From: Sipunculus nudus
Lineage: Eukaryota; Annelida; Sipuncula; Golfingiida; Sipunculidae
Length of the DNA: 64,000 bases
Direction: 5' to 3'
Assembly (NCBI GenBank): GCA_026874595.1
Contig: CM049319.1
Location: forward strand, 16,149,601-16,213,600
Part shown: one piece after another, positions 1 through 64,000 of the stretch
Layout: every line of letters begins with the position of its first letter
Position numbering within the stretch: position 1 is the stretch's first letter
Notes under the pieces: model-generated
What the model was told of the DNA's origin: nothing
Databases searched by the model: none
What the model saw: the letters and a program-made list of their open reading frames with translations, nothing else
Made by a program: the position numbers and the translations under genes

Positions 1-1890
1 TTTTAGGTAATTCAGCAGGCAAATGGCAGGGGGTTATATAACACAGTAGCCTTGGTTTATTACATTACATGGCTAAGGACTACATATCGTAATTATCGTG
101 TCGGATATCGAACACACACTGAACCACTGGGGCCATGCCAAGTCCGAAAACCATCGCCCTGCTCGTCTCAGGCGCAGTTCTGTCCAAACTTGCCAGAGTC
201 TGCTACAATCTTGTGGCCGTTTTCTAGATCTGCAAACTGGATCAAATAATGACCAAGACTTTAGTTTATTATTCGAAATGGCTGCTTGTCTTCGTTTCGA
301 CTGTAACCTTACCTTTGCTGTCTTCACTGCTGAGTGTATCTCGTGCCCCTCGCCTGTACGAAAATAGCTATGAACAACAGAATCAGACGAAGCGAAGGAA
401 GTGACGTTTGAGTTACGACCTTCACCTTGGATTACTCATCAGAAAATACAAATTCACACGAAATCAAATGTCATTTAACAGCACAACTAAAATAACAGCA
501 AAAGTATATGTATGATACTCAAGTTTATTAGAATTTATAAATCCCTAAAAGCTCGATTTTACCATCAGGAATTTTCTAAATTTTTCTATGTGATTAACAG
601 TCTAGAAATTATTAATAATTTTTTTATCAGGCAAATACGGAAATCAGATTTAATATACAAGTGTACGTTGTACAATTATCTTGCGAGTTTTAATTGATGA
701 TAAAGTTTTCTTCATTTTAACAATGATCACTTGTATATTCCTAAATATTAATTAATACGACCTAACAAAATTTTAATAAAATAATTAGCTCTGGGAACGG
801 CGACACAAAAAAATAAACATCACATAATAAAGCAGTGATTTTTTATATCCAAGTCTGGCTAATAAAAAAAAATAAATAAATAAAAGAAAAAAGATTTAAA
901 AATTTTCATTATTAATTACGTTTATATTTAGGGATATATAATAAAATAATTCAAATTTTGGACAAATTCTTACACAGTTGAAATTTCTCTTTCACCACCA
1001 CGAACTGAGAGTAAATGCAAACAAAAAGATAAAGTAAATCATTGGAAGTAGATGGCAGATAAAATGTTTGCCTAGAGTTTTATCCTTGTTATTGTTAAAA
1101 ATTATATACCACCACCCCCAATATTTAGTTATTATTTTGAGCGTCAGATGGCAGCATCGGTCGTTTCTGCTGTCATGATCACGAATCGTCACAGAATGAC
1201 GCTGGCCCACTATTATATATTCACTGCGGTGTGGATCAAATAACTTATATGTATATTTGATGTTACCGAATAATATGAAAAACGACTGCGCGCCTGAAGC
1301 GTCCCATCACCTGTAAACTTCATAGATGTGCTATTTGATCAATAGTTAATAATCAACTCATTGTAATCACTAACAGTATATTGGGGACAGGGGTCAGGTA
1401 CCTTTCAAATGATATCACCGGATTAGAACATGGCTGTGCAGGCAAATTGACTATATCGTGTAAATACATAACTTCGTTTAAGACGGGCTGAATTTCACGA
1501 TTTTAGGAAAAGAGGCTTAACTTAAATACGGTGAGTCGGTGTCTCATTAAGGGTATCAAAGAAAATTAACCTTCCTTCCAGACCGAAACATCAGTATTGG
1601 ACATCTAAACGACGACGTCAACACCATCTTGAACTGACCTATATTCTTGCTTTATTTCACGTTACACTATAAATGTATATTTTTGACGCGAAACTATGGT
1701 AATTATGTGGTATATGTGCTTTCAGGCCTCAGGGTATATAAGAATTAAATGGGTAATACACATATAAGTAAACATGAATGAGTAGGCTTTTGGTAAAATG
1801 TAAGTTGAATAATAAACGGGATATGATTGTTTATAAATGCGTGCAGCTATATACCCTCCACACTAATGATACTTGGTTATATATCATTTT

Positions 1891-1974
<84 letters not shown>

Positions 1975-3552
1975 CAATAACATACGACCGGTTAGCTTCT
2001 TTTTGCCATTTAGATACTACGGAAGCAGTAAGATGCACACTCATTAGATTATATGCACCGAACGGGTTTTCTATAACAAAATAGAAAAAGTAAACTAAAT
2101 AATTTTTCGAACAATTTCAGCGCAAATTCCGTGTGATTACATATTGAGATATAATTTATTTACTGACGATTAAATGGTCATCAAACAGTTTCATAATTAA
2201 AAGTATCAGGCAATATCATAATGTGCTAAAGTAACAAAATGGTGAAATGGTTTAATAAGCTTTTTTACGATTTTCGTTGTAAAAGCACAATTAACATATT
2301 GGAATTATTTAAAATAAATGAATATTTCCTTATTTTTTTATCTATACTCACAGTTACCAATCAAAAGTTGTAGATTCCTGACGGTTGTAGATTCCTGACA
2401 AACTATAGCTCACATGTGCACATACATGTATATTATACATCACGCTTTGGACTCTGACTTGCGGCCTTAACTAAGAAGTTAAACTCTCGCCATAGAAAAG
2501 CTTCCCCAAAAATGCATGATAATTACTGTAGCCACATTTTTTAGTTAATCCAAGCAAATACAGTAGTTATTGTGATGTTTAGACTATCACCAGACTGATA
2601 TTAAATGTGGTCAAGATGTTTGTCTGACTGCGATTTGTTGTACGTGGTCGAGTCAACACAGTCCGACTCTGAATTCAAGTTTGAGCTCAAGTCAGTCTAT
2701 AGTTCAATTCATTGTCACTTTTAACTTAAGTTCAAGTCCATGCAAGTTAGCCCACCGAATCTTTTACATTGAGAACCGAGTTCAATTTAATTAAACTTAC
2801 CCTTGAAAAGAGCAAAGATATTTTTGGTAAATATTCTTTCAAATTTAGAAATAATCAACATTACATATTTCAATATTTAGACTTTACAAAATGACGTTCT
2901 TTAAACATGTTTAATTTCTAACTTGTTTTAATTCGAGCAGGACCGTGAATGGATGTTCGAGTCCTTAGTTTTTAATTCGAGTCCTATAGTCGAGACCCTT
3001 CATGTGCATGTGCGAGTTCCTGCAGAAAAAAGCTCGATTTGACACAAGATCCATTTAAGGTTTTCAATTAATTTAAAGATTTTTTTACAAAACTTCAACT
3101 GGAATTCAACACAAATGGTTGTGTAAGAAAATCTCAGTTAAACTTATATTCTATTCAGTTTTATTGAATTCAATTAAGTTAAAAATTCAATACAGTTGCA
3201 GTTTTTTCTATATCAAAATGTACAGTACACATATTTCATTGACATGTGTGCTGTTACACAATTCAGTTAACGAGAAACTTGCAATCTCGAATTTTAAAAA
3301 GTTTTTCTCAGCTTCACTTTAAAACACATTACAAAGTCGTTTATGTAATTTCTGTCCATTATCTATTTATTACATTGTATTGCTTTAGAAAATCGTGCAC
3401 CATATGTGAAAGCTTGACCATTTGCTTATCAAGTCATCTGTTTTGTTGGACGTCAATTCAAATTTCATCTCCAGTTCATACAATTTGCCTTCCAATAAAA
3501 TTAAAAAATGACCCCAGGTCTCACTGCGACACCCAATGCGTACTCGTTTCAG
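1..3552. other. Upstream flank, no recognised gene
   Basis: No coding exon was recognised. The stretch is AT-rich. It holds a long (AT)n tract at about 1892-1973 and a degenerate cluster of TCGAGTCC/GGACTCGA-like words at about 2640-3010, a motif that recurs at 33.5-34 kb and 39.1 kb. Non-coding 5' exons or a promoter of the first tetraspanin could lie here but cannot be placed. Confidence 0.5.
1892..1973. repeat. (AT)n microsatellite
   Basis: Almost pure AT dinucleotide tract of about 80 bp, broken once by an AAAT step near 1920. The IYIYIY-type reading frames across it are artefacts of the repeat. Confidence 0.95.
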
Positions 3553-3701
3553 GAGGACCAAGTTAAGCCAGTATGGATCGTGGAAACCCCATGATGGGCC
3601 TGCCTCAGTCAGGTAAACCAAAGAAGAAGCCACCGGCTCAGCTGACGGATTTCGCGCAGGCCGTAAAATACATGATGTTCCTCTTCAATGTTATATTCCT
3701 G
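3553..3701 (+). CDS. Tetraspanin 1 exon 1 (20 nt 5'UTR plus 43 codons)
   Basis: Coding starts at 3573. A pyrimidine-rich acceptor (CTCGTTTCAG, ending 3552) sits just upstream, which suggests a spliced 5'UTR with a further non-coding exon to the left. The donor is CTG|GTGAGT at 3701/3702. The exon encodes the basic cytosolic tail and the first half of TM1. Confidence 0.8.
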
Positions 3702-6700
3702 GTGAGTAAAATATTTATAAATACTAGTAAAAGTGATATTTGATTAAAAGACTGAATGTTAAAAAAACTCTCTGTGCCTAAATAATTTTCTTAATAATAT
3801 TAAGATTTTGTGTGTCTGAGTCAAGAAATATTTGAGGAGATTTTGGAAAATGGGGAACAGGATCGCTGCTGTAGTTCACTTATGTGGCTTCAGTGTATTG
3901 TAAAGAACCAAAATATGTAATATATGATGTTTTTTTAATAATGTGACGATAATATTGATGACCATTATGATGATGTTAATGATAATGGTAATGATAATTG
4001 CAACGATGATGATGATGATAACTCTTATAAGCCTGATGATGATGGTGATAATGATAATGATGGCAATGATTATTCTGACTATGATGATGATGATGATTAT
4101 GGTGATAATGATGATGATAATGGCTTTTATATATTTTGTATACCCTATTGTATATTTTTTTAACTTATCAGGTGCCTACAAACTTTATTTTTAGGCCAGG
4201 GGCCGTTGATTCTCATATTAAGTATGGATACTAGGACTATTACTGCATATCTATTCACGATGTCAGCTGAACAGAAGTTCAGTTTATAGTTTCATGGCAT
4301 TATGTAGAATGAAGTAATGATGGAATTGATGATAACAGTAGTACAGGCTTGTAACTTTTTGATAAATAATTTTTTTAATTAAAATCACATGTTCAATTAT
4401 TTTTTTATTTTAGATGACTGGAATGATGATTCTGGGCGTAGGAATATGGATAGCGGTAGACCGGAACTTTATGGCGCATATCACAGGGACCGTACTATTT
4501 TCGGCTTCCCTTTTCATCCTCATCAGCGCAGGCTGCCTCATCATTATCCTGTCGTTTCTCGGCTGCTGTGGCGCCGTCACTGAAAACAGAACCATGCTCG
4601 GCGCGGTAAGTAATGAAGTCACGTGGTCCTGCAGATACTTCCCGTATAACATCTATAACATCAATGATATGTATTTCATCAATAATATCAATAATGTCAA
4701 ACCAGACGTATGACCCTCTTTTCAAATATTTTTATTTTTCTGAATAATATTTTTTCCACCATTCTAGCGACATCTGACGAAGGCTACTGACATGAAGTGT
4801 TCGGGTCATGTATGTCGAAAGATGGTATCTGTTATATCCTGACTAATAAAAGTTGTGAATAACTGGTCTTTCTTTAAAGCTAAGGTCGTTGCTGGAGTCT
4901 CTGGCATGTATCTAAATCTTTTTAACCCAAATGCTGGCTGAAAGAACCCCATCGCAGCCAATGCTCATACTCGTGGGAAAGGTATAAGGGAGAATGGGGG
5001 TTTTGTATTTCATATCTCTTCCATTGTGGTTGTCTTTTTAATATTGGGGAAAAGTTTTTCAAGTTTTGGAGATGGCCCGTGTTTTAAGTTGATGGTAATT
5101 CTGATTGACATTGGTGGAGGCACGCGGTCTTTGAGTGCTTTCTGGTTCTGAAGATTATCGTTCTTTCAATTACTGCCTGTTACATATCGTAAAACCTTGA
5201 GCGTTTCTATAACATTATACCTTGATGTATGAAACAGTCCTTTTTTTCCAGGGATTCACTAAATGGATGATTTTAACGAATAAAGTATAAATACGTTTAA
5301 ATCCATTTTTTTTAGTGCTGACAGTGTTAGTTATACCAAATATTTTATGTTTAAATGCACCACAGAGTGGGTCAATTAAGCATGGTTATTGAAGGACATG
5401 CCATGTTTTATTTTTTTAAATAATTTATCCATATATTTTCTTTTTTTCTAAGAAAATCACTAAACGATCATATTTCAGGTGATGGAATACTTTTGGATAT
5501 AGTTATGAACTATATTAATAAAACATGCGCCATTGGGAATCGGAATTGTTTCATCAATTTGATTTGAGTTTTGTACCTTACAGTTCCTTGTGGCGCTTGC
5601 CGTGATCTTTGCCATCTTGTTGACTGCCGGTATCATTGCCTTCGTCTTCAGGGGACAGGTCAGTAAATAAATTTGCCAAGAATATGAGGTGCTCATGCGC
5701 CGGAAGACTGACGATATGAAAGTGTACCGTTAGCTAATCTACGCCATCATATTTTAAGAGACATGGGACATAACCCAAAAAATGGTTATATCGTTTACAC
5801 TTTTCCATAACAGCTTAAAGGGACTAAGGCGTTTAAACTTTTTTATGGCTGTCTCTTATAATGAGCACGAATATTAGTATACGATAAAATAAATTTTATT
5901 GTTAAGTCTCTAAAAAATTAACACCTTTTTTTGTACAAGAGGCCTGGTACAGATGTCATGTCCTTAAATAAGAGCTTGCATAATCAGCTTGAATCAGAGA
6001 CAACATATTTGCTTCGTCCAGTTCGTCTCGATGGGTTTTTAGGGATCCAACACGAAGGTCACTACCTCGCTAACATGCTTGTTTGCATACTTGTAATAAA
6101 ACAGTCAAATTATAAAACCGTAACACGTACTGCCTCACCGAGGCAGACGGAAACTATCTTAAACCAAATGTGTGTAAAGGTCTTACATTTGTGACCCTCT
6201 ACTAAACGAATGCCAATAGCAGCGACTCCAACGATAATAGAGGGATCACTCTCCTGTGTATATCGCTGGCAAAGTGTGCACGTATAATATTTTCCACAGT
6301 ATTTAGATACTCGAACAGATCGTGGGTACCTCAATCCAAATGCATCTTCAGACCAAGCAAATCGAATACATATATTATCTTCTCCCTCCGAAAACCTCAG
6401 GAAAATAGCAGGGAACAAGTACAGCCGCTGAACATAATGTTCATAGATCTCACCAAGGCCTTCAACAAAATTAACAGGAAGGGTTTATTTTCCCTACACA
6501 GAAAGACAGACTGCCTCAAAACTCATTACCATGATGATATCCTTCCATTTCGACATGAAGAAAAGGGTCCTACATGACGTATTCTCCCCAGAATCCTTCT
6601 CCATGAACAATGCAGTCGAGCAAGGGTCTGTGAAGGCACAGACATGTAATGGGATCCCCTTTCCCGAACCCTGTCCTATGCTTTTGACAGATCCACAATC

Positions 6701-9700
6701 TGTGTACCTGTACACCAGGTTTGACGGGAAGCTGTTTCACCTTGGACGCCAAAGACCAAGATGAATATTGTGCTCATTGTAGAGATGCTGTTAGCTGACG
6801 ATGTGGCCCTTGTGACCAAATCCGGAAATGCACAATTTTGGTCTTGAACTAACGAGACCCATACCTAAGTTGTCCAAAGGGTTGAGGCATATGCAATATT
6901 TTCAAATAAATCCTGAAAAATATGACATTATTTCTCGAAGGGGCTGTGCAACGCCATATCTAAGGAACTACATGAACTACACATGAACTGATAACATGCT
7001 TATAATTATAACAGTTTTTCTGATAAACATTTAACTGATCATTCTTTTCTTTGTAGCTACACGAGGCTATCCGGCAGCATATGATGGACACCATTACCAA
7101 GTATTACGGCGTGGACTTGTATGAAGAATACAACCGCCAGGTCACATGGAGTTGGGACCAGACACAGGAACGGGTAAGCATACAGTACCTTCAAACTCCA
7201 AGCATGGTACATTATAGACCTTGCCCTCGTTTTCGGCATGCACAGATTTTGACCAACACCGTCATCATTCTTAGTCGTGTTTGTTTACATAAAATTTTCA
7301 TAATATTTTATATTACATGTTACAAACACAGTGATATGATAACCATCATTTTCCTTTTTGTCCTACTCAGTAATATATTAATTACCTAACATATGAACCA
7401 TTTTATGGTGAGCCTGCAATATGTAATTTGAGGGCATATTTAATTTGAAATGTGGACTTGTTCAACTGAATATTAGAAAGAACATATATTGAGACCGTGT
7501 ACTGTTAGTTTACGTTTTAACAATTTATTGTGATTATATTACTAGTAATATTCATACCATTACGTTCTTCTCTTCAGCTTCATTGCTGTGCGGTAGACGA
7601 CTCTGGATGGCAGATATACCGGTCGTCTGAATGGTATAAACAACAGCCCGGGATCCCAGGTACGTTATTATTATAAACTACCACTGGCGTCATCAACTTC
7701 AGAGATGTAACTATTGGCAACCCACCGCCAAGAATTTACCTTTAGCAACGGCACTGGCAATGTTGTTACGACTAGCTAGCAACACCGTTCTTTAAAACGT
7801 TACATTTGGGAAAATATCATCCAAAGGTATTCCCATTAGCAACACAACTACTTATGTTGTCACTATTTGCAACCATACAAATGATCAAATGAATTTTCAT
7901 TGTATCCACCAAAACAAAGTTTTGCGGATACTATGTTTTTTGACCGGGTTCCGGTCCTTGCTAATATCCTTGCTAATATCTCCGGACTAGTTTGACGTAT
8001 CTTCCTGAAATTTTGCATGTGTTTAGATCTCACATAGCTCTTTATCATACCGAAACTAGTGGCGCCATCTGCAACCATTTTTGCACGGCGTCCATCTGTT
8101 CGTCTGCCTTGGGTTAAAATAACTCATATCTCTGCAGTGGTTTGACTAATTCACCTGAAATTCGGCATGCGTATACATCCTGGATAGCTTTCTTGATTTT
8201 AGAACATGTGGCGCCACCTACATTCACGTTCACGCTACAGACATCCATGCTAATATCTCCGGACTGGTTTGATGTATCTTCCTGAAATTTTGCATGTGTA
8301 TATAACTTGGATGGTTTCTCTTTCAAATGATAGGTTGCGTCACCTACAATCATGTTTACGTGGCAGACATCCATGCTTATGCTTTTATGCCATCTGATAT
8401 TATTCATAATCTAAGTATGTGTATCTGCAGAGTTCCATTTTCGGTTTGGGACTACGTGAAAGGCCGGTAGCACTCGCTTCCTATCATATTAATTTTGTAT
8501 CCTGGTGTCACCCAGGCCGGTGTCTACCGCACCTGTGGGTCCTGGGTGCTTATGATTACATTTGCATATCCTCAGTAAAATGTGTACCATTACCTTTTTT
8601 TCTGCAGGTACTACTAAACCGTACGTGCCACCTTCATGTTGTCGACGTGACCTCTACCACAACGTCCTTGACCTTGAACTTTGCCAGACATGGCGACAAG
8701 GTCCACCAGGAACGAACACAGGCGCTCACAACGGCGCCCTCAACTACAGAGTAAGTGGTCAATGTAACTTGAATTTCACGTGCGTCTCTTATTGTATTAA
8801 ATGGCTGGCAGGTATATATCTTAAGTATGATAACTGTGTCTATTATGTCTATTATACAGACTGTCAGTCCTCTGTTTCAATTATTTGTGAAGTTTTAGTT
8901 TGGGCCATCCAACATCGGCGCCATCTTTTGGATAGTGAATTTTGTTAATAGTATATAGAGAGAATTTATAGTGTATAAAGTATATTTAAAAAAGGCACCA
9001 ATCGTTATCTTTTATTCACTGCGTACACATCTTAGGCAGCGGTTTTATTGCAGTCGTTCTAGATCTCCTCCACTCTATCCGCTGCTTTGTTTAGCATGTT
9101 TTTCGGAGTTCCAAAACCAGAATTGGCACAAGGCCAAGCACCAAACCAACGAGAGCGGGATGTCGCGGGTTTAAAACTTGGAGATGGATGCACAATGCGA
9201 TATCACGCTCTCACTGGTCTGATAACAATTCTTTGCCCTACGCCAGCCCTTTTGGCGAAACCCGGAAAATCTTGCTAAACGAAGCAGCGTTTAAAGTGAA
9301 GGCCTAGATATAAAACGACTGTAATGTATAACCGCTGCGTACATGAGCATATATATTCACTACGATGTTAGTCTCTTTTTATCGCCGCATTTACCTGACA
9401 AGCTGCCAGTTGTATCATACACACGCTGCATTTTAGTGCATGGCTCAGGGTCGTCGGGTGTAGAAACTGATCAGCAGCCAGTAAAACTGGCAGCGTGTAG
9501 ATAGAGCAACTTATTTTACGTCTTTCCTCTGGCAATAATTTAAAAAAGCCTTCCGATTATCATTCGACTATGGGTTTAAAGTGAGTACTGGGTTCAAAGA
9601 GTTGAACATGGATAACTGTAATAAACATGGCCAATAATTCAATATTTATCTAAATTTGAAGTGTAGCGTGGTTATAGGCATCTTGGTTAAATTAACACTA

Positions 9701-11336
9701 AAGTGAGGAAATTGTTACACTAATCTCTCGTGTCAGTAATTTGAAAAGAGCTAGTAGAATTAAGCAAGGGCAACCGAGCTCCCACTTGTCATAGATCATA
9801 CGTTGATTACATGATACATTATCATTTCAGTGAAAAAAAGTGTCACAAACAATACAACACTTTTTCATTTTCTCTTTTTTCTTCATCATGCGCTTAGTGA
9901 TGACCCTTTATCTACAATTTCAGGGTTGCTACAATGCAGGCAAAAACTGGTTATTCTTTAAATCAAGCTTCCTTATTGGGTTTGGACTTGCAGTCGGCTT
10001 CTTCCTCGTAAGTAAAATACACCGATTTTAGTTCAATTATGGTTTTATAAGTACAGTAGAACGTCGTTTATCCGAAAAGCTCGGCGGACAAGATGTATGT
10101 TCGGATAAAGGATCTTTCCGATAAACGATTCCGCACGATTCACCATGATTGCCAACTTGCCGCCGAGCACTTTTCTAGACATGAATTCATTAAAGAGCCC
10201 CCCCCCCCCCCCCCCCACCCCACGTGCGTTGCACTCGCAACACGAACATAACCTAATGTTATGCACTCACGACACATGGAAATTCCATGTTGGATATCAT
10301 ATCTACCTGACCTAATTGTAAAACAAGTTGTAAACCGGCCGCGTAATGCCGGGTCTGAAATGTCTGCTTTTTCCTACATGGCTTCTTGTTGTTTCCCCAA
10401 GCACATACTTACCCAGTTTGGAAATGACGAAATAGCCGTTCAAAATGGCAAAGTTAATGGTAAATACCGATAATCCTGTCTTACACCCGGTTCCGTTTTT
10501 AGCATACAAGTTTCGAAGTGACGACAAATATGTCAGATACATGGTTTTCTAGCGGAGTTAAATAAAATAAGACACCTTTGATAACTATGTTTAATTCTCA
10601 CTACAAGTCGAGAATGATCTTTTAAGTTTGTCCAAAATAAATGTAGGCAACAGCATGTTTGTTAGGTTTTCCATCAATTAACCAATTATCATCCAAAATA
10701 CATTGAAATTATAGCTAACTGGCTCTGGAACATCAGATTTTCATTAATTGTTAAATATTTTTTTCATTATTTGGACGTCGGTTGTCAGTTTACAATTTTG
10801 GATACATGATTTTTCGGATAAACGATGTTCTACTGTAACATTCACTGTGTAGTTAATCTCTTGCATTAGTCACGTTCTGCATCTTTAAATGTATAATATG
10901 TATATGTTATGGTATGCCTAATATTCGTTACTGGTTCCAGGACCTATAGTAAAATATATTACAATGTATAATGCATATGACATGCATATATATGTTGAGT
11001 GTATAATTATAAGAAATCCTTATCACAAGTTTGTTATATGTTTGATAGGTCATCCATAATTCTTCCGCATCACAGGTGACCCAAACAACTGAGAACATTT
11101 TAAATTCAAAATGTTATAAAGTAACACCTTAAAATTTTACAAATGTTATTTACTATTATTGAGAAGTCTGTCTAACAGTATTACATGGAAGTCAACCAAT
11201 ATCACAAAGTATTTTACTTGATCAAATGAGAATGAACATTTAATGTATCATTAAGTATAATTATTTTTTTCTTCAGATTTTCGGAATGCTCTGCTCAGCG
11301 TATCTTCTGAAGGCACTTGGGGACGAAAAGAAATGA
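3573..11336 (+). CDS. Tetraspanin 1, CD151/Tspan-like, 8 coding exons, 293 aa
   Basis: Four-pass membrane protein that organises partner receptors, typically integrins, into membrane microdomains. Coding exons are 3573-3701, 4414-4605, 5584-5658, 7057-7173, 7578-7659, 8608-8750, 9924-10007 and 11277-11336. All introns are GT-AG, and only the 7659/8608 junction is not phase 0. TM1 spans exons 1-2 with a conserved Asn (FNVIF). TM2 is followed by the LGCCGA...ENRTML loop. TM3 is exon 3. The large extracellular loop is exons 4-7, and TM4 spans exons 7-8. The loop has six cysteines: a CC pair (HCCAVD), PPSCC, ELC and GC. The usual CCG signature reads CCA. The basic N-terminus KPKKKPP is cytosolic. 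The C-terminal FGM...YLLKAL resembles CD151 and Tspan-11. The start ATG is preceded by an in-frame TAA 12 bases upstream. The exact vertebrate orthologue is not assigned. Confidence 0.93.
3937..4128 (+). repeat. (GAT)n-rich imperfect microsatellite, intron 1 of tetraspanin 1
   Basis: Imperfect GATGAT/GATAAT trinucleotide run of about 190 bp. The Met/Ile-rich open frame through it is a product of the repeat and is not a gene. Confidence 0.9.
4414..4605 (+). CDS. Tetraspanin 1 exon 2 (64 codons)
   Basis: Runs from acceptor TTTATTTTAG to donor GCG|GTAAGT. It encodes the end of TM1, the small extracellular loop (VDRNFMAHITG), TM2 and the inner loop with LGCCGAVTENRTML, a hallmark of tetraspanins. 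It is the same length as exon 2 of the paralogue. Confidence 0.93.
4606..5583. other. Intron 2 of tetraspanin 1
   Basis: Unique-looking AT-rich sequence, with nothing recognised apart from the splice sites. Confidence 0.6.
5584..5658 (+). CDS. Tetraspanin 1 exon 3 (25 codons, TM3)
   Basis: Acceptor ACCTTACAG, donor CAG|GTCAGT. A hydrophobic helix ending FRGQ forms TM3. It is the same length and phase as 20847-20773 in the paralogue. Confidence 0.92.
5659..6397. other. Intron 3 of tetraspanin 1, left part
   Basis: No gene recognised. It may include upstream, unrecognisable parts of the LINE relic that begins at about 6398. Confidence 0.4.
6398..6860 (+). pseudogene. Decayed LINE reverse transcriptase (RTE/BovB-like) in intron 3 of tetraspanin 1
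   Basis: Reading across frame changes gives blocks typical of a non-LTR reverse transcriptase: MFIDLTKAFNKINRKG (finger/palm A), SFHFDMKKRVL, NAVEQGSV, RFDGKLFHLG, and LLADDVALVTKS at about 6790-6830, where the catalytic FADD has become LADD. Several frameshifts and an in-frame stop after the GKLFHLG block show it is dead. It lies sense to the host gene. The block order is that of RTE/BovB-type elements; the clade is inferred from motif style only. Confidence 0.75.
7057..7173 (+). CDS. Tetraspanin 1 exon 4 (39 codons, loop helices)
   Basis: Acceptor TTCTTTGTAG, donor CGG|GTAAGC. Start of the large extracellular loop. The Y...VTWSWDQTQ core matches ITWSWDQTQ in the paralogue. Confidence 0.92.
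7578..7659 (+). CDS. Tetraspanin 1 exon 5 (82 nt, CC motif)
   Basis: Acceptor CTCTTCAG, donor CCAG|GTACGT, ending in phase 1. Carries LHCCAVDDSGW, the position of the diagnostic CCG motif, here CCA. Confidence 0.92.
7680..8420 (+). repeat. Dispersed GGCGCCA-type repeat units in intron 5 of tetraspanin 1
   Basis: At least three diverged units of about 125-130 bp share the order 'GACTxGTTTGA-GTATCTTCCTGAAATTTTGCATGTG', then 'GATAGCTTT', then 'GTGGCGCCACCT', then 'TTTTTGCAC'. The same family recurs in the same orientation at 18.6-19.1 kb, 55.5-55.8 kb and 56.3-56.7 kb. Confidence 0.75.
8608..8750 (+). CDS. Tetraspanin 1 exon 6 (143 nt, PPSCC motif)
   Basis: Acceptor TTTCTGCAG, donor AGA|GTAAGT. 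Starts in phase 1, completing Gly. Carries YVPPSCC and LELCQTW, which supply three of the six loop cysteines. Confidence 0.92.
9033..9340. mobile_element. MITE-like element with ~55-bp imperfect terminal inverted repeats, intron 6 of tetraspanin 1
   Basis: The left arm begins at about 9035 with GGCAGCGGTTTTATTGCAGT. The reverse complement of the right arm, ending at 9340, begins ACGCAGCGGTTATACATTAC. Both arms continue through CAGTCGTT...TCTAG and a second block CCGCTGCTTTG / CGCTGCTTCG. There is no transposase. The superfamily is unknown and no clean target duplication was found. Confidence 0.5.
9924..10007 (+). CDS. Tetraspanin 1 exon 7 (28 codons)
   Basis: Acceptor ACAATTTCAG, donor CTC|GTAAGT. 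Encodes GCYNAGKNW, with the sixth loop cysteine, and then most of TM4. Confidence 0.92.
10054..10835. mobile_element. Non-autonomous pogo/Tigger-like DNA transposon, 782 bp, intron 7 of tetraspanin 1
   Basis: Terminal inverted repeats of about 25 bp match at all but one position: left CAGTAGAACGTCGTTTATCC, and right, in reverse complement, CAGTAGAACATCGTTTATCC, both followed by GAAAA. A TA dinucleotide flanks each end (10052-10053 and 10836-10837), the target duplication of the Tc1/mariner superfamily. The CAGT-ACCTCG/TTATCCGA style of terminus is pogo/Tigger-like. There is no transposase frame. A poly-C run at about 10200-10216 lies inside. Confidence 0.85.
11277..11336 (+). CDS. Tetraspanin 1 exon 8 (last 19 codons and stop)
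   Basis: Acceptor TTTTTCTTCAG. Encodes the end of TM4 (IFGMLCSAYLL) and a short charged tail ending GDEKK, then TGA at 11334. One membrane-proximal Cys could be palmitoylated. Confidence 0.9.
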   Translation: MFGMLCSAYLLKALGDEKK

Positions 11337-13341
11337 AAGCTGATACGGCCATAGACTGTAAAGTAATGTAAATTGTGGACCGTTCCACCACAAAATTCTG
11401 AAAATTATAGTCCGTTTCATCTCCTCGTGTCAACTTGTTTTTTTGCTATAAACATTTTGATTAGTTATATTTCAAGGGAAACAATTATAGTGTAGAGGAT
11501 CAAACAACCTAATTGACTGATGCATGGCATGTGTCAAAGCGAAATATTGACCAAACTGCCTTTTTGTCAAACACTGTGAGAGGAAATGATCGGCAGATGG
11601 CGCTGAAACCAGAGCCCAGCTTTACCATATTTCTTCCATTCCCAATCAGAGTGTTATTTAATACACACGGAGAATTCGAAATTTATTAATTGTTATATCA
11701 GATCATACACATATGGAACACAAACCATTAGAATAGGGGGGGGGGGGGGGTGATGTTTGGTAGCCTGTGGTTGGTTTTATCAGCTGTAGATGTAAATATA
11801 TAGTGTACAGAGGTTTTCTATAATTATCAAACATTTTGTTCTGAATTAGAGACACTATCATCTATTTTCTAAAAAAAAATATTACTGTTTCATACGTTTT
11901 TCATATTTCTTCTTTGACTTGATACGTATTGGACCAAATCATATATAAAATTTCAGAAGTATATGCATTGTAAAAATGCCATAATAAAAATCTCTTATGG
12001 CTGTAAATTATAACAAATATTCTTAGAGATATTCACATGTTTTCTTGATAAGATCAAGATAAAGCGTAGTTGTAACACCTATTTAATGAAGAGTGCCTTT
12101 TCTGTGATGGTAAACATTTCGTCTGAAGACATATGCCATATGTACATATATGTGTATATAACAGAACATACGTAATTACTTCATATCCTTTTATACACAG
12201 ACAATGTTATATAGATTTTTAAACAATACTTTTATAGTGGTCCAAAATACTGAAGAGTGACCGTATATGTGTAGATGAATCATATATCCGTTATTCATTA
12301 AACTTTTTTACATATATATGTGAAATTCTGTTGTGCTTGTTTGCGTCTTTTAGTATGCATGTGTTGTTTTCCCCAAAGAATATACTAAGTATCCTTGTAT
12401 TGCCTCGAGGGTTGCACTGTCCACTAAATGAGAGTATAACAACAATTATATATGATAATAATAATGCGTTATGATTTTAAAAGTCCTTCTGTATTTTAGG
12501 AATAGTCCAGTAGATTCGTGCAAAGTGCCCCGGGAGAACCTATAAACAAATAATATGAATGCAACTTATAAAAAAAACTTTTTTATTTTTTTCATTGTAT
12601 TAATTTTATACAGATATACATATATACAATAGAGATAACATGAACGTAAAAGACTGGTTCCCATATCATATAACGTGAAGTATCTAAGACGGACTGGGAA
12701 GCCGACAAGGCCTGACAAACATTGACCACAAAGCTGAAACAATCGGCTTTGGCCAATAGAAAATGTAGCTTTATAAACATGGTGGTCATTTGTACTATGT
12801 TAGAACCTCGACCAATGCTGTATATGCCCTCCAGTGTTGATATGCGGAATGAATGGCATTCTCGCTATTAACGGGTTTTCTTTTAAGGCGAATAGGGTAA
12901 TTTTCGGGAAAAACATAGAAAAAAACCCTTTTTTAAGGAAGCAAATGGTAAAGGGGGACAAAACCGTCATTTTCTCTTTAAAAAAACCTGTTTTAAATAC
13001 CTTTTTCTAACAGTGTATTAAGCATATTACATTTGCGCACTGGTTTATATTATCATATAAAATATTAAGATAATTAATCGTTTTCAGGTAAATGTTTTTA
13101 CAGTTTCATTGTAGACTGACTTCCTCCTATATAGGAAACTTGATTCGGACCATGACGGTAATAGGTAACAAATATAAACATCATACAAAACATAAACTAT
13201 ACAAAGGCGTTGGCATATACATATATTTGTATAAAGGTAATGTAATATGAATATGCTCCAGTAAAGAAAAAAACCCTGTTTAATAGGTATTGCTTAACCA
13301 GATGTTGCATGATCCGACATATCCCATTATGCATTGCGTGT
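11337..13341. other. Convergent 3' interval between the two tetraspanins
   Basis: It should contain the 3' UTRs of both genes. A polyadenylation hexamer AATAAA is at 11993-11998 on the plus strand. TTTATT at 12582-12587 gives AATAAA on the minus strand. Either could serve the converging transcripts, but the true ends cannot be read. A poly-G run is at 11736-11750. No other gene is seen. Confidence 0.55.
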
Positions 13342-13392
13342 TCAATCCTTTATAAAGGACAGCAGGTACCCGGAAGCGATTATCCCGAAGAC
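13342..13392 (-). CDS. Tetraspanin 2 exon 8 (last 16 codons and stop)
   Basis: Acceptor TTCTTCACCCAG. Encodes VFGIIASGYLLSFIKD and TGA, parallel to IFGMLCSAYLL in tetraspanin 1. It lacks the C-terminal Cys of the paralogue. Confidence 0.9.
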   Translation of the reverse strand, partial: VFGIIASGYLLSFIKD

Positions 13393-14339
13393 CTGGGTGA
13401 AGAAAAAAAATATATAAATAAATTATATGAAATGAATTTTAATACAGTAATTCATAAAACGTTGGTGACCACGTCCAAGAACATGGACGCAAAAATGCTT
13501 TAACTAATGAAAATGCGTGAGACTGTTGATCCTTGGCGTGACATCATGATGTCACTTTAAACACATGAACTGGACGTTTCATTCTAAATCTCATATATAT
13601 ATATGTGTGTGTGTGTGTTTTTTAATTTCTATGCTTCGTAGCCAAAATGTATTTTTTTTTATGTATTAACTTGAATACTGACAGGTCAGGAAGGGCCCCG
13701 CAAAAGGGGCATAGACTTTTAGTGAAGGCTGAGTGATGCTTGAAAACATATCCTAAAGGTCCTGATTACATGCAGAGACAGAGGGAACTGACCCAAAGCA
13801 GTATTTAAACATCTGAACCAAAATGCATGTTAAGGTTTGAATCAGTGATAGTCGTGTTTGAAGGTGAAGAAGTGGAGTATCCCAAGCAACAGAGGCATAA
13901 TTACATCTGATGTATTAAACTGTTAGCCTGGCCAGCATATGAATCAGTAGGATGGTCCTGTGAAATTGTTCGTTGAACTTGTGATGTCGAAATCAATTTG
14001 CAAGGTTCTACCCCTATAGTTAGGTAATCCAAAATTGAAAGATTTTGGATGAAACCTTTACAATGCCTCCACTACATTTTTAAAGATGTGAGTCCTGTGA
14101 CCTTGACCTTTGACATCATGAACCCAAAATTGCCAGGGTTCTTGCATGTGTAGTGGGCCATATATCAGTCAAATTTAAAATCCATATGTGTATCCAAACT
14201 GGACTTATCATCCGGAAAAGAATTTGTGGACGGACGGACAGACATACGGAGGACAGACGGACAGGTGATTACTATAGGACACCCGCTTATTCAAGCAGGG
14301 CCCCAATAATAATATCTTCGTATGAATGTTTTTAGACAA

Positions 14340-14393
<54 letters not shown>

Positions 14394-17300
14394 GGTACAT
14401 GAAGGTACGGGAAGGTATACATACCAGACAGCCTAAGGCGGTAAACCCGAAGATGAGAATATACCGAGAGTTATAATACAGCCACTCTACGCCAGCACCG
14501 TAACAACCCTGTGTGAATTAAAACATAATTTGTTTGTTATTATGTCTCCGCTACTTGAACATTGCATGACTGATATTTGTATTAATAATATTTATCTTCC
14601 TTTACTTGAAATTTACAACAACAAAAAACACTACCTGCAATGCAGAGAGATCCTAAAATATATATATATGATTTTTTTTATTTATCATTAGCGTAATGAT
14701 ACCAACAGACAAAAATACTTTTATTTATCAGGTGCGTGATGATACAAACAAACAGAAAGACTTTTATTTATCAGAAGCGTAACGATAACAACAAACAGAA
14801 AGACTTTTACTTATCATAAGCATAACGATACCAACAAACAAAGACTTTTATTTATCAGGAGCGTAACGATACAATCAAACAGAAAGCAGAAGCGGATCCA
14901 AAGGGGGGGGGGGTCCAGGGGGTCCGGACCCCCCCTTTTTCATCGGAAACAACGTTTTTTAATGGGCTTCGGAGAAAATTTTACGGCCTGGACCTCCCTT
15001 TTCCAGACCTGGGGACCTTTTTTTAGGGTTTTCATTAGTCCTCCTGGGTTGGACCTCCCTTTTCCTAAATCCTGGATCCGCCCCTGGAAAGACTTATTAA
15101 TCAGGAGCGTAAGATACCAACAAACAGAAAGACTTTGATTTATCAGGAGCGTTACGATACAAAAAAACAGAAAGATTTTTATTTATCAGGAGCGTAACGA
15201 TACCAACAAACAGAAAGACTTTTATTTATCAGGAGCGTAACGATACCAACAAACAGTAAGACTTTAATTCATCATGAGAGTAACGATACCAACAAATAGA
15301 AAGACTTTAATTAATCAGGAGCATAACGATACCAACAAAAGAAATACTTTAATTTATCAGGAGCGTTACGATACCAACAAACATGAAGACTTTAATTTAT
15401 CAGGAGCGTTACGATACCAACAAACATGAAGACTTTAATTTATCAGGAGCGTTACGATACCAACAAACAGAAAGACTTTAATTTATCAGGAGCGTTACGA
15501 TACCAACAAACATGAAGACTTTAATTTATCAGGAGCGTTACGATACCAACAAACAGAAAGACTTTAATTTATCAGGAGCGTTACGATACCAACAAACAGA
15601 AAGACTTTAATTCATCACAAGTCATCGATCTTTAAGAGCTATAAGAAACATGTAATTGATATAACCAAAACAACAGACTGAAAATAAAAAAAAATATGGA
15701 ACTACAATCAAGAATGACAAATATTTACCCGGAAATATAAGGCACTGTTAACGCCATTGTTTTCCCCTGGTGGTCCATGTTCGTTCTTCTGGCAGAGCTC
15801 AAGGTTGAAGTAACTGCCGTCTTGATTAGTCACGCAGCAAGATGGCGGAACATACGCTTTTCCTCTACCTTGAACAGAATCACCATAATTAATTTCATAA
15901 TGAGTACTGCATTATTGCGACCAATACTTAAATATCCAAATGAACTTTCAACTGATATAAGTTATATAATAAAACCTAGAAATCACTACCACCAATTGGA
16001 CCTCAATAAAGTGGTCGCAATTTCGAGGTGGCGGCTAAGCCAAGTCTTGTATAAGGAATAGAAATGAATGGGGACCGTGAAACATTGAGCATAATTTTGA
16101 GGTGGTCGCTCAAGAGAGGTTTTACTTACCAAGCATGTTAAGTTGTATATTGCAAAACACCCTTCCATGTCAGCAATGCTGGTTTTGTTAAATTAAATAA
16201 GATACATGTCAGAGGATCTACCAGGAATCTCGCCTTTGAGATATAATATTATTCTTTCGTCAATTGAAATATAACAGTACGATCTTTCTTTAACGTTATA
16301 ACGGACCCAAAAAAGTATAGTAGTCCCAAGCAGGTATCGCTCGTGTTGCTATCATCAGGAAAACATTTATACATAAAAAAAAGACCTATCCGGGCGACAT
16401 TTTTCCAGATCTGGTCATAATGAAACTTATTTAGAAACTTAATATAAAGATTCAGGCATCCCCAACAAATGATTACTAAGTTTTTTTTAACAAATGACAC
16501 TTTTTCATTCATTCTTAATTCCCATCAATTGCTATATGGCAAGAGTCTCGATTATTAAGGATTTACAAGCATATTGTAGTTCCAAGCTGATCCTCGGCAG
16601 AATGTAAAGTTATCTTGCGCTGTCTCACCCAAATATACAATTTGATATACGTGACATGACAAAATTACTAACCTGGTTCCCCTGGCGTCTCCCTGTACCA
16701 AGATGACAAACGATACAGGGACCAGCCCCGATCGTCCACAGCGCAGCAGCTTAACTACAAACCATAAGAACTAACAATCATCGTAGGTTTAGAAAATATG
16801 CTGATTTCGAAAGCATGAAATATGTTTTTTTTTAGAAAACCTATGAGCTTATGCGGTGGTGTGGCGTCGTCCGTCCGCCGTCGTCCGTCGTCCTTACGTT
16901 AATCCATACTAACTCAAAATCGTCGGAGCTAGCAACACTAATTTTTTTGGAAGAATCAGTCACATGTCATAATTTATCCTAATGAGCTTTTTTTTGCTAT
17001 CTGCATTGACTTAGATTTTAAAGGGGATAAGCTAAAAAAAAATTTAAATCTTCTCAGAAACTGTCCAGCCAAATTGTCCAATATTTCACAGAAATGATTC
17101 CTGGAACAATCTCTCTCAATTTTGTTCAAATGGTTCCAGTTCGGTGATTTGGTCGAGTTACAGGATGCTGAACTTAGTCAATGGCCAAGAAGAGCATACT
17201 AAAATCACAATCTCAGAAATGGCTGGAGCTATCTTCACCAACTTTGTGCAAATGTTGGTCACATGAGTCAGATTTGAAACTGAGGTATTGGTAGCGCCAC

Positions 17301-20300
17301 CTGCATCGTACGGGAGTCATCGGTCAACGAAAGCATGAGATCTTTTTTTAGCGAACCTGTGAGCTTATGCGATGGTGTGGCGCCATTTACCCATAATTTC
17401 ACAGGAACAGCAGGAGCTTAAGCATATCCGAATTTTTGGCAAAATTAGTCACATGTCAAATGTAGTGGGATTGAACTTTTTTTGTGGCGCCATCTGCATC
17501 GACTTTCAAGAAGAGCTCTTTAAAATTTTTTCAAAAGGTTTTGGTTCGATAAATTTTTGCCAAGTTACAGGTATTTGAATTAAGTCATTTTGCCAAGTAA
17601 GCATATATACTAACATAATAATCTCTGAAACCAAAGGAGCTAGTTTTATGCAAATGTTGGTCACGTGACTCATAGCTGGAATTGAGGTTTTTGTGGTGCC
17701 ATCTACCTGTTTTTTACAGGCATAAACCTCGTCATTTTAGATACTTTCAGCTTCTACATTAGAAATGTTTTATGATCAAACCGTCAAGCTGAAAGTTTTT
17801 TTTTTCACAAGAATTATCCTAGGGTAGGGTTCTTTCAACTGTATAAAAAAAGATGGGTTAAATGAATTTGGGTAGAGTCAGAAAGCTGAAGTTAGTCTTG
17901 TGGTCAAGTAAGCCTATATCAAACTAAGAGCTGCAATAGCCTTCTACTGCAAAACTTCTTTTTCAAAATCTGTAACATTGCACAAAAACGATCCTTAGGT
18001 GGCCTCAATACTTAAGTGCTTTTTGGTTGAATTATTGGAACTTTAACAATGAAAGGACTGTGAAATACTATGGTAAACAAAGCTAGTAGATCTAATATAT
18101 TACAAGATTGAGCCCTGTGGGTATATAAGCAGAACTGTAAAGGCAACATAAATAATTGGTGTCCATTTACAACTTATGTATAAGATAAATCAATTAATAA
18201 AATATATTTGTATTCTGATTTTGCTTTCAATAGGCATCATTCATTATTTCAAACATTTTGATTTAAATCTTATGAATATGTCAGTACGAAAAAAAAGCAT
18301 TGTAGCCAGTGTTTCGGTATGTATAAACATATTTGGCAACATGCGAAAATTTTATCTGTATCTATATCTATTAATAGCTTGGCAGACTGTTAAGTATTTC
18401 AGATTTGGCGGCATACCAAGTTTCAGTCTGGATCTTTTTATAGCTTTGGCAGACTGCCAACTGTATCCGATTTTGGAGCAAGTCAAGAGCTCACTCAATG
18501 CAGCCAGTACAGGTCAAGAGTTCACTCAGTGCAGTAGCTGCAGCTAGGAATTTGCTTCACTTGACTTGAGGCAAATGCTTGCCTCAGATGAGCTTGATCA
18601 GCCCAGTGCACCTGACTCAAGAGATGTTTGATGTATCGGCCTGAAATGTTGGCCTGTTCATGCATGTTTGATGGATTCCTCGTACACAAGATTGGTGGCG
18701 CCACCTACAAAAATTCTTGCACAGTGTATGTCCCTGTTTAGTTCTCAGGAGGGATTTGATATATCAGCCTGAATTTGGCATATGTTTACATCCCGGATAG
18801 CTTTGTTGTATACAAGACTGGTGGCGCCACCTACAATAATTTTTGCACAGTGTATGTCCTTGTTTATATCTATGGCGTGATTTGACATATCAGCCTGAAA
18901 TTATGCATGTCAATACATCTCGGATGGTTGTGTTGCATAAAAAAACTTGTGCCACCACATACAATTGTTTTTTTGGTTTCATGCATCTGTGCACAACTGC
19001 ACATAGGCATAGCCAAGAAGTGGTTTTAAGTATCTGCCTGAAATTATTCATGTCCATACAACTTCTATGGTTTTCTCGCACACAAGACTGGTGGCGCTAC
19101 CTATAATCATTATGTGTTGTTTACATCTAGGCCAGTATTTCAGGAGTGACATTTGTGTAACTCAGGTTCAAAATGTTTAGTACTTGCATTGTAAATATAC
19201 ATGTCACACATGTATTTGAAAAGTATTTCCAGCATGGAAGCATTATACCTCATATACATCCCATTGCACAGGTTCGCATTAGGCCTGTAGGCCTTGTTTA
19301 AAATTTGATTGTTATAGACTGAATTAAACAACATGCAAACACTCATGAAAAGGATAACCGATCAAATAAACATAGTAACAAATATTCCAAAATATAAAGT
19401 AACTTTATTCTAAAATGTCAGTACTATTAATTTTTTCAATATTATTTAATATTATTTTTTATAGATTTAGTATTAAAAGCGATGCCTTTAGATGATCGCC
19501 TTGTCCGTCCGTCCCCCTCCGTCCGTCTGTCTTACCGGTCTTTCCGTCTGTCAGCATATAAGGCCTCTAGGCCTCTTCAATAACAGACCCATCCAAAAAC
19601 AAATATGGCCGCCAGAGCCAAATCTGTGGTTATCTTTCGAGCGCAGTATCTAAGAGAAAATACATTTGATCTTTCTCAAATGCACAGGGACGACTAGTGT
19701 CCATAACCTAAGTTTAATATGGCTGCCACAGAACAATCACTAATTTTCTTTGGAGCGCATTATTTCAAAGAGACTGTCCAACCTTTCTCAATTTCACATT
19801 GGTAATCAGCTCCCGGAAATAATCCAGTACTGGCAGGATTGTTTTTTACGATGAATGATATGTCTTATTGATTTGGATGAAAGTAAGGTTATCATCATAA
19901 GTACCCTAGATTGTGTTTGGTCCCAGCTCCAGGTGATGGCTCTGTTCCAGCCGTCCTGCTGGTTGACACCATACTGTGTTTCCAGAGTCGTCGTCATGTA
20001 AGCTTTCATGCGGTTACCTAACTGCAGAAACAAATATAATATATAACATTAAACTAGGCGTATAAGCATTCTGAAATAATAAATTTACAAACCTGTTATG
20101 AATAATATACAATGAAATTTCCTATAAAACAAGACCTTGATTCACAAAAAGGGCATGCAAGCGAAACTTGTCTGTTAAATTTTATTAAACTTTTAGGGTG
20201 CCACTATTTATTTCTTTGCCAACGACGATTGTCTTGTCAAAAGTATACGTGCAGTGAATGCTCGGTTAATTAAGTGAACATATTTTTCGTGAAAGTTGAA

Positions 20301-20433
20301 GGTCTCGTAAATCGCTTATTCAAACAATGTTTTAACACCTGCATGCCTAAAACAGGCCTAATAATAAATAAAACTAAATAGCTTAATTATTGGATCATAA
20401 TTATCCTAGATTTCTTGTATTATTTACGTTATT

Positions 20434-20484
<51 letters not shown>

Positions 20485-23233
20485 TGTGTATGTGTGTGTG
20501 TGTGTGCTTTTGCAATCCATGATACGGTTTACCATGTATGTATACTACAAAGTACTTTTGTGGCGTATAAAACATCTTAACCGACGTACCTCCGGATCAT
20601 GAGTAGTACATTGTTAATATTTAAATGTTTGCTGATTTTTCTTCGCACAAAATGAAATGCCTTGCTGGTGTGGCGTACTTGAAGGTATGCCATACAAAGA
20701 TAAATCGGTACATATTACCAATTAACCTCGGTTTAAATTCACGTGTGTAAGCTTGTGTGTGGAAAGACCTACCTGAGACCTGAAAATAATGGCCAAGACG
20801 CCTGCTATTCCCAATATAAGTAACGTCATCACAAGGGCAAACAGGTACTGCAAATGTAAACAAAACATGTGGTTTGATGGGGTTATGTCTGCTTACAATG
20901 ATAATACAGGTAAAGCGTTGATATTCATGATAAACACAGCATTGCTGACCATTAAAATACGAAGTTTCCATTTGGATTCTTGTGGACAACTTTATTTGAA
21001 AATTTAGTTTAAAGGAAAAATGAATATATTTAATATTTTTATATATATATATTTATTTTATATATTTTCACTTTCTTCCCTGTGCACAAATCCTCTATTC
21101 TGTTTAAGAAGATTTCTATTTATATGTTATTAAAATGAAAAAGTTCCTCTTGACATTTTTATGGTAAGCCAGGCAGAAAAAAATAATAAATTATGGCCAC
21201 ACAAGTTTTTTGTAGCCAGTTCAGTATTTTTATAATTAGGCAAGAATTTTTGCTTTGTTTTTTTTTTCATTTATAAATTTGATTATAAATATTTGGTCTT
21301 TATAAAGTTATTGTTGGTACGACCAACAATGCATAGTACACTACATTTAGCCATTGTTTTTTATTTTTAATTATGGTTTCGAAATATTTAAATGTATTAA
21401 ACATCTTTTAATTACAATCCTGAACATTTTCACTCTCATAATCCTCAGTTGAAACCCTGGTTCATAGCGTTCAGGTATAACTTGAAAAGCTAGATTTTCA
21501 CTGCCAATGCCACTCTAAAGGCACACACTTTTTTATGTAAATGTCCGATTTCAGGTCTTACCAGGCTGAGCATGACTTTGTTCCGCATGAGGGCGCCACA
21601 GCAGCCTAGGAACGACACCAAAAATACTATTCCGCCGGCAGATATGAGCAGGAATATGCCAGCTGTAAACAAAGTAGTTCCTATGATGTTACTCATGTAG
21701 TTCCTAGCGACAGCTATCCATACTGCAACGCCCGCAACAGCAGCAGCACCTAGCTGAAATCACAAAGGAGACAAATGCCTCTTATCATATCATGGTTTCA
21801 GATTTTATAATAACAAACGGTTCATACAGTACTATTTCTTGTTATGGGATTAAGTTGAACTATCAAACAATGTAATGATAACCGTCATAATAACCATGGC
21901 ATTATAGAGTTAAATGACTGTCATAATTATAATTTTAAGGATTTTAAATACTTTAAAAGTTTTATAAAGCACATTGTTTTGATGACCATCATAATATAAA
22001 TGAAGGATACAAGGTGTGATTGACCATTGTTTGGTCCATTTTGTGTGAAGTGATAATTCAGGGCAAAATGTTTACCGATTGTGTATAACGATAGCTTGTG
22101 ACAGTATGGATGACCATGGCAGTGCAATTTGAATGTCTGCCAGTTTTGTTTTTACGGATATATTAAGGTTCACATTTTTTTTATAAGTCTTGCGTTGAAC
22201 TAACAAGATTGAGCAACTCCGTGGTTGTCTGCTCTATCGTAAGCTAGCCCTCTTCGCTGATTCGTACAGTTTTTTTTTATATTTAATTACTCTTTTTTAT
22301 AAGTATTGGTTACAGCCCAATAAAATGTAATGCGAGCCGTGAGGTTTGCGAGGCTTGTGTCACGGCCCGCCTGCCATTATTGACACAAGCCAAGCAAATC
22401 TCAAGGCTTGCATTACACATTTCATTGCAACTGATTTGTCCCACATGCCCCGCCTCCTTGGTCGAAGGTCACGCGTGTCATTTTTTGGCTACGCACCAGT
22501 TCTTTGCCATATTTGGAAAGTCGCCATGAAACTTCACTTGCATGGTCACTTTTTATGACCCTGTGATGCAAGCAGATTTGAACGTACAGTAAGAACAATG
22601 TAAAAAAACGCCGCATGTGGGACAGATAACAGCTTTTATTACAGCTTAGCCTCTCGTTAACCCAATTTGAGCAGTACTCCCCATTTTGTGGTATCTTGAT
22701 CCAGTTAAGAGGTTTATGATTGTTAAAATGTAACATAACTGTTTCAGGGTGTACAGAATTATAACAAAGATACTAGTACTCTATCCACAACATAGTTAAT
22801 ATATATAAACTTTTTTTATCTTACATGAATTGTACAAATAGTGATTATAACTAATAAAGGCATTCCTCATGGCTCAGATGATGGCGTTCGGTAGTATGTA
22901 GAGGTGGAGGAAACCGGAGATTCCGGAGAAAACCACCGGCAATGGACAGGTTCATACAACCCAAGCGTTTTACCCCTTGACTTCCCAGTCCCCTAATATA
23001 CAAATAACACATTTCACAGTTTTTCAGCATAAGATAATATGGATACCATAAAGGCGATGAAAAAAAAGCCTAATTACCATGAAGAAAATATTGATGACAT
23101 ATAAAGCATATCTGCTGCATTCGGCGCAGCCTGTTAGCTTGGATCCCGTTGGTCGCTGAGGGCCCTGATTGCCCCAGTCTTCAAATTCAACTCCATAGTC
23201 AAGCCGGTCACCGTGGCCGTAACGGGCGTTCAT
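13342..23233 (-). CDS. Tetraspanin 2, paralogue of tetraspanin 1, 8 coding exons, 298 aa
   Basis: Coding exons in transcript order are 23233-23078, 21753-21562, 20847-20773, 20021-19905, 16754-16673, 15868-15729, 14508-14425 and 13392-13342. All introns are GT-AG and phases match tetraspanin 1 exactly. The N-tail is longer (52-codon exon 1) and acidic/Gly-rich, with a membrane-proximal GCAEC that could be palmitoylated. TM1 holds an Asn (YVINIFF). TM2 is followed by LGCCGALMRNKVML. The large loop contains LSCCAVDDRGW, YVPPSCC, LELC and GCYGAG, six cysteines with CCA in place of CCG. The C-tail is short (LLSFIKD). The role is expected to be the same class of integrin/receptor scaffold. It is the tail-to-tail neighbour of tetraspanin 1 and transcribes away from the integrin alpha gene. 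Confidence 0.93.
14100..14310. repeat. Dispersed GTCC-type repeat end (CCCGCTT...AAGCAGGGCC), intron 7 of tetraspanin 2
   Basis: Contains CCTTGACCTTTGACATCATG, a GGACGGACGGACAGAC run and CACCCGCTTATTCAAGCAGG. The reverse-oriented counterpart is at about 53510-53660 (TAGGCCCCGCTTGAATGAGC and GCCTGTCCGTCTGTTCG), so this is an interspersed family. Confidence 0.65.
14340..14392. repeat. (AT)n microsatellite, intron 7 of tetraspanin 2
   Basis: About 52 bp of pure AT repeat, 33 bp from exon 7. Confidence 0.95.
14425..14508 (-). CDS. Tetraspanin 2 exon 7 (28 codons)
   Basis: Acceptor TTCACACAG, donor CTG|GTATGT. Encodes GCYGAGVEWLYY and most of TM4. Confidence 0.91.
14690..15617. repeat. 43-bp minisatellite, intron 6 of tetraspanin 2
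   Basis: About 16 tandem units. The unit runs GACTTTAATTTATCAGGAGC, then GTTACGATACCAACAAACAG, then AAA (43 bp), with variants (ATGAAG for AGAAAG, GTAACG for GTTACG). The right-hand units are the most alike, indicating recent expansion there. The array is split by a MITE at 14887-15086. Confidence 0.93.
14887..15086. mobile_element. hAT-like MITE, 200 bp, inserted in the minisatellite
   Basis: Ends are CAGAAGCGGATCCA and, as reverse complement of the right end, CAGGGGCGGATCCA. A perfect 5-bp target duplication GAAAG flanks it (14882-14886 and 15087-15091). The empty site is known from neighbouring 43-bp units. Non-coding, G/C-run rich. CAG-starting termini are hAT-like, and the 5-bp duplication would fit a 5-bp hAT subgroup (inference). 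Confidence 0.88.
15729..15868 (-). CDS. Tetraspanin 2 exon 6 (140 nt, PPSCC motif)
   Basis: Acceptor TGTTCAAG, donor CGG|GTAAAT. Encodes YVPPSCC, LELCQK and GPPGENNG. One codon shorter than the counterpart exon. Confidence 0.91.
16673..16754 (-). CDS. Tetraspanin 2 exon 5 (82 nt, CC motif)
   Basis: Acceptor TGGTTTGTAG, donor CCAG|GTTAGT. Encodes LSCCAVDDRGWSLYR and ends in phase 1, like its counterpart. It has no frame of its own long enough to stand out, and was found by homology. Confidence 0.9.
16840..19140. repeat. Dispersed repeats filling intron 4 of tetraspanin 2
   Basis: Includes two 'GTGAGCTTATGCGxTGGTGTGGCGxC' segments (16843 and 17355), a GTCCGTC run (16870-16895), repeated 'AACTTTGTGCAAATGTTGGTCACxTGA' pieces, and at 18580-19120 at least four ~125-bp units with CAGCCTGAAATT and GGTGGCGCCACCTAC, the family also in tetraspanin 1 intron 5. 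No coding exon seen. Confidence 0.7.
19480..19570. repeat. GTCCGTC-rich repeat end
   Basis: TTAGATGATCGCCTTGTCCG followed by runs of GTCCGTCC and GTCTGTC, the motif class seen at 16.87, 48.64, 52.9, 57.9 and 60.1 kb. Confidence 0.6.
19905..20021 (-). CDS. Tetraspanin 2 exon 4 (39 codons)
   Basis: Acceptor TTTCTGCAG, donor AGG|GTACTT. Loop helices with GWNRAITWSWDQTQ, nearly the same core as in tetraspanin 1. Confidence 0.92.
20434..20508. repeat. (GA)n(GT)n microsatellite, intron 2/3 boundary region downstream of exon 3 of tetraspanin 2
   Basis: Pure GA run followed by a GT run, inside intron 3 of the minus-strand gene. Confidence 0.95.
20773..20847 (-). CDS. Tetraspanin 2 exon 3 (25 codons, TM3)
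   Basis: Acceptor TTACATTTGCAG, donor CAG|GTAGGT. Hydrophobic helix ending IIFRSQ, parallel to VFRGQ in the paralogue. Confidence 0.92.
21562..21753 (-). CDS. Tetraspanin 2 exon 2 (64 codons)
   Basis: Acceptor GTGATTTCAG, donor CTG|GTAAGA. Encodes the end of TM1, the small loop (VARNYMSNIIG), TM2 and LGCCGALMRNKVML. Identical in length to exon 2 of tetraspanin 1. Confidence 0.93.
22326..22417. repeat. Hairpin-forming inverted repeat, intron 1 of tetraspanin 2
   Basis: Two 37-bp arms (22326-22362 and 22381-22417) are imperfect inverted copies: TGTAATGCGAGCCGTGAGGT versus, in reverse complement, TGTAATGCAAGCCTTGAGAT, each continuing to GGCTTGTGTCA. The loop is 18 bp. It could be a foldback MITE relic or a structured intronic RNA. 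Confidence 0.75.
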
Positions 23234-23268
23234 TGTATCATGCAGGGATGGAAATACGTTTTACCAAT
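23078..23268 (-). CDS. Tetraspanin 2 exon 1 (35 nt 5'UTR plus 52 codons)
   Basis: The start codon is at 23233-23231. A good acceptor (TTTTCTTCAG, AG at 23270-23269) lies 36 bases upstream, so an upstream non-coding exon is likely. The donor is ATG|GTAATT. A 3-codon upstream frame overlaps the start (see findings). Confidence 0.85.
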
Positions 23269-25754
23269 CTGAAGAAAATGAAAATTGCACAATATTTTAT
23301 CTTAGTTCTGAATGCAATTTATGTTGTATACAGTGCCTGATTTGTACGAGAGCAAAAGGAGCGTTATTACGTCTAATCATGAATAATGAACAATTAAGAC
23401 ACTTAAACCAATCAAATGACTCGCGTGCACTCGTTCTATGCAGCGACCGGAGCACGCCTGCTGCTATTTTTAGACCAAACGTTTAGCTTTGCCGGGAGGG
23501 CATCGAAAAACTGACCAATCACATAAATCCAAATGACCCTGTCTGGTTTCTGGTGCATGGTATTCTTATTTCTACGGCGTGTGAACAGTACACGTTTTTG
23601 TTTATATCTGGTTCTTTGGATTTGATTGGCAGTTTTTATCTCGGTCCGAAGACTTGTAATTTTTCATATTCTTCAAATATAAGCCAGAGTAGCTTGCTGA
23701 ATCAAGGTCTCTGAAAGCATAACTGAAGTAGGCTTGACTGTATGAAAATGCGTGTGCTCTCCTACTGTGTTTAAGTTCAGTGAGCCTACATTGCGGTTTT
23801 GTTAAATGAGAGAAGATACATGTAAGAGTCCTCCACAAAAGCCTCGCCTTCTCTACGTGTATTAGTTTAGACATAAATAATACGATATATTTAACGGTAT
23901 AACGAACCCGAGCATTTAACATGAGTCGTCACCAACAGATGTCGCTGGTGTATTTCCGTGTATTTTAATGCCTGTGTATTAGTGGTACACAGAATCTGAA
24001 GTGTTAGCTCCCACATCTTCAGAGGTCTTAATTTGGCCCGGATCGTATGTCAGTGCTCCAAGTTTTAGAAAATTTCCAACTTTATCGGGTTCTCTGGGTT
24101 TTCTACGCCATGCAAATTTGGAACATTTACGACTTAGGGAAAGATGCAATCTGGCAAAAAAATTAAAAATGTTCACTGTTTAATAAAGAAGCGGGATAAT
24201 TATATATACACGTGATACGATTTACAATTATGTGAACAAAACAATTTTACCAGACAGTTACTTTGCTAGGCAAGTTGAATATTTGCTTACTTTAAAATAT
24301 CGAAAATTCTGCTAAAAGTCAAAGTGTGTTTCATTTATAAAATTAATGTCTCTTAGCATCAGATCAGGGGTCTATCAAGGAGAACTGAATGAATATATCT
24401 GCTGGAATATTACAAAAAAGGATTTTATTTTGAAAATGGCAGGATTGGCAGTGCAGACATACAGACATGTAGTTACAAAACTCGTGAGATTGGTTTGATA
24501 TAGTCGAGTGGTCCCTGCACTGGTCAACGGGACCATTTGAGTTCTAAGTGCTCAGAAATAAACTGTCATGCACCAATCAAACATTGAAATGAGGCTCCTC
24601 ATTCTTGTGTTATCACAAGAGCCTGTTAATCGTTTAATTGCAATTGCATATTCATGAGGGACAACTAAACAGAAGGCTTTAGTCATTGAACATTAGGGGG
24701 CTGACATAAGTTCAGAACCCCCCCCCCCCCCCCCCCCTTGTCTGTCTGTCGGGCTCGCTCTCCAACATTGCACGAATCGCTGTGTACGGGGAGATGCTTT
24801 CGCAAGAATAAAATACATAAATCCGTTCTGTTAAACACAGTCTCTATACACATAAAAACCTGCAAATAGTAGAAACGGCTTTACAGATTTATATCTTGCA
24901 TGATAAAATCCACAAAATAGCGATTCCAGTAATTGAGCCCCCCCCCCCCCCCCCTCTCTCTCTCTCTTGCCTGTTTACTGTCACAAGGTAGTTGTTTCAG
25001 TTCAATATTCTACAAAACGACAAAAAGTATTTCTATGCAGTGTTTCTTTTCAAAGACATATATTTCGTGTAGTGCCTACCTTTTTCTTGTACAGAGGTTA
25101 CAGCACTGGGGATTCCTCCATCGCTGTCGACATGACGATGTGCAGACTAAGTGATAGACACAGTCTTATGACTCACGCGGCCATGTTGTTGTATACGGAT
25201 TTGAATCTGAGTCTGTACACACGGAGCTGGACTATGTTCTATACCAGTTGTGCCTGCGTTAATTATTAACTCGTTAAACAAAGCGGATATGAGTCAAACT
25301 ATTTGTTCTTGATAACATGGTCCTCCAACAAAGGACACATGTATGAACCCCTGATTCCACAGCTGGACCTCTCCTTAACTATAGATTACTTAAAGAGTGG
25401 TGGACATACTTCACTCCCCGAGTGTCACATGAAACATAACGTAATATATCTAGCGGTCACATTTAACAAATATACTAAATTTACGTTTTAATAAAAGTTA
25501 TTTCCATACAAAACTATTATAATAACTATTGGTACAGTTGATTACAATTTAACTCCAATAACTAACGTACATTTCTGTTTAAAGCATCTTTGAAGTCTTG
25601 TTTTATACGCTAGAATGTCTGGAATCGCACATAAAACTACATCCCCGTGCAAGAACGTTTAAACCCGCCTCCGCCGCAAGAAAAGACCCGTTGGTCAATC
25701 AAGACTTAAAATTTTAAGTCATTGTTGGCCTTATTTCAATTTCAATTTGCATAT

Positions 25755-25805
<51 letters not shown>

Positions 25806-26700
25806 GTTTGCGATCTGGTTGCCAAAATGTGGACTATTGACGCGCACCGGTAAACTGGTATTTTTGCGCTGTCGCTTAATTTAAAAATTCAAGCCTTTCC
25901 TTCAGTTGTGCTTGCACAAATATTAATACTTCCTACTATCGTATCCTTAAAGAACTTTATACTTAATGCAGATAATAAATGCCTGCAGAAGGAATAATAA
26001 TGTACAATCTCCACAGGACACAATTAAGACTTTAACAGCCCTCGCAATCGATGCTTTATGCTTATATCTTCCTTATACCTTCATATTCTCACCAATGGCA
26101 TTCCTGTAAGCGCAAAGCAGATTTAAGTCTAAATGTCTACAAATCGTAAAATGGTCATTTTACAGAAAATTTGGTGATCTGGTTGGACACAGTTATACCT
26201 ACCTTGTTGAAAAGATATGTTCATCATTAAGGAAAAGTAGCATTTTAAAATACTTGTCAACCCCAAGAAGGAAGTAAACATTATCGATCGTATATCCTCA
26301 GAAAACCAACACATTCTTAAAGCATTAACAGGCTGGCCAATTGGAGCCAAGACTTGATTGACATCTGAAACCGTGACCTTCAGTAGCCTTAGTTGCTTTA
26401 TTATTTTTTTTTTTTTTTTAATTTTCAGACCAACAACAAAAACTTTATTTATATATTACAGAACTGATACAGGATTTCCGAGGATTCCAAATATATATAC
26501 ATATCATTTCGGCTAAAAAATATTTTATATAAATTCTAAAGCTACACTGAACCAAGGTATGTTTACGGCCCATATCAGACCCCACAAGTTGTCCGAGTCA
26601 CTGTCTTTGCAACGTGTCGCCATCTAGTGAACTACATGCAACTATCGGTTCTTAATGTATCTGTTTGCTTTTTGTTCACCATTTGATCCCCATATATTAT
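23269..26700. other. Upstream flank of tetraspanin 2, no recognised exon
   Basis: Should contain the promoter and non-coding first exon of tetraspanin 2, not locatable by eye. Holds a poly-C run at 24718-24737, a second with CT repeats at 24939-24966, and a (GA)n tract at 25756-25803. No gene recognised. Confidence 0.45.
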
Positions 26701-26703
26701 ATA

Positions 26704-26760
26704 CTAGCTGATAGACCCGGTATACCGGGCTTATTACCGGGGTTGGGGAGATTTATTAAC
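26704..26760 (-). mobile_element. Helitron-like 3' terminus
   Basis: Read on the minus strand, a palindrome CCCGGTATACCGGG (26729-26716) is followed 8 bases later by CTAG (26707-26704), with T as the next host base. A GC hairpin about 10 nt before a terminal CTAG/CTRR with insertion before T is the classic Helitron 3' end. The 5' TC end, at higher coordinates, was not found, and no Rep/helicase is visible, so it would be non-autonomous. Confidence 0.55.
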
Positions 26761-28268
26761 TGAGATGTGAAATATTGGCTAGTTTTTTTTATTCTAAAAG
26801 TTAACAGAAAATATAGATTTTCAATGGGAAACAGTCTCCATAAGATATGTATAAATATTTTGGCACGACTGCAGAATAACTCACGCACCTCTCTGAGGCA
26901 CAACACTTCTGTGAACAGAAACGTTTTTATGTCCAGCTGCTTGTATCTTAATTTTGCAACTTACTTTTACATTACATGAATCCTAAACATACCGTCCGTC
27001 CGTATAAACTGATAACCTGGTGGAGACAGTGCGTGAGTGATCCTGCAGTTGCTCCAATATTTTTAACATTTATTTTGTGGGGCTGTCCTCGTGTCAAGAC
27101 ATTTATACCCCGGTATGCTTTCCTTGAAGACCTGGTAAGTATTGGTGTTTACATTGCGAACCGGAATGAGACGCGGGGGCATTCAGGTTTTCGATGATAT
27201 TTGACTGGATTCTATCGTTGGACGTAAAAAGATTAGGTTGACGTTTGTAACACATGAAAGATTTATTAAAGATATATTTATTGAAAGGAAACTGTTCCTG
27301 AAGAAAGAAACGGAAATATGCATATACCTTGTAAGCAGCAGAAGCGGAGCCAACGGGACTGTATTCATTTTCAACCGCCACAAACTTTTTTTCATCGTAT
27401 CAGACATATTTTGAGGCCTGAAACCCCAGACACCACTCCACCCCACCCCACCTCACACCTATATATTCGTGAAACTGGTACCTTGAATTAGGTTTTGTCA
27501 TTATTCCTCCTTGGTTGAACTCTCCATTTCATAAAGCGAGAAATATGTGTTTTTCTCTTTTACCGACAACGCACGTGGGTATAAGAGCCTCGTTCAAATG
27601 AAGGGCCGACAGACCCAAATCCCTCACTGAAAGCAAGCGTTATTCATATGTTGAATAGTAGTGTTTGAGGATTAAAGACCACGATGAATGCGTTCCGGTC
27701 ATTGCCGAAGGCAGTTCGGCTGTGCTAGGTCTTCCCTTTGTGCAAGTCAGTAAAAACGGATAAATCACTCAAAATTATATGTACATTAAAAATTATTTAT
27801 TCTCACATTGTCAATGTAACTGCGGGCATAATAACCTTTAAAATGATGTAAGACACACTGTTGTACACAACGCGGTTTTAGAGAACATTGCGAACAGACG
27901 TGAACCGAATTCCTTTTATAAGTATTAGATTGAACATAACAGCATGGTCATCTAACTTGTAGATAAATCTGAACTAAGGAGATTTAGTAGCTCACATCTT
28001 CAGATCCTCTGAGACCTGTCACACTCTTAAGATAAGTTATTTTTAGAGTACTGAAGGGATTTTTATTGATAGAGTTTTTATTGATTCTTAATTTTATTTT
28101 ATTGATTTTTTTATTGATTTTACAGAAGAGGGGGCTGATCCAGTTGGATTGTTCTGCCTTGGTGGGAGGTTGGCGCACATTGAGTGTCATTGTATTTTTT
28201 TCACTGTCTGTTTGCATACAATATATATCTAAAACTGTTAATGTAGTCTGAGGCCGTTTTTTAACATA

Positions 28269-28421
28269 CAGTGAAACCTCGTTGTGTCGAAGTTGAAGGG
28301 ACGACACAAGCGGGTTGATTTGGTTATAATTTAACTAGAGGTGTCCGGAATATCGATTCTGTAACTTCGACATAAGCGGGGTATTCGACTTATGCGAGTT
28401 CGACACAACGAGGTTAAACTG
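28269..28421. mobile_element. TA-flanked MITE, 153 bp (Tc1/mariner superfamily, pogo-like)
   Basis: Ends are CAGTGAAACCTCGTTGTGTC and, in reverse complement, CAGTTTAACCTCGTTGTGTC, with GAA following in both. TA flanks both sides (28267-28268 and 28422-28423). A second internal inverted pair (TTCGACATAAGCGGGG / GACACAAGCGGG) gives a strong fold. No coding capacity. Confidence 0.85.
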
Positions 28422-28471
28422 TATTTATTTTTGTTCGTTTGTATCTCAGCGATGGTATAAGTTTGCATTTT

Positions 28472-28481
<10 letters not shown>

Positions 28482-28552
<71 letters not shown>
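28482..28552. repeat. (CT)n(AT)n compound microsatellite
   Basis: A TC/CT run passes directly into a TA run. Confidence 0.95.
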
Positions 28553-28553
<1 letters not shown>

Positions 28554-29974
28554 CGCGATAGATATAGGACTTATAACAATATTCCTGATTCTTGACATAA
28601 GTCATTCGGGAAACTGCAATGCATAGACCATTCTGTTACATCGATATCCTTATAAACAGCAATCTTGACATTAAGCTGCGAGTAATAAAATAACCTAAAT
28701 GTCTCGAAAAAAAAATAGCTATCGTCCATATTATAACCCGGAGGAGATATGCTTGTATGCGGTCAATAAACAGGCAGTGCGATTTATATTATCAATTTAT
28801 TAATAATATGCAGAGTTATAAAACGGATTTTTTTTTGCAAATGGTAGGTGTTGTTTGAAAAGTACACAAACCTTTGTGTCACACCACACACGCAGCGGAC
28901 ATATATTATACGGGAACTTTCACGGGAAGGTCCCGAAAAGGCACTCAACGTCTATGGTATACCAAAACAAGTTATTCTTATAACGTTCCGAAACTGGCCT
29001 TCAATGCCGTAGACTGGCGCCAATCTCACAATACAATTCTTCCACAGTCCTATGGCTTTCGCCCGCCGTTAACTGGTTTTAACTTCACAAGATACATATT
29101 CCATGGAAATCCTAACGCCCTCCCCGGCTAATTAATACTATATCTCCAGGACCAATAATCGTCCTAACGGGGTACTTGACAAACACTCCGTCTGGTGCGA
29201 ATCTATACATTCTCACAACATGTCTTGCTGCAAAGTCACTTCTCGACTGACTATACCCGTCGGCTTTGGCTTCTATTTAACCTGACCTGGTAACACATTT
29301 GTGTCAATATGATCGGTCATGTTTATTTTACGTGACATGATATAGGCCATGAGAATTAAAAATTATTAATAAAAAATTACGAAAATATTTGCATGCAATT
29401 ATGGCAGTTGAATGGCTTTCTTATTTAAGGATAAAAAAAATGCCGTTAATATCAGGAGTGGGCTGATGTACTTGCCCCACAGATTGATGTTACACAAAAA
29501 CGATAGTAGGTGGCTCAACAGATGAAAATCTGTCCAAGATCTACATATGAGTGAAAAGTTTTATGCAACTTTATGGCGATATGGTGATGGATTCGCTGAA
29601 ACTCAACAGAAATATTAACCAATTTAATATCTCGCCTAAATTTGATTTCCGCCAAAATCCACACATATCCAGTGAGGTCAGAGGTCATCAGCCTACTTTA
29701 TGGTGTCCCTGCTATCACTTAGCAGGAATAAAATGGATTTTCATGAAACTCTTTAGAAATATTAAACAATATAATATCTCACCATAGTTTGATTCCCGCC
29801 AAAATTGATGCATATTTAATGAGGTCAGAGGTCAGAAGAAATGTGACGGGCATATTACGTACCCAAGTGGTGCTTTTTGTTTTTCTGAATGCCCAGAGCC
29901 GGCGAGTCCTGTTGTCTTTAGACGACTGATAGGGAAATATTTATTAAGGAATTTATAAATTGTAGTTGTTTCTG

Positions 29975-29978
<4 letters not shown>
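28553..29978. other. Intergenic, no recognised gene
   Basis: An 85-codon open frame at 28874-29131 (plus) matches no family known to me. A sub-repeat at 29580-29840 appears twice (TTTAATATCTCGCC...TTTGATTTCCGCCAAAAT and TATAATATCTCACC...TTTGATTCCCGCCAAAAT), each followed by AGTGAGGTCAGAGGTCA-type sequence. Confidence 0.5.
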
Positions 29979-30064
<86 letters not shown>

Positions 30065-30065
30065 A
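29979..30065. repeat. (AT)n microsatellite
   Basis: Long AT tract with two AAATATATA interruptions near the right end. Confidence 0.95.
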
Positions 30066-30471
30066 TATGTTTTCATGTTTCTTATAGGCTGCATGCATAA
30101 AGTTTATGCAAGGAGCAGTGTGCAATTATATTATGTTTATTTAATGTGCAAGGAATATATATTAATGATTATGTTTACTCTGGAGTACACATCAGTGTTT
30201 GATTATAGCTTTTGTATACAATATTTTTTCACTTGATTTCAGTAAGGCAGCATGCTGTATGTTCCAACAGTTAAGCTGTGATGTATATTACCATTGATAC
30301 GTTACTTCTCTGATCTGATCTCTGAAAACTTACTTGGTCATGTGTACAAATGGGTACATTCAAAACTTATTCAATTTCATATTCTCTGCACCATTCATCT
30401 AAGTATGTTTTTAAGTATGAATATATTGTGTAATGAAAGGTGTGTCAGCTCTCAGTGCACACTATTATGCC

Positions 30472-30669
30472 AAGGGGCGGATCCAGGAATTAAGAAAAGG
30501 GTGGGTCCAAGCCTTGAGTACTTATGAAAACTTGGACCCTAAAAAAAGATCCTCAGGAAAGGGGGGTCCTGGCCGCAAAACGTGGTCCCTTAAAAAAGGT
30601 TGCTGGGGCTAGAAAAAAAAGGGGGGGGGGGTGTGGACCCCCTGGACCCTCCCCCTGGATCCGCTTCTG
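30472..30669. mobile_element. hAT-like MITE, 198 bp, second copy in opposite orientation
   Basis: Left end AAGGGGCGGATCCAGG. Right end in reverse complement CAGAAGCGGATCCAGG. A 5-bp target duplication ATGCC flanks it (30467-30471 and 30670-30674). Inverted relative to the copy at 14887-15086. Related half-ends occur at 48382-48395 and 50430-50446. Confidence 0.85.
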
Positions 30670-30819
30670 ATGCCTTTGCATTTGTTGAAGGTAACCACCT
30701 CCATTTTTTTGCAGGCTAGCTAAACTTAACATGTACATCTGCATAATTCAATTTTGATTTAGGACTACATGACTAATGCCTCCTCTAATTGTAAATCCTA
30801 GTGTTAACCAGGTATCGTG

Positions 30820-31040
30820 ATAACTGTATATGCAGACCCTGGGTGTGTAATCGTCTCAATGACGGGTCATAAGATCGAGGAACTCGTTTGTCAGTGAAAC
30901 ACGGCTATAATGCACGGCCTTCCCATTAAGCCTGCAGAGTGCTCACCTAGGGTGGGGACCAACTGTGAAAAATATCACCGCCTCGGCTGAGATTCAATCT
31001 CATGATCTCCTGTTTTTGAGTCCTGTGCTTTTATCCTTGA
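30820..31040 (-). mobile_element. Possible tRNA-derived SINE
   Basis: On the minus strand the segment near 31010-30980 reads GAGATCATGAGATTGAATCT, resembling an RNA polymerase III B box (GGTTCGANTCC-like) with a tRNA-like stem before it. The A box and 3' tail are not clear, so this is tentative. Confidence 0.3.
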
Positions 31041-32250
31041 TTATAGAATCCATTTAAGTTTGAAGGTGTTGATAATCCATTTATTAGGGTGTTTTGGAAG
31101 AATATGATACACTCGTAACTGTGAAGCTAACCATGGTATATTGTGACGGAATAGTCCTCCAACACTTATGGTCAAGGTCAAATTCTTCCAGATGCTTCAT
31201 TGTTATGGAACAGGATTGAGCTCAGAAAATAGAAAAAGATCTAATGTGATTGACGGGTGCAATTGTGATGTCATAGACTGAATAAGGAGTTACTTAAATC
31301 ATTTAATATAATCTGTTTCTGTTCTCTCATGAAATTTAGTGCTGACATTATCATGCAGAAATGTTAAGCTTATATTGAGATCAAATTTTTCCTTTCACAA
31401 GGAGTTTTCCACTTTGGTAAACCAGGCTATTACTTCTTCCGAGTCCTTACATTGGTTGAATTCTGTGGATTACTTTATCTTTGAGTTAATTTTCTAAAGT
31501 ATCTTTTTGCTTCTTTCTCCCAGTTTCTGGTTAAAATTGGTTTATTAGTCTGCAGGTTGGGTTATTTTGAAAGTTCGATTTGTGAACTTTCAATGTTATG
31601 AAAGCTTGTGTTTGTACATTCTATTTTATCGTTGAGTCCGAGTTTTGTTGCGGTCTTTTTTATCATATAGAGTGTTTTTGTTAAATATTGAGGGTGGGGC
31701 TTAATTTCTTGCAGTCTTTGTTAATGTTCTTTTGGATTAGTATGCTATACCGTTCTGGTTCGCGTTCGTAAAAGTTGTTGGTTTTGTCTGTTTTGTCTGC
31801 TGCACACATGCTTTCAGCGTGAGATCTTTGTTTACAAGATCTGTTTCAGTCTTGCACAGCAAGATATGATTGTGACATTCAAGTTTTTCTTCTTAGAAAT
31901 TGTCAATACCATCTAAATTAAAATGTGATGACCTATCATCCCTTTTCTGTTATATTCACATGGCTATTTTCATTATTGTTCAAAGGGAAAATTTAATAAA
32001 AAGAATACTGTTTTAACTTCTCTATAAATCTTGACATTTAACATTTTATGCGTTAGCAATTGCATTCTACAAGCTCAGTGAAATCAGCTCCCAGGGATAT
32101 GATATTTAGTGGGAGCACAGGGGACCCCTTTTTCGGAATCCTCATCTAGTGGAATTGGGAGGGGGGGGGGGTGAGTCTGAATATATGCATATAGACCAGG
32201 ATAAATAAAACAATATAATGACAGGAAAAACTCTCAACAGAGTGAAAATG
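31041..32250. other. Intergenic, no recognised feature
   Basis: AT-rich sequence with a poly-G run at 32159-32171. Nothing coding recognised. Confidence 0.5.
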
Positions 32251-34139
32251 TAAGTTAATATCCTTCATAAACATCAGCCAATAAAAGCGTTCTGTGTTTA
32301 CATGTACAGTAACTGTAAACATGATGTCAAAAATAGATATATCCTAACCAGGAAAGTCATGGTAAAATTACGATAAAGAAAGTGATAACGGCAGGCCCAG
32401 CGATAGAGAAAAACAAATAAACACACCCTCTCTCTCTTTCACTCTCTGTTATTAAGACTTTATGCCTATGTTTGCATGCATACAAAAATAAAACATATAT
32501 CAACACTATTTGTCACTTAAGTGACTGTCCCTTGCGGACTGTATAAAAACTGTGAAGGCTGAATGGTCAAGTCGGTTCCGCAGGTTATCCAAAACCCCAT
32601 TCACATGCAGACTTTTACTCACGTAATTATTTTTGTAGAGTAAATTTACATCTGTAAGTAAAATTCTACTCAGACTAATTTACTTAGTGTTCACATGTCA
32701 TTAAGGTCCTGTATGCACAATGAAGTTATCATTATTTATTTTATGATATAAAAATATTCATACAGGGTCGTTTGTTTAGAATTTATACTGTTCTTCCACT
32801 AGGTCCCGTGAAAATCATATATGTAAAAAACATTAACATAAAAATACATATGATCATATACATACATATATACACATTAAATATGTCAGACGTAAAATGA
32901 TATTAACAGAACCATGCATATTGTGAACACATTAAATAAGCATAAAACCTTGCATTCCCTGCGAATCTTGTGTGAATGAAGGAACAGGTGTTTTTTAAGT
33001 TACAATGCAAGTAATTAGGTTACAATAAACCCTATAAACACGCCATTTTAAGTAAACACAAGCCCAAAGACCAAAAGCTCATGCGTGAATATTTCCTGTA
33101 TGATGATACTATAAAGGCAAGAATTATTCTATTTCATACAGGAAACTTACTGACATTTAGTAATATATTTCGGTTGCTTACCTGTAGAGAATTCGTAAAG
33201 GAAATGGGGACATGAATCTCCAACAACGTTGCACAGTTTGTAAATTTTAAATGCCATCTAGGATTCGTGACAGTTTGCAATTCCCCTACAGCTGCGAAGA
33301 CTTCTGAATGCTCAGGTTTTACAAATACACCTTTAACAGTTTTGATCAAATAGTTTGACTGATGACAGAGATATTTATGTAATTTTCTTATGTATGATGA
33401 TCACACTGTAATGACTGTTTAGAGCTGAATATAGACAACATTCCTATTAAAATACTATGAAATGCAGCCTATCCACAGAAACGGAAAATGGAATGGTCTG
33501 ACCACGAAATGGTTACTCTAGTCCGAACTCGAGTCCATTTTTTTAGGGACTGGGACTCAAAGATTCTGGACTCGGATTTGTACTTGGACTCGGAATTATA
33601 AAGGACTCGTGAAATCAGACTGAGTCTTTCTCGAGTCCGTACCTCTATCACATACTATAAAGGCTTAAATACATGAGCGAACAACCAACAGAATATCAGG
33701 CATACAAAATTAGACTATATTTACCAAACTTAAATCTGGCATGGGAAGCTAAAGGTAATTTATCATTCAAGTAAAGAGCCGGTATAAAGTGACTTAAAAA
33801 TACACATGCTAATCTAAAATGTCCATTTAAATTTCTTTTTAAAAGGAGATGTATATCACAGTTGTCCTCGGCTTTTAAGTACGTAACTCGGACTCGAAGA
33901 AGGTGGACTTGGACTCGAGCCTCAAGGACTCGGACTTGGATATACTAGAGTAACAAACTAGTTCAACGGCACCAGGCATAAATACAAAATAATCTTCCTG
34001 ATAAACATATTTCCTTTCCAACAGTGGCGTGAATTTGTTTTTAAGGTAAAGGTGATGACTCGCAGGCGAGGGAGGGGCCATTTCTTTGTTTAAATCGATA
34101 AACACCATCATTCCCCCAATAATATAGGGGAATTTATAT

Positions 34140-34579
34140 TGTTACGGAACCTAATATAACAGATAGATTACGTATGCGTGATGAACACAAATTTTGTAAT
34201 GGAGATAAAAACAAATTAGATTCTGTAACACTAGGCAGCGGGAAACGTCTAGGGGAATGAATAAAGAAGTCAGTGGTTTTTTGTTAACAAATAACTATAA
34301 TTTATTCTTAAAACAACCCTAACAATACAATACACTAAATCAATACAATTATACAGTAAAACAGCGGTATACCAACAAGTCAATACAATCACATAGAAAA
34401 TAATGTGCAAAGTACCTGGATACCAACACCATCACAACGATAACTCCTTTAAATGTAATCTCTCGGAGGATGACAGTCCAGTGTAAAGCTCTTGCAATAA
34501 TCCAGAAAGTAAATTGAAGTCCAAATGCATAAAATCCAGGAGAAAGTCTTTGAAACTCTATGATTGCCGCATTCGCAAT

Positions 34580-34583
<4 letters not shown>
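34140..34583 (-). mobile_element. Truncated LTR, second copy of the family at 51.3-52.1 kb
   Basis: Begins (plus strand) TGTTACGGAACC and is the inverted copy of the last ~440 bp of the LTR at 51313-52115, then breaks off inside an (AT)n tract. It sits where units 2 and 3 have only the AT tract, so it arrived after, or was lost from, the other copies. Contains a minus-strand AATAAA-type signal matching the other copy. Confidence 0.75.
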
Positions 34584-34634
<51 letters not shown>

Positions 34635-35240
34635 TATATCCCTTTATTGTCGCCCCTGCTTTCTAAAAAAATTAGATCCGTGTCCCACAAATGTGAACAA
34701 CATTAATTTTTACGTGCTGAAACATGACGAAAAGCTTAAGGGAAGCTACTTGAAGCCAAAAAAGTCAAGTCGAAATTTGTATTCTAAGCGTTGGGCTGTA
34801 TTAAAGAAAACCCCTTTGTGTCGCAAGAAACCAGAACCGATCCAGAGAGTGTGTGAGTGGGGGGGGGGGGGGGGGGCCTAAAACTAAGATTCCTTAGGTA
34901 CGGAATGCGGATACATGGGCTGCATCGGACATGAATCAATGGTGCACTGATCATGAAATCGATTTCATGCTAATTAGTTCCATGCACGTGATCAAACTCG
35001 TGATCAAACACCGGTTCCTGATTCACTGAACCACGGGCCTATCCTAACATTTTGTAAGACCGCTCGTGTTTTCCACAAGTCCCCGAACATGCGTTGATAA
35101 ACTGTAGCTTGTGTGGCTTTTAATAAATCTTGACAGCCCTGTTGGACACAGCACTGATAAGAAGTGATTGACTGATTTCACTGAGTAACGCTAGAACAAC
35201 GACATCAGTATAAGGACACACTGTACTTACCATTTCAACA

Positions 35241-35416
35241 ATGTTTCTCATTGCCTTAATGTATCTTATGTACGGGTGTGCCGGCTACAACTTGGACATA
35301 GACAATCCAGCCATCCTTAAAATTGATGGAACGCGTTACCAAGGTAACCCTGGAGATGTTCAAAGCTGCTACTTTGGATTTTCTCTGGCTGGGTATAAAG
35401 ATGGCGGCAAAACATG
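35241..35416 (+). CDS. Integrin alpha first coding exon, copy A
   Basis: Encodes the signal peptide and the first blade up to DGGKTW, 58 codons plus 2 nt, donor ATG|GTAGGA. An in-frame TAA 33 nt upstream of the ATG fixes this start. It matches copy B at all but 7 of 176 bases, with four amino-acid differences (M7I, L18F, N36H, G56C). It is 19 kb from exon 2 and would act as an alternative first exon, or be silent. Confidence 0.85.
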
Positions 35417-35839
35417 GTAGGACTTACATAAACTGTTTGATTTGTTTCTCGGTTCGACACGTGTCGGTTTTGAACAGGCATCATATTTACAACTAACAAT
35501 TTTATCTTTGTGTTATTACGTATAAGTTTTATAAAGGCATGCCATGCAGTATCTACAAATAAAAAAAAATTATTCTGTGTTTACAGTATCAGTATTCAGT
35601 TTTCAACAAGAAAGACAGAGTAGCGAAAAAAAAACACGTTCGAGGTATTGGCATGAAGTTTAATTTTTGTCCACTAAAAAGTGCATTACTGTTACTCGGT
35701 GCTTAAAATAGTGTACCTTTAAAAAGATTTTTTATATGTTACAAAATCATGATAAAATGAATGAAGCATTCGAAATATGTATTCAATCAGAAAGAAAACT
35801 GTACGAGTTGTAAATATTGCATACTTTATATTGATTATA

Positions 35840-35886
<47 letters not shown>

Positions 35887-38800
35887 TTTTATTCATATCT
35901 TTTATATGTATTCCCTAACGCACGAGACAATTGTTAGGGTTTGCACTAGTACGTCGATAGAGTAGCAGTCAGCATATGAACGTATTACTGCAAGTGACGT
36001 TAGATGTGTAATAAATTATATATAATGAAAATCCCTAGATGATTAATGTATAATATCAATGTCAATGTACCTTCATATTACATGTGTTACTTTACTTTTG
36101 ATAAGTCTCCTACTTTTTAGCAAGCGGGGAAGATGTAATCACCCACCTTCTGAACTGTTAAGAATAGTTTATAAATAAAATAAACAAATAATATATATAT
36201 ATATAATATATATAGGAAATAGCGCCCTCCCTCGCCATCTCAAGATATCTCCAGATTTGCCCCGGAATAATATTTTCTTCGTCCATGCTCCGCAATAATG
36301 AAAAATCCTCTGAAATTTATCGCAAAAATTCAGTGATATTGTGTGGGGGAAGACAAACAGAGACGAATTGGGAATATCCAAATTGAAATTCATTGATACC
36401 TTTTGGAGACAATGTGTGGACAAACAAATGCGGACAAAAAAGGAATGACTTGGGTTAGATGGATACGCATCAAGATCCTCCCAAGAAAGTTCGGTAATAG
36501 TCCAATGGTTCTTTTTTTACATAAAACTATACGAATTCTGTTTTGATTCATTTGGTGTTCCAAAACAACAAACACCTTACCGCTGAGTCCATACAGTTAT
36601 AGAGATGGCTAAAGGTACATAAACCTTTGCAACAATATTTGCATTATCTCACGGTATTATATCATTCTGGTTCAATACAAAAATTTCCGGAAAAAAACAT
36701 CCCGGCACAAAGATTTACTATCTTAAGTTTACCTGATTAATACGTTAATATATGTAAAACATTCCATGTATGTCTGTATACCATAACAAAACTGTATGAC
36801 CAGAGGTCCGATCATGTGCATAGGCGACAATCCCCAAACAAGAAAAAATGAAAGAAGAAAAACCGAAAAAGCTTGAAAAATCTTGATTCATGAGGTGGCG
36901 TGCCTGCTATTTTTATGTTATGCATTAATGATAGCCCGGTGCAAGTTCATTCCCACTTGAGTACATCAGTAAGCACAACGGTTTTAGAACGTGATATTGG
37001 TAGACACCATAACATTGAAAGGAGAAAACACTATACTTTAGGAATATATTCAACATGCCATGGCATGTATGTGAAAAGGCCCCTTAAAGTTTTTAGAACT
37101 GTGAGGTGAGATGCCAAAATACTCGGCGACCATCTCTGGTGTTTAATTACATCAGCGATGTATAAAACACATGCATTGGCCTGTTTCCTAAGTGTATTTA
37201 AGCCCTACAGCCTTTTCATTATGGTAAATATTTTAAATGTGGTTTGTATATTTAAGGATAAGTGCAAGTGTTATGTGTTAACATGTACAGTTGTCATGAT
37301 GTCTAAAATATACCATAGATATCCACTAACCAGGAAAATTGACCTCAAAACCAGATAAATTATGGTCCGCCCTTTTAGCCTAATTCTGCTAATGAGCCTC
37401 CAATACGCTCCAACACAGATCGCCTTCCATGCCCCTGGTTGTCACGTTACAAAGGTCAATGCCATATCTCTGTTTGTGAGTGATGAAAAAATCGCAGTCA
37501 TTGTGAAATGTTTGGCCATTTTTTATTATTTGTCTCAAATGAATTTTGTGCCAGGTAAGACATTATTATTCACTAGGTAGCCGGCGGAATGACTCCTGCA
37601 ACCTTTGGCCTAGAACTTTTAATACTGTCTCCTTTGTATAAAAATATATCCCGGAAAACATTCCGACAGAGGTACTGGTGCAGACTACAGGTGTTCTGTT
37701 TGGAAGAGTATCCCAAATTATGCAAATTTCGCGCTTGTGGGATGATTGACCGTTCGCTTTGCCAATGGTAACTTGATTGGTTGCTCGCAAGTGCTCTGCT
37801 CATGATTATTCATTGAATGAAAATGCGATAAAGGTCACATAGAGTTAATGGATAGGTCAATAACGATAATAAAGTGATAACGAATAACCCGACGACGAAG
37901 AAAAACAAAAAAAAAAACAAAACCAAATAAACACCCACACTCTTTCGTTCATTCTCTGTTATTAAGAATTAATGTCTATGTTTGCATACATACTGACGCA
38001 CGTACTCGTGAAATAAAACATATATCAACCCTATATGTCACGTATGTGACTGCCCCTTGGTGACTGTATAGAACCTGGGAAGGCTGGATGGTCAAGTGGG
38101 TTCCGAAGGTTATCTAAGCCCCATTCACATGCAGACATTTACACATGTAATTATTTTTGCAGAATAAATTTACACCTGTAAGTAAAATTCTGCTTGGAGT
38201 ATATTTACTTATAGTATTTACTTATGACTCTCATGTCATTAAGGTTCTGAATGCAAAAAAAATTATTAATGTATATTTTATAATTTCAATATATTTATAC
38301 AAGGTATAACTTGTTCAGAAGTCATTCTGTTCTTCCACTAGGCCCTGTGAAAATTATATATATGAAATACATTAACATTAAAATACATATGATAAGATAC
38401 ATACATATATACACATTAAATATGTCAGGCGTAAAATGATAATAGAATCATGCAAAATGTGAACATATGAAGCATAAAACATTGCTTACCCTTCAAATCT
38501 TGTGTGAACGATGGAACAGGTGTTTTAAAGTTACTATGCAAGTAATAAGGTTACAATAAACCATTGAAACACGCCATTCTAAGTTAACAAATGCCTAAAG
38601 ACCAAAAGCTAATGCGTTAATATTTCCTGTATGATGATACTATAAAGGAAAGAATTATTTTCCTACAGGAAACTACTGACATTTAATAATTTAATTCGGT
38701 TGCTTATATACCTGTAGAGAATTCGTGTAGGAAATCGGGACATAACTCTCCAAAAACGTTACACAGTTTGTGAATTTTAAAATTAATTTAAAAAGGATTC

Positions 38801-40996
38801 ATAACAGTTGCAATTCCCCTACAGTAGCGAAGACTGCTATATTCTGAGGTTTACAAGTATACCTTTGGCAGTTTTGATCAAATAGTTTGACGGATGACAT
38901 GCAAAGATATTTATGTTATTTTCTGATGTATGATAATCACAACAGAATATAAGGCATACAGAATTAGACTCTATTTACCAAACTTAAATCTGCAAGGCAT
39001 GGGGAGCTAAATGTAATTTATCATTCAAGTGACTTAAAAATACACTTGATAATCTAAATTGTCCATTTAAATTTCTTGTTAAAAGGAGATGTCTATCGCA
39101 CTAGTCCTCGGCTTTTAAGTAGGCCTACGTAACTCAGACTCGAAGAAGGTGGATTTAGACTCGAACCTCAAGGACTCGGACTTATGTATAACAGAGTAAC
39201 AAACTAGTTCATCCGCGGCACCAGGCATAAATACAAAATAACAAAAGGTCTTACTGATAAACATATTTCCTTTCCTACTATGGTGTGAATTTATTTTCAA
39301 GGTTAGGGTGATAACCTGCAGGCGAGGGAGGGGAAATTTTTTGTTTAAATCTGTCAACACCGCACATTTTCCCATATATATATATTAGAATAAATTTAAA
39401 ACTGGGCCAGCCCAGATCAAAATTTTTTTATTTGGACCGGTCCAGATCAAAATTCTAATCTGGGCCAGACCAGTTTTAAACTGGACCAGCCCAGATCAAA
39501 ATTTTGATTTGGGCCGGTCCAGATTAAAATCCTGTGGTGAAGACTTAAGGATTTAAATCTGGTCTGGACTGATTTTAAACTGGGCTGGCCCAGATTAGAA
39601 TTTGGGATCTGGCCTGGTTAAGTTTATTATCCTGTGGTGGACTGATTTTAAACTGGGCCTAACCAGATCAGAATCCTAATCTAATCTTAGGCTAGCTTGA
39701 TTTTTATCATCTTAAATCAGATAATACAGTAAACATTTATTCCAGATACACCATTTTGAAGGGCACAAAACACATAATGAACAAGATCATTTAAAATATT
39801 TTAGTGAGGAAAAAGCTAATGAACAAATGTGATGTGCTTCTTTTGTTTCATCTATTCTTCAAGCATACAAGTTCACATTTAAACTTCACTTATACCAACT
39901 ACCATAATTAATTATGGTAGAATACAGTTTAGAATATGTATCAGTTCTGAGACATCTACTTGACTTAATATCAAAATTTTCAACTTAACTGAGATAATTT
40001 TCTGTTCTGAATATCAAATTTCATGTGTAATATTAAATATATACATGCATAATTAAATACCAGCTTTACCCATTTTTAAGTGAACAAAAGTAATTTATCA
40101 GTCTTGATGATCATTTGGGTGAGCAGCATGACATTTTGCCCTAACATGGGGCCAGGGAGAGGTTTGTGATACCATTTCTGTAATTTTTAATAGCAGAAAA
40201 TAAACAGCTGAGAAAATGATATGATTGTTGTCATTTGTCAGTCTCAAAAAAAGAGGTAAACATGAGTGAAAATTGGATTTAGAATTTTAATTCAGAGGGT
40301 GACAAACATGGTGGAGTTTTCATGACTTTGGAGTTAATAACTTAAAAAAAGCTAATCTATTAACTGATAACTAATGTAAATTGAAGATAGTTAAAAGTTG
40401 TATGACTTATAAATGTGTGCACAACAGAAAATAAGTGTTGGTTTTCTTGAAATGTTAGATGATAGTGTCCTTTTAGAATTAGATTGATTAAGTCCGTTTT
40501 ACTGTTTTTAGTTCAGTCTTCTTGTGAAAGGCATGATGTTTTTCATCTTCTCCTCCCCTTTCAACGTTCTGGATATTTAGGTTGATTATAACAACTGTTA
40601 TTTTTACAATATCCGTTTTCATTAATATTGCATAGATAAAACTGATGTTGTAGATGGCTAAGTCCCATTCTTATTCTCGTATGATTTATTGCAGCTGTAT
40701 CCCCTGCCTGTGCTGTAATGTAACCCTCTCTGTGGGTATAATGAATGTTTAAATGCCTTTTTTTTTAATGTCCCAATGTGGGCACAGGTTATTTATAGTG
40801 ATTGTGAATGTAAAACTGTAACCAATAACCTTAATACCAGCTCTGTATATAAACCTCAAAACGTGGTTATAAAGAAAACGAACAGTCTATGGGATCGCCG
40901 TTTTCAGGTTTAATTTTATTAATATATAACTCTGAAGAAAAACAACACTGTAAATTTACAACAGTCTGATGCGACCCGATTATCAGGTGAATGTGG

Positions 40997-41038
<42 letters not shown>

Positions 41039-41381
41039 GTTTATATTTATTCATCGGATTATTAAAAATAGGTGCTCTATGCTACAGTTCTGATTCACTC
41101 CAACCCCTTGAAGGTTAATGGACGCCACCGCACTGTATGTTTGGTCTATATTATTCCATCTGTTTCTGCGTATAAAAGCATAGAGTGCGTGACGCATGCA
41201 TTTATTTTCTGTTCAACACTCGGCTACCATTGGCCTGACAATGTTTACCCATTATTTGTGGGTGCATAATATTAGATGAGGTCCTCTTTCGTGACCCAAA
41301 AAAAGCGCCTGCTAAACAAAAGAAGAGGTTTATATTAGAGAGCATGAAATCACATGGTATACATGTAATATGTACGATATT

Positions 41382-41450
<69 letters not shown>

Positions 41451-44400
41451 GAGGCCAAGATTAGAATCTGGCCCAATTTAAAATTGGACCAGCCCAGATC
41501 AAAATTTTGATTTGGACCGGCCCAGATCAAAATTCTAATCTGGGCAAGACCAGTTTTAAAACTGGGCCAGCCCAGATTAAAATTTTGATCTGGGCTGGTC
41601 CAAATTAAAATCCTGTAGTGAAGACTTCAGAATTTAAATCTGGTCCGGAATGATTTTAAACTGTGCTGGCCCAGATTAGAATTTTGATCTGGGCTGGTTA
41701 AGTTTACAGTCCTGTCGTGGACTGATTTTAATCTGGCCCTTACCAGATCAGTACGATAATCTAATCTTAGGCTAGCTTGATTTTTATAACCTTAAATCAG
41801 ATAATAAAGTAAACATTAATTCCAGATACACCATTTTGAAGGGCACAAAACATAATGAACAAGATCATTTAAAATATTTTAGTAAGGAAAAAGCTAACGA
41901 ACAAATGTAATGTGCTTCTTTGGTTTCATCTATTCTTCAAGCATACAAGGTCACATTTGAACTTCACCTATACCAACTACCATAATTAATCACAGTTTAG
42001 AATATGTGTCAGCACAACCTTTGACAATGCTAATGTTCGCTGATGATATTGTTTGTTTTGGAGACACAGTTGGAAGATTACAGAATCAAATTGATAAACT
42101 TGAATATTTTTGTAACCGTTATGGAATGAAGTTGAATGTGGACAAAACTAAAGTTGTTGTATTTAGAAATGGGGGGACGTTAAAGAAATATGAAAAATGG
42201 TATTATAAAGGAAGAAAGCTTGAAGTAGTCAATAGTTATAGGTATTTAGGAGGGGTATTTACTTCTTGTCTGAAATGGGTAGAAATGGAAAAACATCTTG
42301 TGTGTCAAGCAAATAAAACTGTTTTAATGATAAGAAAATTCATTTCTGATAATAAATATATTACTGTAAAAGAATCATTTTCTTTATTTGATAAGATGGT
42401 TGTACCTGTACTTTCATATGGCAGTGAATTGTGGGGTTACAAAAAACAAGATAAAATAGAACAGGTCCACAATAAATTTTGTAAATACATACTTGGGATT
42501 TACTCTTCTTCACCAAATGCTGCAGCACTTGGTGAGTGTGGAAGGTTTTCTCTGAAAATCAGATTTATGTTAAAATGTATTTCTTATTGGGTTAAATTAC
42601 TAAGAATGGAAAATTATAGGTACCCTAAGCGTTTATATTCTAAATTACATAGGCTAGATGAATTAGGAAAGTATACGTGGGCAACAAGGGTAAAAAATAT
42701 ATTATTTTCAATCGGATTTGGATATACATGGATATTTCAAGATGTAGGTAATATTAATATATTTCTGTCAGGTTTCAAACAAAGGTTGCATGATAATGAA
42801 AGACAAGAATGGACAGCTAACATAGAAAATAATGGAAGATTAAAAACATATGCTATCTTTAAAAGCTTATTAAACACAGAATTATATTTATCAGCAGTTC
42901 CAAATAAAAGATATAGAATTTGTTTAGCAAGACTTAGAACATCATCACATAGCTTAGAAGTAGAAGTTGGTCGCCACAAGAAAATAGCCTGGGAAGAGAG
43001 ATGTTGTAAATTTTGTCTTAAACATGGAGAATCATATATTGAAGATGAGTTCCATTTTGTCATTAAATGTCCTTTATATATTTCATTAAGAGAAAAATAT
43101 CTGTCTGAATTTAAAGATATGTCTTTCGTTTCATTAATGTCCACAACAAATTATGTCACAATTAATAAGCTTTCAGCATTTGTATATTTTGCATTTGTTA
43201 AAAGAGAGTCAATTCTAAATGATTCTTTGAACTAGTAAGTGAACAATTTTATGTATATTATATTTTATGTATATATTAATATTCATATTTTATGTTGTTA
43301 TGAAATTTATTCTATGTAATTACCATTAACTTTAATCATTTTGTGAAACACAAATAGTTACCTGATAAAATTACATTGTGTATTTATTCAGTTGATAAAA
43401 TTGTTATTTCTGTTAATATTTTATTAATGATAACTGTGTATTTTTGAAAACTGTATTCATTTAATTGTTTATTTATTAATTATTTATTCTTATCATTTAT
43501 TGTTTTTTTTTTTTTTTCACGTGACCATGTATTATGTATTATGTATTTTGTATGTTTATATGTTGGATATATGGGCCTGAGGCCTTCATTTCCAGAATAA
43601 AGATATATATATATATATACACATTAAATATGTCAGGCGTAAAATGATAATAGAATCATGCAAAATGTGAACATATGAAGCATAAAACATTGCTTACCCT
43701 TCAAATCTTGTGTGAACGATGAAACAGGTGTTTTTAAGTTACTATGAAAGTAATAAGGTTACAATGAACCATTGAAACACGCCATTTTAAGTAAACAAAT
43801 GCCTAAAGACCAAAAGCTAATGCGTGAATATTTCCTGTATGATGATACTATAAAGGAAAGAATTATTTTCCTACAGGAAACTACTGACATTTAATAATAT
43901 AATTCGGTTGCTTATATACCTGTAGAGAATTCGTGTAGAAAATGGGGACATAACTCTCCAAAAACGTTACATAGTTTGTGAATTTTAAAATTAATTTAAA
44001 AAGGATTCATAACATTTGTAATTCCCCTACAGTAGCGAATACTGCTATATTCTGAGGTTTACAAGTATACCTTTGACAGTTTTGATCAAATAGTTTGACG
44101 GATGACATGCAGAGATATTTATGTTATTTTCTGATGTATGATAATCACAACAGAATATAAGGCATACAGAATTAGACAATATTCACCAAACTTAAATCTG
44201 CATGGCATGGGGAGCTAAAGGTAATTTATCATTCAAGTGACTTAAAAATACACTTGATAATCTAAATTGTCCATTTAAATTTCTTTTTAAAAGGAGATGT
44301 CTATCGCACTAGTCCTCGGCTTTTAAGTAGGCCTACGTAACTCAGACTCGAAGAAGGTGGATTTAGACTCGAACCTCAAGGACTCGGACTTATGTATAAC

Positions 44401-44587
44401 AGAGTAACAAACTAGTTCATCCGCGGCACCAGGCATAAATACAAAATAACAAAAGGTCTTACTGATAAACATATTTCCTTTCCTACTATGGTGTGAAATT
44501 ATATTTAAGGTTAGGGTGATAACCTGCAGGCAAGGGAGGGGCATTTTTTTGTTTAAATCTGTCAACACCGCACATTTTCCCCTATAT

Positions 44588-44684
<97 letters not shown>

Positions 44685-47071
44685 TATTGTCGCCACTGCT
44701 TTCCAAGAAATTTAGATTCATGTCCTATAAATGTGTACAACATTAATTTTATGTGCTGAATCATGACGAAAAGCTTAAGGGAAGTTACTTGAAGCCATAA
44801 AATCAAGTCGGAATTTGTATATTCGAAGAGCTGGGCTGCGTTTAAAGAGAACCTCTTTGTGTGGCAAGAAACCAGAAGCGACTCCATGCAGGGTGTGTGT
44901 CGGGGGGGGGGGGGGGGGATGGGGCTGGAAACACTTAAAACTAAGATTCCTTAGGTACGGAATGCGGATTGCGGGATACGGAATGCGTATAAAATCGGTT
45001 TTGACTAAATAAATAAGGTGAGATTCCTTATTCACGGATCCGGCATACCGAATGTGTATTTTCATGTAGCGATTTCTGAAGGTTCCGGGTGTGTTCCAGG
45101 GGCAACACATAGAAACCATGCATGGCGCCATGTAGGGTCATTGGAAATCTCTCAACACGCATTCTGCATGCAGCATTCCGTACATAAGGAATCTTGGCTT
45201 AACACAATTCGTCCTCACAGAAATTAAAAAAGTCGTTGAGGTATGCTTCTATCCATTGTGCCCTAACATATATGCATTATATGCAATATTTAAACGTTGT
45301 GTTTGCTTAATTCATATATAAAGATCATAAAAATAGATAATACATTTTAGATTCGTGTATTGTACATATACAGCGAGTTTGAAGAAAGTACAGTTTAAAC
45401 TTTGTCAAGTTTATTTAGTATTTATTTTGAAATCCACTCTTCCCTGTTTCACATATAAAAAGTTCAGAATGCATTAAATTATTAAAAACATATAAAGGTG
45501 AACTAGATTAACTCCTAAATAATTATTTTTCCTAAGAGGTTACCCTAACCCTGTATAAATCTCATCAAATTCATTTTATGAATATCTGAGTGAAGTTTCC
45601 AAAAATCCAACAAAGTAACCAACCAAGACAAATACATAATACCCCTGGTGCAAGGACGGTAATGATAACCGTCGCTAAAAACAGTAACCGAAATAAAAAA
45701 ACCCGGGTCCCCTCAAAGATACATGGGATGCATCGGACATGAATCACTGGTGCACCGATCATGAAATCGATTTCATGCTAATTAGTTCCATGCATGTGAT
45801 CAAACACCTGTGCCTGATTCACGGAACCATGGACCTATCCTAACATACTGTGAGACCGCTCGCGTTTTCTACATGTCCCCGAGCATGCGTTGAGAAACTG
45901 CAGCTTGTGTGGCTTTGAATAAATCTTGACAGCCCTGTTGGACACAGCGCTGATAAGAAGTGATTAGATGATATCACTGAGTAACGCTAGAACAACATCA
46001 GTAAAAGGACACACTGTACTTACCATTTCAACAATGTTTCTCATTGCCTTAATTTATCTTATGTACGGGTGTGCCGGCTACAACTTTGACATAGACAATC
46101 CGGCCATCCTTAAAATTGATGGCACGCGTTACCAAGGTCACCCTGGAGATGTTCAGAGCTGCTACTTTGGATTTTCTCTGGCTGGGTATAAAGATGGCTG
46201 CAAAACATGGTAGGACTTACATAAACTGTTTGACTTGTTTCTGGGTTCGACACGTATCGGTTTTGAACAGGCATCATATTTACTATTATGTTATTACGTA
46301 TAAGTTTTATAAAGGCATGCCATGCAGTATCTACAAATAAAAAAAATTATTTTTTGATTACAGTTTCAGTATTCAGTTTTCAACAAGAAAGACAGAGTAG
46401 CGAAAAAAAAAACACACACACACACACGTTCGAGGTATTGCCATGAAGTTTAATTTTTGTCAACTAAAAAGTGCATTACAGTTACTGGGTGCTTAAAATA
46501 GTGTACCTTTAAAAATAAAACGTTTTTATATGTTACAAAATCATGGTAAAATGAATGAAGCATTCAGAAATATGTGAGTACGTGATAGAGTAGCTGTCTG
46601 CATATATGATCGTATTACTGCAAGTGACGTTAAATGTGTAATAAATTATATATATTGAAAATCCCTAGATGATTAATGTATAATATCAGTGTCAATGTAC
46701 CTTCATATTACATGTGTTACTTTACTTTTTATAAGCCTTTTGAAATCTCTGTGTATGACTTATAAATGTGTGCACAGCAGAAAATAAGTGTTGGTTTTCT
46801 TGAAATGTTAGATGATAGTGTCCTTTTAAAATTAGATTGATTAATTTTATCTACACTTTTATAGATATAATGTCGTTTATTGGTTTAGTAAAATAGGTAA
46901 TGTATATTAATGGATTATGTGCATGTTTTATCTAGCCTAAGTAATATTTAAATGTTTGTCTTAATTTTTATTTAATGAATATTTTTTCTCATAGTCATTT
47001 TTATGCAAATGCTTGCTTGTAATAGCGTTTTAGAGTACAACACTGTGGATTTTACGCTTTACAAAATAAAA

Positions 47072-47108
<37 letters not shown>

Positions 47109-47652
47109 TTATTATTATTAAGTCCGTTTTACTGTTTTTAGTTCAGTCTTCTTGTGAAAGGCATGATGTTTTTCAGCTTCTCCTCCCCTTTCAACGGTGT
47201 ATTTTGGACATTTTAGAGAATAATGTTCTGGATCTTTAGGTTGATTATAACAACTGTTATTTTTACAATATCCGTTTTCATTAATATTGCATAGACAAAA
47301 CTGATGTTGTAGATGGCTAAGTCCCATTCTCATTCTCGTATGATTTATTGCAGCTGTATCCCCTGTCGTGCTGTAATGTAACCTTCTCTATGGGTATAAT
47401 GAATGTTTAAATGCCTTTTTTTAAATGTCCCAATGTGGGCACAGGTTATTTATAGTGAATGTGAAAGTAACTCTGTAACCAATAACCTTAATACCAGCTC
47501 TGTATGTAAACCTCAAAACGTGGTTATAAAGAAAACGAACAGTCTATGGGATCGCCGTTTTCAGGTTTAATTTTATTAATATATAACTCTGAAGAAAAAC
47601 AACACTGTAAATTCACAACAGTCTGATGCGACCCGATTATCAGGTGAATGTG

Positions 47653-47711
<59 letters not shown>

Positions 47712-48050
47712 GTTTATATTTATTCATCGGATTATTAAAAATAGGTGCTCTATCCTACAGTTCTGAATCACTCCAACCCCTTGAAGGTTAATGGACGCCA
47801 CCGCACTGCATGCTTGGTCTATTATTATTCCATCTGTTTCTGCGTATAAAAGGCATATAGTGCGTGACGCATGCATTTATTTTCTGTTCAACACTCGGCT
47901 ACCATTGGCCTGACAATGTTTACTCATTAATTGTTGGTGCATAATATTAGATGAGGTCCTCTTTCGTGACCCAAACAAGCGCCTGCTAAACAAAAGAAGA
48001 GGTTTATATTAAAGAGCATGAAAATACATGGTATACATGTAATATGTACG

Positions 48051-48102
<52 letters not shown>

Positions 48103-50282
48103 AATAATTTTACACTATATAATACATTATATAGCAATTGTAATGTTTTATCAAACAAGTGTCAGTTATTTTTCTAAACAAGAGTATTAATATCAGGATA
48201 GATTCATACACCATATCAACCAGCTCTAAAACTGTAACCTCAAAACGTGGTTATAAAGAAAACGAACAGTCTGTGGGAACGCCGTTTTCAGGTTTAATTT
48301 TATCAAAGGTTCAAGGGGTTATTATAAGTTGATAGACGTCTGGTATCGGCCAGCGTATTAAGATAAGTTAAGATAAGATAACCAGTGGCGGATCCAGAGG
48401 GGTAGCTTTGGGGGCTGAAGCCCCCCCCCCCCCCAAAGACTGAAACATTGTTAACAATTTAAAATTTTCTTTACATTATTTCCAGTTGCCGTCATACAAA
48501 CATCACCCTATCAACTAAAAACAAAAGTTGAAAACCCAAGAAATCGTTAGGAGAAACGCATGTCGACACCAGTATCAGGCATCTTTTTTATTCCCCCGCC
48601 GTTAGGAGAGAGGACTACTAAAATAGTCCGCGTCTGTCAGTCCTTCAATCCGTTCGTCCGTCCCGCATCATCATTGATGCCACACTTTCATAGTTAAACA
48701 TATGGCCGGGGACCATTGTGGCCCAAGGTCCTTGTTGTATTTTTAAATTATGAGTTTGGCATTTTCCAACATTGGTTATAGACGTTACAAATTTCTATCT
48801 ACATGATCTATAAACCGTGGCTCCCTCAAGCATTTCTCATGGGATGTTCCAGCTGTCCTTGGGCTTGGATATCTTGCTTGTGAACATGATTAAGCGTCAA
48901 AATAAAAAGCAAGCCTTATTCACCTGTCTTTATCCTAGGAATAAAGTAATGCATTTTAAATTTCAGACGTATATATAAAAGAGATCTGACGTTTGAACGC
49001 ATTAAAGCAAAAATTATAGACAAATGAAGCAACTGCACACGTGGAAAAGTAGTTCAAGCTATACCAGTTATTCAATGTAAACGCTGGTGAGTAATGCCTT
49101 AAATAAGTAGTTAGAAAATAATATTCAACCATGAGTTATTCGTTTGCCTTTTTCAATGATGTTTAATGCATGCACTAAAAATGTTTATATGTATAGTTGT
49201 GCATGTGTTTATTTTATGACTGATCAATTATTTGAGATTAAATAATGAACAAAATGTTTACACCGTTGGGCACTTGTGCTCACACCTCATTTTCATCTCT
49301 ATACGATACCTAAAAAGAGATTATTAATACATGTATACCCAAGTCTTATTTTTATTTTAAATCTGTTGATAGAAAAAAGTAATGTCCAGATCATTTATTC
49401 TTTTACTATGAATTCCCCATTCATTCTGCTTGCTCCAGTGAAGTTTTTATTTGCTTTTTTTTATTTGAGTTAATTATTCCTCTATGAAGCAAGGTTTTCA
49501 TGTAATTATCGACGTTGGTTGATTCGTCTGTTAGCAGCTGTACTCAACAATTATAGACGGACTTATCAGGAGAGACAGAAAAAAATCAATGTTTACCTGG
49601 ATCACAATAATATCTCACAAATATATTTATAAAAAAACCGTCTTTATTTTTGGATTTAGGGGACCTTTGTTGATATAAATTTCTGAAAGGGGCGAGCAGA
49701 CCGGTTATGCAAAATCGAGTTGGTTAACTTGCCCCACATTTCTCTTGAATTTATATAATTCTCGCTATAAAGTGTAAATTCACAAAATTTAAAATACACA
49801 TAATATGAATTGTCTGACTTTAAAGTCTGCATTTACGTTTAGTCTCAACTTGGTTAATGCGTTTCCAGTTGTAAACTGTCTCCGGAAAATATTATGTTGC
49901 ACATCTGTTCCCATTTACAACAATTTCACAATTTACAAATTGTCAGATCGTATAAGAAGTAAGAAAATGCAAAAGGTATATTTTGATATCTATAGCCGTG
50001 GAGTTATGTTTTTGTTAGTTTCCAGTCTGCAACTTATTTAATGTTAGACCGAAACTACGACTAAATGTTTACAAGAGATTGAATGTGGCACTGGCCATTC
50101 GGTACCTCTTTCTCTCATCCATCAATAACAGTTGATAAAAAATAATATTCTGAAGTTTATGAACAGAAAAAAAGGCAGTTTTTCGTTTTTAAAAAGGGCA
50201 AGGAATTCAGTTTTTTCATAGGTACAAAGTGACTTAAATTCAAATAACGTATCCAACGATTGACCGATTATAACCTTTTGAA

Positions 50283-50329
<47 letters not shown>

Positions 50330-51165
50330 CATAAGATAAATGTCTATGGCAAGTACCTGCGCCAATATATATATTATGCAAAATATCCACTAGCCCCCCC
50401 CCCCCCCCCACTTGCAAAATCCTGGATCCGCCCCTGATAACATAACATAACATAAGATTACATAAGATCAGATAAGATAACATTTATTAGACTTCAGTTT
50501 TTACGCTTTATAAAATAAATTATTGTAAATATTGTAAGCGAATACCTGTGAATATTTTTATTAACAAGTCTCAGCAAGATCCCCTGTACATGAGGTCTTT
50601 TATTCACGGGGATTTTTATTTTCGCAATAATTTAACCCTACATTTTGTGCTTGTTTTTGTTTTCCAAAAATAATTTAACAAAAGAAAGAAAACAAAGAAA
50701 TCGAAAGGGGAGGTGTACAGACAATTGTGTGTTATGTACCATCACGGTATCCTGATATGATTATCAGATCAGGTCCGGTGTCATCAGCTGATCCAGGGCA
50801 GAGTTATGGGCTAACCTGAGGTCTCATAGTGATAAACTTCCTGGTCATACAATACAGTGGTAGCAGCCTTGAAAATCAAGGGTTTATCAAATTTGTATTT
50901 GATATTGATTTACAATTTGGTTGCATTGATTGTATTTTTATTTATAATATAAATAAATTTAAATAAATTTAAAACGTACTGCGGCCAGCAGGAAATAAAA
51001 AAGTTGGTGTTAGAATAGATGTTCCCCGATAATCATTCAACTAGAATTTGAGGATTTGGGCGTGGTTCAAAAGAGCGTTATTTATCTGTAAACATTGCCG
51101 ATACAAACCCTCTGGCCATCAAACTCTCTCCGCTGATAGAATGTTAACAAATACATATAGTGTCT

Positions 51166-51222
<57 letters not shown>

Positions 51223-52657
51223 AATTACGATTATCCCGAATTCCAAAATGTCTTTATTGATCTTTGTTTCAGGAAATCAATGTCCGTAACATATCTGTTG
51301 TACTACTTAATATGTTACAGGTGCTCTTTTTATTATGTGACACTGGCGTAACTCCTGTTGTGGCACTCGTGTCTGGCCGCGTGTTACATTCTATGTTTTA
51401 TCCGTACTGGTTGAACTCTCGTTGTCATGTAAGCCTTGGGTTTTCACGCCTGGTCGTGGGCCACGTTATGACCCTGGTGTGTGGGGATACACACGGCTAT
51501 GTTTTTCTCGATAGTTCCTGAAATGCGTGTTTACTGTAGGAACCTTAAGACTGTTCGAGAAGTGGAAAATTTTCGGCTTGAGGTGTGAAGGTATATAAAG
51601 GGGTTGTGTTTTTTAGAGCCAGAGAGCAGAAAAGATTCCAGCGGACGCTGAAGCGTGTGTCAGATTCTAGGACCTTATCCGACTAATGCGGCAATTATAG
51701 ATTTTCAAAGACTTTCCCCTGGATTTTATGCATTTGGACTTCAATTTACCTACTGGGTTGTTGAAAGAACTTTCCACTGGACTTTCATTCTCCGAGAGTA
51801 TACATTTAGGGAACTTATCGTGGTGACGGTGTTGGTAACCAGGTACTGTTCACATTATTTTCTATGTGATTGTATTGACTCGTTACTGTACCGCTGTTCT
51901 ACTGTATAATTGTATTGATTTAGTGTATTGTAATGATAGGGTTGTTTGAAGAATAAATTATAGTTATTTGTTAACAAAAAACCACTGACTTCTTTGTTCA
52001 TTCCCCTAGACATTTCACGCTGCCTAGTGTTACAGAATCTGATTTTTTTTTATCTCCATTACAAAATTTGTGTTCATCACGCATACGTGATCTGTTTATA
52101 TTAGGTTCCGTAACAAATACAATAAACTCATTTGATAACAACATGTTTTATTTTCTATTGTATGATGCTGATGCACATGGTGTATGATTATGTATGGTAG
52201 ATACCAAATGTGTCCTATAATAAATTAAACCTCTTGTCAAAACAACACAAGTTACTTGCGTTTCATATAACACAAGAATGTGTTACCAATAACAAAATAT
52301 CTTGTGTTATTTTAACACAAAAAATGTTACACCTAACAAATTTGTGTTACCTTTAACAATAGTATATCGTGTTAATTTAACACATGAGTGTTTTACCTTT
52401 ATCACAACCAGACGGTGTCATTATAACACAAGATTGTTTTACCTTAAACACAAGTATCTCGTGTTAATTTAACACAAGAATATGTTACGTTTTAACACGA
52501 GAGACTTGTGTTATATTTAAGCCAATCTTGTGTCAAAGTGGGTTTGACACTAGTTTTTGTGTTGTTTGAACACAAGCTGACGCTGTTCATATCAGACACA
52601 AGCACTTATTTCTGAGGAACACAAGTTTGTGTTATTTTTAACACAAGGGGATTAAGA

Positions 52658-52717
<60 letters not shown>

Positions 52718-54221
52718 GTCCAAGCGGTCCGGTCCATTTATTTAAAATATCATTGAAATAAATTAAAACCGTATTTTTTATTCTGCTTTTATTATACTTA
52801 TAAATATTTTTTTTAATTTATCATATTATTATTAATTTGTTCAAATATTTAATTTATCATATTATTGTAAGTCAACTGAGCTTTTGTGATCGTTCACCGT
52901 CCGACGTCCGTCCGTTCATCTGTCTGTTTAGCTGTCCGTCTGTCTGTTCGACTAGCACGTTTGGACACCGATGGACCTAGACACCTGTAACTGAATATCC
53001 CGGGAGCTCAATAAAAAATCTCCACGAAAACCGGAAATTAGGTCACTGTCACCTGTATCCTCCGAGCTATGGGGCTCTCAAGTACATCCCCCCCCGCCCC
53101 AAGAATAATTAGAAATTTGATACAAAACCTCAAGTATATTGATAATTAATGCACGGATTGCCCTTAATCTGGTCTTGAATATTGAAAGTGAGAAGGGTTG
53201 TAAGTTCCAAAAGACTGGTGGCGCCACTTACATTATTTCAAATTTCATGATTTTTCCCCTGTTTTTGAGACTGTCAAATAACAGCAGTTATATCAGTTTC
53301 TCGTCTGTGGTTTCATCTGGTGTCCTGAAACCTGGTCTGTTTATTGATTATGACTAGTTTCTTCAATTCCTGAAGACTAGTGGCGCTATCTGTATTTTTT
53401 TTTTCATTTTTTTACCAATGTTTTCCTGTATTTTGAGACTGCTAAATTATCATGATACTATCCGATTTGCAGCTATGATTTCATCTAGTGTCCTGAAACC
53501 TCGTGTGTTATTAGGCCCCGCTTGAATGAGCGGATGCCGTATAGTAATCACTCTGTCGCCTGTCCGTCTGTTCGTCTTTCTATGTCCTTCAAATTTATTT
53601 CCTGATGATAACTCCAGTTTGGACAGACATATAAATTTCAATTTGAGTTATATATAACCCACCTCTAACGCAAGAACTCTATTGATTTTTGGTCATGAGG
53701 TCAAAGGTCAAGGTCACAGCTTTGACCCACTTATTTAGAATGATTATAGATGCATCTTTTCATCCCAAACCTTCCATCTGGCACAAATAGCTGACCTGCC
53801 AATAGGGGAAGAACTTGATTGATATTGAGGTCACAAAGTCAAAGGTCAAGGTCACAGCAGCCATCTGTATACATATTTGTTTCTGAATGGTAACTCCAGT
53901 TCGGATTAACATATTGGTTTCAAACTTGATTTATATATTGCCCACCAATAAAGTAAGATACCTTTTTATTTTAGGGTCATGAGGTTAACGGCCAAGGTCA
54001 CAGGGCAGAAGGCGTTATTCAGTATTATGTCAAATCACAGTCTGAATCATGATTTTGGCTGAACCAGATCTTGATCAGGGTTTGGACTGGTCTGAATCCT
54101 GAATGGGATTTGGTCTGGACGTTATAAAAATATTCTTATAATCTATTTCAGCTGAGCGCCGTGACCCACAGGTCCCTTGTGTAATTTGTAATTTGTCTCT
54201 TTCATTATTATTATTATTATA

Positions 54222-54271
<50 letters not shown>

Positions 54272-57200
54272 CCCCTTGCAACTAAGATCCAGGAAGGGGT
54301 ACAGTAACAGTCAATTCTGAGGTCACGAGGTCAAAGGTCTAGGCCACGGGACCCACTTCTTCAAAAAGCTTATGGACCCATTTAAGCCAAACCGTTTGAT
54401 TAAAACCTTTCAACTGTCACATATAGCTCGCCAACCCAAGGATGAAAAACCCTATTGAGTTCGAGGTCACAAGGTCAAAGGTCAAGGTCACAGAGCTGCC
54501 TTCCTCATTTTTACACGGTGTAATACACTCAGTATCATAATGCTCCCCTGTGAGGTGATGTTCCACTTTGTCCTTGTTATTATTATTATTATTATTATTA
54601 TATTAAATGTGCTGATTTTGAACATTTCTAGATGATTTACTGATTATTTTTTTGGTGCTACCCTTATCCATATACCTTTTTGAGTAAGAATTTTAAAAGC
54701 AAAGCAAGCAAGCAACCAATATTATACAGATACAAACATAATACATTTTAATCTGTTAATTGATTTTCAAATCGTTATCCATAGAAATTATGCGTAAAGC
54801 CCGTTTTCTACATAATGAGAACATTGGTCCTCAAAATACTCCGTATTTTTCCTTCATCTTTCATGTTTTTCAGGCTGCTTGTCGGGGCACCTAAGGCCAC
54901 GCCATCATACTCCTACCGTAAAAATCCTAGAGATGTCGAATCCGGCGGGCTTTTCGCGTGTGACGTCAACAGTATAACGTCATCTAGTCAGCAGATTATG
55001 TGCAGAGAAGTGATTGCTGATGATCTAAGTAAGCCTTTGTTTTTTTAATCCAAGTTTTCACTGATCATTTTTTTCTGACATATCACATTGCTTGTGAGGC
55101 AACATAAAACTTGGCAGTATTTGAAATAATAAAAGAAATGAATATTAAAAACTTTGTTTATAATGCATTAATAGCAACTCCAACCCCTGTTATTATAGGC
55201 AATTTGAATGATTGAGCTAAAATATCCAGGCGTGTGACACATCATTCACATAAAGGGACAGTGGTTCAATCTGCACCCCTACCGAACGGGAAATATTATC
55301 TTACACTTGAAATTATATTAATTACGGTATACTTTAGTTTGCTGTCAACACTAGTCGCAAGAGCATACCTTAATTATGTCCCCTTGTATTGGTCCAGGCC
55401 GGTCATATATTGACCATAAATAAATGCATTTCTGAAACCAATGGACGGGGTTTCCAGAAACTCGACCTCATAACAGGGTCCCATGTGAACTGGTGTCTAA
55501 CCGATTCGGTGTGACCTCTGACATATTTCATATGTGCGTCTCTTCTAGGTAAAAAATCACACATATCTCAAGAGCGGTTTAACATATTGGCCTGGGATAT
55601 CGCATGACCTCAGATCCTAAGACAGATTTATCTCGTATAAAAGACTGGTTGCGCCACCTTTACAAGTTTTTGCATGGCGTCCATATGTACGACTGTTTCT
55701 GGTAAAAATCATCACAGGAGTGGTTTGATGTATCAAACTGGAATTTTGCATGTCCATGGGATAGCTTTCCCTTGAGAGAGTTAAATAGCAGCTTAATACC
55801 TTTATTTAGACTAGCCAGTTATGATATTTTACCCACAAACTTTTCGGTGCCCCCTTCTTTAGGTGGAAATGAAGCCTGGTAATTGATTACCAGATAGCGT
55901 GACAAGTTTACAAGATCAAGACAGATTAAGAACTGATAAAACCTCCGACAAACCCTTTTGAACAACAAGGGTTCCTTTACGGAGATAGGAAATGGCTCGC
56001 AACCATGCAACAAAGCCAGATGCAAATCACGGGCCCAAATTAATAACCAAGGGAGAAAGCGTACATATCATCAACCACAGTCATAAAGAACAGACACAGT
56101 ATAACGGTGAATCCCATGATCATGCCAGCACCTGGAGTGCGATATCAAAAGTCATAACAAGATCATGAAGAGCAACATACTCACTCTTGCCAATTGGTAA
56201 TCAATCACCATGCTTTATTTCCAGATGGGGGGGGGGGGGGGGGCATGTACCTGAAAACTTGTCGGGAACACATCCCCACCAGCTAGTCTAAATAATGGTA
56301 GCAAACTACATATATAAAGACTAGCATGGCAATTAAAATCTTACACATGACCAGTGCTGCCACCTATAACCGTTTCAATGTCTGGTTGAGGTTGGACACG
56401 TTTCATCAAGATATTTTGAATTGTATAAGATCCTGGATATTGTTAATCTCTTACACAGGCCTGAAGTCTGGCATCTCCTACAATCTTTTATAAGTGGCAT
56501 CCATCCTTGCATGTCTGTTGACTGGTTAAACGTACTGACATGAATGTCTGGCTATATATCTTGGATATACCTACATAAGACTGGTAGTGCCATCTAAAAC
56601 CACCTGTTCCTTGTATCCAAAAATGCACTTATGGGTCAATATCTTGGTCTGAAATGTTGTACGCCCATTGGTCTTCCATTACTTTATCACAAACACAAGA
56701 CAGGTAGCGACATATACAATCATATTTTGTATGGCGTTCTTTTGTGCGTCTTTTTTTTTGTCATATGAAATTCATATGTACCACATTCACATTCATGTGG
56801 ATTGGGAGTAGATAGGGATGACAAGAAACAAGATATTTATGAAAGCTGGTTTTGCCAATATCTTGGGATATTTTGACAGCTCATATAACAGAAATTTCGG
56901 GGACTCCCAAGTAAAGACCAACACGTAGTCCATACTTCTGTGTTACACGTAATCGCCGGTCGACTGCCGTAGATCCACTTAGTATATGATTTTTAGATAG
57001 ATCATTTTCCGGTCAGTATTTTAGCACAATCCATGTTAATACGGTACGTGGTATCACTTCTGAAGATTTTTATCAATGTTTTCCTACAGAAGAGAAGAAT
57101 AACTGGACAAATTTGGTCAGAAACAGATCTCATGAGTATCTCGGTGGGTCGCTCACGACGCCACCTAGCGGCGAGGGGATCATAGTGGTAAGTCAATTAA

Positions 57201-60200
57201 GGACATTTATAGAGTTGTCAACCCAGGTAAGCATGATCAGATCTAAGTCGCAAATGTGTCAGTTGAGCAACTGATGTTATTTTATATCATCTCCCTGATT
57301 TTTAGCCGAGCAATGTGTAAAATAAATCAAAACATATGCCATAACACAAATTAAAACAAATACTTCGATAGGCGAACCTTTTATAAATAAAATCTAACAA
57401 CAAACGTATTTAGTATTATGGATTTGAAATCGACATCTATAAAAGTTCTGAAAAAATCCCCAGACGTATATCTATCAATTAGCGGAATTCAGTGCACACG
57501 GTATTCCTTGGTATTCAGTCCATCCGATGCAGTTGCAATGCAGTTGCAAGGTCTCTGTGTTCGCGTCGCAAGCAATGTTCACATCCCCTTCGTCTGGGTC
57601 AAAATAGGAATTGACTCATCGATTTGATGATCGGATTTTTTTCTGGTACCCGACGGTGTATTCACACCGGCATCTTAGTCCCATGGCAAAGTCGGTCAGA
57701 CACTGTTGTTTGGACCCCCTTCTTTGGTCATAAAGCGAAAAATAGTGACCTGTGGTCCGCGTCTACGATGTACTTCTACCCGTAGAGGAAATATCTTTAC
57801 GGCAACGGTTGTCCCACATGTTTCCTTTTTTTAGCCCAGCATACTGAAAGTCATCTCAACTGTAGCGATCACTCGTTGTCCGTCGTCCGTCTGTCTGTCC
57901 GTCTGTCTGTCCGTTAACAGGGCACACATCGTAACCGTTAGACCTTGAATTTTCTAACTTGACATAAGGTCTCTGTAACTTATACCCTTTGAGCTATGGG
58001 GCTTGTCTGTACCGCCCAGAAAAAAATACAAATTTGATACAAAAGGTCGAGTATCTGAATAACGAATGCATTGATCATCATGATTCTTGCATGTATATTA
58101 ATCACTGAGTATTACATCAGTTCCCGCAGACTTGTGGAGCTCCCTGTATTTTTCGAATTTTCGCCCCTTTTCGTCTTGAATTTTGAAACCTTCAAAGAGG
58201 CGGCCATCCGTTAACAGGGCACAAAAAATAACCATAGCCGTTGAATCAAGACTCTTCTTACTTGACAGAGAGGTCTATGAAGTATCTCCATGGACATCTG
58301 AAATAAGGTCTCTGTTACCCATACCCTTCGAGCTGTGGGGCCCGTAAGTAACTTCCCCCCCCTAAAATAATAAAAATATTGAAACAAAAGATCCAGTGTC
58401 TGAATTACTAATGCATTGATCATCAAGATTCTTTGCATGCTCGTGATCATGGATTGTTTCATCAGTTCAGGTAGACTGGTATCGTCACCTGTATTTTCTT
58501 TTAAAATTTACGCATTTTTTCTCTATTTTTGAGACCTTCAAAGATTCGGTCATCCATTAACAGGACACAAATCGTAACCGTTGGAGCTAGAATCTTCTAA
58601 CGTGATAAATGGGAGGTTCATAAAATCTCTCCTTGGACCCCTGAAATAAGGTCTCTGTTGCCCATTTCCTTTGAGCTATGGGGCTCATAAGTACCCCCCC
58701 CCCCCCCCCCCAAGAATAATGGAAAATTTGATACAAAAGCTCCAAAATCTGAATAACTGATGCATTGATCGCCATGATCCCTTGCATTCATATTGATCAT
58801 GGACTGTTTTATCAATTCCTGCAGACTGGTGGTGCCACCAATTTTTTTTTTCGAATTATTACGCATTTTTTTCTCTAAATTTCATATCTTCAAAGAAGCG
58901 GTCGTCCATTTACAGGGCACAAATCATAACCGTTGAACCTAGAAACCTCTCAGTTGATGTACAGGGAGGTCCATGAAACTCTCCTTGAACACCTGCAATT
59001 AGGTCACGGTTACCCATATCCTCCGAGCTACTGGGCTCGAAAGTACCCCTAGAATGATTAATTTTTTTATACAAAAGCTCCAGTATCTGAATAATTAATG
59101 ATTTGATTGCCATGATCCTTTTCCATGTATATTGATCATGGAGCCTTTCATCATTTCCTGAAAACTGGTGGCGCCAGTCGATTATTTTCTCTATGTTTTT
59201 ACCTTTTTTTCTGCTTTTGAGACCTTCAGATGAAAAAGTCCGTCCGTTAATAGGGCACAAATCGTATCTGTCAGACTTAGAACCTTCTTACTGTATATTC
59301 AGGGAGGTCCTAGGCAAATCTCCTTGAAAACCTGAAATTAGGTCATAGTGACCTATATTGGCCAACTACAGGCTGAAAACACTATTGTGGGCACCCAGTC
59401 AGCCAGAAGGGGCACGAATTGTATCCGCTAGGCCAAGAATCTTCTAACATGACATCCAGGCAGGTCCTGGGTAATTCTGCATGGAAACCTGAAATTAGGT
59501 CATGTTGGCCTATAATTTGTGAACTATGGACCCAGAACATGATCTTAGCCCCCTGAAAATCAGATGGGCACAAATTGTATCTGCTAACCCTAAAATGTCT
59601 AAATATAATATACAGGGAAGTTTTGGGCAATCTCCATGGAAACCTGAAATAAGATCATAGGGACCTATATTTTGCGTGCTACCGGCCAGTACATCTAGGG
59701 CAATCTCATGGAAACCTGACATAAAGTCATGGTGACCTATATTTCTGGCAAAAATAAAAAAAACTATTGTCGGACCTAGAATCTTCTGTCTTGACATCCA
59801 GGGATGTCCTCAAAAAATGTGCATGGTCATTTTTAGCTCAGCTGACTGCATACAAAAAGGCTATATTTCATGGGAATTGCTGGACATATTATTATGAAAC
59901 GTTTTTTTCTTGTTGATTTTGAAAAACTTCAATATCTACAGTTGAATGGTGATTTCTACTACAAAATTTAGCATTCAGATGATAAAATTCCTTTTGTGAA
60001 TGTCTCAGCTGAGCGTCATGACCCAGGGTCTGTCCCCTTTTTAGCTCAGCTGACTGTAAGTCATCTGAGCTATACCGATCACTCTTTGTCCGTCGTCCGT
60101 CCGGCCGTCTGTCCATGAACAAGGCACAAATCGTAACCACTGGACCTGGAATCTTCTAACTTTACATCCAGTTAGGTCCATGAAAAATCTCCTTGGAAAC

Positions 60201-63200
60201 CTGGAATTACGTCTCTGTTAAACATATTTTTCAAGCTATGGGGCTTCGAAGTATCCCCCAGAATAATGAAAAATTTGATACAAAAGCTCAAGTATCTGAA
60301 CAACTAATGCATTGATCACCATGATTCTTTGCATGGATATTGATCGTGGAGTGTTTCATCAGTTTCTACAGACTGATGGCGCCATCTGTATTTTTTCGTT
60401 TTTAACGATTTTTTTTCTCTATTTTTGAGACCTCAAAAGATGCCGTCATCTGTTAACAGGGCACAAATTGTAACCGCTGGACCTGGAATTTTCTCACTTT
60501 ATATTCAGAGGGATCCATGAAATGTATTCTTGGAAACCTGGAATTGGGTCTGTTGTACCCATACTCTTTAAGCTATTGGGCTCCGAAGTAACATCAGAAT
60601 AATGAAAAATTTGATACAAAAGCTCGAGTATCTGAACAACTAATGCATTGATCACCATGATTCTTTGCATGGATATTCATCATGGAGTGTTTGATCAGTT
60701 TCTATTTTTGAGACTTTAAAATATGTGGTCATCTGTTAACAGGGCTCAAATCGTAACAACTAGACATAGAATCTTTTTACTTTACATCCAGAGAGGTACA
60801 TGAAGTCTCCATGGAAACCTGAAAATAGGTCTCTGTTACCCATATTCTCTGAGCTATTGGGCTAATAAACACCCCTCCCCCCCCATCATAATTAAAAATT
60901 TTGATACTAAAGCAGGGCAGAAATCATTAACATTTGACCTGGAATCTTCTAACCTAAAATCCAGGGAGGTCTATGAAAATCATCTTGGAAACGTGTATTT
61001 AGGTCTCTGTTAACCGTATTTTCTGAGCTATATGGCTTATAAATATAAGCACCCCTCAGAATAAATGAAAATTTGATACCAAAGTAGGGCAAAAACCATA
61101 ACCTTTGGGCCAAGGAACTTCTTACTTGACATCTTGAGAGTTCCTCAAAAGGTCTCCCCAGAAACCTAAAATCGGGTCACAGTGAACTATATTCTCAGAG
61201 TTTTGGGCTATGTTTGAGCACCCTAGAAATAATGCAAAATACACGCAAAAAAATTGCCAGATTCCTCATGAAAGGCTGGTTGGTTTGTCATCAGATTTGT
61301 TGTGCTTATGGGTCTTGATGAACACAAGCTAATATGCATGAACAATGATGCCACCTACATTACTTTAAATGGTTGTTTGTTCGGTTCGGTTGAGCGTCAT
61401 TACCCACGGGTCACTTTTGTTTAAGCCCACCGGCTTGTGTTTTGGCATAATCCTTTGTACATCTTCTGATTGACAGAGGTCAAACAGGGGCCAACCCCAA
61501 CTGAGGTGAGAGAAAAAGAGGGAAGTGACGTGCTAATTCAGAGTGAAAGTCGTTTTAGTGAACTTACCCCTCTGAAAAAAAAGAGTTTTTTTCTGAGTCG
61601 AGTTCGGGAACATAATCTATGTGTTCATTCTCTGGTGAAACAGAAGCGGGTTTCAGTTAGCCATGTAGTTCCGACATACACACGACTTCCGCTGCACTCT
61701 CTAGAAAGAGAGATTTTGCTACAGGAGATTTCCTTACTCGCATTTATTCATCCCAAGACCTATTGATGTATCTCATTATCATACGCTCGGTCGTGGTCGT
61801 ACATTATGGAGGAATACCCGTCAATATTATGCAGAAAATATGCTTCAAAACCAATTCAAGATCAAATCTTAATCATATTCTGCATCAAATGTATACAGAA
61901 ATTCACAGAATTCATTGAGGGTCTTTACAGCGCTTTGTAAGAAGATATATTTTTTCATCCTTGCTGGAAAGCTGCTGAAATGCCTTCATGCAGTCTCATT
62001 AGGCCCAATCCTTCGCAAGATGTCGGTTCTACTCAATACGAACCTCATCCTGATATGCACTGAAGCACTTGTGTATATCTCACATGCATGTGCTTACAAG
62101 ACATTACTCATTTCTTGATTTTCATGCATCATAACATCCATGTTTATGTAATTTGCTTTCAATCAATTCCCATTCTTCATATCTGACCGGACTGCATTAC
62201 CCTCTTCACTACATTTATAACCACGCCGCCGGTGTATGTAGAAGCCGCGGTGCATCGTGGGGTTCAGATTGAGTTGTCCATAAACCCTAAACTACAGAGT
62301 CATATTCTTGTGAGTTCGAGTCTGCGGAATGTGATGGACCCGTAATATCAACGCTGAGCATCTGAACCTCTCGTCCTGCAGCGAAATGAAGTCGCGGGGA
62401 CTATGCAGGGACTAGAGAGCCAAGCCGTCTTACAGCAGAAACTGTCCTGCAAAGCTGTTTTGATATGATACACGGTAGGCGCTATTTAAAGTAATGACAG
62501 CATGGAACGTTTGGATAGGCTTTATTTATTTAACACCTTGGTTATTCTTAGCTATCTCCGAACGGTTTTTATGTGTCCCTTCTTTTGGCATGAGCGACGA
62601 ACTGTCTCCTTGAATGGTCTGGCATAAAAAGATTGTAACGCATTAGTTTGTTCTGTGAAATGGCTTTATTGGCTTTTTTTCTCAACAATGTCTGGCTTTA
62701 AACACCTTTTTCTTGTTCACTTCGGAAGCCTTCAGACCATAGACCATCTCTTCTTTGCCATAGCCGTACATTCTGTGTCTGACGCAATTTATATTACTTG
62801 GTTGAATATCAACTCGTCCAGAATAGTGAACATTCCTTTCGGCGCAGCTTCATCATTGATAGCTGGAAGCTCTTGAACCGATTTATTTGGTGTCTGTCTC
62901 ATGTCGGGATAGTACTTGCATCGTTTCCGTTTGCTACAGTATGTACCGCTTGACAATGGTTGGCATGGTTATAGCTAGCGCTACACCACAGTACGGTGAG
63001 AGTCTACCATTTGGATCGTTGGACAGATCTGTCCAAAAACGTTTGGGCACATATCCTTTGTGTAGCAGATTTATTTATTTAGACTGAATAACACTACGAA
63101 AACTGATAACCTGGACTCAACCAAAAGCTTTCGTACTGGTCAAATTAATGTAACATAAGCCTTTATCCGAAGGCCTGAATCTTAAATCATCATCTTGTCA

Positions 63201-63912
63201 TTTCTTTTCTTGAAGAAGTCAAAATCTATTAACTAAACCTCTATTTAATCACTTGGAATTCTTGTGTTTGCACTCATATTAGGGCAAGCTGAAAACATGC
63301 AGGGCAAGTGAAGCTAGATGTTACTTTCCCGACTGGAAAAACACTATAAAAAGTGCGTGTCAAGCTGTGATAAACTTGCCCACTTCGTTTACTTCCTTGT
63401 TAATATTTAGTAATCTCGATTAAAATTAATAAAACCGTGCAAAGCCGTCTGCTGACGACTAATTAATAAGTTAAACTGTAGTTAGTTAATAATTAATTCA
63501 TTTTTAATTTGTTATCGACTTATCAAATTATGAAGAAACTCATTTATATTTTCCGTGCTTATTTTAATTCCTACTGTTTTGTTTGATTTATTTTTTATTT
63601 CTATATTGGGATAAAGTTGGATCACATTAGGACTTCGGGCCCATTCACAATTCCACCGTTTGTTCAATAAAGGCCCAGCAACTACATCTGCGACTGGGTC
63701 AGCGAGGGACATTGACTGCACAAATTTATAATTACACCGTCGTCTTACAGATTTGTGGACATCGTGAGAAGTTTGACTTAATCAAAGATAAGGCAGTGAA
63801 CATGATGGGTGGATGTCGACAAATCTCAAACCTCCGAACGCCAGGAGAACTGATTATGTACGAATGGGACACGTGGAACAGTGTCCTCGGTGTATCGGTG
63901 GAATACGTCAAG
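35241..63912 (+). CDS. Integrin alpha subunit, 5' part (runs past the right edge)
   Basis: Heterodimeric adhesion receptor subunit at the plasma membrane; the N-terminus folds as a seven-bladed beta-propeller. Exons are 1A 35241-35416 or 1B 46034-46209, then 54874-55028, 57090-57187 and 63751-63912. Phases join without a break: exon 1 ends TG and exon 2 starts G, giving Trp in [11 protein letters not shown]; exon 2 ends with A, completed by AA in exon 3; exon 3 to 4 is phase 0. A signal peptide ([15 protein letters not shown]) is followed by [10 protein letters not shown], the usual FNLD mature start. Blade 1 has the FG-GAP pair [10 protein letters not shown] and LLVGAP. Blade 2 has YLGGSLTT...IIVICGHRE. 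N-glycosylation sites NWT and NRS are in exon 3. The blade 1/2 style recalls laminin-binding alpha subunits, but the subtype is uncertain. The remainder of the gene lies to the right. Confidence 0.9.
35833..35881. repeat. (AT)n microsatellite
   Basis: AT tract in duplication unit 1. Unit 3 lacks this ~240-bp block between 46560 and 46583. Confidence 0.9.
36116..37260. other. Between duplication units, no recognised gene
   Basis: AT-rich, with a TATA-type tract at 36190-36215. Nothing coding recognised. Formally intronic if exon 1A is used. Confidence 0.5.
39395..39690. repeat. Palindromic CCAGATC satellite, copy D1
   Basis: Tandem, partly inverted units built on GGCCAGCCCAGATCAAAATT and its near-complement AATTTTGATCTGGGCTGGTC, spaced about 40-45 bp. 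A unique tail follows to about 39955. The same block with tail recurs at 41456-42005. Confidence 0.85.
40490..40715 (-). pseudogene. LINE C-terminal remnant, antisense (copy in unit 2)
   Basis: Same sequence as 47118-47360 but with a ~37-bp internal deletion near 40565, and without the (ATT)n tail. Decayed zinc-knuckle end of a non-LTR retrotransposon reading on the minus strand. Confidence 0.6.
40998..41034. repeat. (AT)n microsatellite
   Basis: AT tract equivalent to 47657-47707 in unit 3. Confidence 0.9.
41380..41449. repeat. (AT)n microsatellite
   Basis: AT tract at the right end of unit 2, equivalent to 48054-48099. The D2 satellite joins directly to it. Confidence 0.92.
41456..42005. 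repeat. Palindromic CCAGATC satellite, copy D2 with tail
   Basis: Direct copy of 39395-39955, ending in the shared CAGTTTAGAATATGT, after which D1 continues with unique sequence but D2 passes into the LINE fragment. Confidence 0.85.
42006..43235 (+). CDS. 5'-truncated LINE reverse transcriptase, 409 aa open
   Basis: C-terminal part of a non-LTR retrotransposon ORF2. The palm motif [10 protein letters not shown] at residues 9-18 holds the catalytic Asp pair. [10 protein letters not shown] and YRYLGGVFT follow at about 45-90. The end carries a cysteine-histidine element C334-x2-C337...H350-x4-C355. The fingers and endonuclease are missing, so it cannot be a full polymerase. The uninterrupted 1.2-kb frame indicates a young insertion. 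Upstream of residue ~4 it joins satellite-tail DNA, so the nominal ATG is a junction effect. Clade not settled (Jockey/CR1-like C-terminus). Confidence 0.88.
   Translation: MSAQPLTMLMFADDIVCFGDTVGRLQNQIDKLEYFCNRYGMKLNVDKTKVVVFRNGGTLKKYEKWYYKGRKLEVVNSYRYLGGVFTSCLKWVEMEKHLVCQANKTVLMIRKFISDNKYITVKESFSLFDKMVVPVLSYGSELWGYKKQDKIEQVHNKFCKYILGIYSSSPNAAALGECGRFSLKIRFMLKCISYWVKLLRMENYRYPKRLYSKLHRLDELGKYTWATRVKNILFSIGFGYTWIFQDVGNINIFLSGFKQRLHDNERQEWTANIENNGRLKTYAIFKSLLNTELYLSAVPNKRYRICLARLRTSSHSLEVEVGRHKKIAWEERCCKFCLKHGESYIEDEFHFVIKCPLYISLREKYLSEFKDMSFVSLMSTTNYVTINKLSAFVYFAFVKRESILNDSLN
43236..43620 (+). mobile_element. 3' UTR and end of the LINE fragment
   Basis: AT-rich 3' UTR ending GGCCTTCATTTCCAGAATAA, then AG and an (AT)n tract. 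Duplication unit 3 starts at 43612-43620. The AT-type tail in place of poly-A is compatible with a microsatellite-tailed LINE or with insertion into an AT tract. Confidence 0.6.
44583..44681. repeat. (AT)n microsatellite
   Basis: About 98 bp AT tract at the position where unit 1 received an LTR. Confidence 0.95.
44939..45198. mobile_element. Inverted-repeat MITE with TTAA flanks, 260 bp
   Basis: Left end AACTAAGATTCCTTAGGTAC and reverse-complemented right end GCCAAGATTCCTTATGTACG share AAGATTCCTTA-GTACGGAATGC, with further internal matches (GGAATGCGTAT / AGAATGCGTGT). TTAA lies at both ends (44935-44938 and 45199-45202), as for piggyBac or Kolobok elements. In unit 1 only the left ~35 bp remains (34876-34910). 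Confidence 0.65.
46034..46209 (+). CDS. Integrin alpha first coding exon, copy B
   Basis: Signal peptide [15 protein letters not shown], then [10 protein letters not shown] and the first FG-GAP blade, with donor ATG|GTAGGA and the same phase as copy A. It is the copy nearest exon 2 (8.7 kb). An upstream in-frame ATG at 45968 would add 22 residues before the signal peptide. Copy A has an in-frame stop there, so 46034 is the preferred start. It has an extra unpaired-looking Cys at position 56 (KDGCKTW), Gly in copy A. Confidence 0.88.
47071..47119. repeat. (ATT)n microsatellite
   Basis: About 49 bp trinucleotide tract directly next to the antisense LINE remnant, which on the minus strand would be its (AAT)n 3' tail. 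Confidence 0.9.
47118..47370 (-). pseudogene. LINE C-terminal remnant, antisense (copy in unit 3)
   Basis: The minus-strand frame reads [18 protein letters not shown], then CLCN...CKNNSC and [11 protein letters not shown], the zinc-knuckle C-terminus (H-x4-C) of a mollusc-type non-LTR reverse transcriptase. No palm domain is present. The (AAT)n run that follows looks like its tail. Confidence 0.7.
47657..47707. repeat. (AT)n microsatellite
   Basis: AT tract in the tail block of unit 3. Confidence 0.92.
48054..48099. repeat. (AT)n microsatellite
   Basis: AT tract at the right end of unit 3. Confidence 0.92.
48224..48302. repeat. Third copy of the duplication tail block
   Basis: CTGTAACCTCAAAACGTGGT and GCCGTTTTCAGGTTTAATTT match 40850-40920 and 47510-47575. 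A short extra fragment outside unit 3. Confidence 0.8.
48382..48440. mobile_element. hAT-like MITE half (left end only)
   Basis: Starts CAGTGGCGGATCCAGAGG, same terminus as the elements at 14.9 and 30.5 kb. A poly-C run follows, and no right end was found nearby. Confidence 0.55.
48441..50285. other. Integrin alpha intron 1, no recognised exon
   Basis: Contains a GTCC-type repeat end at 48590-48670 (TTCCCCCGCCGTTAGGAGAG and CCGTTCGTCCGTCCCGC). Otherwise AT-rich, nothing coding. Confidence 0.5.
50288..50446. mobile_element. (AT)n tract and right-hand hAT-like MITE end
   Basis: AT tract 50288-50328, poly-C run 50394-50409, then CCTGGATCCGCCCCTG ending at about 50446, the reverse-complement terminus of the CAGGGGCGGATCC family. 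A matching left end is not visible. Confidence 0.55.
51313..52115 (+). mobile_element. Solo LTR, 803 bp
   Basis: Begins TGTTAC and ends GTAACA, with a 4-bp repeat AATA on both sides (51309-51312 and 52116-52119). It has a TATA box (GGTATATAAAGG near 51590) and a polyadenylation signal (GAAGAATAAATT near 51952) in the order U3-R-U5. No internal gag-pol is present on either side, hence a solo LTR. A partial inverted copy is at 34140-34583. The superfamily is unassigned. Confidence 0.7.
52225..52650. repeat. AACACAAG / CTTGTGTT array
   Basis: About 15-20 copies of the 9-mer TAACACAAG or its complement CTTGTGTTA in alternating orientation at ~20-30 bp spacing. There is no perfect period, and the stretch folds extensively on itself. 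Confidence 0.75.
52663..52718. repeat. (AT)n microsatellite
   Basis: AT tract next to the AACACAAG array. Confidence 0.92.
52870..54185 (+). repeat. Dispersed GTCC-repeat element, copy in integrin intron 1
   Basis: Left end GTCAACTGAGCTTTTGTGAT with GTCCGTC runs. Internal ACTGGTGGCGCCACTTACAT units and repeated AGGTCAAAGGTCAAGGTCAC. Right end TTCAGCTGAGCGCCGTGACC. The same head and tail frame the array at 57.8-61.4 kb. Confidence 0.65.
54205..54271. repeat. (ATT)n microsatellite
   Basis: About 67 bp ATT tract, with a shorter one at 54576-54600. The Asn-rich antisense frame is a repeat artefact. Confidence 0.93.
54874..55028 (+). CDS. Integrin alpha exon 2
   Basis: Acceptor CATGTTTTTCAG, donor CTAA|GTAAGC. 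It completes Trp from exon 1 and encodes [14 protein letters not shown]...GGLFACDV...MCREV, the end of blade 1 with the pair of cysteines typical of the first propeller blade. Confidence 0.92.
55029..57089. other. Integrin alpha intron 2
   Basis: Holds further units of the GGCGCCACC repeat family (55540-55760 and 56340-56740), a poly-G run at 56227-56242 and nothing coding. Confidence 0.6.
57090..57187 (+). CDS. Integrin alpha exon 3
   Basis: Acceptor GTTTTCCTACAG, donor GTG|GTAAGT. Encodes [20 protein letters not shown] and GEGIIV, start of blade 2, with N-glycosylation sequons NWT and NRS. Too short to stand out alone; phase and homology support it. Confidence 0.9.
57830..61430 (+). repeat. 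~350-bp diverged tandem array inside a GTCC-type element, integrin intron 3
   Basis: Units start at TAACAGGGCACAAATCGTAA-like words near 57915, 58211, 58559, 58911, 59250, 60117, 60455 and 60738. Each contains CTTCTAAC-TGACATCCAGGG, GAGCTATGGGGCTC, CAAAAGCTC-AGTATCTGAAT, GATCACCATGATTC and ACTGGTGGCGCCACCTGT. Spacing is about 300-350 bp, with shorter degenerate units at 59.4-59.8 and 60.9-61.2 kb. Heads (TTAGCTCAGCTGACTG-TC) occur at 57833, 59831 and 60040, tails (GAGCGTCATGACCCA-GG) at 60010 and 61390. Confidence 0.8.
61431..63750. other. Right part of integrin alpha intron 3
   Basis: No repeat family or exon recognised. Open frames of 60-98 codons (for example 61470-61766) match no family known to me and lack supporting splice context. 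Confidence 0.5.
63751..63912 (+). CDS. Integrin alpha exon 4
   Basis: Acceptor CGTCTTACAG, donor AAG|GTAACT, 54 codons, phase 0 on both sides. Begins [11 protein letters not shown], the position of the VCAHRW/VTCAHRY stretch of blade 2 in integrin alpha chains, followed by GGCRQISN, the GxCY-type segment. The next exon lies outside the window. Confidence 0.88.
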
Positions 63913-64000
63913 GTAACTGGATATAAAATAATACTTAGACATATTTAAATTAAAATGTCAATAATTTCATATAATAGTGATATGAAATATTCAATATCCA

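Follow-up and report, generated by a model that had tools for sequence, protein, structure and literature searches.

Does an integrin alpha gene that carries two nearly identical first exons use both of them, or is one a redundant copy that splicing passes over? This question is raised by a gene on the 68-Mb contig CM049319.1 of Sipunculus nudus, the 5' end of which lies in the 64,000-nucleotide stretch that we analyzed (CM049319.1:16149601-16213600, hereafter the window). A preliminary description had proposed that one gene may here produce two mature N termini from two promoters. The exons concerned are the following, with positions counted from the first letter of the window.

35241..35416, forward strand: exon 1A, with the start codon, a putative signal peptide and the first propeller strand
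46034..46209, forward strand: exon 1B, the second copy of exon 1
54874..55028, forward strand: exon 2, the sole copy at the locus, in frame with either exon 1

When the exons were re-read, these coordinates and the numbers of differences given earlier proved correct to the base. The end of exon 2 was inferred from a GTAAGC donor, and the searches with this exon were run with 54874-55027. Exons 1A and 1B are both intact, as had been claimed, each displaying an ATG start and 58 open codons plus TG, followed by a common donor, gtaggacttacata. From integrins in general, we take their initial residues to be a signal peptide. The acceptor TTTTTCAG stands directly 5' of exon 2 (at 54874) and, with phase and donor identical in the two copies and a single exon 2 available, the 1A-2 and 1B-2 joins both restore W-LLVGAPKA in frame, which bears out the splice compatibility described before. 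The two copies differ at 7 of 176 bases (offsets 20, 53, 68, 89, 105, 122, and 165), and we could reproduce the four amino acid changes from 1A to 1B (M7I, L18F, N36H, and G56C), including the cysteine at position 56 in B where A has a glycine. As judged by alignment, this likeness is far above chance, and the homologous stretch that contains the exon is ~870 bp long (89% identity, with gaps), with more blocks on either side. Neither a degraded third exon 1 nor a second exon 2 was found between the copies in the window by blastn (word size 7) and tblastn, the latter returning one chance-level match (E 0.71).

Sequence comparisons also indicate a genuine integrin alpha gene that has a single body downstream. 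Exons 1A and 2, when joined, matched no Pfam model but resemble the N terminus of integrin alpha-V (whole-sequence E 1.1e-4), a similarity that is weak taken alone. Beyond the window, on the same strand and in order, lie an FG-GAP exon, frames that by eye are propeller-like and leg-like, and a tail exon, VGFFKREKKEEL, at 16247157 of CM049319.1, which contains GFFKR, presumably the membrane-proximal integrin alpha motif. The FG-GAP exon scores 31.4 bits with the Pfam FG-GAP model (cut-off 22.1) and matches integrin alpha-4 with a phmmer E of 4e-15, while the best PDB matches found by phmmer are integrins alpha-4, alpha-IIb, alpha-5, and alpha-V. The N-terminal strand, FG-GAP repeat, and GFFKR tail of these integrins are thus all present here; unlike them, the member studied here sits in a local family with loose 5' ends and has a duplicated exon 1. 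The exon set of the gene body was read in part and by eye. Pfam searches with the three forward frames of three gene-body pieces gave one FG-GAP match above the cut-off and all others below theirs; a second FG-GAP match is among the latter, the propeller blades having been read only in part. Two more body pieces gave, respectively, a match to integrin alpha-4 (E 0.0017) and only an unrelated match (E 0.55). At the locus we counted a single exon 2, and the FG-GAP exon, the presumed leg exon that we label "calf," and the tail exon likewise matched once each. Two first exons therefore precede one body, and ~62 kb separate 1A from the tail.

The pair of first exons is the product of a recent segmental duplication, in which homology extends into the noncoding flanks and the ancestral state is a single copy. 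Exon 1 matches once each in the closest paralogs, P1 (51.693 Mb) and P2 (51.802 Mb), the first introns of which are colinear with the window. Positions 8307-8428 of P1 match both 41207-41330 on the A side and 47882-48004 on the B side, positions 8961-9428 match the window once (50524-50972), and P2 behaves alike. Consequently, a single exon 1 is ancestral and the locus in the window was duplicated locally. The following elements surround the two exons.

32856..34106, forward strand: block X1, upstream of 1A
38397..39398, forward strand: block X2, between 1A and 1B, with 96.4% identity to X3
40399..41425, forward strand: first-intron block, with a copy at 46752-48099 (2.2-2.9% substitutions)
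41961..43235, forward strand: reverse-transcriptase frame between the units, presumably a retrotransposon (RVT_1, E 1.2e-7)
43603..44606, forward strand: block X3, upstream of 1B
46752..48099, forward strand: second occurrence of the first-intron block, located 3' of 1B; 47882-48004 within it and 41207-41330 match one and the same P1 block

Measured as substitutions, the A and B sides diverge by 10-12% over block X and by 9.4% over the block that follows it; the figure is 7.9% ahead of the ATG, 4.0% within the exon, 5.2-5.6% immediately past it, and 2.2-2.9% farther downstream, with X2 and X3 3.6% apart. Comparison of blocks X and U with the near intron gives P 0.0003, and that of the near with the far intron P 0.02. 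No fewer than two rounds of local duplication are required, unless conversion took place between copies. Block X has three copies in the window; elsewhere, among the 40 of 169 candidates that were scored with a 696-base query, matches cover at most ~190 bases at its ends and are apparently dispersed repeats. Divergence is ~3% for X2-X3 as well as for the 40399-41425 block, which fits a third unit whose exon 1 was lost. Positions 36108 and 40399 nearly coincide with the adjacent B sites 46738 and 46752, which fits an insertion instead. There is no indel between 1A and 1B within the exon, and there are several in the neighboring blocks.

Could the pair be an artefact of assembly, with divergent alleles set in tandem? 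The copies are colinear with large indels, like false duplications, but we consider this improbable since the divergence of the A and B blocks ranges from ~2-3% to 12%, unlike that of one allelic pair, and block X has a third copy, situated between the units. Moreover, the window is free of N and sits inside a 68-Mb contig, and substitutions adjoining the exon reach 5-8%, a divergence that is very high between alleles.

A duplicated first exon might be used if its upstream region was copied along with it, which brings in two further features.

34910..35240, forward strand: region upstream of 1A, with a palindrome at 34952-34969 and a GATA-like site at 35154-35165; homology to P1/P2 starts at 34908
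45619..46033, forward strand: region upstream of 1B, with a palindrome at 45760-45777 and a GATA-like site at 45950-45961; homology to P1/P2 starts at 45619-45620

The 18-base palindrome and the 12-base site, for which "GATA-like" is our own presumptive name, occur within the window only upstream of the A and B ATGs, where chance would give 0.00 and 0.02 matches, respectively; the A and B copies stem from one duplication and so are not independent. Sixteen bases of the palindrome and all 12 of the GATA-like site are kept exactly in P1 and P2, and in c507 and c418, which are more distant copies, neither motif is conserved to the base. Both promoters may work, to judge by these motifs, and motif retention upstream of both copies could equally reflect too little time. 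Of the upstream sequence in common with P1/P2, the retained part is ~100 bp longer in B than in A. This longer homology, which in B begins at 45619-45620 and in A only at 34908, would suit a reading in which 1B, the copy nearest to exon 2 and with more ancestral upstream sequence, is now the main first exon and 1A a relic. We find this reading quite unlikely, however, because it is A that shows no amino acid change and B that shows four.

The polarity of the seven differences was determined using P1 and P2 as outgroups, and more distant copies were also compared. With P1/P2, the A lineage acquired three changes, none of which alters the protein, and the B lineage four, each of which does. Offset 68 is unsafe, since P1, P2, and the diverged L043 copy carry the base of B, and the base of A is found in the distant full copies c507, c418, c386, and c285 and in those at 51167567 and 51236512. 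The derived tally is therefore no amino acid change and two (perhaps three) silent changes in A, against four amino acid changes and no (perhaps one) silent change in B. Fisher's test on the seven events gives 0.029 with offset 68 assigned to A, 0.067 without it, and 0.14 with it assigned to B, so that its ambiguous polarity weakens the asymmetry between A and B. Derived changes in noncoding sequence number 13/664 in A and 22/664 in B, with 8 of 43 differences unpolarized. At its own noncoding rate, B would be expected to have acquired 4.4 amino acid changes and has 4; for A, 2.6 are expected and none is seen (P 0.074). The amino acid change rate of B is thus about that of its noncoding flanks. 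A looks constrained and B is without detected constraint, on the few events (n=7) available.

That 1B has stayed open is little evidence of its use, because only ~6.5% of random changes would destroy the exon and four such changes would leave it open with a probability of ~0.76. Between P1 and P2 there are five amino acid changes and one silent change, which implies that the pattern in B is not unusual among recent copies in the family; the same ratio could also reflect diversification. Codon 18 was readable in 12 of the 14 exon 1 matches, the 66-Mb copy having been left out, and is Leu in all 11 copies besides B, Phe18 being present in B alone among the copies read. Similarly, codon 56 is Gly in 9 of 11 copies besides B and Asn in 2 (L043 and L044), Cys56 again occurring in B alone among the copies read; the truncated copy L045 has Gly at codon 56.

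These findings bear directly on the possibility that 1A and 1B both function as alternative first exons, each with its own promoter, and give usefully different N termini (Phe18, His36, and Cys56). Both exons are open with intact start and donor, their upstream sequence was duplicated with its common motifs, they show no indel between them, and the B lineage has four protein-altering changes against no more than one silent change. Yet the amino acid rate of B equals that of the flanking noncoding sequence, its residues depart from Leu18 (11/11 other copies read) and Gly56 (9/11, with Asn in 2), and the duplication is young, which makes a functional pair possible but rather unlikely. The suggestion of two promoters and two N termini made in the preliminary description thus stands as a structural possibility, given the intact exons and duplicated upstream sequence. 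The notion that the differences matter fares less well, since the changes in B are approximately neutral and the copy is young.

The explanation that we favor, with modest confidence, is a genuine young duplication of the 5' end, in which 1A is maintained and 1B is a redundant passenger, probably non-adaptive. The locus displays two intact copies of exon 1, one exon 2, and one body, with single-exon-1 paralogs as the ancestral state. A local copying event, in a repeat-rich place with three copies of the flanking block X, would have taken in the front of one integrin alpha gene, from its upstream region through exon 1 to the start of intron 1. Exon 1A would be the exon kept by selection. Exon 1B would now lie inside intron 1 of the A transcript and, being a first exon and hence without an acceptor, would be spliced past. 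Should the copied promoter remain active, 1B would be spliced to exon 2, yielding a near-identical protein at some level. The amino acid changes in B look like drift in a redundant copy, and 1B would accordingly be carried along as a passenger that is silent or gives a minor, equivalent isoform, and would not be a dedicated second N terminus. Counting against this explanation are the small number of substitutions (only seven), the 5:1 ratio between P1 and P2, and the absence of an indel between 1A and 1B. The retention of motifs in both upstream regions, and the longer upstream homology kept by B and not A, also count against it.

The gene is one of a family, of which some nine other gene bodies lie near 51 Mb on the same contig. 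We searched the genome (1.43 Gb, 153 contigs) with individual exons, and the resulting match counts may be lower bounds. Exon 1 has at least 14 matches, all on CM049319.1 (68 Mb), with 2 here, 11 at 51.17-51.80 Mb, and 1 at 66.48 Mb, and exon 2 has at least 15 (1 here, 12 in the 51-Mb cluster, and 2 near 66 Mb). As for the body, the calf exon has at least 11 matches (1 here, 9 in the cluster, and 1 near 66 Mb). The FG-GAP exon has at least 13, of which 11 are in these three places (1, 9, and 1) and 2, weak, lie elsewhere. The tail exon has at least 17, again with 11 in the three places (1, 9, and 1), the remaining 6 being weak matches to its 3' part on other contigs. A whole-genome search with PF08441 gave one match, on another contig, and none at this locus, and this model is therefore useless for counting family members. 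The greater number of matches for exons 1 and 2 (14 and 15) than for the body exons (11 each) suggests that loose 5' ends recur in the family, in line with the explanation favored here; it is only suggestive because the counts are lower bounds and the exons differ in length and divergence. The excess may partly reflect poorer detectability of the other exons. At three spots where the spacing was suggestive of a missing partner exon, 1 kb was read at each and none was present. A bolder idea, which we hold to be very improbable, is that the family repeatedly places copies of exon 1, in some cases together with exon 2, before shared bodies and that cells vary the N terminus by using more than one first exon for each body, 1B diversifying under positive selection and the pair the simplest and youngest case.

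Tandem-duplicated alternative first exons are known from UGT1A and the clustered protocadherins, whose arrays are old, diverged, and transcribed. As in these systems, one shared body can be joined by any of several first exons, each preceded by an upstream region of its own. In contrast to them, there are here just two candidate first exons, 4% apart, with B without detected constraint. Among the listed titles and abstract openings on integrin alpha expansion or clusters and on alternative or tandem first exons, we found no like case. The main text of the study of the Crassostrea gigas integrin family (PMC7390872) never mentions tandem, duplicat-, chromosom-, exon, or signal peptide, and therefore offers, in that part, no parallel to a duplicated first exon.

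From its exon structure, then, the locus has the potential for alternative first exons, and the evidence, on few events, leans to A being maintained and B being redundant and unconstrained. The pair is a young example of the possible birth of an alternative first exon, in which the upstream region, putative signal peptide, and donor were copied together and the body was left unchanged, and close single-exon-1 paralogs supply the ancestral state for the duplication. If both exons are used in RNA, the fate of a duplicated first exon would be traceable from its outset. At present, the locus is chiefly a record of birth and death among the integrin alphas of an invertebrate-like cluster.

The closest paralogs of the integrin alpha gene in the window, P1 (51.693 Mb) and P2 (51.802 Mb), lie on the same contig, within the coordinates of the following feature:

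C14:51160000-51810000, both strands: integrin alpha gene cluster, about nine gene bodies

Genome searches, whose counts can be lower bounds, returned 11 exon-1 and 12 exon-2 matches in this cluster, more in each case than matches to body exons (FG-GAP, calf and tail). Four of its first exons, at 51236512, 51285320, 51386033 and 51417912, share the same sequence, and those at 51167567 and 51507301 are identical to each other. The exon 1 in C14:51574450-51574900 is truncated, its match being confined to the last 71 bases.

The window itself carries an inverted pair (34139-34573 and 51685-52116; 90.6% identity across 435 columns), relatives of which lie near exon 1 of both P1 and P2. It also contains a dense array of local repeats at 14676-15621 (~83-92% identity among copies) and a repeat block at 57828-61107, whose members are ~65-76% identical to one another and which is akin to 52967-53271.

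Two patterns in the window sequence recur 5' of exons 1A and 1B:

34952-34969 (A side), 45760-45777 (B side): perfect 18-base palindrome CATGAAATCGATTTCATG
35154-35165 (A side), 45950-45961 (B side): GATA-like CTGATAAGAAGT

The second, the GATA-like site, is conserved upstream of exons 1A and 1B and in P1 and P2. The palindrome, of which P1 and P2 retain 16 bases, precedes each ATG by ~255-290 bp and is a candidate regulatory site.
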